This document shows positions 1-43,846 of a DNA stretch of 43,846 bases, piece by piece; within the stretch, counting starts at the first letter, position 1; every line of letters starts with the position of its first letter. The notes under the pieces were generated by a model. That model saw nothing but the letters and a program-made list of their open reading frames with translations. It was not told the origin of the DNA and made no database searches. Source of the DNA: Bdellovibrio sp. (GTDB taxonomy: Bacteria > Bdellovibrionota > UBA1018); assembly GCA_016185105.1 (NCBI GenBank), contig JACPOE010000002.1, forward strand, positions 1 to 43,846. The letters are read 5' to 3'. A program made the position numbers and the translations under genes.

Positions 1-2
1 GA

Positions 3-140
3 AAAATGGTCGCCTTTGGCGATGGCGAAAAACTCACAGAATCGAATCGACTAGAAATCAAAATTGCACGGACCCGCCTTCCTGTTTTTCGAGGAGAAAA
101 GGCCCGAGTCACCTCGGAAAGAAGGGAAAACATCCAATGA
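3..140 (+). CDS. C-terminal fragment of an unknown protein
   Basis: An open frame runs in from before the window and stops at a TGA at 138-140, which overlaps the ATG of the next gene (137-139) in an ATGA arrangement. The same coupling recurs through the downstream operon, which supports this as the real end of an upstream gene. Only about 45 residues are visible, ending ...SERRENIQ, and they are rich in charged residues. I see no recognisable domain, so no function is given. An internal ATG lies at 6-8, but the frame is open to the window edge, so the gene most likely starts outside. Confidence 0.6.
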   Translation, partial: KMVAFGDGEKLTESNRLEIKIARTRLPVFRGEKARVTSERRENIQ

Positions 141-1171
141 AAGTCTTTATAACTGGGGCGACGGGTTTCCTGGGCAAGCAAGTTCTAAACCTTCTACTGA
201 GCGACCAGCGCATCGAACAGGTTGATTTGGTCTCTAGAAAGAAACTCACTCATCCCGATCCCAGAGTAAGAGTCCACCAACTGGATTTGTCTGAGCCCTG
301 GTCAGAGTACGATTTTCTGGAGGAGTCCGATGCCATCATTCACCTTGCTGGCCTCTACGACTTTAAAGAGAATTTTAGCCAAAATTATCAGCAAAATGTT
401 TTGCCAATTCTGAATCTAGTAGATCGAGTTCGAGATCTTAAACGAAAGCCCGCACCTCCAATCCTTTTTGCGTCCACCTACGCTGTCGGGTTTGGTGGCG
501 ATCAGGTTTTAAAGGAGGAGCCACTCAAAGTCCTCCCTCCCACCTATCAGTCCTACGCCTATACAAAAGCAGTAGCCGAAAGGGCTTTGACAGACTCAGG
601 CTTGGCTGCTCACATTTTCCGTCTCGGCATCCTTGTCGGAGACAGTGTAGAAGGACACTTCGAGAAGATTGATGGTCCCTATTATCTGATGCGTTTCTTG
701 GAGACTGCCAAAAAGCTTCCGCTTCTAAGATTTCTAAAAAGAATTCCCCTTCCCTATTCTCCCAATGGCTTCCTACCCTTGGTACCCGTCGATAGCGCCG
801 CTCGGATTTTTTACGAGGCCCTATTTCTTCCAGCGCTACTAGAAGGGGAGCAGCATTACTACGGGGTCTTCAATCCAGAAAGCGTTCAGGTGGAACTTTT
901 AGGAAGAAGTATCTTTAAAGAGTTTCTCCCCGGAGCCGAACCGAGACCTTTGCATAAAGAATTTCCTCACTGGATTGAAAAAAACCAAACGAAGCTGACT
1001 GGAATTCCCAAGGAGTTTTTTAATTTCTCCATTGCACCCGTCATGCTCGAAAATCCAAAATTTGTTTCCACCTTTGGTGCTCACCGAGTTCCTCATTTCA
1101 ATGAATTTCGACTAACGTTCTTCAAAGGATTTCATCGATGTTACAAACCGAATTCAGCAATGGCTCAGTAA
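137..1171 (+). CDS. Extended short-chain dehydrogenase / NAD(P)-dependent epimerase-reductase
   Basis: 344-residue extended SDR. The nucleotide-binding glycine motif GATGFLG sits at residues 7-13, and the catalytic YxxxK is YAYTK at 140-144. Family members act as sugar epimerases, 3-beta-hydroxysteroid dehydrogenase-like enzymes, OleD-type 2-alkyl-3-ketoacid reductases or fatty-acyl reductases. The neighbours (acyl-ACP-reductase-like and OleC-like genes) favour an acyl or ketone substrate over a sugar; that is inference. The start overlaps the upstream stop by ATGA. The 3' end overlaps the next gene by 34 bases. It is probably cytosolic, with no signal peptide or clear membrane segment. Confidence 0.85.
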   Translation: MKVFITGATGFLGKQVLNLLLSDQRIEQVDLVSRKKLTHPDPRVRVHQLDLSEPWSEYDFLEESDAIIHLAGLYDFKENFSQNYQQNVLPILNLVDRVRDLKRKPAPPILFASTYAVGFGGDQVLKEEPLKVLPPTYQSYAYTKAVAERALTDSGLAAHIFRLGILVGDSVEGHFEKIDGPYYLMRFLETAKKLPLLRFLKRIPLPYSPNGFLPLVPVDSAARIFYEALFLPALLEGEQHYYGVFNPESVQVELLGRSIFKEFLPGAEPRPLHKEFPHWIEKNQTKLTGIPKEFFNFSIAPVMLENPKFVSTFGAHRVPHFNEFRLTFFKGFHRCYKPNSAMAQ

Positions 1172-3258
1172 GCCCGAAACAAAAAGAACGGAAAATCATT
1201 GTTATCAATTTCCTCCAAACACTCCCTGTTCGTGAGGAACGCATTGAACACCCCCCTCTGACTTTCACAGTTCGAGAGCACAGCGTGGGATGGAACTTCG
1301 ACGCCGCTGAAAGCTTAATCCGAACCTACGACGGCTACGCAGATGGTTTTGCCTTTAGTGGAATCCAAAAACATCTGGGTGTTCCTGGCGCCTATGTCCA
1401 CCATCCCGCCTACCTGAGGTTAATGAGGATGGCCACCAAGACTCCAATCTATGTGGCAGACGATTTGAGGGAATTTTTCACGGAATGGACTTTAAAAAAG
1501 GTTTTGCTGGAGCAACCACAGATTTTCTTTAAGAAAAAGGTTTTGTTCCAGGTGGCAACTGCGTCATCGTCTTTGGGCCAGATTGCTGAATCAGGGGCGG
1601 AAATCTTGGCGGCCGATCCTTTGATGATTTCCAGCACTCCAGTTCGTTTGCACGGAATGAGCCAAATTCGGCTCTTTGCTAAGGTTCTTACGCCCTTCGC
1701 AGGTCCAATCACCTTTAATTTAGTGCGCCCGGCGCGGTATTCTCGAAAGCAAAACCACTGCAGTACCCTCGGAAATTGGATTAAAGAAGCAGATATTTTC
1801 GTAGGCTTCGGAAATATCATTGCTGCTATGGAATCCTTCGAGCCATTCGCGGGAAAAATTCTTGTCGTTGACCATGTGGACATTTCGACACGAAAACGAC
1901 TCGAAGAGGCTGGGGTCGCCCAAATTATTGATTTTGTCCCCGAGAGCGCCGTCCGCTCGATGCCAGAATCGAAGCACTTTCCCGTATTGGCTGCCGTCAT
2001 CGACCAGACACGCATTTTTGAAAACTCTCAGCTTGGCTTTTCGGACTATTTGTTAAGGTGGCTCGAGCAAACCAAAGTCAGTCCAAAACCTCTTAAGACC
2101 TCAAGAGGGATCAAACGACGGTGCGCTTTTATTTTCCACGCACTTACTCAGAAAGACCTTTGGACCGTTCCAAGTACAAAGCCGTTTAGAAGGGCACCCA
2201 AGTTTATTAGGGACTTCGCCGAAGACGCCCTTTCAAATCTTCCCTGTCTTTATGTAGGAAATCTGACGGGCGTCGTGAGCCAGGCTACTGGCCAGGAAGT
2301 CGAATGCGATTTTTACGGCTTTCCCGCAACTCCTCGCGGTATTTTGGCAATGAAAGAGGAATACCTCTATAAGCGAATGATTCAATGTGCAGAACAGGCC
2401 CGCAGACGCGGAGCCGGGATCATTGGTCTGGGTGCCTACACAAAAGTCGCAGGCGACGCAGGCGTGACTATTGCCAGAAAGGCGTCCATTCCAGTTACTA
2501 ACGGAAATTCCTACTCAGCGGCCACTACCCTTTGGGCAGCACGACAAATGGTGGAAAGGCTGGCACTCATTTCGCCCGAGAGAGTGGGTAACCGATTCAA
2601 AGCCAAGGCCATGATCATTGGCGCAACTGGAAGCATTGGGCGGGTATCCTCCCTATTGGTCTCTTTGGTCTTTCAAGAGTTGGTGCTTGTGGCAACCCGG
2701 CCCGATAAACTCATCGAGCTTCGAGAGGAAATCAAACGTCTCTCACCAGAAACAAAAGTTACCGTAACAACCCAATCTAGTTCTGAAATTATGGATGCCG
2801 ATTTGATTGTGACGGCCACATCCAATCAGCGGGGCAGCGTTCTTGATATTGAGCTCGTCAAGCCTGGTGCCGTCATTTGTGATTGCTCACGGCCCTTAGA
2901 TATCACGCAAGAACAGGCTGCCAAACGGCCAGACGTTTTAGTCATTGAGAGCGGCGAAGTCATTCTTCCCGGACACCCTAAACTTTCCTTTGACATCGGA
3001 CTTCCCCATCCTTCGGTCTACGCCTGTACAGCCGAGACGGTCCTACTGGCACTCGAAGGGCGCTTCGAAAGTTTCTCTTTGTCCAAACAGCTCTCGCTGG
3101 AAAAGACAAAAGAGATCTACAAGCTTGGGGTTAAACACGGCGCTAAATTGTCGGCAGTGCAAGGTCCGGCAGGAATCATTACGGATGAACAGATTGATCG
3201 GTGTCGCAGTCTAGCACTGGAACGATTAAAGACCTGGCAAATTGGAGCAGCATCATGA
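1138..3258 (+). CDS. Two-part protein: unknown N-terminal domain + acyl-ACP reductase (AAR)-like C-terminal half
   Basis: 706 residues. From about residue 330 to the end it follows the layout of cyanobacterial long-chain acyl-ACP reductase (about 340 residues). There is an opening hydrophobic strand, the segment GLGAYTK, then a TNGNSYSAA stretch, a Rossmann glycine motif GATGSIG at 495-501, and YACTAE with Cys630 aligned to the AAR active-site cysteine. AAR reduces fatty acyl-ACP to an aldehyde using NADPH. The first ~325 residues look like a separate alpha/beta domain (for example VGFGNIIAAMESF) that I cannot assign. No aldehyde-deformylating oxygenase is visible here, so any aldehyde would have another fate. 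The start at 1138 has AAAGGA about 8 bases upstream and lies inside the 3' end of the SDR gene. The stop overlaps the next start by ATGA. Confidence 0.78.
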   Translation: MLQTEFSNGSVSPKQKERKIIVINFLQTLPVREERIEHPPLTFTVREHSVGWNFDAAESLIRTYDGYADGFAFSGIQKHLGVPGAYVHHPAYLRLMRMATKTPIYVADDLREFFTEWTLKKVLLEQPQIFFKKKVLFQVATASSSLGQIAESGAEILAADPLMISSTPVRLHGMSQIRLFAKVLTPFAGPITFNLVRPARYSRKQNHCSTLGNWIKEADIFVGFGNIIAAMESFEPFAGKILVVDHVDISTRKRLEEAGVAQIIDFVPESAVRSMPESKHFPVLAAVIDQTRIFENSQLGFSDYLLRWLEQTKVSPKPLKTSRGIKRRCAFIFHALTQKDLWTVPSTKPFRRAPKFIRDFAEDALSNLPCLYVGNLTGVVSQATGQEVECDFYGFPATPRGILAMKEEYLYKRMIQCAEQARRRGAGIIGLGAYTKVAGDAGVTIARKASIPVTNGNSYSAATTLWAARQMVERLALISPERVGNRFKAKAMIIGATGSIGRVSSLLVSLVFQELVLVATRPDKLIELREEIKRLSPETKVTVTTQSSSEIMDADLIVTATSNQRGSVLDIELVKPGAVICDCSRPLDITQEQAAKRPDVLVIESGEVILPGHPKLSFDIGLPHPSVYACTAETVLLALEGRFESFSLSKQLSLEKTKEIYKLGVKHGAKLSAVQGPAGIITDEQIDRCRSLALERLKTWQIGAAS

Positions 3259-4233
3259 GTAGAACCTATTTTAATCGACTCAATTACACGTTAGCCAATG
3301 AGGACACCCGCTTCGAAATGAACCTTCTTCCAAAAGGGGTTTCTCATTTGGTCTCCGTAGCAGGAAGTGGTGGTAGGGTTTTGCCCCTATTGGCTAAACA
3401 TCCGAAAGAAGTCACCTGTGTCGATCTGAGCCGAGAGCAACTCTATTTGACGGAACTCCGAATGGAGTCGGTGAAAGCGCTGACACATGCTCAATTTGTT
3501 TCCTTTTGGGGCTACCCTCCTCACCCTGCCGAACCAGAAGAGAGAAAAAGGTTATTTAGGAAAATAAGCTTAAGCCCCCCTGCAAAAGGGTTTTTCTTAG
3601 ACGTGTTTGAACACCATGGATGGCAAAGCATTCTGTACGCTGGTAGCTGGGAGCAAACCATCGCAAAACTGAGTCGAGTGAATCGTCAGATTACTGGAAT
3701 GAAAGGTATTGGTCTTTTTACCGCTTTAAATCAGACAGAACACTTGGCTTACTTGAAGAACCGCTTTCCTACCTACGCATGGGCCCTGACTTTGAGTGTC
3801 CTCGGAAATGCAGGAGTGTTTAACGCCCTCCTTTATAAAGGTCATTTTCCAAAGAAAAACTTAAAAGATTCCAGCTTCCATTTTTATCAGGAGTCTTTCA
3901 AAAGAATTTTTGCCCAAGGACCCGCGCGGGAGAATTTCTTATTGCAGCTGATTTTCTTTGGAAAGATTTTGTTCCCAGATGGACCTGTTGTCCTTTTCAG
4001 ATGTGCCCTCGTACTTTAGCGGGGAGACCGAAAAGTCCTTCATGCAAAGGATCAAAAAAGGCCTCGCACCCAATGGAATGGTTGTGATTCGAAACTACCT
4101 TAGGATTCCAGAAGGTACCGATTACTCCGGCTTTCAACGAGTCACCCCGAGTTACCAAGATCTGATCGATCAGGAAAAAGTTCAGCTGTACTCGATTGAA
4201 ATATTCAAGAAGTCTAAAAATGAACTGCATTGA
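3255..4233 (+). pseudogene. DUF3419 / BtaA-like aminocarboxypropyltransferase, frameshifted
   Basis: The gene starts at ATG 3255 (ATGA overlap with the previous stop) and reads in frame to a stop at 4019. The family's C-terminal part, with SFSDVPSYFSG and a final LAPNGMVVIRNY strand, continues in another frame to 4233. The DUF3419 family includes BtaA, which moves the 3-amino-3-carboxypropyl group of S-adenosylmethionine onto diacylglycerol; the SAM-site motif VAGSGGRVLPLL and VDLSREQL are present. Around 3969-3985 the text jumps from FFGKILFP to DLLSFSDVP. From memory of the family some 40-50 residues normally lie between, so this is a deletion as well as a frameshift. It may be a real mutation or an assembly error. 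Confidence 0.7.
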
Positions 4234-5644
4234 CCTTTTCCAAAAGCGGGTGAATGAGACCCCAAATAAGATGGCTCTTTTGATTCCCGGCAAGGAGAGG
4301 GCCACGTTTTTGGAACTTCAGAACGTGGGATCGAAAGCGCAAGGCTTGCTGCTCGAAAATGGGGCCAAGCCTGGCGATGCCGTATTACTCTTGGATACCC
4401 TTGGAGTCCGCCTCTACGGATGCATTTCCGCCCTTCTCTCGCTTGGCTGTTCGGTGATTCTAGTAGAACCCTGGATGCCGGTGGCCAAAATCCAGAAAAT
4501 GATCGAGCTTGCCAAACCTAAGTTCTTCTTAAGCAATCCGATCGGATTTCTCTGGGGAGCAAGGGTTCAGGCCATTCGCAACATCCCCCGTTGGATTCGA
4601 ATAGGCAAGATTGCGTCTCAAACACGAAAACCAGGACCTTTGATTTTAGAAGAACTTGCTCCCGAAACACCCGGAATCTTAACTTTTACTTCTGGAACTA
4701 CGGGTGATCCAAAAGGAGTGGTAAGAACTCAAGGCTACTTGATGAAGCAGCACGAGGTTTTGGCCGAACACCTCCATGCTGAACAATACCCAGAGCCTGA
4801 TCTCTGCATTTTCGCAAACTTTGTTCTCTCCAACCTAGGATCTGGACGAGGTTCAGTGATTATTCCACCGGCTTGGAAGCCAGAGACTCTAGCATCGATT
4901 GATCACCTTCCACGAGAATACCAACCTGTCACGCTAACCACTGGGCCCGCCTTCTTGCTGCAACTTCAAAAGCACGCTCAAGCCAATTCTCTCAGGGCAG
5001 TTCACGTCGGAGGTGCCCTCACAGATTGTGCCATCTTTGAAAGAGCTTTTGAAAGATGGCCCACGGTCCATTGGGGACATATTTACGGAGGAAGTGAAGT
5101 CGAACCCGTGGCGGTCACAGATGCTCGTAAGGCGGTTGAGTTCAGCCGAAAGAAGAACTATTTTCAAACCTTATTTTTGGGAGAAAATGTCTCGCAAATC
5201 AGTCCCCGGTTTGAAACCGACACACTCTGGGTCGCAGGCCCTCACGTTTGCCCTGAATATCTTGGAAATGAGAAAGAAAACAGAATCTACAAACACAAAG
5301 ATGCCAGTGGACGGCTTTGGCACGCCATGGGTGATCGAGTGAAGAAGGATGAATCAGGCTGGTGGTATATGGGGCGATCTGGCCAGCCCCTAGAAGAATT
5401 TCAATTAGAACAGGATCTTTATTCTTTCCTGGGATCCAGCAAGAGTTTTGTACTGATGCAAGGCGGGCAAAAAACCCTTGTAGGTGAAAATCTTAGAGTC
5501 CGAAAGCCCGAGATTTTGAAAAACTTTCCTCAAATCAACGCCGTCTGTGAAACTCGAATTTTTCGGGATCGTAGGCACCGTGCGCGAATTGACCGAAAAA
5601 AGAGCATTGAAAAAGGACCGTCATGGCTGCAGAACAAGAATTAA
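4220..5644 (+). CDS. AMP-dependent synthetase/ligase, OleC-like
   Basis: 474 residues from ATG 4220; a TTG at 4196 is in frame but less likely. Adenylate-forming (ANL) motifs are clear: TFTSGTTGDPKGVV (A3, ATP phosphate loop), IYGGSEVEP (A5), WHAMGDRV followed by GWWYMGRSG (A7/A8), and near the C-terminus FRDRRHRARIDRKK, which resembles the A10 region of OleC-type enzymes. OleC proteins convert beta-hydroxy acids to beta-lactones; other ANL enzymes make acyl-CoA or acyl-ACP. The motif style and the neighbouring SDR point towards OleC, but OleA and OleB are not in view, so the exact substrate is unknown. The start overlaps the broken DUF3419 gene by 14 bases and the end overlaps the UbiA gene by 22. 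Confidence 0.8.
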   Translation: MNCIDLFQKRVNETPNKMALLIPGKERATFLELQNVGSKAQGLLLENGAKPGDAVLLLDTLGVRLYGCISALLSLGCSVILVEPWMPVAKIQKMIELAKPKFFLSNPIGFLWGARVQAIRNIPRWIRIGKIASQTRKPGPLILEELAPETPGILTFTSGTTGDPKGVVRTQGYLMKQHEVLAEHLHAEQYPEPDLCIFANFVLSNLGSGRGSVIIPPAWKPETLASIDHLPREYQPVTLTTGPAFLLQLQKHAQANSLRAVHVGGALTDCAIFERAFERWPTVHWGHIYGGSEVEPVAVTDARKAVEFSRKKNYFQTLFLGENVSQISPRFETDTLWVAGPHVCPEYLGNEKENRIYKHKDASGRLWHAMGDRVKKDESGWWYMGRSGQPLEEFQLEQDLYSFLGSSKSFVLMQGGQKTLVGENLRVRKPEILKNFPQINAVCETRIFRDRRHRARIDRKKSIEKGPSWLQNKN

Positions 5645-6531
5645 CCTCTCCTCTTATCCATCCTATTAGCTCGACCCAGCGCTGGTTCGTTTTTCTGAAG
5701 GAACGATTTCCGTTAGGGACGCACATCCTTCTCATAGGCGGCTTTGCTGTCTCGGGAGCTTTTCTTAGCGGCTGGGACAAAAATACCGAAGGCGTGATCA
5801 TGGCGCTGATCGGTTTTTTCCTTTTCTTTGTCGAACTGCGAATCATGGATGAGCTGAAGGACTACAAAAAGGACCTATCTGCCCATCCAGAGCGCCCCCT
5901 TCCTCGCGGGTTAATCCAACTCGGGGAAGCGCGAGAAATGGTGAGAACTTTACTGAATTCCATGTTCGGGTTCTCCGTGGTCTTAGTCTTAGTTTGCAAT
6001 TTGCTTTCGGGACTTCTCTTTTTCTGTATCACCCTCTACCTCAAACTGATGTACCGTGAGTTTTACCTTGGGGATCGACTGGGGAAATATCCCTTTTTCT
6101 ACGCTTTTACTCATCAGCTCATTCTATTTCCGCTCTGTTTTTTTACATCCGCTGTGCACCACCCCGCCATGGTCTTTGATGAGGATGGCTTTGCTTATGC
6201 GATTGCAACCTTTGGGGCCTTTTTTGCTTATGAACTTTGCAGAAAATTAGATCCGAAAGCTCCATTAATTTTAAAGAACTATGCAACCCATTATGGACCC
6301 CGCAAAACGGTTTTAGTAGCTACACTCCTTTTGGGCACAGCAGCCTATGGGGCCTTTCACCTCAATGCCCGCTTTTTGTGGGGGATTGAAGTACTCACCA
6401 CTGCTAGCTTGATTGTTTACTTAAGAGATTCCAGAAAATTCAAAACGGTTGAGACTTTCGCGGGCCTTTCCCTCGTTCTCCATGTTTGGGCTCCGGCTAT
6501 CCACTTTCTTTTGAAGAAATTTATTCACTAA
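5623..6531 (+). CDS. UbiA-superfamily prenyltransferase
   Basis: 302-residue membrane protein with about eight hydrophobic segments. The first Asp-rich motif appears as RIMDELKDYKKD (residues ~71-82), followed by PERPLPRG, the usual continuation in UbiA proteins, where Mg2+ and the prenyl diphosphate bind. The second Asp-rich loop is poorly matched; ELCRKLDPKAP may be its counterpart. UbiA enzymes join a polyprenyl chain to an aromatic, heme or glycerol-phosphate acceptor in the inner membrane. A good ribosome site (AAGGA) precedes ATG 5623 inside the end of the previous gene. Sitting between an ANL enzyme and a phosphotransferase, it probably works on the same lipid product; that is inference. 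Confidence 0.78.
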   Translation: MAAEQELTSPLIHPISSTQRWFVFLKERFPLGTHILLIGGFAVSGAFLSGWDKNTEGVIMALIGFFLFFVELRIMDELKDYKKDLSAHPERPLPRGLIQLGEAREMVRTLLNSMFGFSVVLVLVCNLLSGLLFFCITLYLKLMYREFYLGDRLGKYPFFYAFTHQLILFPLCFFTSAVHHPAMVFDEDGFAYAIATFGAFFAYELCRKLDPKAPLILKNYATHYGPRKTVLVATLLLGTAAYGAFHLNARFLWGIEVLTTASLIVYLRDSRKFKTVETFAGLSLVLHVWAPAIHFLLKKFIH

Positions 6532-6540
6532 GAGGCAGTT

Positions 6541-9282
6541 ATGAATTCGACCCTACTCACTTCTTCTGATTCTATCGAAAAGTTAGTTCGCTTTGGTGGC
6601 GGTAAGGCCACCAATTTGGCAAGACTGTCTCAAGCGGGTTTCCCGGTCCCGAGATGGTTCTGCGTCTCTTCGCAGGCTTTCAACTATTTTGTTGAGCTGA
6701 ACTCCCTGAAGGAATTTCTCTCTCAAAAGCGAGAAAACCTGAAAGAGTTTGCTTTGCAGGTTGAAGAGCGCTTCTTAAAAGCCGAATTGCCGGAAGACCT
6801 CGAGCAGATCATTGCTCACAAATTGGCGGAGTCAGGTTTGGATCAGGGTTTTGTTGCGGTGCGATCGAGTGGATTAGACGAGGATTCCGCTCAAAACTCT
6901 TTTGCGGGTCAATTTTCTTCTTTCCTTTTTCAGAAGGGAAAAGAGCAGATTTCTCAATCCCTCAAAAAATGCTGGGCCTCTGGATTTTCCGAGCGAGCCC
7001 TCAGCTACCGCATTGAAAGGGGAATCCCTTTAGAGGGAATTCAAGTAGGCGTTGTGATTCAAAAAATGGTGAATGCCGAAGTGGCTGGAGTGGTCTTCTC
7101 CAGAAATCCGATTCACCCGACCGATAGATCGACCCTGATGATCAGCAGCGTATGGGGTCAAGGTGAGGGGCTAGTGAGCGGCGAGCTGGATGCCGACCAT
7201 TTTGAAGTCCAAAGGAAGTCTTTCGAATCTAAAGTTACCGTTGTTCCTAAATCGCACCTTCTGGTCCAATCACCGACAGGAGGACTGCTGAAACAAGAGC
7301 TCTCAGAGGATAAAAAAGCCGTTTCAAGTTTAACTCGGGATCAGGTCACGGAAATTGCGAAGCTCTCCTTGGAACTTGAAAAGAGTCTTGGCTCACCTCA
7401 GGATGCTGAATGGGCAATCGAAAACTCGAAGATCTATCTGGTGCAAACTCGCCCAATTACACATCTGCCCTGTGATGCTTTTTTTGATGCGAAAATTAAC
7501 GGTGATTTCGGAATCCTGTGGGACAACTCAAATATCATCGAAAGCTATAGTGGTGTCACCTCACCCTTGACCTTCAGTTTCGCTAGTGGTGCTTATCGCC
7601 AAGTGTACATCCAATTCTGTGAACTGGTCGGAGTTCCGAAGGACGTCGTGGCAAGCCATGAACCGATGTTCAGAAACATGCTGGGCCTCATCCGCGGTAG
7701 AATCTATTACAATTTAATTAACTGGTACAAGCTGGTTCTTCTTTTGCCTGGCTCTTCGAGCAATAAAGGCTTCATGGAAACCATGATGGGCGTGAAGCAG
7801 AAGCTCAAGCCTGAGATGGCACGAATTTTTGATGAAGTTGCAAGCCCCCCCGAATACTCGTTCTTCAAAAAACTCTCTGTGAATACAATGACCCTGTGGC
7901 GATTCATTCGGATCGACTCTATTGTCGGTGGATTTCAAGACCATTTTAGAAAGCTCTATGAAGGCTATAGAAAATTGGATTTCCGAAAAATGTCCCTTAA
8001 CGAGCTCTCCGGCATTTTTCAGGAGCTTGATGAGAAGGTTTTGCGCCAGTGGAAAGCACCAATTATTAACGATTACCTCTGCATGGTATTTTTTGGATTA
8101 CTCAAAAAGCTGACTGAGAATTGGATTGAAAAGGGAGATTCGGCTGCTTCGCTCCAGAATGATCTTTTATGTGGCCAGGGAGAGCTAGAATCAACAGAAC
8201 CTACAAAGATGCTTATGCGCATCGCGGAAAAAATCGATTTAGGTCGAGGAGATTTTCGAGACTGGATTTCTACGACCAAGTCCGACGAAATTTGGAGTGC
8301 TTTTAGGAACCAGGCGGGTCCAGCAAAGCTATCGCCCGAAATCGTCTCGCTCTTTTATGAATTCTTAGACAAATATGGCTTTCGTTGCATCAATGAGCTG
8401 AAATTGGAAGAAACCGATCTTCACGATGATCCTAGTTTTGCCTTAAGTGCGATCTCAAGCTACGTGAGGATGAAAAGCTACTCCATCAGCTCCATGGAAG
8501 AACGAGAAAAGGAAATCAAGAAGAAGGCAGAGGACACCGTTCGAACTAAGCTTTCAGGGGTCCGCCTTTGGGCTTATATGTGGATTCTGAAACAGGCGCG
8601 AAAGGCTGTTAAAAACCGAGAAAATCTAAGGTTTGCAAGAACCAAGATTTTCGGGGTAGCCCGCCATTTGTTTCGTGGGATGGGACATGCCCTCACTGAG
8701 CTCGGCCATCTCGACCAACCCAAAGACGTCTTTTTTCTCACCGTTGAAGAACTCCAGGCGTTTGTCGAAGGACGAGCAATCTCAGTCCATCTCAAGCCCA
8801 TCATTGCTGCTCGGAAAGCAGAATACGAAGAGTATCGCCAGACCCTCGATCCCCCAGATCGCCTGATTACTATCGGCGCTGCGTGTGCCACTTTTGTCTA
8901 TCCGCAGATTCTGGCCGATTCAGATTTATTGCGAAACGAAACACCCCTTTCCACTGACCCAAATGTTCTTGTGGGAACCCCATGTTGTCCGGGCGTAATT
9001 GAGGGAACAGTCCGTGTGGTCGAGAATATTCAAGATGCCGATGGTATGTCTGGCGAAATTCTAGTTACTGCACGTACTGACCCAGGCTGGGTACCCTTGT
9101 ATCCTTCCTGTTCTGGACTATTGATAGAAAGAGGGAGCTTACTCTCTCACTCGGCAGTGGTAGCTCGCGAGTTAGGCTTGCCTACGATTGTTGGCATTTC
9201 AGGTGGCTTGATGACAAAATTGAAAACCGGACAAAAAGTCAGAATCGACGCCGCAAAAGGCGAAGTGAGGATACTAGCATGA
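6541..9282 (+). CDS. PEP-synthase/rifampin-phosphotransferase-like ATP-His dikinase
   Basis: 913 residues in three parts. Residues ~15-310 are the PEP-synthase-type ATP-grasp domain (GGKATNLARLSQAGFPVP; RSSGLDEDSAQNSFAGQ; ending with VQTRPITH). A ~450-residue middle region is unlike the PEP-binding barrel. The C-terminal swivelling phosphohistidine domain has LLSHSAVVARELGLPTIVG with His870. This order (ATP-grasp, substrate domain, His domain, no PEP barrel) matches rifampin phosphotransferase, in which ATP phosphorylates the histidine and the phosphate passes to a small-molecule hydroxyl. Here the acceptor is more plausibly a pathway intermediate than an antibiotic. RBS AGAGG precedes the ATG, and the stop overlaps the next start (ATGA). 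Confidence 0.8.
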   Translation: MNSTLLTSSDSIEKLVRFGGGKATNLARLSQAGFPVPRWFCVSSQAFNYFVELNSLKEFLSQKRENLKEFALQVEERFLKAELPEDLEQIIAHKLAESGLDQGFVAVRSSGLDEDSAQNSFAGQFSSFLFQKGKEQISQSLKKCWASGFSERALSYRIERGIPLEGIQVGVVIQKMVNAEVAGVVFSRNPIHPTDRSTLMISSVWGQGEGLVSGELDADHFEVQRKSFESKVTVVPKSHLLVQSPTGGLLKQELSEDKKAVSSLTRDQVTEIAKLSLELEKSLGSPQDAEWAIENSKIYLVQTRPITHLPCDAFFDAKINGDFGILWDNSNIIESYSGVTSPLTFSFASGAYRQVYIQFCELVGVPKDVVASHEPMFRNMLGLIRGRIYYNLINWYKLVLLLPGSSSNKGFMETMMGVKQKLKPEMARIFDEVASPPEYSFFKKLSVNTMTLWRFIRIDSIVGGFQDHFRKLYEGYRKLDFRKMSLNELSGIFQELDEKVLRQWKAPIINDYLCMVFFGLLKKLTENWIEKGDSAASLQNDLLCGQGELESTEPTKMLMRIAEKIDLGRGDFRDWISTTKSDEIWSAFRNQAGPAKLSPEIVSLFYEFLDKYGFRCINELKLEETDLHDDPSFALSAISSYVRMKSYSISSMEEREKEIKKKAEDTVRTKLSGVRLWAYMWILKQARKAVKNRENLRFARTKIFGVARHLFRGMGHALTELGHLDQPKDVFFLTVEELQAFVEGRAISVHLKPIIAARKAEYEEYRQTLDPPDRLITIGAACATFVYPQILADSDLLRNETPLSTDPNVLVGTPCCPGVIEGTVRVVENIQDADGMSGEILVTARTDPGWVPLYPSCSGLLIERGSLLSHSAVVARELGLPTIVGISGGLMTKLKTGQKVRIDAAKGEVRILA

Positions 9283-10307
9283 ATACACCCTTTCAACTCT
9301 ATGCACGTTCGCAAACCACCGACGAAAACGGATTTGCCACTCGGTTCGCAGGGGCCCAAGATCAGATCAGGAAAGACCCCTACCGAATTGGCCTTCCACC
9401 TGTCGAACTCGGTAAAAGATTCATTCAAATGAGAATGCCGTTTGAAACTGAGTTTTGGGTTGCAGAAAATAGCAGTGGAGCCCCGCTTGGACGGATTGCG
9501 GCGAACCTTTCGGCTCGTTTCCCCAACACTGGATTTATCGGTTTCTTCGAAGGGCAATCCTTTAGTGTTGCGAACGCATTAGTTCAGGAAGCCCTAAGTT
9601 GGCTGAAAAAAAGGGGAGTCGATGAAGTCTATGGGCCGGTCAATTTCAACACTTGGCTACCCTACCGCTTTCGAATCCACCCAGACTCCTCGCCTGTTTT
9701 CGCCTGGGAACCGATAAATCCGCCAGAGTATCCGATTTGGTTCGGAGAGATGGGATTCTCCGCAGATCATCTCTACCACTCTGATGGACTGGATGGGTTA
9801 AACGGAATATTAGAGGGCACAAGCAAAGATTACGAAAAGGCTTTAAAAGCAGGTTATACGTTCCGTCCCGCAGACACTGAGGCACTCCTAGAAAAAGAAG
9901 TCCCGATTCTCTACAAGCTGAGCATGCCTTCGTTCAGGGAAAACTTTCTTTTTGAGCCGGTTCCATATGAATTTTTTAAACAGCTTTATGTTCCCCTTGC
10001 TAAAAAAGCGGATGTCAGTCTAGCTCGGTTTGCATGCGACCCTCAGGGAAACGAGGTGGCTTTCTTTTTCAACTTTAAGGAGGGAAACTCCATGGTTTCT
10101 AAAACTGTAGGAGTCCTCCCTCAAGCCAGAGGACTTGGCCTCTCGAATGCAATGTTACATTCCGCAGCCCAAGCCGCGATCGAACAAGGCCTCTCGGGTT
10201 CGGTGATGGCGTTAATGAAATCTGGGATTCAGAGTGAGAGCTACGGAAAGAAGCAAAATCGAATATGGAGGCATGAGTACGTTCTCTTCAAAAAGGAGTT
10301 GAGATGA
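9279..10307 (+). CDS. GNAT-superfamily-like acyltransferase
   Basis: 342 residues, soluble, no signal peptide. The N-terminal half has FETEFWVAE...GRIAANLS..., then GFIGFFEG and AWEPINPPEYPIWFGEMGF, a layout seen in large GNAT-like proteins. The C-terminal part carries TVGVLPQARGLGLSNAML, which fits the GNAT acetyl-CoA-binding (Q/R)xxGxG/A strand-loop-helix, and ends with WRHEYVLFKKEL. It probably transfers an acyl group to an amine, or is a degenerate relative. It is coupled at both ends by ATGA overlaps, so it belongs to the same operon as the dikinase and the exporter. The substrate is unknown. Confidence 0.65.
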   Translation: MNTPFQLYARSQTTDENGFATRFAGAQDQIRKDPYRIGLPPVELGKRFIQMRMPFETEFWVAENSSGAPLGRIAANLSARFPNTGFIGFFEGQSFSVANALVQEALSWLKKRGVDEVYGPVNFNTWLPYRFRIHPDSSPVFAWEPINPPEYPIWFGEMGFSADHLYHSDGLDGLNGILEGTSKDYEKALKAGYTFRPADTEALLEKEVPILYKLSMPSFRENFLFEPVPYEFFKQLYVPLAKKADVSLARFACDPQGNEVAFFFNFKEGNSMVSKTVGVLPQARGLGLSNAMLHSAAQAAIEQGLSGSVMALMKSGIQSESYGKKQNRIWRHEYVLFKKELR

Positions 10308-11086
10308 ATTCTCTTTACACCTTGGAGAGCCTTCGCTTTCGTTACCAGACCGGACGTCAGTCGGTGGAAGCCCTCAAAAAGATTAGCTGCACTATTGAAT
10401 TGGGTGATTTTATTTGCCTCAGTGGTCCATCAGGAAGTGGAAAGAGTACCCTTTTGAACCTCTTGGGATTAATCGAACCACCCCAAGAGGGCCTACTCGA
10501 GTACCGGGGTCAAAATCTAAAAGGAATGACAGATCAGGAGCTCAACCAAATCCGAAAATTTGAAATCGGTTTTGTGTTTCAATCCTTTAATCTTTTTCCA
10601 GTCCTCACAGCCCAAGAAAATGTGGAATATTTTCTGACCCGGCAAGGATTGAAAAATAAAGAGCGAAAAGAACGGTCTCAGAAAGCTCTAAAGTCGGTCG
10701 GACTTTGGGAACACCGAAATCAAAAACCTTTAGAAATGAGTGGCGGACAGCGGCAACGGGTCGCAATCGCCAGAGCTCTGGCAAAAGCACCCCGAGTGAT
10801 CATTGCGGATGAGCCCACCGCAAGCTTGGATCAGAAAACCGGCCAGGAAATTATGAATCTCTTTCTGGAAGCAAATTCTCTGCTCGGAACGACCCTATTG
10901 GTCTCTAGTCACGATCCGCTAGTTCAAAAAGCTTGCCCGATCCGCTTTCATTTGGTCGATGGGGTCTTAAGGGAACAGGAACAGAATCAAAATTTAGATT
11001 GGTTGGTCGGAGTCGTTGCGGTTCCACCGAAATTTGTGCCTCCCGGAAAAACTAGGACCGAGGCAAGTTCTGTGAGGGAATTATGA
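10304..11086 (+). CDS. ABC transporter ATP-binding protein, LolD/MacB type
   Basis: 260 residues. The Walker A motif is GPSGSGKST (~41-49), the Q-loop region is VFQSFNLFP, the signature is MSGGQRQRVAIARAL, Walker B is VIIADEPTASLD, and the switch is SSHD. LolD and MacB ATPases drive extraction or export at the inner membrane of lipoproteins, lipids or small molecules. The protein is about 30 residues longer at the C-terminus than standard LolD. A clear AAGGAG lies just before ATG 10304, and both ends overlap neighbours by 4 bases. It pairs with the permease that follows immediately. Confidence 0.92.
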   Translation: MNSLYTLESLRFRYQTGRQSVEALKKISCTIELGDFICLSGPSGSGKSTLLNLLGLIEPPQEGLLEYRGQNLKGMTDQELNQIRKFEIGFVFQSFNLFPVLTAQENVEYFLTRQGLKNKERKERSQKALKSVGLWEHRNQKPLEMSGGQRQRVAIARALAKAPRVIIADEPTASLDQKTGQEIMNLFLEANSLLGTTLLVSSHDPLVQKACPIRFHLVDGVLREQEQNQNLDWLVGVVAVPPKFVPPGKTRTEASSVREL

Positions 11087-12288
11087 CCTTTCGTCTGGCG
11101 TTGCTGAATTTGACCCGCAATATGAGGCGCACCCTGGCAGTGCTCTTGACGGTGGCGCTGGGCAGCGGCTCCCTTTTTGTTTTTCATGGGTTTAATTTTG
11201 GAATTATGAATCAGTACCGGGAGAATACTGTCCACTCTCGATATGGCCATGGCCAAGTAAACACCCTGGGTTACAGAGACCTTGTTTATGAAAAACCCTG
11301 GGAACACTGGATAGGGGGATGGAGTGCCGTCGCCACCCAGCTAAAAGAGATCCCTGGGGTCAAACAGATCTTCCCGAGAATTGGATTCTACGGACTACTC
11401 ACGAATGGTCAAATCAGCGTTAGTGGCCGAGGCCAAGGGGTCGACGGCCTTGAAGAATCCAAGTTTTTTACAAACCTAAATATTGAAGAAGGCGTGGCTC
11501 TCTCTGATCAGCCTGATGGGATGGTTTTAGGAAAGGGACTTGCCCGGTCGTTAGATGTCAAAGTGGGAGGCCGAGTCACCGTTTTGGTCAATACCGTGAA
11601 CGGTACGATGAACGGGGGTGACTTCACAGTGGTTGGAGTCTTCCACACCGGAGCCAAAGAATTTGATGATGCGGTTTTTCGAATTCCGCTGGCTCAGACT
11701 TTTAAACTTTTAGACACAGATCGAGTCGAATCAATCGCCATCGGACTAAACGATGAAAAAGACTGGGGCAACGTAGTCACCTCTCTTAAGTCTCATTGGC
11801 CTGAACTTGAAGCCACGCCCTTTGCCGTATTGGACAAGGTCTATTATCAAAACTCAGTCGACTGGCTCAAATCTCAGTTTGGAGTCATTCAGGTTATCAT
11901 CCTAACCATAGTGGTGCTCGGAATCTTCAATACAATCTCCACTGGGGTACTGGAGAGGAAAAGTGAGATTGGCAACCTGAGAGCCAATGGCGAGTCTGTC
12001 CGAGATGTCCTAAGCTTGCTCAGTCTTGAGGGGTTGGCTCTGGGATTGATCGGATCTGGGTGTGGCCTTTTAATCGCCTGGTTATTCAATGTCATCTTTC
12101 TCAAAAATGGAATCTTGATGCCGCCTGCCCCTGGCCTTACCCGTCAGTACCATGTGTTTATTGAATTTGAGCCTATGATGGGTTTGTGGGCGGTTTTAAT
12201 GAGTTCGTTCACAGCTCTAGTGGCAACAATCGTTGCCTCGAATCGAGTAGCCCGTTTACCCATTGCAGAAGCATTGAGGTCTGTATGA
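11083..12288 (+). CDS. ABC transporter permease, FtsX/LolC/MacB type
   Basis: 401 residues with the expected topology: one N-terminal membrane helix (~17-40), a large periplasmic domain (~45-260), and three C-terminal helices (~266-290, ~314-340, ~365-388) of the FtsX domain. The motif ERKSEIGNLRANGES lies in the cytosolic coupling loop typical of LolC/LolE/MacB. Only one permease gene is present, so it probably forms a homodimer with two copies of the ATPase. Together with the LolA-like gene that follows, it looks like a dedicated Lol-style route for hydrophobic cargo. The stop TGA overlaps the next ATG. Confidence 0.9.
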   Translation: MTFRLALLNLTRNMRRTLAVLLTVALGSGSLFVFHGFNFGIMNQYRENTVHSRYGHGQVNTLGYRDLVYEKPWEHWIGGWSAVATQLKEIPGVKQIFPRIGFYGLLTNGQISVSGRGQGVDGLEESKFFTNLNIEEGVALSDQPDGMVLGKGLARSLDVKVGGRVTVLVNTVNGTMNGGDFTVVGVFHTGAKEFDDAVFRIPLAQTFKLLDTDRVESIAIGLNDEKDWGNVVTSLKSHWPELEATPFAVLDKVYYQNSVDWLKSQFGVIQVIILTIVVLGIFNTISTGVLERKSEIGNLRANGESVRDVLSLLSLEGLALGLIGSGCGLLIAWLFNVIFLKNGILMPPAPGLTRQYHVFIEFEPMMGLWAVLMSSFTALVATIVASNRVARLPIAEALRSV

Positions 12289-13007
12289 AATTTTTAGCTG
12301 CAGTCGTCCTTGTTTACTCCATTTCATCTCTGGTCGGCGTCGCCTCCACTGAACGGAAGTTTTCCGCCTCCCAAATCTTAAAAAAAGCGGACGAAGTCAG
12401 AAATCCCGGCGAAAGCTATTCGATGAAAGTTGAAGTCATCAACGGCGGCACTAGTGATGGATCTCGATCCCTTTTTGAAGTCTCAGTTCGCGGCAATGAC
12501 AAGACATTGATTAAAACTCTAGAGCCGGCCCGTGATCGAGGCCGAAATATGTTGATGCTCAAAGAAGACATGTGGGCCTTCATTCCTAATCTGAACCGTG
12601 CAGTCAGAATTAGCCTTGCTCAGAAATTAACAGGTCAAGCAGCCAACGGAGACATTAGTCGGATGCGTTGGAGCGGAGACTATACAGCAACCATTGAAGG
12701 TGAAGACGCACACCATTGGATATTATTTTTGACTGCCGAAAAAAAAGGCCTGACCTATGAAAAACTTCGGGTTTGGATTGAAAAAGGGAATTTCCACCCA
12801 AGCAAAGCTGAATTTTTAACTCTAGCAGGGAAACCTTTAAAGACTGCTTTGTATACTGACTATCGAAACTTAGCCGGTGGTATTCGTCCCGGAACAATTC
12901 AGATTCAAGATGCCATCCGCCAAGATCAGATTTCATCAATCCACCTGAAAGACGTTAGGATTGAAGAATTTCCGGAGTCTGTTTTTAATCAGAACGCTTT
13001 AAAGTAG
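12285..13007 (+). CDS. LolA-like periplasmic lipid/lipoprotein carrier
   Basis: 240 residues from ATG 12285, which overlaps the permease stop (ATGA); an in-frame upstream start at 12186 would remove the signal peptide and is less likely. Residues 1-~21 form a signal peptide (MKFLAAVVLVYSISSLVG then an A-S site). The mature part follows the 'outer membrane lipoprotein-sorting protein' family: SMKVEVINGG, a Lys-Thr-Leu strand, DMWAFIPNLNRAVRIS, and DISRMRWSGDY. The LolA fold has a hydrophobic groove that shields lipid tails in the periplasm. Its place directly after a LolCD-like pair suggests it receives the cargo that transporter releases. Confidence 0.85.
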   Translation: MKFLAAVVLVYSISSLVGVASTERKFSASQILKKADEVRNPGESYSMKVEVINGGTSDGSRSLFEVSVRGNDKTLIKTLEPARDRGRNMLMLKEDMWAFIPNLNRAVRISLAQKLTGQAANGDISRMRWSGDYTATIEGEDAHHWILFLTAEKKGLTYEKLRVWIEKGNFHPSKAEFLTLAGKPLKTALYTDYRNLAGGIRPGTIQIQDAIRQDQISSIHLKDVRIEEFPESVFNQNALK

Positions 13008-13014
13008 TTTTTTT

Positions 13015-14289
13015 ATGAATTTCCCGTTTAGAGGCTTGGTGTTCCTCTTCTCTTTGATGGCCGCTTCTGCGGCATTTTCGGAATCCTCCTTATCCAACCC
13101 CACTGCCGAGTTGGGTTATCAGAATTCTTTTCTTTTGGGCTCCGACTCTAACCGGGCCGTGGGATCAAATCCGACGCTGCTGACTCGATCCTTGTTCTAT
13201 TTTCAACCAGCATGGGCTCCCTCCTTTCGGATTGGAGATAGAACTTTTGAAACTCAAATGAAAGTCAGGGCCTGGCTAGATACAATACCGGGCGGATTTC
13301 AGTCCGAATTCAGCCTTCGAAATTTCTCAGTATCGACTGCACAGAGCCAGTGGCGCTTAGTAGCTGGGTTCCAGGAGATTGTTTGGGGAGAAACTTTTGG
13401 ATTTCCGGTTTTGGATTTGGTTAGCCCTCGCGACTTCAGAGACCCTCTTTTACTCGATGCAAACTGGGTAAGACTACCCACAGCCTCGTTGAACGCCCAG
13501 TACTTTTATGGGCAGACTACTGTTCAGCTGGTGATAACCCCTTTCGCACGGAGTCCAGTTTTTCCCAATTCTGGGTCCCCTGTAGACCCAACTCTTGGGA
13601 CCCCGGGAGTTTCCCTGAGGAACACCTCGGGAACTGACCTAGGAGGGATTGCTGGTGCTGAGTTCGGTGGAAAACTCAGTCACCTGTTTAGCAATGGAAT
13701 GGATGTGGGTCTGATCTATTTTCATCACTGGAACCGAAACCCCGTTTTTAGAATTTCACCCACCTCACCTCCGGGAACCTTCTTAGTATTACCCACGGAA
13801 CAGAAGGTCGAAACGCTTGGGTTTACTTTTAGCGCGAGCTTCGATTCCTGGGTGATCCGCTCGGACCAAGCAGTTCACCTGAATCAACCCCTCCAGACAG
13901 GAACATTGGGGACGGTTTCAAACGGCGCACAGTGGCAAAATGTGCTCGGAGCCGATTACACAGGCACTGATGAGTGGAGTCTGGGAATTCAGCTCCAGAC
14001 TACCCTTCAAATTTGGGACGGTGGAACCTTGGCACAGAAATGGGCCAGCGGAAGAATGACCAAAAAGTGGTTCGACGGTAAGGTCGAAGCAGAGCTTTTT
14101 GTTCTATCTGGATTAGATAATCCTGATCTGTGGCTACAGCCCAAGCTCACCTGGAACTGGGGAGACTCTTGGTCCCTGGCTCTACGGGCTGACTGGATCG
14201 CCTACAAAGGAGGGGCTCCCTCGCGGGGGAACCTCTGGATTGTTCGGGATCAAAGCCGCTTGCTCAGTTGGTTGACGTATAAACTTTAA
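13015..14289 (+). CDS. Outer-membrane beta-barrel candidate (DUF1302-like)
   Basis: 424 residues with a signal peptide (first ~22 residues, ending near SAAFSES). The rest is rich in alternating hydrophobic strands and aromatic girdle residues, for example LTWNWGDSWSLALRADW, and ends with WLTYKL, an aromatic-rich C-terminus typical of barrel proteins. The segment IVWGETFGFPVLDLVSPRDFRD resembles the WGE...PRD pattern I associate with DUF1302-type outer-membrane proteins, which are often encoded beside LolA-like proteins; that family link is from memory. It sits 7 bases after the LolA-like gene and is the last gene of the operon. It is a plausible outer-membrane acceptor or channel for the exported product. 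Its TAA interlocks with the stop of the convergent lipoprotein gene. Confidence 0.7.
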   Translation: MNFPFRGLVFLFSLMAASAAFSESSLSNPTAELGYQNSFLLGSDSNRAVGSNPTLLTRSLFYFQPAWAPSFRIGDRTFETQMKVRAWLDTIPGGFQSEFSLRNFSVSTAQSQWRLVAGFQEIVWGETFGFPVLDLVSPRDFRDPLLLDANWVRLPTASLNAQYFYGQTTVQLVITPFARSPVFPNSGSPVDPTLGTPGVSLRNTSGTDLGGIAGAEFGGKLSHLFSNGMDVGLIYFHHWNRNPVFRISPTSPPGTFLVLPTEQKVETLGFTFSASFDSWVIRSDQAVHLNQPLQTGTLGTVSNGAQWQNVLGADYTGTDEWSLGIQLQTTLQIWDGGTLAQKWASGRMTKKWFDGKVEAELFVLSGLDNPDLWLQPKLTWNWGDSWSLALRADWIAYKGGAPSRGNLWIVRDQSRLLSWLTYKL

Positions 14290-15932
14290 GGATTACGTTC
14301 GATATACCCGTACTTCTCTAGGACATAGAGCCAAAACGAGTCGCTCAAACGTACGTTCGCAAGATTGTCACCCTTGTTTGGAGGTAAGAAATAGCCAGAT
14401 TTAATTGCCAAGTCTTCATCCGCGTCCGGAGCATCAGGCTGAGCTTTACCGTGATTGAGAGCAATATAGTTTAAAAAATTGCCATAGAGATCGACCAACT
14501 CTTTTTCGCTTTGAAGCAACTGATTTAAAAGAGCAGAGCTCAGAATTCGAGCAACCTGATTCTTAGGCTTATTGCCCTGTTTGTCTACAAAACCCCTGCG
14601 ATGAGAATCCTGAAGGAGCTGAACCAACAGCTGTACGTCATACGGCTGAAAGGTCACAGTGGGTGTTCCTTTTACAGTTTTGAGGCGCACCACATCTCCT
14701 GAAAGAAACCGGGTCATGACAGCTTTAGGAGTAAAAAGAGGGTGAGAAAGCTCAGCCACCTGAGCGTGTTGCACATCGACCAGTTCTCCCCTCAAACCCA
14801 GCGAGGCATGCATTCGGAGACTCAACACTTGTCGTTGGGTCATTTCAATCTCATCCGATTTTCTCTTGAGTGAAGCGTAGGTCTGAATAAACTCCATTCG
14901 ATAGTCCGCCAAAACTCGACTAATGAAATCGCCCAGGTTCCCTGGTGGTTTTTCCAGAAATACTCTCTCCACTTCAATCATGCCGCTATTCAAGCCATCC
15001 AAACACTGCTTGTCCGAACTTTGACTCAAGGTCAGGGCTACAATTTGTACATAGCTATTAGCGAGACCTTCAAATTCTTCCGGTACATCGGTATTCTTTG
15101 CGTCTAGACTTTCTGCTCGATCATAAGCGCGAAGGAGCCTCTTTCGATATTGCTGATTAGCTGCCTTCTGTTGTGCCATCTTTTTATTGCGAAGAACAGG
15201 ATCGGCCACAGTAAGGTCGGGACCAATGGGCTCGGTCAAGGTTGCCTGAATGGTATCAAGGCTCTTTTCTGGATCATCTGCTCCACCGCCCTGAAAAGCG
15301 GGAGCTAGACGCTTGAGGTGTGAGAAAATCTTCTTAAGCGAAGGATCGTCAATGTCGTCTCTATACTGAGAATTCAAATCCGATTTGTGAAGCCCCAGGT
15401 ACGGATCAGCAGATAAATAGGACAAATTTACTTTGTAACTTCCCTTTTCATTCAGCACCGAGACTGTTTGGGCTGACATGAAATCCTCACCCAAATTTAT
15501 TGAACCTTTTTTATCGCCTAGTGAAATGGTCTTTTGAATAAGGCGATCGACAAGATCTTGAGTGTCCACTAGCGCTTCAGCTTTCAAAGCATCCAAGCTT
15601 GGAACCGCGGGCGGAATAGCTGCTAGGTGAGGAAAATCCTGCCTGACTTCGTAAAATCCTAGAATTCCAAACTCAGGGTCATCTTTAGAATCCTTGCCTT
15701 TGTCCTTCTTGGCATCCTTATCGTTATCTTTGTGCTTGTCGTCTTTGTGTTTGCCGTCTTTGTCTTCGTCCTGGGTCTTCCGATCCTTTGAAGTTTTTTT
15801 GGATGGATCACCCTTAGACCCTGGTAACTGGTTTTGGGGAATTGTACTCGGCCCAACGTCCCCGGATTGAGGTCTACAGCCCACCGCGGAAAACAAAAAC
15901 AGGGTAAACCCAGCTAGTCGTAAAAACTTCAT
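14286..15932 (-). CDS. Lipoprotein with K/D-rich linker, function unknown
   Basis: 548 residues from ATG 15932. A TTG 45 bases further out is in frame, but it would put extra residues before the signal peptide. The signal MKFLRLAGFTLFLF is followed by a lipobox FSAVGC, so lipid attachment at that Cys is expected. Residues ~40-80 are a low-complexity tract of Lys, Asp and His (KDDKHKDNDKDAKKD style), probably a flexible, highly charged tether or metal-binding region. The remaining ~460 residues look mostly helical and match nothing I recognise. It is transcribed away from the glycan cluster. Its stop shares bases with the stop of the convergent barrel gene (TTAA at 14286-14289). Confidence 0.75.
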   Translation of the reverse strand: MKFLRLAGFTLFLFSAVGCRPQSGDVGPSTIPQNQLPGSKGDPSKKTSKDRKTQDEDKDGKHKDDKHKDNDKDAKKDKGKDSKDDPEFGILGFYEVRQDFPHLAAIPPAVPSLDALKAEALVDTQDLVDRLIQKTISLGDKKGSINLGEDFMSAQTVSVLNEKGSYKVNLSYLSADPYLGLHKSDLNSQYRDDIDDPSLKKIFSHLKRLAPAFQGGGADDPEKSLDTIQATLTEPIGPDLTVADPVLRNKKMAQQKAANQQYRKRLLRAYDRAESLDAKNTDVPEEFEGLANSYVQIVALTLSQSSDKQCLDGLNSGMIEVERVFLEKPPGNLGDFISRVLADYRMEFIQTYASLKRKSDEIEMTQRQVLSLRMHASLGLRGELVDVQHAQVAELSHPLFTPKAVMTRFLSGDVVRLKTVKGTPTVTFQPYDVQLLVQLLQDSHRRGFVDKQGNKPKNQVARILSSALLNQLLQSEKELVDLYGNFLNYIALNHGKAQPDAPDADEDLAIKSGYFLPPNKGDNLANVRLSDSFWLYVLEKYGYIERNP

Positions 15933-15970
15933 AGTAATTCCTAAAAATCGTTTTTGAACTGAGCTGTTTT

Positions 15971-16000
15971 CTACCAACGTTGATTAATATTGTCCACCAT
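15971..16000 (-). CDS. Possible 9-codon leader peptide (MVDNINQRW)
   Basis: On the minus strand a near-perfect Shine-Dalgarno GGAGGTGA (16012-16005) lies 4 bases before ATG 16000, which opens a 9-codon frame ending at TAG 15971-15973, 38 bases before the lipoprotein start. The ribosome site is much stronger than that of the lipoprotein (AGGA). It could be a translated leader that affects downstream expression, or a remnant. Length alone cannot show that it is real. Confidence 0.3.
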   Translation of the reverse strand: MVDNINQRW

Positions 16001-16084
16001 GGAGTCACCTCCACAAAAGCACCTAGAAAATCTCGGTATTTCACAAAGGAAACAAAGAGTTACCTATAGAGAATAATTTCAGTT

Positions 16085-17215
16085 TTAAACGGAATACCCT
16101 GATAAGTAGCCATCAGCAAGGCTCTTTGGACTATTCAAACGTGCATATTCCAAGGCAGCTTGACTCAAAGAAGCAATCCCGCCGGGATCACTTAAGACTC
16201 TTTTGATTTCTTCGGCACAGCTCTTTGGACTTCCAGAGCTAAAAAACTTCACACTTCCTTTAACACGTTCTTCGATTTCCAAATTCAATGGAAGATCGGA
16301 AGCCAAGACCGGACTGCCTCGCCCTAGAGCCTGAACCAGAGATCCGGAGCCAGAACTTTCCCTGAAGGGCGCTAACACAAGACTCGCACTTTCGTAGAAC
16401 GAATCGACCTCTTCAGCCGAAACAAACCCCGTCAACCTGACGCGACTTTCGAGGCCCAGCTTTTTAATCTTATCTCTACAGAATTGAACAAAGTTTTCAT
16501 CAGACGGCCTTCTAGGTCCACCTGCCAAAATCAGCTCAAAATCGTCAGGCAAAAGAGACAATGCTTCAATAGCAATGTCTTGCCCTTTGTCTGGTGTGAC
16601 AAAGCCAAAAACCAAGATCTTCTTCCGTTGCAAATTCGGCTTGGTGCGAATTGGAGTCAAAGCCGGCACAAAATGGGGAATGACCTCTACTTTTGCACAC
16701 CCAGAACTCTCCACCATGGCCTTTTGTAAACGCGAATGAACAAAAACCCCATTTAAACGACCCCAGGTTTCTTGCGACCAGGCTCTTTGACAACGCGAGA
16801 TGAAGACTGAATTTGCCAGCCACCGCAACGGAATCTGCCAACCCCGCCCCTTTAAAGGAAACCGGTAATCGGGATTCAGCACATTATGGGCAGTCGCAAA
16901 TACCTTAACCTCAGGTAGGACTCGACGAACCCCCTCAAGCCACTCAGGAAAAAGATAGAATCCAGGAATCTTGTTTCCAAACAGTCCGTATTCATGTTGA
17001 ACGTGAATTACAGTGGGATTGAGTTTAGCAATCTTTTCAACCGATCTTTGCACTCCTGAGCGCGTCTCAATCAAATCATAAAGTGGCGGGAAGACTGAAA
17101 AAGGGACACTAGCTTGGGTGGCTGCCTTTTCAACAGCAGGCCAGAGCGCTTCCGAATAGGTACGAATTCCGCCTTTTTCCTCGGGCACTACCCAAAGCAA
17201 ACTTGCGTGAGTCAT
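16085..17215 (-). CDS. Glycosyltransferase, GT4 family
   Basis: 376 residues. The C-terminal half has the GT-B donor-site pattern: KKILVFGFVTPDKGQDIAIEAL, LILAGGPR, RVRLTGFVSAEEVDSFYESA, then ESSGSGSLVQALGRGSPVLASD, which contains the nucleotide-sugar-binding region (the usual EX7E is partly altered). The N-terminal acceptor domain includes VIHVQHEYGLFG and FATAHN. It should transfer a sugar in the cytosol onto a growing lipid-linked glycan. It overlaps the preceding glycosyltransferase by 4 bases and is the last gene of the glycan cluster on this strand. Confidence 0.88.
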   Translation of the reverse strand: MTHASLLWVVPEEKGGIRTYSEALWPAVEKAATQASVPFSVFPPLYDLIETRSGVQRSVEKIAKLNPTVIHVQHEYGLFGNKIPGFYLFPEWLEGVRRVLPEVKVFATAHNVLNPDYRFPLKGRGWQIPLRWLANSVFISRCQRAWSQETWGRLNGVFVHSRLQKAMVESSGCAKVEVIPHFVPALTPIRTKPNLQRKKILVFGFVTPDKGQDIAIEALSLLPDDFELILAGGPRRPSDENFVQFCRDKIKKLGLESRVRLTGFVSAEEVDSFYESASLVLAPFRESSGSGSLVQALGRGSPVLASDLPLNLEIEERVKGSVKFFSSGSPKSCAEEIKRVLSDPGGIASLSQAALEYARLNSPKSLADGYLSGYSV

Positions 17216-18207
17216 TTTTTAACCCTCAGCACAGCGTCGAGTGCACATTGTGCCACTTGTCTCCACGTTTTCAGAAACTTCCGGTTCCACTCAGCTCGTT
17301 TTTTTCTGGCTTCGGATGTCCCTGGCAAAGCCTCCAGTTCAGCGACCCCCCCGGACCAAGCTGAACCAGACTCCTCGTTATTAAACTCTAGGAGTTTAAA
17401 TCCTTGTAAATCTCTATTCAAGCTATTCAATCCTCCGACTGGAGTTGCCAGAACCGGAGTTCCCATCGCCAAACTTTCGAGCACGACTAGGGGCAGGCCC
17501 TCATACTTCGAAGTTAAAAGGAGTCCTTTTGATTGAGCTAAAAGCTCTTTCACCTGTGGGGCATCCAATCGTCCAGTCGACTGGACCTGTGAATGGGGTT
17601 CAAACCCATCTCCAGGAGCAGCGGCGATTCGAAGACTTGGAATATCACGAATCAAAGACTTCACCCGCCACGTTGCTTTGACCGGGTCTCCCCCCCTGCC
17701 AATAAAAGACCAAAATGGAAGACGGTCCTGCACCCAGCTACGCACCCCCGATGCTGGAAGGTCACCGACATCTTGATCCGTAGCAGAATCCCAGCCATTC
17801 GAACAAACAGCACAAGTCTTCCCAAGAATCCGGGCTAATTTAAATAACCAAAGGTCCGAATGAATTGCCAAAACCACGTCGGCCCGAAGGACTCCAAAAA
17901 ACTCACGAAGGGATGCTAAATATCCGCCAGGCCACGTCCACTCCGAACAGGCCGCCATTCTTCCCAGAGTTGTTCCATGCAGTGTATGTACTCGAATCGC
18001 ACTACTTGCAGTGTGGGTACCCCAGAAATGGACCGCACTGCCATGAGTCTGAATCACATCCCAATCCTTTTTCAATTTCTGGGGATCAGAGGAGATTTCA
18101 GAATGGATTCCAAGCAGATTCAGCTCGCGAGATAAGCTCCGTGCATGAACCTCAACTCCGCCTAATCCTTTTTCTAGATCAACGGTCGCCCACTGAAGCC
18201 AGCGCAC
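17212..18207 (-). CDS. Glycosyltransferase, GT4-like
   Basis: 331 residues with a GT-B layout. The N-terminus has GLGGVEVHARSLSREL, the usual glycine-rich opening. The C-terminal half has KGLLLTSKYEGLPLVVLESLAMGTPVLAT, a good match to the EX7E donor-binding motif of GT4 enzymes (EGLPLVVLE). It is shorter than most GT4 proteins (350-400), and the middle linker is compact. It lies between the flippase gene (29-base overlap at its 5' end) and a second GT4 gene (ATGA overlap), so it is part of the same surface-polysaccharide operon. Confidence 0.85.
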   Translation of the reverse strand: MRWLQWATVDLEKGLGGVEVHARSLSRELNLLGIHSEISSDPQKLKKDWDVIQTHGSAVHFWGTHTASSAIRVHTLHGTTLGRMAACSEWTWPGGYLASLREFFGVLRADVVLAIHSDLWLFKLARILGKTCAVCSNGWDSATDQDVGDLPASGVRSWVQDRLPFWSFIGRGGDPVKATWRVKSLIRDIPSLRIAAAPGDGFEPHSQVQSTGRLDAPQVKELLAQSKGLLLTSKYEGLPLVVLESLAMGTPVLATPVGGLNSLNRDLQGFKLLEFNNEESGSAWSGGVAELEALPGTSEARKKRAEWNRKFLKTWRQVAQCALDAVLRVKK

Positions 18208-19570
18208 GCACCCTCCGATAAATAAAAATCAGCAGAATACAAAATACAGTCGACACCGCGCCATTCATTTTGGCTACCCATAAAGGGTCATGAGTCCCCG
18301 CACTCAAATAGGCCGCCGAACCATAAAACAGGAAGCTAAGCGCAGTCCAAGGTAAGTAAGATCGAAGGAACGTCTGCCGGGCACTTGAACGGACTAAAAT
18401 CCAATGAGTGACCAGGAAGGTGGAGGTCAAAATCATATTTCCAAGAAGAATCCAATTGAACCATCTTAACATTTCTAGTTGTTCAACATCGGACCACCGC
18501 CCATGAGAAAGCAGCTGGACTAACTTTCCACTCAAGAGCCAAAAAACTAACCCCTGCACCCCATTGGTCAGTGCAAGAATCAACGTCAACTTTTTAACTC
18601 TGGGAAGTTCCTGATTTTTCGCGGGAGTTTTTCGACCTAGCCAAAGACCGAAAGCATTCGTCAGCGCCAACGGAGCAAAATTAGAAAAGTTCACCAGCTT
18701 CAACACACTGGCATACAAGCCGACTTGTCTTGCCGGAAAGTGAAAAAGACCCAACGTAAAAAGGTCCATGGTTTGAACCCAATTTAACGCAACGCCTTGG
18801 AGGTGCTGCCATATAGAAAAATCTTTCAGAGTTTCAAACAGGGTCTCTCTCATACTCAAATGGTAAGGTTTCGTATGCCGATCTTCTGAAACTTGCTGAC
18901 TACCCAAAAAAGCAATTGCCTGGTTCCTGGCCAAAAAAGCGGAACTGAGTGCCGAAAAAAGTCCAACCCCGGCCAATCCGGCCAGCTGAACTACGACTGG
19001 GGCGTCACCTTGGATTTTGAGAGTTGCTGCCGTTCCGATGAAAAGAACAGTTTTTTGATAGAGACTCAGTAAACTCAAAGTTTCTAGCTTCAAGCTTAGC
19101 CGTAAAAATTCACGATCAGCACCAGAGACTTGAGGTGCCAGAGCCAGGGAGAATGCCCAGATTAGACTAAATACCCATTCGAAATAACTCTGACCACTCA
19201 GGAAAAATCCAACCCCAAGAGAAACCAATAATGCAAAGGCACCTTTTAGATAGCCAAATACCCGGAAGGCCCGAAGGCGCGCCGCCAAGACTGTGACCCC
19301 TGCATCTTTCCAGACGGAAAAATCCCGATATAAAACTGTTTCCGGCGCCAAAAAGAAAAGCAAAAGAGGAGCTACAACAGCTTGAGCCATTGCTAGCTTT
19401 GAGAAGACCTCTGGGCTGAGAAACCAAATCAAAAACAATGTCGTCAATCCATCAGCTACGCGGGTGATGGCTTGTTCGACCGTATTTAATAACCCATGTT
19501 TAATCCAAACGGACCGACCGGTCTGCGAAGGATTCTTTGGCTCTTGTGAATTTTGAGCCTTCCCCGTCAT
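18179..19570 (-). CDS. Wzx-like polysaccharide flippase / oligosaccharide translocase
   Basis: 463 residues with about 12 hydrophobic segments and a short charged N-terminal tail, the size and pattern of the MOP/PST family. Members flip undecaprenyl-linked oligosaccharides across the inner membrane. No single diagnostic motif is visible, so the call rests on topology, on segments such as KHGLLNTVEQAITRVADGL near the N-terminus, and on its place between an epimerase and glycosyltransferases. It starts 6 bases after the epimerase stop and overlaps the next gene. Confidence 0.75.
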   Translation of the reverse strand: MTGKAQNSQEPKNPSQTGRSVWIKHGLLNTVEQAITRVADGLTTLFLIWFLSPEVFSKLAMAQAVVAPLLLFFLAPETVLYRDFSVWKDAGVTVLAARLRAFRVFGYLKGAFALLVSLGVGFFLSGQSYFEWVFSLIWAFSLALAPQVSGADREFLRLSLKLETLSLLSLYQKTVLFIGTAATLKIQGDAPVVVQLAGLAGVGLFSALSSAFLARNQAIAFLGSQQVSEDRHTKPYHLSMRETLFETLKDFSIWQHLQGVALNWVQTMDLFTLGLFHFPARQVGLYASVLKLVNFSNFAPLALTNAFGLWLGRKTPAKNQELPRVKKLTLILALTNGVQGLVFWLLSGKLVQLLSHGRWSDVEQLEMLRWFNWILLGNMILTSTFLVTHWILVRSSARQTFLRSYLPWTALSFLFYGSAAYLSAGTHDPLWVAKMNGAVSTVFCILLIFIYRRVRALASVGDR

Positions 19571-19576
19571 AAAGTT

Positions 19577-20602
19577 TTACAGACCCTCTTGGATTTCATG
19601 AGGACGCTGACTCTGAGAATTTGGAATCGAACTTGGCTGAAGAGATTTAAGCCCTTGCTCTAACTTTACCTTTGGTCGCCAACCCAAAACTGAACCGGCT
19701 CGTTCGATATTCCCTAGAGAATGAAGGACATCTCCTTTTCGAGGTTCATCCTTATATAAAGGTACAGATCGACCAGTGATTCGAATCAAAGTCTCGGCTA
19801 ATTCTTGAACCGTAATCCGTTCTCCGGAGGCTAGATTGATTGGCTGACCGTCGCACTCCGAATCAGGAAGATGTAAAGCTTTGTAACAACCTTCAACCAC
19901 GTCCTCTACGGCTACAAAGTCTCGGGTCTGAATTCCTCCACCATGAAGGTGTATGGCCTGATTGAGGCTGAGTCGTGAAAGAAATGTTGTAATCACGCCA
20001 GTATAGGGTGATTTGGGATCCTGTCCCTTTCCATAAACATTGAAAAATCTAAATACGACGGATGGAATTCCCTCAAATTTAGAGAACGTTCCAAATAGCC
20101 TCTCAGCCGCTAATTTTTGAATGGCATAGTTAGAAACTGGAAAGGGAAGGTTCAGACCTTCTTTGAGTGCCTGCCCATTTTCCCCAAGCTTTCCGTAAAC
20201 TGCACTAGATCCTGAGAACACCGCCCGAATGCTTTTGCCCGATTTTCGTTTTTCCCGTAGGCAGTCCAATAGGAGGGCAGTCCCCACCAAATTGGTTCGA
20301 AAGCTACGAACTGGGTCTTCCTCACAAGCGGGAACGCTGGAGACAGCGGCAAAATGATACACCGCTTTCAAATCCTCAGACTCGAGGCAGGCTTCCAAAT
20401 CTTCTCGTAGACTGACGTCCCCTTGGACGTACCGAACGCCGGGAACAGGAGACTGGGGAGTCACTAAATCCAAGACCAGAACTGAATATCCGTTCTCAAT
20501 CAATACCCGACTTAAATGAGTACCTATAAAACCAGCGCCCCCCGTTATTAAAACCGTGCCATTTTTTCCGGATGCACCCGGGGCAATTGAGGGGAGACTC
20601 AC
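19577..20602 (-). CDS. NAD-dependent sugar-nucleotide epimerase/dehydratase (GalE-like)
   Basis: 341 residues from GTG 20602, chosen because AAAGGAAAA lies 7 bases upstream. An ATG at 20671 would add 23 basic residues before the Rossmann fold. Motifs: GGAGFIGTH (NAD binding), YHFAAVSSVP, a Ser-Ser-Ala-Val-Tyr active-site strand, YxxxK as YAIQK, and FRFFNVYGKGQDPKSPYTG, which is typical of UDP-sugar epimerases. It should supply an epimerised UDP-sugar for the two glycosyltransferases downstream. It is the first gene of this minus-strand operon and diverges from the ABC-2 exporter. Confidence 0.88.
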   Translation of the reverse strand: MSLPSIAPGASGKNGTVLITGGAGFIGTHLSRVLIENGYSVLVLDLVTPQSPVPGVRYVQGDVSLREDLEACLESEDLKAVYHFAAVSSVPACEEDPVRSFRTNLVGTALLLDCLREKRKSGKSIRAVFSGSSAVYGKLGENGQALKEGLNLPFPVSNYAIQKLAAERLFGTFSKFEGIPSVVFRFFNVYGKGQDPKSPYTGVITTFLSRLSLNQAIHLHGGGIQTRDFVAVEDVVEGCYKALHLPDSECDGQPINLASGERITVQELAETLIRITGRSVPLYKDEPRKGDVLHSLGNIERAGSVLGWRPKVKLEQGLKSLQPSSIPNSQSQRPHEIQEGL

Positions 20603-20731
20603 AAAGATTTTTCCTTTAAGTATGGTAAGGTGACTTTCACGTTTGCGTCTAATGTACGCGTGTGGGGCCAAAAGTCAAATAGCCAAATAACCTAGCACCT
20701 GGCTCGTCCAGTCGAAAAGGGGAACTCAGAA
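20603..20731. promoter_or_regulatory. Divergent promoter region between glycan operon and ABC-2 exporter
   Basis: This 129-base gap separates two divergent operons and must hold both promoters. The ribosome site for the plus-strand gene (AAGGGGA, ending about 8 bases before GTG 20732) and that of the minus-strand gene (AAAGGAAAA) are visible. I cannot pick -35/-10 boxes with confidence. Confidence 0.4.
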
Positions 20732-21808
20732 GTGAATACCTCGAAAGCGGGATCGGCAGTTATTGTTGTAAAGAATATTCGTAGATCTTTCCGATCCACG
20801 GTGAAAAAGGAAGGACTCAAGGGAGCCTTGGGGCTATTATTTAAGCCCCAGTTTCAAGAACATGAGGCCCTTAAAGGGGTGAGCTTTTCATTAGAACAAG
20901 GCTCCTTCAATGGACTCATCGGGGCAAATGGGGCAGGAAAAACGACTCTTTTAAAAATCCTCTCTGGACTCATCCCCCCCTCGGCTGGGGAGGCTAGGGT
21001 CCTCGGGCATGACCCCTTTAAACGAGCTTTAGATTTTCGCAGGCAGATTGCCCTGGTGATGGGACAGAAAGCGCAGCTTTGGTGGGACCTTCCTGCGATG
21101 GATGCCTTCGATCTCCTCAAAGCAATCTATGAAATTCCCACCCCTCTTTATCAAGAACGGTTGAATACTCTAGCTGAACTCCTAGATGTGAAACGCCACC
21201 TCCAGACTCAAATCCGCAGACTCTCGCTCGGCGAACGAATGAAAATGGAGTTGATCGGTGCCATCTTACATTGGCCCAGTGTCATCTTCCTGGATGAGCC
21301 CACTATTGGCTTAGATGTCTTTGCGGCCCACAAGCTTAGGGAGTTTCTCAAAGTCTTCAATCATAAGGAAAAGGCAACGATCATTCTCACCAGTCACAAT
21401 ATGGATGACATTGAAAAGCTATGCACCCGCGTGCTGATCCTACGCTCTGGCGAACTCATCTATGATGGGCGCCCCCAAGGACTTACCGAAGAGGGAGAAC
21501 GTCGGTTGCGAGTCCGATTCATGGAAAGAACCGAGCCGGCTCAAATTAGCAAAATCTCGGGTCTGCCCATTTCTTCCATAGAACAATCCGCTGAGAGTAG
21601 CGAAGAAGATGAAAAAACGGAATCAGAGACGCCGGCCTATCTCATTCAACTGAAACAGGATCAAATCGTTAACGTCCTCCAGAGTCTGATGCAATCCCTT
21701 CACATTGTGGACATGGGAATTGAGCAGCAGTCCCTGGAAAGGGTGATTCAAAGAATCTATTCCGAGGAAAAGGAACTTGGAACTAGCCCCCAAGCGGAGC
21801 ACCTATGA
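20732..21808 (+). CDS. ABC-2 type exporter ATP-binding protein
   Basis: 358 residues from a GTG start with RBS GGGGA. Motifs: Walker A GANGAGKTT, signature LSLGERMKMELIGAIL (a degenerate LSGGQ), Walker B VIFLDEPTIGLD, switch TSHN. The signature and Q-loop form (MGQKAQLWWDLP) are those of DrrA/CcmA-like ATPases paired with pfam06182-type permeases. The C-terminal ~80 residues contain an acidic stretch (SSEEDEKTESE) and may be regulatory. It overlaps the first permease by 4 bases. The substrate is unknown. Confidence 0.9.
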   Translation: MNTSKAGSAVIVVKNIRRSFRSTVKKEGLKGALGLLFKPQFQEHEALKGVSFSLEQGSFNGLIGANGAGKTTLLKILSGLIPPSAGEARVLGHDPFKRALDFRRQIALVMGQKAQLWWDLPAMDAFDLLKAIYEIPTPLYQERLNTLAELLDVKRHLQTQIRRLSLGERMKMELIGAILHWPSVIFLDEPTIGLDVFAAHKLREFLKVFNHKEKATIILTSHNMDDIEKLCTRVLILRSGELIYDGRPQGLTEEGERRLRVRFMERTEPAQISKISGLPISSIEQSAESSEEDEKTESETPAYLIQLKQDQIVNVLQSLMQSLHIVDMGIEQQSLERVIQRIYSEEKELGTSPQAEHL

Positions 21809-22596
21809 AATTCGAATGGAGACTGGCGGCTCTCAAAAATGGATTTCAGGATGCGACGGCCTACCAGATCGAGTTTCTATTTGAAATTCTAGGTTCGGCC
21901 TTTGTTCCCGCCGCGATCCAATGGGTCCTTTGGTATGCGTTGTTCCAAACTGGCGGTGCAACAGAGATCGGTGGAATGGGCTATCAAGACATGGTCTTTT
22001 ACACAATGGTCAGCCTTCTTTTTAGCCAGATTCGCGGAGGGGACCATGATTTCGAGCTGGGGGAACTTATTCGAAATGGTCAGCTTTCCAACTATCTCTT
22101 ACGCCCCGTCAGTGTAGTCGAATTTATCTATATTAGAGGTGTAGCTCCTAGGCTCTTTATTGCACTCCTCTGTCTCAGCATTGGGGTATTTCTTGGATTT
22201 CTTTTTGATTTTTCGGTGTTGAGGATGTTTGGGGCGATGCTTCTAGCGTTGATCGGAAACATTATTCACTATCAGATCGGCGCCTCGCTTGCGACAGCAG
22301 CATTCTATTGGGAAGAGGCATACAGCATCTTCATGGTAAAAAACATGCTGGTCAGTTTTCTGAGCGGAGAACTGATTCCACTCAACCTGTTTCCAGAAAA
22401 GATGCAGTGGATTTGGAAATGCACCCCATTTTACCTCTATGTTTATGGCCCTACGCAGTACGCCCTTGGACGCTGGACCCATGAAGAATACCTTTTTCAA
22501 CTTGGAGTCGCCGCGTTATGGCTCTTTGGTGCTTGGGCGATGATTAAACTGAGTTGGGGAGTTGGTATGAAACGCTATTTAAGCCTCGGGGGATAG
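21805..22596 (+). CDS. ABC-2 type permease, subunit 1
   Basis: 263 residues with six hydrophobic segments. An amphipathic N-terminal stretch (FEWRLAALKNGFQDATAYQ) is followed by a first helix containing FVPAAIQWVLWYALF, and by GELIRNGQLSNYLLRPVS in a cytosolic loop, a hallmark of the ABC-2 permease family pfam06182 (my recollection of the family). It forms a pair with the following gene of identical length. The ATGA overlap with the ATPase shows translational coupling. Confidence 0.85.
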   Translation: MKFEWRLAALKNGFQDATAYQIEFLFEILGSAFVPAAIQWVLWYALFQTGGATEIGGMGYQDMVFYTMVSLLFSQIRGGDHDFELGELIRNGQLSNYLLRPVSVVEFIYIRGVAPRLFIALLCLSIGVFLGFLFDFSVLRMFGAMLLALIGNIIHYQIGASLATAAFYWEEAYSIFMVKNMLVSFLSGELIPLNLFPEKMQWIWKCTPFYLYVYGPTQYALGRWTHEEYLFQLGVAALWLFGAWAMIKLSWGVGMKRYLSLGG

Positions 22597-22600
22597 GAAT

Positions 22601-23392
22601 ATGTCTTGGACCCGCTATTTAAAAACTTATCAAGTACAACTCAAAAACAATTTTGTGCGAGAAGCCGTTTATAGAACTAACTTTCTAACGGCAGTTACGG
22701 TGGATGCGATCTGGATAGCAATCGAGTTTTCGCTTTTCTCGGTGATTTACGCCAATGTAGAAACCCTCGCAGGATGGAGCAGACATCAGGTCTACTTCTT
22801 TCTAGGGATCTTTTTTGCCTCAGACGCCCTGTTTACGATCTTTTTTCAAAGAAACTTCTGGAACTTCTCGGACCTGGTCAATAAAGGCGAGCTCGACGTT
22901 CTTCTCACTAAGCCAGTTCATCCGCTTTTTCTGGCCCTCTCACGCTCAATCAATCTTACCGCTGGCTTTAACATTTTTATGGGACTAGGAATTGCTCTCA
23001 AGTACGCGGAGCCGGCGGGATTTGAGGGAGGTTGGCGGTGGCTGCTAGTCTTTGTTTGGCTGCTAGTGGGACTAATCACCGCCCTATTACTTCGATTCGC
23101 ATTTTCAGTCTGGGTTTTTTGGACAGATCGAAGTTGGGCGCTCTCCAGAATGTATTATCAATTCTTTGCCTTCGCCACCAAGCCTGATTCGATCTATCCC
23201 AAGACTATCCGCTACCTCATTCTAACTGCCCTCCCCTTTGCATTTATTGGAAGTGTTCCAACAAGAGCATTGCTGCATGGATTGAGCCTCCAAGAATATG
23301 AATCGTTGGCAGCTGTGCTTTTAATTTTTCTCGGGCTTAATGCAGTTCTGTGGAAAATGGGACTTCGTCGTTATCAGAGTGCTAGCAGTTAA
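22601..23392 (+). CDS. ABC-2 type permease, subunit 2
   Basis: 263 residues, six hydrophobic segments, starting 4 bases after the first permease. The loop LVNKGELDVLLTKPVHPLFL is the same family signature (GELDxLLxKPxxP) as in subunit 1, so the two are diverged paralogues that probably form a heterodimer. The export substrate is not shown by sequence. The divergent glycan operon makes a polysaccharide or glycolipid possible, but ABC-2 pairs of this type occur in many contexts. Confidence 0.85.
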   Translation: MSWTRYLKTYQVQLKNNFVREAVYRTNFLTAVTVDAIWIAIEFSLFSVIYANVETLAGWSRHQVYFFLGIFFASDALFTIFFQRNFWNFSDLVNKGELDVLLTKPVHPLFLALSRSINLTAGFNIFMGLGIALKYAEPAGFEGGWRWLLVFVWLLVGLITALLLRFAFSVWVFWTDRSWALSRMYYQFFAFATKPDSIYPKTIRYLILTALPFAFIGSVPTRALLHGLSLQEYESLAAVLLIFLGLNAVLWKMGLRRYQSASS

Positions 23393-23417
23393 ATCATTTT
23401 GATGCAAAAAATCGGTT

Positions 23418-23433
23418 GGTCGCCACGGCGACC
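23418..23433. promoter_or_regulatory. 16-base inverted repeat upstream of parA (candidate operator or parS-like site)
   Basis: GGTCGCCACGGCGACC: two perfect 7-base arms around a central AC. With the flanking T and A the arms extend to 8 bases. It ends 75 bases before the parA start. A second copy with identical arms lies inside parA. Position and symmetry suit binding by the MerR-like head of ParA or by ParB. Confidence 0.5.
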
Positions 23434-23508
23434 AGAAAAATAATATCGATTCCCCTTGCACTCCCTGGCAGTCGGAATAGAATTTTGACATCCCATGGAG
23501 GTGGAAAA

Positions 23509-24513
23509 ATGGCATCCTTTCGAGATCTCTGTTTCACATCAGTCGAATTCGCGAACTTAGCAAAAATAGACCGAACCCAAATTCCTGTTTTGGAAAGCCA
23601 AGGATTGCTCAAAACAGTGAAAAGGAAAATCGGAAGTGCCGAGAGAAAAATGGTCACTCTCGAGGACATGCAAGGTTATTTTCGAGAAATCCGAAGCGGT
23701 CGCCATGGCGACCAGCCCTTTGGGCCCAAAAATCCTACTCATAAAATTCAAATGTTTTACAACGTGAAGGGTGGCACGGGTAAATCGACTCTGACCGCGC
23801 AGTACGTAATGAAAGCCGCAATGCTTGGGCTTCGTGTTTTAGCAATCGATTTGGACGGGCAAGGTCACCTAACCGTTAACTTGGACGTGCTAGACGCTCA
23901 TGAAAGACCCACTGTCTACGACGTACTTATTAATGACCTACCTTTGTGTGATGCCATAATGAATGTAGCCCCCGGCTTGGATTTGGTGCCCGCTAACTTG
24001 GGTCTCTGTAATATCGAAATCCCATTAAACAACAAGGCTAGAAGGGAATACCGTCTTTCAGAAGCAATTCAAAAGATCGCAGATCGTTATGACTTGATTG
24101 TCGCTGACACTAACCCCGCGGCTTCCATTTTAAACGGCTCTATGTTGGTAGCGGCTCAGCTCGTAAATGTAGTCTGTGCTACCAATCCCCTCTCTTTCCA
24201 CGGAATGAGCTTGGTTATGGCAACCATTGAGGAGATGGAAAGAGAATTTAAGCACGATCTGGACGTGAGAATTGTCCCCAATATGTATGATAATCGTGAG
24301 GTCATTAGCCAAGAAGTCTTGGGAGAGCTTCGGTCCCAGTTTCCAGAGAACTGTACCCAGTCTGTGATCAATCGAAGTGCCGACTTAAACGAGGCCACTA
24401 AGCGCCGAACCACCGTTTGGGGGGTAAATACTAAAGGAGTAGCAGCCCAAGACATCAGCGCAATGACTGAAGAACTACTATTTGCACCAGAAAAGGGGAT
24501 CAATCATGGATGA
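23509..24513 (+). CDS. ParA-family ATPase with N-terminal MerR-like DNA-binding domain
   Basis: 334 residues from ATG 23509, chosen because GGAGG lies 7 bases upstream; the frame is open further up but carries no ribosome site. Residues ~5-65 look like a MerR-type winged helix (FTSVEFANLAKIDRTQIPVLESQG...VTLEDMQGYF). The P-loop is KGGTGKST (deviant Walker A of ParA), followed by AIDLDGQGHLTVNL (A') and a Walker B-like LIVADTNP. ParA proteins position DNA or large protein cargos by ATP-driven gradients. An N-terminal DNA-binding domain is typical of plasmid type Ia ParA that represses its own promoter. The partner parB follows with an 8-base overlap. Confidence 0.85.
   Translation: MASFRDLCFTSVEFANLAKIDRTQIPVLESQGLLKTVKRKIGSAERKMVTLEDMQGYFREIRSGRHGDQPFGPKNPTHKIQMFYNVKGGTGKSTLTAQYVMKAAMLGLRVLAIDLDGQGHLTVNLDVLDAHERPTVYDVLINDLPLCDAIMNVAPGLDLVPANLGLCNIEIPLNNKARREYRLSEAIQKIADRYDLIVADTNPAASILNGSMLVAAQLVNVVCATNPLSFHGMSLVMATIEEMEREFKHDLDVRIVPNMYDNREVISQEVLGELRSQFPENCTQSVINRSADLNEATKRRTTVWGVNTKGVAAQDISAMTEELLFAPEKGINHG
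23698..23713. promoter_or_regulatory. Second 16-base palindrome, inside parA
   Basis: GGTCGCCATGGCGACC is a perfect 16-base palindrome that differs from the upstream copy only in the central dinucleotide. It starts 280 bases after that copy, within codons for Gly-Arg-His-Gly-Asp between the DNA-binding head and the ATPase domain. Bases 3' of both copies continue as AG. Confidence 0.5.
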
Positions 24514-25501
24514 ATCAAAAACTGACCTCAATCAAAGCACAACTCCAACTAATTCAACCCCGATACCCGCACCTTCAGTACCCAAAGAGGATCCAAACGC
24601 CTCTAAAATCAAGACGAGACAGGGAAGCGGTTATCTTAAACAGCTCTATTCGACGGCAAGAACTACCGCTGGTACGACTCACTCGCACTTGAAAAACCTT
24701 ACGACATTTCTGGTGAATTTTGTCCCCATCGACAAGGTCGATGTCTCTGAGCTTCAAGTCCGTGTGCACTTCGATGATGCTGAAATCGTCGCTCTCTCGC
24801 AGTCCGTAAAAGAACACGGCGTGTTGCAACCGATTCTGGTGGTACAGGATGGGGACCGATACAAGGTCATCGCCGGTGAACGTCGTCTACGTGCATCAAA
24901 GATGGCAGGGATGGATCGAATCCCGGCCCGTGTGCTGTCAACGAATGACAAATCCACCCACGAAATCGCTTTGCGCGAAAACCTGGACCGCGTCGACTTG
25001 CATCCTATTGAAGAGGGAGAAGGTTACGTTTCGCTTCTCGATGCAAAGGCCTATCCTAGTCATGACGCAATTGCTAAAGCCTTCGGTAAACCGAAGTCAC
25101 GAATTACCGAGTGCATTGGCTTCACTCGACTCCCCAAGCAAACGAAGGAAGACCTGCTTCAAAGAGGTATAAGAAATCGGGCCCTCCTTCGGCAACTGCT
25201 CACCATTGATACGGAAAAGCACGCGGCTATCATCGCAGACGTAGCCGGGCGGGAAGAGGTTATTTCTCTTGGCGGGGCGTCAGAACCAGGTCCGGTGACT
25301 GACCTACCTAAGGCCGGCCCTAGCCAACCGGTAACTAAAGCCCCCCCCAAACCTTTTCAGTATCGGGTGGATTCGCGCGGAGTGTCAGTAGACAGCTTTA
25401 AATGGAAAAAGAAACAGGACCCGGCCATCCTCAAAAACTACATTGAGGCTTTGCGGCGCTTAGTTTCTGAATTAGAAGCTTTGGACTCTTTGAAACCCTG
25501 A
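24506..25501 (+). CDS. ParB-family partition protein
   Basis: 331 residues from ATG 24506, which lies inside the parA 3' end; a start 24 bases earlier is possible. The N-terminal ~80 residues are low-complexity and polar. The ParB/Srx nuclease-like domain follows (VPIDKVDVSELQ..., SQSVKEHGVLQPILV, then AGERRLRASKMAG, the GERRxRA CTP-binding motif, and ALRENLDRVDL), then a helix-turn-helix region (AIAKAFGKPKSRITECIGF). Near the C-terminus an 8-C run encodes Ala-Pro-Pro. Together with ParA it forms a partition or positioning pair. The last 64 bases overlap the convergent DUF1460 gene. Confidence 0.88.
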   Translation: MDESKTDLNQSTTPTNSTPIPAPSVPKEDPNASKIKTRQGSGYLKQLYSTARTTAGTTHSHLKNLTTFLVNFVPIDKVDVSELQVRVHFDDAEIVALSQSVKEHGVLQPILVVQDGDRYKVIAGERRLRASKMAGMDRIPARVLSTNDKSTHEIALRENLDRVDLHPIEEGEGYVSLLDAKAYPSHDAIAKAFGKPKSRITECIGFTRLPKQTKEDLLQRGIRNRALLRQLLTIDTEKHAAIIADVAGREEVISLGGASEPGPVTDLPKAGPSQPVTKAPPKPFQYRVDSRGVSVDSFKWKKKQDPAILKNYIEALRRLVSELEALDSLKP

Positions 25502-26781
25502 TCCGAAGCACTCTTAATCAGGTTGAAATTTACCCCAAGAAGGGGCCAGTTCGGGTTCTTCTCAGTGGCAGACTTAGCCATCCGTTTTAGGTAGGAGGAA
25601 AAATCGGAAGTTCGAATTTTTCCATCTCGGCTAGCATGACGAATCAGGACCTGGCCCCGCTTCTTTAAAATCAATCCCTGATGTGTAATTAGTACGGGGT
25701 GGACACCGTCGTTTTTATGAACGAGATTGACCACTGCACCCGAAGGAATTTCTTGAATTACCGCGTCAACATCCTTTACGGCAATGTAAGAAAGGTGTGC
25801 GTCCACTAAACTCGGCCAGGTGGTCTCGTTAACAGAGGCAAGACTTCTCAAACTACTGTGTTTTGAAATTTGAGATTTTAGCCAGGATGCACGATCAATG
25901 GTCTTAATCTCAACTTTAGCGGTAAGACCCGCTCCCTCGGCGATACGCGAAGTAATGTCGGTCAATAAGTCGGCCTTTTCATTATTTGGAATCCAATCGG
26001 CCTCAGGAAAGTGATTTCTTGAAAGGTAATTGGAACGTGAATTCTTGTATCGAATGGCCATCAAGTTTCGAAAAAAGTCCTCAGGCTGATCACTCTTTGC
26101 CAGTGCGACCACAGTCTCAACAAAGGTCGTACAATCGTACACTCTGGGAACAATCGGTTCTGAATCTTCAATTTCATGACCAGAGTTCAAGCTAAGCAAC
26201 CGATCCCTGTTGCGCTGACTTTTCTCGATGTATTCACTCCAGAAGGCAATTCTTTGATCCAAGTGCATTTGCGCAGCAGATCTAAACTCAGTTCCAAGAC
26301 TTTCAAGAGAACTTGTCACAACAAGTGACTCGGGTTTTTCTGGAACTAGCTCGTAGGAGGTTCCGGACTTGGCTTTCCCGTTGTCCGAACGAAAGAACTC
26401 TTCTGCTGGAATAGGGGGCTCTTTAATACTTTGCGTTACTAAGAAGGTTAACCCGCCGACCAGCGCAACTGTCCCCATTCCATAATATGCAGCCCGGCGA
26501 GTGGATTCCAATCTCAACCAGGGCTTGCTCTTTGCGAAGATCCGAGTGGATGAACTCCTAGGAGGAGCAAAAGTAAAAAGAGATGCATGCTCAGTTCGCG
26601 AGTGATTCTTGGGAGACTTAGTATGCGAACGACTATGCACTGCAGAAGTCTTTTTCAGACGTCGAGTTTTAGTGAGCTTGGCTCTCGATTTAGGCCGAGT
26701 CGATTTTCCGACGGTCTTTCGGCTGGACTTCGGTTTTTTTGAACTTTTTCTAACCGCCCTTTTTTTCGAACGCTTTGCCAT
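25438..26781 (-). CDS. DUF1460 (amidase-like) membrane-anchored protein with basic N-terminal tail
   Basis: 447 residues. The first ~70 are extremely rich in Lys, Arg and Ser (KRSKKRAVRKSSKKPKSSRK style), like a histone H1 tail. One membrane helix follows at ~98-117 (AYYGMGTVALVGGLTFLVTQ). The rest is DUF1460, a cysteine-peptidase-like family linked to N-acetylmuramoyl-L-alanine amidase activity: YDCTTFVETVV with Cys217 as the likely nucleophile, YLSRNHFPEADW, and GAVVNLVHKNDGVHPVLITHQG carrying the likely His. The tail would be cytosolic and the enzyme domain periplasmic. AGGAG lies 7 bases before the ATG. It converges with parB, overlapping by 64 bases. Confidence 0.78.
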   Translation of the reverse strand: MAKRSKKRAVRKSSKKPKSSRKTVGKSTRPKSRAKLTKTRRLKKTSAVHSRSHTKSPKNHSRTEHASLFTFAPPRSSSTRIFAKSKPWLRLESTRRAAYYGMGTVALVGGLTFLVTQSIKEPPIPAEEFFRSDNGKAKSGTSYELVPEKPESLVVTSSLESLGTEFRSAAQMHLDQRIAFWSEYIEKSQRNRDRLLSLNSGHEIEDSEPIVPRVYDCTTFVETVVALAKSDQPEDFFRNLMAIRYKNSRSNYLSRNHFPEADWIPNNEKADLLTDITSRIAEGAGLTAKVEIKTIDRASWLKSQISKHSSLRSLASVNETTWPSLVDAHLSYIAVKDVDAVIQEIPSGAVVNLVHKNDGVHPVLITHQGLILKKRGQVLIRHASRDGKIRTSDFSSYLKRMAKSATEKNPNWPLLGVNFNLIKSASDQGFKESKASNSETKRRKASM

Positions 26782-26973
26782 GAATTTCTCCTCAGCATTC
26801 TATAGATCGGCAAAAACTAAGACTTTCTTTAATTTATGTAAAAATTTTGACTCTTTATGACGGTAATTCAGCTCAAACCAAGTGTAAGGCGGGACACATC
26901 CCATAGGGTTCAATTTGATCCCAAGATTCTTACTTGTGAAAAAGGATGGGATTCTGCATTCTTGTCTTAGCGT

Positions 26974-28005
26974 ATGTGGATCGCCAAGCCTATCCGGCAG
27001 ATCACCACCGAAGAAGAAAGAGTGTGGAGAGAGTTTGAGTCCAAGCTTACCCTAAGCCAAAAACTTTGCTGGGCCTCAGCAATCGAGGCAGTTTCTGGAA
27101 AGGCATATTTAGTCTTTAGTCCAGATGAGAAGGTGGGGGGAATGGTTTTTTCAACCTCACCGGGAGTATTTGAATCAATCAATGGTCCAGAGCTAAACTG
27201 GGATGATCCCCAGAAAATTTCGCGACAGTTTGCTACCTTTGCCAACGCTGTTGCGAAGCTCTCGACGCAATTCAGAAGCCTGACTATTTGCCCCCGTTGG
27301 TCAACCGCCCAAACGCAAGAGAGACTAGCCTCGCTCCCAATTCCACCCAACGCGATTTCCCACGCCTGCACCGTCGTCGTTCCCGTTCACGAAAATCCCA
27401 CTGAACAAAGCGCTGGCTTTAGCCAAAGATTGAGAAGAACCCTGAAAAAGACCCTTTTCCATAAGCCTGAAATAAATATCGAACGTTGCACTGAAAATAA
27501 ATTGAAGTCGTTCGCTTCAGCGATGCAAAGTTTCGCATCTGCAAAAGGGTTTAGCTCACCCCCCCTTTCATTTTTTGAGGCGTTAGTAAAACCTGCACCT
27601 TCAAAAAGCCATGGAAGCGATCCCGTATTTTGGCTCATCACGTCAACCCTTCGGGTTGCAGCACCACAGCCCCCCCCACTCGCAGCAGACCCGACTCCTG
27701 CGGTAGCCGAAGCTCAAATCCTTCTGAGCGTGGAAGGCCACCACGCCGCTTACCTCTTTGGACTGGAAAATCGAGACCCCGGGATTCCATCATCCTTGAG
27801 TGTTTCCGCCGCGGCACACTGGGAAGCGTTGAGACTCTGTGCCCGCCATAAGGTCACCGAATACGATCTGAATGGCTATCTCGACCCCCAATTCGAAACC
27901 GGCACGTCAGAGCCAAGACACCCTTACACCGGCGTTGCCGAGTTTAAACGCCAGTTTCAGGGCCGCCTGGTTCAATACTCGATTCCAAGATTTCAAATCG
28001 AGTAA
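26974..28005 (+). CDS. FemAB-like (GNAT-fold) peptidyl/acyl transferase
   Basis: 343 residues. The C-terminal part AYLFGLENR...ALRLCARHKVTEYDLNGYLDPQ...PYTGVAEFKRQFQG is the recurrent end of FemAB/BioF2-like proteins (yDlnG...GvxxFKxxFgG). Relatives add amino acids to peptidoglycan stem peptides or are of unknown use in envelope glycolipid loci. The middle has an unusual Pro/Ala-rich segment (VAAPQPPPLAADPTPAVAEA) encoded by a GC-rich imperfect hairpin. There is no Shine-Dalgarno before ATG 26974. A weak TTGTGA-17-CATTCT promoter-like pair would start transcription only a few bases before the ATG. The MscS gene follows 46 bases on. Confidence 0.75.
   Translation: MWIAKPIRQITTEEERVWREFESKLTLSQKLCWASAIEAVSGKAYLVFSPDEKVGGMVFSTSPGVFESINGPELNWDDPQKISRQFATFANAVAKLSTQFRSLTICPRWSTAQTQERLASLPIPPNAISHACTVVVPVHENPTEQSAGFSQRLRRTLKKTLFHKPEINIERCTENKLKSFASAMQSFASAKGFSSPPLSFFEALVKPAPSKSHGSDPVFWLITSTLRVAAPQPPPLAADPTPAVAEAQILLSVEGHHAAYLFGLENRDPGIPSSLSVSAAAHWEALRLCARHKVTEYDLNGYLDPQFETGTSEPRHPYTGVAEFKRQFQGRLVQYSIPRFQIE
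27649..27712 (+). repeat. GC-rich imperfect inverted repeat within the FemAB-like gene
   Basis: The left arm CTTCGGGTTGCAG (27649-27661) and the right arm CTGCGGTAGCCGAAG (27698-27712) are imperfect reverse complements around a C-rich centre that includes an 8-C run. In protein it is a Pro/Ala-rich stretch between two conserved strands, as if inserted. It could be a small intragenic palindromic element or merely a flexible linker. Confidence 0.3.
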
Positions 28006-28051
28006 GTGGAAAATCATTGAAATCATATCGAATCAGATCGAAGTTAAACCA

Positions 28052-29095
28052 ATGACAAAGGTCTATAAGCCTTGGATCCCCCTGGAAAAAGTCGATCTCT
28101 TTGTACAAGTGGAACCGGCACTCATTATCCTCGGCCTCGGTTTGGGGGCTTGGGTGGGCTACAAACTTTTCTTAGGTCAGATTTCTGAAGAGAGACATCG
28201 AACTTTAAAACGCCTTTTTAACAATCTTTTTTATCACCTCCTTTTTGGCATCAGCGCTTTCTCACTCTATGAAATATTTCACGAGCTACCGTTCGAGGAA
28301 GGCTGGCTTGAAAGAGCGATGATCTACAGTGGATTAGCCACTTTGCTTTCCGGAACAGTTGTTTTTGTAAAAACTTGTCGAATTCTATTTTACGAGTACT
28401 TTTTCATCAGCCACATGAAAGTCCCCTTCCCCAGGCTTTTGGTAAACATTTTTACCCTTGTGCTCTCCCTGATGTTGGCAAGTTGGGTAGGAACAGAGTT
28501 TTTCAATATCCGCTTAGCCCCTATTTTAGCGACCTCAGCAATATTTTCATTGGTTCTCGGTCTTGCACTTCAGGACACGCTTGGAAATCTCTTCTCTGGA
28601 GTAGCGTTACAGCTCGACAAACCCTACGAAATTGGGGACTGGATTGAAGTGCACGCAAGTGGACAAAAGTGGGCAGGGCAAGTCTACGAAATTACCTGGC
28701 GGGCTACCATCCTGATTGCAGTAGGGGACGAAGTCATCACCATCCCAAATCGAGTCATGGGGCAAGCTCAGATTTCCAACTTCGCTACAAAATACCGACC
28801 CATAGCCCGAATTCAGATTATCCGCCTTCCATATAAAGTGGATTTATTGAAAACTAAGGATCTCCTCAGAAACGCGCTTAATACAGTTCCTGAAATTCGG
28901 AAAAATCCAGCGCCCAATGTGCTCATTGCAGACACCAACGAGTCCGGCGTGGCCTACAAACTTCTCTATTCTATTGATAATTATGGAGAACAGTTCACAA
29001 TCTTCGACAAGATCTTAACGGCCTGCCTTAAGGCGCTGAACGACGCCAACTATCCTTTTGCAGCACAAAGAATCGAAGTCATTAATAAAAGCTAA
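28052..29095 (+). CDS. MscS-family mechanosensitive ion channel
   Basis: 347 residues from ATG 28052; an in-frame start at 27872 lies inside the FemAB gene and is rejected. About five hydrophobic segments lead to the pore helix and the beta domain. The core LGLALQDTLGNLFSGVALQLDKPYEIGDWIEV is the diagnostic MscS signature, followed by VYEITWRATILIAVGDEVITIPN. It should open under membrane tension to release solutes after osmotic downshock. It follows the FemAB-like gene and probably shares its transcript. A strong hairpin lies just after the stop. Confidence 0.93.
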   Translation: MTKVYKPWIPLEKVDLFVQVEPALIILGLGLGAWVGYKLFLGQISEERHRTLKRLFNNLFYHLLFGISAFSLYEIFHELPFEEGWLERAMIYSGLATLLSGTVVFVKTCRILFYEYFFISHMKVPFPRLLVNIFTLVLSLMLASWVGTEFFNIRLAPILATSAIFSLVLGLALQDTLGNLFSGVALQLDKPYEIGDWIEVHASGQKWAGQVYEITWRATILIAVGDEVITIPNRVMGQAQISNFATKYRPIARIQIIRLPYKVDLLKTKDLLRNALNTVPEIRKNPAPNVLIADTNESGVAYKLLYSIDNYGEQFTIFDKILTACLKALNDANYPFAAQRIEVINKS

Positions 29096-29097
29096 AA

Positions 29098-29149
29098 AAG
29101 CTCTTGGAGCGCACATCCCAAATCATTAGGACGTGCACTTCAAGAGCTT
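29098..29149 (-). terminator. Rho-independent terminator of tig (possibly bidirectional)
   Basis: AAGCTCTTGGAGCGCAC (29098-29114) pairs with GTGCACTTCAAGAGCTT (29133-29149) over 17 positions, with two G-U or mismatch positions and an 18-base loop. On the minus strand the hairpin runs directly into six T (complement of 29094-29099), a good U-tract for the end of tig. On the plus strand the tail is T-rich but broken, so it may also weakly end the MscS transcript. Confidence 0.75.
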
Positions 29150-29173
29150 CTGTTCTGACAACTCGCCTAGAAA

Positions 29174-30535
29174 CTAGGCAGTCTTAATTTTAGATTTCCC
29201 TAAAAGGAAACTGACAGTTTTTTCCTGGCGCAAACGAAACTCGAGGTCTTGGACCCGACCTGGATTTTTTTCGTAAAACTCATCCATTTTTGCCTGGTCT
29301 ACTTTATAAGCTGTAGCTTGCTTGCTCATTTCTTCGGTCAATTCGTCCTTCGAAACAGCAATTTTTTCGACTTCTGCAATGGACTCAAGAATCAGGCTAG
29401 CTCGGACTTGGCCTTCTGCGCGCTTTTTGAGATTCTCAATCTCGCCCATCAAAACCGTTTGAATGTTGGCATCATTGTAGCCTTCTCGCTTCAACTCCTG
29501 GGCCCATTCCTGAGCCAAGGATCGGGTCTGAGCGTCGATCAAGGTTGTAGGAACATCAAAAGGATTTTTTTCGATGATCGCGTTTAAAAGATCGCTCTTC
29601 AATTTGCGCTCAGACTCGGCAGCTTTTTCACGCTCCAGGTAGTCCTTAGCTTTGGTACGAAGATCAATCATGCTCTCATAGCCGAGTTGTTTGACAAACG
29701 ACTCATCCAAAGGTGGGAGCTTCTTCTCTTTAAGTTCGTTGACGGTAACGGTAAATTCCGCTTCTTTCGTCGCCAAGGACTTCTCTGCAAAATCTTCTGG
29801 GAACTTCACACGGAAGGTTTTGGTTTCACCCCGTCGCATGCCCGTCAAATTCTCTTCAAATCCAGGAATCCAATTGGAACTTCCCAGCTCAATCAGACGT
29901 TCACCTTTCATGTCCTCACGGGGCACGAAAGACTCGCCTTCAAAAATTCCGCCGCTCATTTTTACATCTAAGAAATCGCCTTTATCTGCAGGCCGAGAGG
30001 ACACACTTCCATCAGCCAATGCAAGCCCGCCCGCAACAGGGACAAGCTCGGCCTGAGACTGGTGCAAACCTTCAATCATTTTGTCGACTTGATCTGCAGT
30101 GATATCCACTTTGTCCTGAGTGACAGAAACGCCTGTATAACCCTTCACTGTTAGTTCTGGAATAACTTCAAAAGTGGCAGTAAAAGTCAGGTCTTTTTCT
30201 TCATGCAAGGTATGATCATGGGCGCCATCGCCTGTCTTGTGTTCTGGGGTATCGATTTGAGGACGTCCAATTGCACGCATCTTTTGTTCTTCAACAGCGC
30301 GCTCAAACGCCTCATCGATGATCGCATGAAATACACGGTGACGAACGTCATCTCCGTAGTGCTGCTTCACTATGGAAATCGGAACCTGTCCAGGTCGGAA
30401 TCCCTTGATCTGAGCAGATTTTTGAACTTCTGCCAAACCATTGTCGAAACGACTTTTTACGGTTTCCGCAGGAACTTTGATCGTAAATTTACGTAAGATT
30501 GACGAAAGCTTTTCGACTTCTACACTGTATTTCAT
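29174..30535 (-). CDS. tig: Trigger factor, ribosome-associated chaperone
   Basis: 453 residues, close to the usual ~430-450. Order of domains: ribosome-binding N-domain (residues 1-~120, with IKGFRPGQVPISIVKQHYG matching the GFRxGKVP ribosome-contact loop), FKBP-type PPIase domain (~170-260, with GDFLDVKMSG...PGFEENLTGMRRGETKTFRVKFPEDF), and a helical C-terminal chaperone domain. It binds near the ribosome exit tunnel and shields nascent chains. It is the last gene of the long minus-strand run, with its own terminator and probably its own promoter. There is no Shine-Dalgarno in front of the ATG. Confidence 0.96.
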   Translation of the reverse strand: MKYSVEVEKLSSILRKFTIKVPAETVKSRFDNGLAEVQKSAQIKGFRPGQVPISIVKQHYGDDVRHRVFHAIIDEAFERAVEEQKMRAIGRPQIDTPEHKTGDGAHDHTLHEEKDLTFTATFEVIPELTVKGYTGVSVTQDKVDITADQVDKMIEGLHQSQAELVPVAGGLALADGSVSSRPADKGDFLDVKMSGGIFEGESFVPREDMKGERLIELGSSNWIPGFEENLTGMRRGETKTFRVKFPEDFAEKSLATKEAEFTVTVNELKEKKLPPLDESFVKQLGYESMIDLRTKAKDYLEREKAAESERKLKSDLLNAIIEKNPFDVPTTLIDAQTRSLAQEWAQELKREGYNDANIQTVLMGEIENLKKRAEGQVRASLILESIAEVEKIAVSKDELTEEMSKQATAYKVDQAKMDEFYEKNPGRVQDLEFRLRQEKTVSFLLGKSKIKTA

Positions 30536-30545
30536 ATGGAGGCAG

Positions 30546-30575
30546 GTTTTACGCGAAACGCACAGTCCGTGTCAA
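30546..30575 (-). promoter_or_regulatory. Sigma-70-like promoter of tig, nearly leaderless
   Basis: On the minus strand TTGACA (30575-30570), an 18-base spacer and TAAAAC (30551-30546) lie just before the tig ATG (30535). Initiation ~7 bases after the -10 box would leave only about 4 bases of leader, and that stretch holds no purine-rich ribosome site. The -35 box is a perfect consensus match; the -10 box is weaker. Confidence 0.5.
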
Positions 30576-30603
30576 GGCTACCCTAACGAACACGCAGAGA
30601 GTC

Positions 30604-32229
30604 TTATTCTCCTAAGGATCTAGGTTCCAAACAGGCAGCCGGGTCAAAGTAAACAAGATTGGTAAAATCCCGGCCATAATAGGCCGCCAACTGCTGAGGT
30701 CTAGGGTTTGGGCAAAGTGTGTAGACCTTCCCGTGAGTTTTACGAACCCGAATCCGCTCTAAATCGACCGGATTAGAGGCATCCTGAGGCTCGCCCCAAT
30801 GCCAAAGCTCAGTCCACCTTTTTCCAATAATATCTATGATTTCGGCATAGTTTTCAGTTCGATAGGCGGCCAAAACCTTTTCCCGGTTTCCGAGCATCCA
30901 GGACAGATCGCCGGTCAAGGTAACAGCCTGAATGACAAAGAGGATCCCAAGCCACCTCTGTGCCTTAATAGGGAGAGCCCCTAGCAAAGCTGCCGCCCAA
31001 AGGTAAAACACCGCTAAGACCCAAAGGTTATATCTTAGAACCCAATGCCCACTACTCAGCAAAAAAGCTAAAAACAGTTCGGGAATAAAAAGAATACCTA
31101 CGGCCTTTCGGAGGCTTAACTTCCCCCTTAGACCACCCGCGAGAACGGTGCCTAGCCCCACCCATACGACAGCCCCCTGAAGAACCCCAATCGCCCCTCG
31201 AAGCATGTCCCACCGGGCCGGAAACTCGAGTTCGAAAAAGGCACGAATCCACCTTAGGTAGATCGGATCACTCGCCCACGGTACTCCGGCGACAAACTCT
31301 GAGGGCTTGAACAGGCCCGGAAAAATCCTCAACCCAAACGGAGCAAAGGTAAATGGATAGAGCGGATTTCCAAAAACGAAAAAATTAGAAAGAAGGGTAA
31401 CACCTAGAGTTGCAGACCCATAAAACCCAACCCAAAAGGGAATCTCTCGATATCGAATGACCCAGCTAGCAACAAGAACCACAGCCGGTACCCCTGCCGA
31501 AAGCTTAGAGCCAACAAAGAAAGCCAAGGCCAACGCGAAACTTCGTTGCTCTCTCCGAACCAAGGCAGCACAGGCGAGAATACCAAACGCAGCCACAAAG
31601 TGATCGATGTAGAGGGAAGACGCCTGCTTAATCACGATCGGTGTCGTAAACCAAAGGATCATCACCCACCGCGTAGAGACCCGAAAGTGCCTAGACAATT
31701 CCCAAAATCCAGCTGCTCCAAGAAAAAGAGGAATCAGTCCTAGGAGCAGATACTCATGGCTCTTAAAGTGGAGAATCCAAAAAAGGTAGAGCGACTCCAC
31801 AAGCTTGGGAAACCCTTGAACGGCATAATAAGGATCCTCTAGCCGCCCCCACTGTTTAAACTGCACCGCTTGCAAAATAGCTGGGAGGTGATAATCCAAG
31901 CCATCCCAATCAATCGGTTCCAATATCCCTGCGTAAAAGACAGCAGTGAGAAGGGCAATTCCCACAGGGCCTAACACTATCCAATCCCGCTTTTTCACCC
32001 AATCAACTGCTGTTTTAGCAACGTTTTTGGCTTTGACCCGTTTCTGAACAGAAAAATGAAAAACCCAAAAACCGACGCTTAAAATATCAAAAAGGAGTGT
32101 TGGCACCCAGCCTAACCCTCCAGGGAGACGTCCGACCGAATTCACCCACAACCACCAGACCAACCATTGGGATAAAAATGCATTCGAAAGTGTCGATCCG
32201 ATTTTTTGCTCCCTTATTGATTCAGCCAT
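30604..32229 (-). CDS. GT-C-type integral membrane glycosyltransferase
   Basis: 541 residues, about 11-12 hydrophobic segments, with soluble sequence at the C-terminus. The first large periplasmic loop contains PIDWDGLDYHLPAI and later EDPYYAVQGFPKLVESLY, the arrangement of acidic residues typical of GT-C enzymes (dolichyl-phosphate-mannose mannosyltransferase and ArnT-like), which use polyprenyl-phosphate sugars. It overlaps the GT9 gene by 8 bases. Together with that gene and the HAD-UbiA fusion it suggests decoration of an envelope glycan with a sugar from a polyprenyl-phosphate donor. The specific sugar is unknown. Confidence 0.68.
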   Translation of the reverse strand: MAESIREQKIGSTLSNAFLSQWLVWWLWVNSVGRLPGGLGWVPTLLFDILSVGFWVFHFSVQKRVKAKNVAKTAVDWVKKRDWIVLGPVGIALLTAVFYAGILEPIDWDGLDYHLPAILQAVQFKQWGRLEDPYYAVQGFPKLVESLYLFWILHFKSHEYLLLGLIPLFLGAAGFWELSRHFRVSTRWVMILWFTTPIVIKQASSLYIDHFVAAFGILACAALVRREQRSFALALAFFVGSKLSAGVPAVVLVASWVIRYREIPFWVGFYGSATLGVTLLSNFFVFGNPLYPFTFAPFGLRIFPGLFKPSEFVAGVPWASDPIYLRWIRAFFELEFPARWDMLRGAIGVLQGAVVWVGLGTVLAGGLRGKLSLRKAVGILFIPELFLAFLLSSGHWVLRYNLWVLAVFYLWAAALLGALPIKAQRWLGILFVIQAVTLTGDLSWMLGNREKVLAAYRTENYAEIIDIIGKRWTELWHWGEPQDASNPVDLERIRVRKTHGKVYTLCPNPRPQQLAAYYGRDFTNLVYFDPAACLEPRSLGE

Positions 32230-33250
32230 TAGAAATAAATACCTCTGAATTCAGATCTAACTTCTTACACTCAAAATGAAAATCACAGGGAGGCACCTGA
32301 CCAAACAAAGTACAAGGTTGACACTTCAGATCAGTCCGAACCATGACAGCACTTCCCTTGCCCAGTGGTGCCCACTTTGAGGCTCTGCCTGCTGTAAAAA
32401 TCACATTCGAAGGAACACCGAAGTAGCTAGCAATATGAACCATCCCACCATCGACTGTAATGAGTTTTGGACTGATCGCAATCTGTGCACAGAGGTCCGA
32501 AAAAGACCCTGAAAAAATCTCACAACGATCTTCGAACTCTTTTGCTAAATCACGAACAAACAGAGTGTCTTGGGGCGAGCCCGATAAAATAAACTTTCCC
32601 TGGGAACAGGTTTTTAAAACTAAGGTTTTCCAAAACTTCAAATCAAACTGTCTTGATTCTGCCTGAAGTCCAGCGACGGCAACGACTGGAACCCCTGTCG
32701 CCCCCTGGGTCCGCTCGGTCCACTTCTTGGAAATCCAAGGCTTAGAAAAACCAGCTGCCACCAAGTGACCAAACGCATCTGATTCCCTTTCCTCGAACGC
32801 GTCATATCGCACTTTTTCATCTGCAAACCTAGCGCCTCGGTTCGTAGAAAAACAAACCACTCGGCCACCTTTCTTTCGTGCAGCCAAAGCAAAAGCTTGG
32901 GATAAGCCAAAAAACTGCTCGGTATTCAAAACTAGGTCAAAGCGACCTAAAATCTTAAATAACACCTGAATAGGTGAGCTGTCGTAGCAGTGGTAGTTCA
33001 AACCCAAATAACGCGCCCAAACCTCCGACCGTTTTTCGATAAGCCAGGTCACCTGGTCCATCGAAATTCCAAGCTCGCGAAACGCAAGGGTCAACAAAAC
33101 AAGATCGCCCATTCCACCAGGGCGAATCACCAATGTCGTGCTTCCCGTCAACGGAGCGGGCCACAATAGAACCGCAAGGAGACGGCCTACCCACGCTGCC
33201 GGCCACCAACCCAGGCGATCTAATCTTTTGAGGAGTGACCCTGAACTCAA
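32222..33250 (-). CDS. Glycosyltransferase family 9 (heptosyltransferase-like)
   Basis: 342 residues. The N-terminal domain has TTLVIRPGGMGDLVLLTLAFREL, the characteristic GGxGD loop of GT9 (heptosyltransferases WaaC/WaaF/WaaQ). The C-terminal domain has KLITVDGGMVHIASYFGVPSNVIF, the donor-binding strand, and a Cys-rich end (CQPCTLFGQVPPCDFHFECKK). GT9 enzymes add ADP-heptose to lipopolysaccharide core. The N-terminal ~20 residues are hydrophobic and may associate with the membrane. It sits 4 bases after the HAD-UbiA gene. Confidence 0.85.
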   Translation of the reverse strand: MSSGSLLKRLDRLGWWPAAWVGRLLAVLLWPAPLTGSTTLVIRPGGMGDLVLLTLAFRELGISMDQVTWLIEKRSEVWARYLGLNYHCYDSSPIQVLFKILGRFDLVLNTEQFFGLSQAFALAARKKGGRVVCFSTNRGARFADEKVRYDAFEERESDAFGHLVAAGFSKPWISKKWTERTQGATGVPVVAVAGLQAESRQFDLKFWKTLVLKTCSQGKFILSGSPQDTLFVRDLAKEFEDRCEIFSGSFSDLCAQIAISPKLITVDGGMVHIASYFGVPSNVIFTAGRASKWAPLGKGSAVMVRTDLKCQPCTLFGQVPPCDFHFECKKLDLNSEVFISNG

Positions 33251-33254
33251 AACG

Positions 33255-34685
33255 CTAATCCCCCCTCAAAAAAGGACCACCCGCAAAAAGGAGAATGATC
33301 AAAAACGCCAAGCCAATTCCGTAGGACACCCTGTCTTTCAATGCGAAAACGACCGGATCTTCCAACATTTCCCCTCTTGCAGCCAGGAACCAAATTCGAC
33401 TGATCCAAAAAAATAAAAGAGGGACCCCAATTCCAAGATAGCCGCTACGAGGATATTGGGCCGCGACACTAGGGGCAAAAATAAAGAGAGAAAACACCAG
33501 AACCGAGATTAGCCCAGAGCCGATTCCCAACGTAAAAACGGTCTGCTTGTCTTCAGGGCGATAACCCCTGCCAGGGAGGTTGGCATAGTTTCTTAGCTCG
33601 GTGTACCGCTTCACGAAAGCCAAGCTGAAAAAAAAGAAAAATGAAAACACAAAGAGCCACTCGGAAATCGCAACAGAGGCCGCGGCTCCGCCCCCAAAAA
33701 CCCGGCAAGAATAAAGCAAGGCAAGGAGCACAACATCCAATAGTGCGTATTTCTTTAACCAAAAACTGTAGAGACATGTGAGAGCAAAATATCCGGCTAG
33801 GACTAACAAAAAAGATTCGGGTAAAACGGCACAAAGAATAAAACCACCGACCAAAAAAAGAGCCGCCAGAATGAGACCCTGTTCAATTGCAATATCGCCG
33901 TTTGCAAACGGACGATTCTTCTTAGTCTCGTGAGAGCGGTCAGATTCAATATCAGAAAGGTCATTTAAAATATAAATCCCGCTAGCGACAAAAGAAAACG
34001 CAATAGCCCCCAGAAGGCCCATCAGAAGAGCCTCACCATCTAAGAGCAAATGAGCTCCTAGGATCGGTAAGAAAACTAAAAGATTCTTGGACCATTGGTG
34101 AAGTCGGATAGCTCTGATAAACACGTTCCGCGGCACGGGAGGATCTCGAAAAATCAGTACCTGGTCAGCAATCCTATTTTCAAGGAGGCGCTCCACCTTC
34201 TCCTTGTTAGGATTCACAACCCCTACGCGAGCGCAATCCTTCCAAACTTGAAAATCCGCCTCAGAATCGCCCCAGTAAAGAAATGGTCGTTCTCCGATAA
34301 ATGCTCGAATGGCGTGGGCCTTTGCGGCACCCTTAACGTTTTGGGTTCGAGTCGCAATCACATCATCAAAAATTTGAAGATGCTGTGCAACCGCATCCGC
34401 CGTAATTTGATGAGAAGCCGTGCACAAAACGAGGCGATGTCCTTTCGCCTTTGACTCTTTTAAGAGGTCTATCAACTTCCAGCGATAAGGCAAAAGGGCA
34501 ACATTAATCTTAGCCTGTTTACAAACCTGCTCCTTGAAGGGACCCAATCCCTTCTTAAAAAAAAGAAGGATAGCCAATAGAGCGCGAACCGGTTTGACAC
34601 GTAGAAACTTGATAACCCCTTCTACGCCCGTGTCGGTACGAACCAGGGTGTGGTCCAAATCAACAACCCATATTTCATTTTCCAT
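33255..34685 (-). CDS. HAD phosphatase-UbiA prenyltransferase fusion (DPPR synthase-like)
   Basis: 476 residues from ATG 34685, which lies inside the truA 3' end; an upstream in-frame start at 34784 would add 33 residues with no domain. Residues ~1-200 are a HAD phosphatase: VVDLDHTLV (motif I, DxDxT), LCTAS (motif II) and WGDSEADFQVW (motif IV). Residues ~210-476 are a UbiA prenyltransferase with LHQWSKNLLVFLP, NDLSDIESDRSHETKKNRPF (NDxxDxxxD) and KRYTELRNY, the subfamily that includes decaprenyl-phosphate phosphoribosyltransferase. The fusion could join a phosphoribosyl group to a polyprenyl phosphate and then remove the 5'-phosphate, giving a lipid-linked ribose or arabinose donor. That would fit the GT-C gene two genes downstream. 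Confidence 0.85.
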   Translation of the reverse strand: MENEIWVVDLDHTLVRTDTGVEGVIKFLRVKPVRALLAILLFFKKGLGPFKEQVCKQAKINVALLPYRWKLIDLLKESKAKGHRLVLCTASHQITADAVAQHLQIFDDVIATRTQNVKGAAKAHAIRAFIGERPFLYWGDSEADFQVWKDCARVGVVNPNKEKVERLLENRIADQVLIFRDPPVPRNVFIRAIRLHQWSKNLLVFLPILGAHLLLDGEALLMGLLGAIAFSFVASGIYILNDLSDIESDRSHETKKNRPFANGDIAIEQGLILAALFLVGGFILCAVLPESFLLVLAGYFALTCLYSFWLKKYALLDVVLLALLYSCRVFGGGAAASVAISEWLFVFSFFFFFSLAFVKRYTELRNYANLPGRGYRPEDKQTVFTLGIGSGLISVLVFSLFIFAPSVAAQYPRSGYLGIGVPLLFFWISRIWFLAARGEMLEDPVVFALKDRVSYGIGLAFLIILLFAGGPFLRGD

Positions 34686-35520
34686 CGAGCTTACCTTCCC
34701 CCGGGTTATCCCATAAACCCACGTTTTCCGGATACCAGACTTTCTCCAACCACAGAGCTCGCGCCGGTGCCGTAGGACCAACACTCTTTCGATCCAGGCT
34801 ATCCAAAATGAGTTTAAAATCCTTAGCAGGGCGCCGCCCCTCGCCTACCTGCAAAAGCGTCCCTGCAATTCCACGCACCATTTGTTTTAGAAATCCGGAT
34901 CCTATCACTCTCACTCTAACCAGGCCAAAAGGGGTTGCCAAGGAGGGAGGGAAGCCTGGGCTCAAAAAAGCGACCTCGGTTTCCAAAATGGAGCGGACCG
35001 TCGGACCTGGCTTTGCCCCCGCAGCCTGAAAGGCCTTGAAATCATGTTCGCCCTCCAGATAGCGCAACCCTTCCCTCATAGCGTCCAAATCAAGTTTTTT
35101 TGAGATCCACCATGTATAGGGTTCTAAATGAGGAAGTGCACATGGCCCTTGTTGAAAATAGTACGAATACTGCTTTTTGATCGCACTCTTTTGTGCATGA
35201 AAGTCCAAGGGAACCGACTTCACCTGGACAATTCGAATGGTTCTAGGAAGTATCCCATTTAAACCGCGTTGGAGGACCCGTTCATCCCAGTCCCGGTCAT
35301 CAATAATGAAATGCGCAACCTGTCCAGCAGCATGAACTCCGGAATCAGTTCGTCCACTGCCGATTACCCGAATCTGTTGCCCGGTCATTTTCAGCAGAGC
35401 CATTTCTAAAGTCGTCTGAATACTGGGAAGCAAGTCTTTTTGTTTTTGGGTCTGCCACCCACAAAAAGAAGTTCCCGCGTAAGAAACCCAGGCCGCATAC
35501 TTTCGTTTAATTTTTTCCAT
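34675..35520 (-). CDS. truA: tRNA pseudouridine(38-40) synthase
   Basis: 281 residues from ATG 35520; upstream in-frame sequence (to 35598) overlaps the barrel gene and has no homology. Hallmarks: WVSYAGTSFCGWQTQ at the N-terminus, catalytic Asp59 in GSGRTDSGVHAAGQVAHF, GEHDFKAFQAAG, and VIGSGFLKQMVRGIAGTLLQVGEG near the end. It converts U38-U40 in the tRNA anticodon arm to pseudouridine. It begins 5 bases after the barrel gene and its stop overlaps the next start. Confidence 0.96.
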   Translation of the reverse strand: MEKIKRKYAAWVSYAGTSFCGWQTQKQKDLLPSIQTTLEMALLKMTGQQIRVIGSGRTDSGVHAAGQVAHFIIDDRDWDERVLQRGLNGILPRTIRIVQVKSVPLDFHAQKSAIKKQYSYYFQQGPCALPHLEPYTWWISKKLDLDAMREGLRYLEGEHDFKAFQAAGAKPGPTVRSILETEVAFLSPGFPPSLATPFGLVRVRVIGSGFLKQMVRGIAGTLLQVGEGRRPAKDFKLILDSLDRKSVGPTAPARALWLEKVWYPENVGLWDNPGEGKLDGK

Positions 35521-35525
35521 GGAAA

Positions 35526-36518
35526 TCAAAACTCTAATGAAAGACCAACTGTTAGTGCCGAACCAGCAAATGAAAAATCCCCTGGAAACGGAAGCCATCT
35601 TGAATAATCAACGTTTAAATAGAGATGGTGAACACCGTGAAGGGAATACAAATCAAAGGTACCAGTCTTTTCCATCCAATCCAGCAGAACAGAAACTCCG
35701 ACAGTTCCCATCATCGAAAACGAGTATGCTCGCTTATTAGAAGCGTCATCTATGCGTGCCTCATAATAAGCAATCGCAGTAGGACCCACGATGATAAATT
35801 GCCGTAAAAGGCGAAATAAATTGAAACGATAAGAGACACCCACCGTTACGGGAAGAACATAGAGAGTGAATGCAGTCGAGGAAGACTGGGAAAACGTCCC
35901 GCCCCCTGGCTTAGGGATGGAATAGGAAAACTGACCGAGCCCGCGATAATAGCCAAGCCCAAGCATTCCAAGGATTCCAAAACTCCCAAACCATTCACTA
36001 TGAAAGGGTTGGTATTCGTAGAAAAAAGCAAAATCTGGAGCATACTGAGAACCATAGACCGCACCAAAATCAGCACCCTGATACCCACGCGCCGCAGTGA
36101 TCTCCCGTGCCATTGCTACCCCGTAGCGAAGGCCAGCATGAAAATGAATGTCCCCTTTTTTTTTCGCTGAAAGTTCTGACTTACCATCCAAAACCGCTTG
36201 AATGGCACCTCCCTCAGGCTTGGGCTCTAACTTTATTTTTTCAACTTCTGTGTAACTTCGATCATCCCCCTCGACTCGGTCATCCTGAATGGCCTTTCGA
36301 ATCCTCTCAGTATACCCTCGGCTATCTTCCACTTCGGTAGTGTCGCTTCTTTTAATGCTTTCAATATAGCTCGGACCCTCGCCCGATTTTTTATCAAGGT
36401 CCTCACCCTGCTCCCGCATCTGGCGTTTAATCTCGTCGATGTAAGATGGGCTAGTAGAACTAGCTGCCGCATTCAAGTTGAATAGTCCCAAAACCAAGCA
36501 GAAGAGAAAGGTTTTCAA
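35526..36518 (-). CDS. Secreted/outer-membrane barrel candidate with SYxExI repeat head
   Basis: 330 residues with a signal peptide (MKTFLFCLVLGLFNLNAAAS). Residues ~22-105 hold four spaced copies of a short motif: SPSYIDEIKR, GPSYIESIKR, SRGYTERIRK and DRSYTEVEKI, about 20-25 residues apart in charged sequence. From ~125 on, alternating strands with aromatic residues (FHAGLRYGVAM, YGSQYAPDFAFFYEYQPF, ...) end in ALTVGLSLEF, a C-terminal Phe typical of barrels. A run of nine A in the coding strand encodes Lys-Lys-Lys before the barrel. It overlaps the 'CFIATAA' gene by ATGA. Function unknown. Confidence 0.7.
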   Translation of the reverse strand: MKTFLFCLVLGLFNLNAAASSTSPSYIDEIKRQMREQGEDLDKKSGEGPSYIESIKRSDTTEVEDSRGYTERIRKAIQDDRVEGDDRSYTEVEKIKLEPKPEGGAIQAVLDGKSELSAKKKGDIHFHAGLRYGVAMAREITAARGYQGADFGAVYGSQYAPDFAFFYEYQPFHSEWFGSFGILGMLGLGYYRGLGQFSYSIPKPGGGTFSQSSSTAFTLYVLPVTVGVSYRFNLFRLLRQFIIVGPTAIAYYEARIDDASNKRAYSFSMMGTVGVSVLLDWMEKTGTFDLYSLHGVHHLYLNVDYSRWLPFPGDFSFAGSALTVGLSLEF

Positions 36519-37999
36519 TCAGCACCTCGCAGAGAAACCGATCGAGCTTTAGCAACTTGAACTAGCCCTACGACCAGCACTCCGACAAAAAACCAGGTTA
36601 GCGTGAAAAGCGGGTGCAATAAAAGCCAAGCCATCGCCTGCAAAGGAATCATCCCAAAGAGCAAGGGAACTCGGAGGTAGGGTCTCTCCAAAATCCAATC
36701 CGCAGCCCCTTCAGACCAAGAATAGTACCAGGCGACAAAAAATTCTCCGGCCCTAAATTTTAAAAGAACTTCATCTCGGAAAACACGAAACAGTTGAACG
36801 GGTTTGGAGTCACTAGAACCAAACGCCGCAGTAGCAATAAAACACTTATTCTTGTCGATTAGTCCTGTAACGAAGGATGCGTAGACCGGACTCAGGGTAC
36901 ACGCCGGACTGGGTACAATGTAGACACCGGATTGATCCTGGATAAAAAACGCTAGTTGGTAAGCGTGAGGATCTCCGTTCGTAGAGTCTTTTAGATTTTT
37001 GATGGTAGTACGAGTGTTCGTAACTGCTTTCACAGTAAAATCATTCGCCGTTAAAAAGTCAGATCCCGTATTTGCAGCCCGACCTTCATTCCCCAAAACG
37101 ACAATAGTAGATATATCAGCCTGATTCCCACTTCGACTTAAAGTAAAAATCGGATTACTCTGCGAATCACGAGGATTGAAAATAATAGATCCTGTCGCCG
37201 GCTGATAGACGCCCTCCAAAGCAGTTGCAGAAGGACAGCTAAATGTAGCGGAGTCCGTCTGAAAAGTCAGGGCAACCGGGTTGGATAGAGTATCAACAGG
37301 TGTGCCTGTAGGAACCGCCGTCGGCGTTTGATTAGGGGCAATCGCAATATTCACTTTAAATTGCATTGACGACGGCGTGCTACCGCTGGGCTGGGTGAAC
37401 GTATTTGAGGTACAACCATTTGGGAGCTGGGTCCCAGCTGAAAGAGCGTCCGCACAAATAGTATTTAAATTAAAGTGAACAGTAACCACCGAGCGCGTAC
37501 TGGGATACGCGACCGCATAATATCGGTTCAAGGTATTGTTATACTGATTTTTTGCCAGACACCCACCGCTGCCGTCTGTCCCGTTGTCACAGCGTACCCC
37601 ATTTACACCTGCAATCGGAATCGGCTTGGTGGAGTCAGGCATTGCAGTAATGTAAATTGCGCCCCTTTGAGGGGCGTTAGCCGTAAAGAGTTTGTCCGTC
37701 GAGATCTGCAAAGCTATTTCATTGGTGAGATTGGGCGCATCTGAATCTTGAGTCTGATCCAAATCAAGCGGGGTAAAATCAATATAGTTACCCGTACCCG
37801 TCTTATCTCCGACATAATAATAGAGAGTTGAGTTCCCTCCGACTGAAGACGGAGAAATCGACCCTCCTTTTCCTGAATCCGGAGCCACTGTGATAGTCGC
37901 AAGCGACGCGGGAGCGAAAACTAGCAAAAAGCCGACGAGTGCCGCTCCAATGCCCTTAGTGTATCGCTTTAAGTAAAACTTCCGCCACCTGTATGGCAT
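36515..37999 (-). CDS. Exported protein with C-terminal 'CFIATAA' segment and membrane helices
   Basis: 494 residues. It has a signal or N-terminal helix (GIGAALVGFLLVFAPASLA), then a ~360-residue Thr/Ser/Asn-rich, beta-type extracytoplasmic region with several Cys. The end begins with NKCFIATAAFGSSDSKPVQLFRVFRDEVLL and is followed by two hydrophobic stretches (~440-485). The CFIATAA[YF]GS...LRxFRD pattern recurs at the C-termini of surface proteins in delta-type bacteria; I recall no proven function. The 5' end overlaps asd by 44 bases, and the 3' end is coupled to the barrel gene by ATGA, so the two may work together. Confidence 0.7.
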   Translation of the reverse strand: MPYRWRKFYLKRYTKGIGAALVGFLLVFAPASLATITVAPDSGKGGSISPSSVGGNSTLYYYVGDKTGTGNYIDFTPLDLDQTQDSDAPNLTNEIALQISTDKLFTANAPQRGAIYITAMPDSTKPIPIAGVNGVRCDNGTDGSGGCLAKNQYNNTLNRYYAVAYPSTRSVVTVHFNLNTICADALSAGTQLPNGCTSNTFTQPSGSTPSSMQFKVNIAIAPNQTPTAVPTGTPVDTLSNPVALTFQTDSATFSCPSATALEGVYQPATGSIIFNPRDSQSNPIFTLSRSGNQADISTIVVLGNEGRAANTGSDFLTANDFTVKAVTNTRTTIKNLKDSTNGDPHAYQLAFFIQDQSGVYIVPSPACTLSPVYASFVTGLIDKNKCFIATAAFGSSDSKPVQLFRVFRDEVLLKFRAGEFFVAWYYSWSEGAADWILERPYLRVPLLFGMIPLQAMAWLLLHPLFTLTWFFVGVLVVGLVQVAKARSVSLRGAD

Positions 38000-39026
38000 T
38001 TAAGGCAGCTCCTTTTCGTAGGTTATCAGCCACAATCCACAAATTCAGGCCCGAGCCCAAGGTTGGATCTCTTCGAATCCTGCCAATATAAACAGCATCG
38101 TTTCCCGATGCCCCTTCAACTGGATCTCCTTCGAAGGTCATGCCCATGGGGTATATTTTATCTTGAGGACGGTCTTGCAAAATGACGCCTGCAGACTTTG
38201 AAAAAACTTCTCGAAGGTGGTCGGGATTGACCTGTTTTTCACATTCGACGTTAACCGTAAGTGCATGGCATGACAAAGTTGGAACTCGAACTGCCGTCAC
38301 CGAAATTTTCAGATCCGGAAGATCTAACATTTTCTGGGTTTCCTCTACGATCTTATGTTCCTCTCCAGTATATCCGTCCTCTTTAAATCCCCCAATATGC
38401 GGAATGCAATTAAATGCAATGCGGTGAGGAAAGATAGACGACCGGGCGGGACTTCCATTGAGGACCGCTTGAGTCTGATCCGTTAGTTCGGCCATAGCCA
38501 AAGTCCCAGCACCACTCGTGCTTTGGTAGGTGGAAACAACTACCCGACGAATCCCCCAAAGGTCTCGTATCGGCTTCAAAGCAACGGACAATGGCGCAGC
38601 TGAGCAGTTGGGACCAGTAAAGATTCGATCTCTAGGTTGCACCTGTTTCAGGCTTTTGAGCTTAGCGCCGACCAGTGAGCCATTCACTTCCGGAACTACG
38701 AGCGGAATATCCTTTTCCATTCGAAAGGCGGCGGAATTATCGACCACCCACGCGCCGGATTCAGCTGCTTGAGGTACCCATTCCTTAGAAATCGCATCCG
38801 AAGCATCAAAGAAGGCTAGATCAACGCCGTCAAAGCAGCCCTTTCTTAAAACCTGGCATGAGTAGGTCTTTCCGCCCCATTCCACTTTCTTCCCTTCAGA
38901 TCGAGAAGACGCAAACAGAACCAGGTCATTCACTGGGAAATTTCTCTTCTTTAGACTCAACAAGAGCTCATGACCCACTGCGCCAGTTGCACCTACGACC
39001 GCTACCTTCAATCCTTTTACTGACAT
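37956..39026 (-). CDS. asd: Aspartate-semialdehyde dehydrogenase
   Basis: 356 residues. It makes aspartate-semialdehyde from aspartyl phosphate with NADPH, the branch point to lysine, diaminopimelate, threonine and methionine. The Rossmann motif VAVVGATGAVG is at 8-18. The active-site Cys141 lies in FTGPNCSAAPL, followed by STYQSTSGAG, and the catalytic His region is VRVPTLSCHALTVNVE. AGGAGA precedes the ATG. It follows pssA by 26 bases. Its sequence is intact, in contrast to that neighbour. Confidence 0.96.
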   Translation of the reverse strand: MSVKGLKVAVVGATGAVGHELLLSLKKRNFPVNDLVLFASSRSEGKKVEWGGKTYSCQVLRKGCFDGVDLAFFDASDAISKEWVPQAAESGAWVVDNSAAFRMEKDIPLVVPEVNGSLVGAKLKSLKQVQPRDRIFTGPNCSAAPLSVALKPIRDLWGIRRVVVSTYQSTSGAGTLAMAELTDQTQAVLNGSPARSSIFPHRIAFNCIPHIGGFKEDGYTGEEHKIVEETQKMLDLPDLKISVTAVRVPTLSCHALTVNVECEKQVNPDHLREVFSKSAGVILQDRPQDKIYPMGMTFEGDPVEGASGNDAVYIGRIRRDPTLGSGLNLWIVADNLRKGAALNAIQVAEVLLKAIH

Positions 39027-39052
39027 TTAGTCTCCTGTTTTTAATTAAGAAT

Positions 39053-39563
39053 CTAATCGACCTTAACGTTCTCTGAGACCGACCTTCTAAAGAGGAGCCT
39101 GTAGAAATTCATAAGAATGCCAATCCCGATATAACTACTTAAGGTGATGAAAAGTGTAATTTCAGGCTTCATTGCGATCAGGGCCATACAAATCACACCT
39201 AGCATTAAATATCCAAAACTTGCTCGAGATCGCCAGTTAAAATCTTTAAAAGAATGGAAGCGAAAAGTGCTCACCATTAGGCCAGCGGCGGTCAAAAGGC
39301 TCCAAAGCCCATTTGTAAAACAAAATACTTGGAGCAAAACCGAAGGAAATCAGATCGGACAAGCTGTCGTACTCTACCCCGAACTGACTGGTGGCTTTGG
39401 CTAGCCTCGCAATTCGCCCATCTAGCATGTCAAAAATTCCGGCAGCAATAATCCAGTAAGATGCTGGAAGAAATTCCTGATGGATGGTGCAGATCACAGA
39501 AAAGAAGCCACAAAACATGTTGGCTGTCGTTATCAGGTTTGGAACGAGGTAGATTTTTCTCAT
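39053..39563 (-). pseudogene. pssA: CDP-diacylglycerol-serine O-phosphatidyltransferase, frameshifted with internal deletion
   Basis: From ATG 39563 the N-terminal half is a standard PssA: VPNLITTANMFCGFFSV, then the CDP-alcohol phosphotransferase motif DGRIARLAKATSQFGVEYDSLSD, then FGFAPSILFYKWALEPF. Around 39280-39300 the frame is lost. The reading continues in another frame from AAGLMVSTFRFHSF, which corresponds to the PIPAAAG region of PssA, and runs through the last helices to 39053. Typical PssA proteins have about 40-50 residues, including an ALRLARFN stretch, between these points; none of it is present. PssA makes phosphatidylserine, the precursor of phosphatidylethanolamine. Either this is a true lesion or the assembly dropped a segment. 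Confidence 0.8.
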
Positions 39564-39600
39564 TTGGCGCAGATTATACTCAAAAAAGCCCCAGACGCGA

Positions 39601-40392
39601 CTAAAACAACGGCAACAGGCCCTTTTTGAGCTTAATTTCCGCATCAGACGAGCGCAGGTAGCGCGGATAAATTTCCAGAGCAGGCCGAGCCCGCCCCGCC
39701 CTAAACCCTTCCCAAGCTAACTGCGCCAGATACCGACCTTGGATCCTCGGCGTCACATCTGGAAGCGACTTGAGACGTTTATTTTGAGGCAAAAGCGCCC
39801 ATGACTCGGGATACCTTTCAGTCCCCTCTCCAAGGGCAATCCATTCTTTTTCTTTTGAGGCTTTCATGTCCTTCAAAAAAGCTTCAATAAAGCTTTCGGG
39901 AGTCAGCACGGCTTCTTGAACCTTCTTTTCATAGGCTTGACGCCTGAAATCAGAGGCTTTTCCCCAGGTTACAAAGAGTTCGCCCTTGCATGCATCTGTT
40001 GCCCCGACAATCCAAGGATCAGAATCCTCTTTAGCTGCATAGTGAAACGAAAGAGGTCTAACCAGCGCACAAAGGCTAGAAACCCCGACTATGGGCTTTT
40101 CCAAAGTCTGTCCGAGCGTTCGGGCTGTTGCCAATCCTATTCTCAGACCAGTAAAACTTCCTGGACCTACCCCGACGCCAAAAAGGTCAAGGTCATCTAA
40201 TTTCCACTGGGCAGACGAAAGACATTCGTGAATACCCCACAAGAGTCCTTCCGAGTGAACCCCAGCATTCACGTTTAGGGTCATTTCAGCAACTAGGCGA
40301 ACATCCTTCCATCGACAATCTTTACGATCGGTCCATTCAAGCGCAGCAATCGAACCTGATTTTGTGGAGGTGTCCCAAGCCAAAAGTTTCAT
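39601..40392 (-). CDS. tsaB: tRNA threonylcarbamoyladenosine biosynthesis protein TsaB
   Basis: 263 residues, slightly longer than the usual ~230. The N-terminal ASKHA motif is LLAWDTSTKSGSIAAL. Then HSEGLLWGIHECL (equivalent of HSExLLP) and FGVGVGPGSFTGLRIGLATARTLGQ are diagnostic. With TsaD and TsaE it installs the t6A modification at A37 of ANN-decoding tRNAs. It lies between rseP (36-base gap) and pssA (37-base gap) in the envelope/lipid run. Confidence 0.94.
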   Translation of the reverse strand: MKLLAWDTSTKSGSIAALEWTDRKDCRWKDVRLVAEMTLNVNAGVHSEGLLWGIHECLSSAQWKLDDLDLFGVGVGPGSFTGLRIGLATARTLGQTLEKPIVGVSSLCALVRPLSFHYAAKEDSDPWIVGATDACKGELFVTWGKASDFRRQAYEKKVQEAVLTPESFIEAFLKDMKASKEKEWIALGEGTERYPESWALLPQNKRLKSLPDVTPRIQGRYLAQLAWEGFRAGRARPALEIYPRYLRSSDAEIKLKKGLLPLF

Positions 40393-40428
40393 GTCATACT
40401 ACCCATCTCAAAGATCACTCTAAAATCT

Positions 40429-42105
40429 CTAGGAATAGAAGAGCCTAGCCAAATCATTGTGAAATGCCACGCCCATCAAGGCTAAAATAAGAATCAGACC
40501 CACGCCCTGCACTATTTCCATTTGCCTAAGAGTGAGCTGTTTGCCCCGGATCATCTCGATACCCAGCAGTAGGAGCTGCCCGCCATCTAAAACGGGGACT
40601 GGGAGAATATTGAGAACACCCAGTCCAATTGAAAACACCGCCATACTGGTTAAAAATGCAAAGAGTCCTCGCCTTAAAGACTCACCCGCAATTTTGCCAA
40701 TAGAAATCGGCCCACCAATCGTTCCCATGGAAACTGCACCGGTGATCATTTTTCTTAGTGAAACAAAGTTTTTCCAGGAAAAGGAGACCACTCGCTCCGT
40801 AGCTTTATAGATTAAGGTGAAAGGATTTAGCGTCCTTTCAATGAAGGTGGCTGGTTCAGCAAAAACCAGCTGAGGCATCACACCTATGGTGTATTGAACA
40901 GTTGGATTCAAAACCTGGTCCCGAGTTTGAGTTGCAGTCGGGATGAGATGAAGGGTGTACTTTTTCCCTTCCCTTTCTCCAACAAGTTCAACCTTTCCCT
41001 CTTTTTCACCAGACTTTTGCACAGCCTCCTTTAACTCAAAGAAGCTCTGAACCACTTGGCCACCAATTGCGACCAACCGATCTCCAGCTTTCACTCCACC
41101 CTGTTGTGCGGGAGACTTTTCGACCGTCTTTTCAACAAAAAGCTCTGAAGAATGTAACCCAAAATCATCACCCAGACTGAGACTGGCGGCAGGCTTCACC
41201 CAAGAAAGAGGAACGCCCCCTTTTTTCTTTTGACCGTGCGCCTGAGGTTCAAATGCTAGTTCAAAAGGCGATCCTGGAGTGATCTTGGCATAGATTCCTT
41301 CGATCTCTTCCCACGTGGATACTGCAATCTTATTGATAGAAAGAATCTTGTCCCCAGTCAAAATTCCAGCCTTGCCCGCAATCGACGCAGAATCCGAAAT
41401 GCCAACAATGTTTGACCTTGCAGCTGGAACCAGACCGTCGATGTCTCCGACTGCAGTAGATTCGCCGTAAATACTGTAACCAACATGACTTGTAGTTTGT
41501 GCAGAAATTGTAACCGGTTTAGTGCCTCCTGGGTGGAGAATTGTAAAGTCCAAGACTTTGCCAGGATTCTCATTCAGGGTGTAAAAGACCTCATCAAACC
41601 TTTTTACAGGCTTGTGATCGAGTTCAAGAATAAGGTCACCACTCTGGAATCCAAGCTTCTCGGCTTGCGAAGCTTTCACCACACGACCGATCACACTGGC
41701 CACCTGGGGCTCTCCCAAAGCCATCATGGTCATGAAAATAAATACTGCGAGGATAAAATTGAATAGCGGCCCACCCAGATAGATAAAAAATCTCTTCCAA
41801 GGTTTTTGTCGCAGCAGGGTACGCCCTAAATCTACTTCGCTGATGTTAGCGTCACGATCCTCACCCAACAGTTTTACGTACCCTCCCAAAGGTATCGCTG
41901 AGATTCGAAACTCGGTTTCACCCCACTGCCTTCCCCAAATCCGTGGACCGAAACCCACGGAAAACACCTCTGCTTTCACGTTGAAGAGCCGAGCCATGAT
42001 AAAATGCCCGAACTCGTGAAAAACTACCAAAGGCACTAAGATAATTACGAAAGCCAGCAAAGAGTGCAAAAAGCTGCCAAATGAATTTAACACCGTCAGC
42101 ACCAT
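40429..42105 (-). CDS. rseP: RIP zinc metalloprotease RseP (site-2 protease)
   Basis: 558 residues, longer than E. coli RseP (450). The zinc site HEFGH is at the N-terminal helix (VVFHEFGHFIMARL), with ARLFNVKAEVFSVGFGP after it, and the second active-site motif is VLDGGQLLLLGIEM near the C-terminus. Between them are two PDZ-like regions (each with a hydrophobic carboxylate-binding loop, such as KLGFQSGDLILELDHKPV) and a stretch that may hold a third. It cuts membrane-anchored anti-sigma factors and signal peptide remnants inside the inner membrane. A strong GGAGG lies 10 bases before the ATG. Confidence 0.94.
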   Translation of the reverse strand: MVLTVLNSFGSFLHSLLAFVIILVPLVVFHEFGHFIMARLFNVKAEVFSVGFGPRIWGRQWGETEFRISAIPLGGYVKLLGEDRDANISEVDLGRTLLRQKPWKRFFIYLGGPLFNFILAVFIFMTMMALGEPQVASVIGRVVKASQAEKLGFQSGDLILELDHKPVKRFDEVFYTLNENPGKVLDFTILHPGGTKPVTISAQTTSHVGYSIYGESTAVGDIDGLVPAARSNIVGISDSASIAGKAGILTGDKILSINKIAVSTWEEIEGIYAKITPGSPFELAFEPQAHGQKKKGGVPLSWVKPAASLSLGDDFGLHSSELFVEKTVEKSPAQQGGVKAGDRLVAIGGQVVQSFFELKEAVQKSGEKEGKVELVGEREGKKYTLHLIPTATQTRDQVLNPTVQYTIGVMPQLVFAEPATFIERTLNPFTLIYKATERVVSFSWKNFVSLRKMITGAVSMGTIGGPISIGKIAGESLRRGLFAFLTSMAVFSIGLGVLNILPVPVLDGGQLLLLGIEMIRGKQLTLRQMEIVQGVGLILILALMGVAFHNDLARLFYS

Positions 42106-42142
42106 GATTTCTGAACCTCCACGCTATTACTGAGGCAGACCC

Positions 42143-42976
42143 TCAGTTACCGAAAAGACGAACGCAGGCATACATCACCGGCAAACTAAAAACTACGCCG
42201 TCAAACCGGTCCAGAACACCACCGTGCCCTGGGAGAACACTTCCCGAATCCTTTGTTCCAAACGCCCTTTTAAACAGACTCTCACAGAGATCACCAATCT
42301 GGGAAATAACTCCCACTAAAATAGAGACCTCAAAGGCAGCAGACCAACTCAGTGCTTTAAAGAAAAATCCCTTAAAAATGAGAGCAACAAACGCGCCACA
42401 AAGAAGCCCGCCTACCGCTCCTTCGACAGTCTTTTTGGGGCTAATCGCTTCGTATAATTTCGTCTTCCCAAAGCGCTTACCGGCAAAATAAGCAGCTGTG
42501 TCACCGGTAAAAACAATCAACAAAAACAAAATCGACCATTCCCGACCATTTGCAGACTGATAAATTTTATAAAAATAAGCGGGAATTAGAACCAAGTAGA
42601 CGATCCCAAAAAGCGACAAGGCTAGCTCTCTAAAATGAATGATCAATTCCCCATTAAAACACCGATTAGCGGTCAGGAGAAAATATCCAAACAGAATTAC
42701 AAAAACCAAAGCAAGCAACGGAATATCGCCCTGCGATACCACCATGTCCAAAATGCTAACGAACCATCCTAAGGTCAATAGAATGTAACGTTTCTCTACT
42801 TTGTCGGGCATCGTTAGAACAATGCCCGTATATTCATAAAGCATTGCAATGGACATTAGAGTTATTAGAAAAAATATCGCGATCCAATTTCCATAGATCA
42901 AAACGGCTAGCAAGAAGAGGCCGCCAAGAACTCCAGTTGCCACCCTCTTTTTTAATTCGGGCGTAAATTCATTCAT
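42143..42976 (-). CDS. cdsA: Phosphatidate cytidylyltransferase
   Basis: 277 residues, about eight membrane helices. The C-terminal signature is SQIGDLCESLFKRAFGTKDSGSVLPGHGGVLDRFDG, matching the CdsA pattern S-x-x-GD-x-x-S-x-x-KR...PGHGGxxDRxD. It makes CDP-diacylglycerol from phosphatidic acid and CTP, the substrate of pssA in the same run. It overlaps uppS by 4 bases (ATGA). The dxr gene often found between cdsA and rseP is absent here. Confidence 0.95.
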   Translation of the reverse strand: MNEFTPELKKRVATGVLGGLFLLAVLIYGNWIAIFFLITLMSIAMLYEYTGIVLTMPDKVEKRYILLTLGWFVSILDMVVSQGDIPLLALVFVILFGYFLLTANRCFNGELIIHFRELALSLFGIVYLVLIPAYFYKIYQSANGREWSILFLLIVFTGDTAAYFAGKRFGKTKLYEAISPKKTVEGAVGGLLCGAFVALIFKGFFFKALSWSAAFEVSILVGVISQIGDLCESLFKRAFGTKDSGSVLPGHGGVLDRFDGVVFSLPVMYACVRLFGN

Positions 42977-43692
42977 GGTTTAACCCCCCCATATCGCCTA
43001 TCTCTCTTGTTATAAACTTCGATTGCAAGCCTAAGGTCACCTTCAGTAAAATCCGGCCAATGTTTTTCTAGAAACAAGAACTCAGCATATGCAGCCTGCC
43101 ACAGAAGGAAATTGCTCATTCGATATTCGCCACTCGTTCTAATAAAAAGATCTACTGGTGCTAAATCCATTAATTCAGCCGTCCAGAGGTATTTTTCCAT
43201 CAAAGCTTCGTTCATATCCTCGGGTCGAACTTTTCCCTCCTGGCAGTCCTTTGCAAAGAGCGCTGCAGCCCGCGTCAATTCCGTTCTGGACCCATAAGAA
43301 ATAGCTAAGGTCAGCTGGAGGCCCGTATTACCCGAGAGTTTTTGAATCAAATTATTCAATACCTCTCGTACATCCGAATCCAATCGTTCTAACTCCCCAA
43401 TTACCCGTAGCCGAACGTTTTCAGCGTACAGCTCTTCTCCCTCACGAATCACATATTTCTTGAGGAGCCTAAATAATACCTTGCGTTCGGCCTCAGGGCG
43501 ACTCCAGTTCTCAGTAGAAAAAGCGTAAAGAGTCAAAGCTTTGACTCCCAATTGACTCGCCTCTTTTACAATTCCTTTGACGCGCGAAGAACCGCGAACG
43601 TGACCAAATACACGAGGATAGCCTCTGCGCTGGGCCCAACGTCCGTTCCCATCCATAATGATAGCTATGTGTTTTGGAATGGTAAAGGGCAC
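42973..43692 (-). CDS. uppS: Undecaprenyl diphosphate synthase
   Basis: 239 residues from GTG 43692, 7 bases after the frr stop. Conserved blocks: IAIIMDGNGRWAQRRGYPR with the catalytic Asp14, KALTLYAFSTENWSRP, and DLFIRTSGEYRMSNFLLWQAAYAEF. It adds eight isoprene units to farnesyl diphosphate with cis geometry, giving the lipid carrier for peptidoglycan and for the flippase-dependent glycans encoded elsewhere in this window. There is no clear Shine-Dalgarno before GTG, so translation may be coupled to frr. Confidence 0.95.
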   Translation of the reverse strand: MPFTIPKHIAIIMDGNGRWAQRRGYPRVFGHVRGSSRVKGIVKEASQLGVKALTLYAFSTENWSRPEAERKVLFRLLKKYVIREGEELYAENVRLRVIGELERLDSDVREVLNNLIQKLSGNTGLQLTLAISYGSRTELTRAAALFAKDCQEGKVRPEDMNEALMEKYLWTAELMDLAPVDLFIRTSGEYRMSNFLLWQAAYAEFLFLEKHWPDFTEGDLRLAIEVYNKRDRRYGGVKP

Positions 43693-43699
43693 TGAAATC

Positions 43700-43846
43700 T
43701 CAGATCGTCATGATTTCTTTTTCTTTAACAGCAATAACCTTGTCAACTTCTGCGATTTTTTCGTCCGTCTTCTTCTGGACGAGATCTAGGGCCTTTTTTC
43801 CTTCATCTTCAGAAAATGCTTTGGCCTTTTCCTGCTTCTTTAACTC
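43700..43846 (-). CDS. frr: Ribosome recycling factor, C-terminal fragment
   Basis: The window edge cuts the gene; 48 residues and the TGA at 43700-43702 are present. The sequence EDEGKKALDLVQKKTDEK followed by IAEVDKVIAVKEKEIMTI matches the C-terminal helix of ribosome recycling factor, which normally ends KEKEIMEV or similar. RRF splits the post-termination ribosome together with EF-G. The order frr-uppS-cdsA-rseP is a widespread bacterial arrangement and supports the call. Confidence 0.9.
   Translation of the reverse strand, partial: ELKKQEKAKAFSEDEGKKALDLVQKKTDEKIAEVDKVIAVKEKEIMTI

Follow-up and report, generated by a model that had tools for sequence, protein, structure and literature searches.

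Several described bacterial systems share parts with the operon studied here. These are the BtaA/BtaB betaine lipid pathway, the sphingolipid pathway with its bacterial triad Spt/bCerS/CerR (PMC11334938, PMC11087976), the prodigiosin and tambjamine pathways (PigE/PigC, TamH/TamQ), rifampin phosphotransferase Rph, the LolCDE-LolA and MacAB systems and the OleABCD olefin pathway. We compared them with an operon at the start of a stretch of 43,846 nucleotides from Bdellovibrio sp. (contig JACPOE010000002.1), called here the window. No described pathway with this gene set was found in the full-text open-access literature, which agrees with the initial annotation of this DNA; descriptions outside that literature could be missed.

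The operon resembles the betaine lipid pathway in having a DUF3419 SAM aminocarboxypropyltransferase and a diacylglycerol-linked theme. Unlike that pathway, it carries a set of other conserved enzyme genes, its BtaA falls on a separate branch and a BtaB N-methyltransferase is missing; among the operon genes, BtaA itself was the sole methyltransferase-type gene according to Pfam. With the sphingolipid pathway the operon shares an SDR, a lipid kinase, a theme of outer-membrane traffic and a GNAT distantly related to a Rubrobacter GNAT found beside SPT-like and SDR genes, but it contains no Spt. An Spt-type sphingolipid cluster was rejected, as SPT-like genes occur in 50/55 genomes of the order (none above the family cutoff), independently of the cluster, which is present in 19/55.

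The combination of an AAR-like thioester reductase with a PEP-synthase-like dikinase is also known from prodigiosin and tambjamine synthesis. However, the AAR of the operon has no fused aminotransferase (no Aminotran_3 in the window protein) and there are no pyrrole genes. We also rejected a prodiginine-like cluster, since fusions of AAR with class III aminotransferase, accompanied by PigC-like genes (L031-L034), are different loci of the order. The dikinase has the same architecture as Rph but belongs to its own NCBIfam subfamily, NF004881. A MacB_PCD/FtsX permease, a LolD-like ATPase and a LolA-like carrier in one run are reminiscent of LolCDE-LolA and MacAB, but the operon scores far below LolCDE cutoffs and has a barrel gene at its end. 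Finally, the AMP-binding ligase (AMPlig) is distantly OleC-like and the SDR weakly OleD-like, but OleA thiolase is missing from the operon, AMPlig has Arg at the catalytic Lys position, and the scores stayed far below the cutoffs of the Ole families: approximately 50 bits with OleC models (cutoffs 850-900) and 23-32 bits with OleD models (cutoff 580).

Organization of the operon

The initial annotation listed eleven coupled plus-strand genes. All eleven identities agreed with the open reading frames and domains, but a twelfth gene had been missed, because the window opens inside it. We observed directly the operon DAGK-SDR-AAR-BtaA-AMPlig-UbiA-PEPS-GNAT-LolD-LolC-LolA-barrel, with the following family assignments:

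3..140, + strand, C-terminal 45 codons and stop of DAGK (C-terminus match to L020/L021)
137..1171, + strand, SDR / NAD_binding_4 (PF07993)
1138..3258, + strand, AAR fusion, exact start codon uncertain (PigE/AAR profiles, AlphaFold/Foldseek)
3255..4233, + strand, BtaA-like (DUF3419), broken (PF11899, alignment with intact relatives)
4220..5644, + strand, AMPlig, AMP-binding (ANL) ligase-like (PF00501)
5623..6531, + strand, UbiA-family membrane transferase (PF01040)
6541..9282, + strand, PEPS, PEP synthase/Rph-type dikinase (PF01326, PF00391, NF004881)
9279..10307, + strand, GNAT N-acyltransferase (PF13480, hhalign)
10304..11086, + strand, LolD/DevA-like ABC ATPase (PF00005)
11083..12288, + strand, LolC/MacB-like FtsX-type ABC permease (PF12704, PF02687)
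12285..13007, + strand, LolA-like candidate for a periplasmic carrier of lipids or lipoproteins (PF17131)
13015..14289, + strand, candidate outer-membrane beta-barrel, last gene (without Pfam match of its own; position conserved)

The six 4-base ATGA overlaps noted earlier are all real, and there are exactly six (at 137, 3255, 9279, 10304, 11083 and 12285). The first gene encodes a YegS-type lipid kinase: the frame from base 3, KMVAFGDGEKLTESNRLEIKI..., aligns with the DAGK C-terminus of L020/L021, VFGDGETLVRESAIDFKI, and the family (PF00781) was shown on the relative L021. A search of the same genome located the front part of DAGK at the end of another contig of this MAG (G000:C32:2-781, locus L169); the genes 5' of it are transcribed divergently. 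Scans for promoters and terminators yielded no more than scans of shuffled sequence.

Conservation and co-inheritance of the genes

PEPS and UbiA were present in the identical 19 genomes among 55 of the order (P = 4e-15), and PEPS was accompanied by BtaA in 18 of these 19 (P = 2e-12). In 63 of 73 loci, UbiA was the recognized gene closest to PEPS on its 5' side. The gene order recurs in many genomes and the neighbourhood is kept across genera and phyla, so the homologues are not scattered and the linkage suspected at the outset is confirmed. The arrangement is far beyond chance. The cluster is patchy, being found in 91 of 290 sampled genomes of the phylum; the isolate Bacteriovorax sp. BSW11_IV is among the carriers. 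Relatives were found in Gemmatimonadota, Chloroflexota, Planctomycetota, Fibrobacter and Bacteroidota, and a complete alphaproteobacterial plasmid (Roseinatronobacter sp. S2) carries a minimal seven-gene operon, HMGR-UbiA-PEPS-BtaA-DolK-GNAT-AMPlig.

Linkage, co-inheritance and block structure were likewise observed directly. Distance correlations were high within DAGK/SDR/AAR/BtaA (r 0.71-0.96) and within AMPlig/UbiA/PEPS/GNAT (r 0.79-0.92), while those between the two groups were 0.20-0.61. The enzymes form two co-evolving blocks, to which an exchangeable exporter is added.

Enzymes of the first block

The SDR (PF07993, 2.9e-20) is thioester or aldehyde reductase-like and co-evolves with AAR (r 0.89) and DAGK (r 0.91). 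In the AAR fusion the C-terminal half is acyl-ACP reductase-like, with profile matches to the N-terminal part of PigE (4ppm, 6e-38) and to AAR (6jzu, 5e-16). The AlphaFold model (pLDDT 86) had AAR 6jzy and carmabin TAD as best Foldseek matches. Membership in the AAR family is supported by the fold (6jzy/6jzu), the conserved NADP motif GATGSIG and the invariant C630, which we equate by context with Cys294 of AAR. The N-terminal alpha/beta half (approximately residues 1-320) is poorly conserved. We rejected a catalytic function of this half, as a single residue in it is invariant (P155 of the fragment) and its dehydrogenase-like fold matches are weak and generic; it is probably structural or degenerate. 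Viral contigs contained no AAR, and an origin of the gene from viruses or mobile elements was rejected as well.

BtaA had been described as broken, which we can extend: the gene is not simply frameshifted but lacks, near base 3975, approximately 40 codons that its relatives have, through a single frameshifting deletion of approximately 118 bp (a length not divisible by 3). The 5' piece still matches PF11899 (8e-23), a domain intact in relatives, and the remainder of both frames aligns with these at 52-60%. The pathway may be decaying in this MAG; alternatively, faulty assembly may account for the break. The BtaA type of this block is a distinct DUF3419 branch, apart from the BtaA of other phyla, and no solved structure was matched by the sequence of an intact relative. 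The kinases found alongside BtaA are of two unrelated kinds: among Bdellovibrionota it is DAGK, whereas other phyla have a DolK/phytol-kinase-like protein.

Enzymes of the second block

AMPlig matched PF00501 (5e-24) and scored 142 bits with PRK09274, below the cutoff of 478. At the position where ANL enzymes are expected to have their C-terminal catalytic Lys, AMPlig of subtype 1 has an invariant Arg (50/50), which makes canonical adenylation doubtful. UbiA (PF01040, 2e-10) has conserved motifs DExKDxxxD..RPLPRG and ExxRK (53 loci). AMPlig and UbiA are fused into a single protein in 13 loci from several lineages, and ABH-AMPlig fusions occur in 6.

PEPS consists of an ATP-grasp domain, a large central substrate domain and a swivelling domain that bears the His (PF01326, 2e-74; PF00391, 4e-19). 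It scored 911 bits with NF004881, above the cutoff of 883. A PEP/pyruvate-binding barrel was not found (no PF02896 match), which leaves an Rph/PEP synthase-type dikinase architecture without this barrel. The nearest solved structures were 5hv1-3/5fbs, and His 870 in the SHSAVVARELGLPTIVG motif is invariant.

GNAT (PF13480, 2e-7) aligned over 282 columns with the Rubrobacter protein (hhalign probability 99.4, E 8e-22), a distant relation; the Rubrobacter gene sits between SPT-like and SDR genes, a trio that recalls the sphingolipid set Spt/bCerS/CerR. Subtype 2 loci have no GNAT, and a formyltransferase-like protein was seen there.

Probable export genes

Both LolD and LolC failed the curated LolCDE cutoffs. 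The ATPase matched PF00005 (9e-34) and reached 189/308 bits against the NCBIfam LolD cutoff; the permease reached 95 bits with TIGR02212 (cutoff 362), and the same genome has a stronger LolCE candidate (297 bits) at another place. The LolA-like protein matched PF17131 (5e-40, open reading frame read from 12186), with its start ATG at 12285 in the ATGA overlap. The barrel candidate had no Pfam match of its own. Its homologue in the same place in L066 gave a weak DUF1302 match (18.7 bits, below the cutoff of 23.2), and a barrel candidate is the last gene after LolA also in L020, L021, L026 and L066. In relatives the LolDC/LolA/barrel part is replaced by MMPL, MsbA-type ABC or large FtsX-type permeases. 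These exchangeable exporters are all of hydrophobic-cargo types and so lend indirect support to a hydrophobic product being exported. The delivery of a modified acyl or prenyl lipid to the outer membrane, as originally proposed, gains to this extent; its lipid nature, its destination and the choice of acyl or prenyl chains are still inferred.

Proposed pathway and alternatives

We estimate at roughly 0.45 the probability that the operon is a version of a widespread modular pathway, whose product, an amino-acid-containing membrane lipid, is sent towards the outer membrane; that the operon makes and exports a lipid at all is likely. We infer the reactions, substrates and locations as follows, together with what UbiA and PEPS do and which exact product results. 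AAR would reduce acyl-ACP or acyl-CoA to an aldehyde and the SDR would convert this to an alcohol. With SAM as donor, BtaA would place a 3-amino-3-carboxypropyl group on the hydroxyl of a lipid, and the resulting homoserine-ether lipid would have its amine free, while DAGK may phosphorylate a lipid alcohol such as diacylglycerol and so feed or balance the pool of BtaA acceptors. The GNAT, perhaps ceramide-synthase-like, would N-acylate the amine, and the formyltransferase-like protein of subtype 2 might make an alternative N-formyl form. AMPlig, the membrane-embedded UbiA and the Rph-like PEPS may attach a further activated group, perhaps isoprenoid and/or phosphate. LolD-LolC would draw the lipid out of the inner membrane; its carrier would be the LolA-like protein and its receiver the barrel. 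A new bacterial lipid class of this kind, an N-acylated or N-formylated aminocarboxypropyl (homoserine-ether) lipid, modified through UbiA and the Rph-like dikinase and present in many phyla with exchangeable exporters, is a tentative and somewhat unlikely proposal. Low LolD/LolC scores, the distinct DUF3419 branch of BtaA, the Arg of AMPlig, a weakly identified barrel and a broken BtaA in this copy speak against the modular membrane-lipid pathway.

The core product may instead be an isoprenoid, which we consider unlikely. HMGR would supply mevalonate, the DolK-like kinase and PEPS would phosphorylate a prenol stepwise, AMPlig would activate an acceptor to which UbiA couples the prenyl chain, with BtaA and GNAT as decorating enzymes; in Bdellovibrionota the mevalonate pathway of the host would make a dedicated HMGR unnecessary. 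In some relatives AAR/SDR/DAGK is indeed replaced by HMGR and the DolK-like kinase, which points to isoprenoids and not acyl chains. HMGR (PF00368) belongs to the clusters of other phyla and to the operon of the Roseinatronobacter plasmid, L148 (by sequence reading also L119 and L138) has it joined to an APH/EcKL-like kinase, the DolK-like gene adjoins BtaA, UbiA is always present and HMGR occurs in 54/55 genomes of the order. However, prenyl diphosphates are not obligatory for UbiA members, the annotated operons showed no prenyl synthase, Bdellovibrionota clusters have the acyl reductase instead, and the DolK family also includes CTP-dependent diacylglycerol kinases.

It is quite unlikely that the cluster makes a small molecule for secretion (an antibiotic, a siderophore or a signal), for which the LolDC-like pair would be a MacB-type exporter with the LolA-like protein and the barrel as accessories. 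Such a product would fit the patchy distribution and the plasmid copy, and the architecture of PEPS is common to the prodigiosin ligases PigC/RedH, as the AAR half is to PigE. The PigE/PigC-like clusters of the order, however, lie at loci of their own and have another kind of aminotransferase fusion, the operon has no NRPS, PKS or pyrrole genes, and the LolA-like (PF17131), MMPL, DUF1302 and lipid-kinase partners suggest a hydrophobic cargo.

Ordinary betaine-lipid (DGTS/DGTA) remodelling around BtaA with unrelated neighbours is very improbable: almost every carrier has a BtaA-family gene, but this reading is disfavoured because BtaA is inherited together with PEPS and UbiA, the partner genes stay together across phyla and the operon genes include no BtaB-like protein.

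In summary, the modular membrane-lipid pathway, our preferred reading, concerns a gene set that is common in the phylum and reaches many phyla, yet its product has no description in the literature searched. It would offer a testable route to an unknown lipid, a possible function for a PEP-synthase-like subfamily that databases name phosphoenolpyruvate synthase, and a way of exporting lipids by means of LolC/LolD/LolA-like components. It would also be an example of lipid pathways assembled out of exchangeable blocks.

Organization of the operon

We read the window as stop-to-stop ORF calls and found that 137-14289 is occupied by eleven plus-strand genes. These encode, in order, an SDR, an acyl-ACP-reductase-like fusion (AAR), a DUF3419 protein (BtaA), an AMP-binding ligase (AMPlig), UbiA, an Rph/PEP-synthase-type dikinase (PEPS), GNAT, LolD-, LolC- and LolA-like proteins (hereafter LolD, LolC and LolA) and a candidate barrel protein. 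The gene families matched those named in the initial annotation, and the six ATGA overlaps reported there were all found (at 137, 3255, 9279, 10304, 11083 and 12285). Its count of eleven genes held for this interval, but a twelfth gene had been overlooked. Bases 3-137 encode KMVAFGDGEKLTESNRLEIKI, which matches the C-terminus of a DAGK-type lipid kinase (DAGK) located upstream of the SDR in relatives. The MAG, placed in Bdellovibrionota through its named relatives, is 1.69 Mb and 82% complete, and the window is the whole of its contig C82 (43,846 bp). A search of the same genome placed the remainder of the kinase at the extreme terminus of contig C32, where the adjoining gene is transcribed in the opposite direction. 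Therefore DAGK is probably the first gene of the operon. We infer that C32 and C82, which do not overlap, are adjacent. The last gene, encoding the barrel candidate, abuts a convergent minus-strand gene. Elsewhere in the window, sequence reading places a ParA-like ATPase gene, which has an N-terminal HTH-like stretch, beside a ParB-like gene (23416-25501).

BtaA is intact in relatives and broken in the window. The two pieces aligned with an intact relative at 60% and 52%, and residues 261-297 of the query were unmatched. In the alignment approximately 118 bp are absent near base 3975, with a frame shift. The break may be a real loss or an assembly artefact of the MAG.

Conservation and exchange of gene blocks

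We compared extended regions surrounding the homologues across 55 genomes of the order, and the same genes were kept together. PEPS orthologues were present in 19 of the 55 genomes; UbiA was found in the same 19, with weak matches elsewhere (Fisher P 4e-15). BtaA occurred in 18 of the 19 PEPS genomes and in one other (Fisher P 2e-12), and each of the 12 genomes with AAR had BtaA or PEPS. Across the phylum, 91 of 290 genomes carried a PEPS orthologue; among them are genomes assembled as a single contig in which the cluster is linked.

We compared the window with three genomes of the order (G042, G033 and G050). Identity was 55-71% for AAR, 58-66% for BtaA, LolD and LolC, and 57-61% for LolA, but only 26-31% for AMPlig and UbiA; GNAT was absent there. 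In a fourth genome, G044, the pattern was reversed, which argues that operons have swapped their middle block and kept the outer ones. When pairwise distances were correlated across loci, the genes fell into two blocks: r was 0.79-0.92 within AMPlig/UbiA/PEPS/GNAT, 0.71-0.96 within DAGK/SDR/AAR/BtaA, and 0.20-0.61 between the two. These correlations contain the shared ancestry of the hosts, so that it is the contrast within versus between blocks that is informative. In a second subtype GNAT is lacking, and genes for a formyltransferase-like protein and an alpha/beta hydrolase precede AMPlig.

In another family of the order, a cytochrome P450 gene lies between BtaA and AMPlig (L071:12523-13866), and a ceramidase-family gene (PF05875) is near the cluster (L071:17615-18367).

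Related loci in other phyla

Scanning public genomes with a PEPS profile, we obtained 80 loci. Among the 35 with 6 kb or more of flanking sequence in both directions, AMPlig was present in 31, BtaA in 29, GNAT in 28 and a separately called UbiA in 26, the last being an undercount because 13 loci carry UbiA as a fusion with AMPlig. PEPS was the query for loci outside the order, so these frequencies apply to PEPS-bearing loci. The nearest recognised same-strand gene upstream of PEPS was UbiA in 63 of 73 loci. The contigs were labelled Bdellovibrionota, Gemmatimonadota, Chloroflexota (Caldilineaceae), Planctomycetota, Fibrobacter, Bacteroidota and others. Apart from a few, these contigs come from MAGs and could be mislabelled; many are short. 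In loci outside Bdellovibrionota, BtaA occurs together with HMG-CoA reductase (HMGR), often an MMPL exporter, and a DolK/phytol-kinase-like protein, which was assigned by its motifs because neither Pfam nor NCBIfam gave a match. The clearest example lies on a complete plasmid of Roseinatronobacter sp. S2 (HMGR-UbiA-PEPS-DUF3419-DolK-GNAT-AMPlig).

Within or beside the cluster at three loci, HMG-CoA reductase is apparently fused to an APH/EcKL-like kinase domain, which is unusual (L119:13999-16758, L138:748-3510 and L148:2734-5553; Pfam check on L148 only). HMG-CoA reductase was also found in 54 of the 55 genomes of the order (in the window's own genome at C40:42661-43746), which suggests a mevalonate route to isoprenoids.

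Features of the encoded proteins

In the AAR fusion, the C-terminal half shares its fold with acyl-ACP reductase and with the terminal reductase domain of carmabin; its NADP motif is conserved and Cys 630 is invariant. The N-terminal half is poorly conserved and matched only generic two-domain dehydrogenases. PEPS has the Rph architecture, in which a central domain takes the place of the PEP/pyruvate barrel, and its catalytic-type His is invariant. Rph-type enzymes use ATP to phosphorylate an organic substrate. UbiA keeps the first Asp motif and the ExxRK motif. Sequence reading suggests that a second UbiA-like protein, with an apparent N-terminal HAD phosphatase-like part, is encoded among glycan genes (33255-34784).

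In ANL enzymes, the C-terminal catalytic residue is a Lys. At the expected position (window approximately 5560-5600), AMPlig and 49 relatives have an invariant Arg (50/50), and distant cluster members retain Lys in RHxSK. From this substitution, the chemistry of AMPlig may be altered in the window's subgroup.

GNAT aligned with a Rubrobacter radiotolerans protein over 282 columns (99.4% probability). The gene for that protein is flanked by those for an SPT-like enzyme and an SDR, as in bacterial ceramide synthesis (PMC11334938, PMC11087976). The trio, on plasmid 1 (L167:6644-10008), is likely a sphingolipid-type operon in an actinobacterium.

Comparison with known systems and proposed pathway

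All the enzymes come from known families; PEPS belongs to the Rph/PEP-synthase-type dikinases, and the AAR fusion belongs through its C-terminal half to the AAR family. Gene clusters for unusual lipids are an already known kind of system. The cluster lacked at least one tested defining feature of each of the BtaAB, Spt sphingolipid, LolCDE, Ole and prodiginine systems. No described pathway with this gene set was found in the full text of open-access papers, and the initial annotation knew of none. Separate loci of the same order carry an AAR-like protein beside one or two PEPS/PigC-like genes (L031:12684-19955, L032:14483-19709, L033:3556-12228 and L034:4795-9725) and resemble parts of prodiginine or tambjamine biosynthesis; in L031 and L032 the AAR-like protein is fused to a class III aminotransferase.

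The operon, its gene families, their linkage, the fusions and the blocks are observed, and from them we infer the reactions, substrates and location of the pathway as follows. Acyl reduction would be accompanied by SAM aminocarboxypropyl transfer, N-acylation (N-formylation in subtype 2), a further reaction through UbiA/PEPS and Lol-like export. We give this specific chemistry a much lower probability than the general role of the operon in lipid synthesis plus export, for which we estimate about 0.75.
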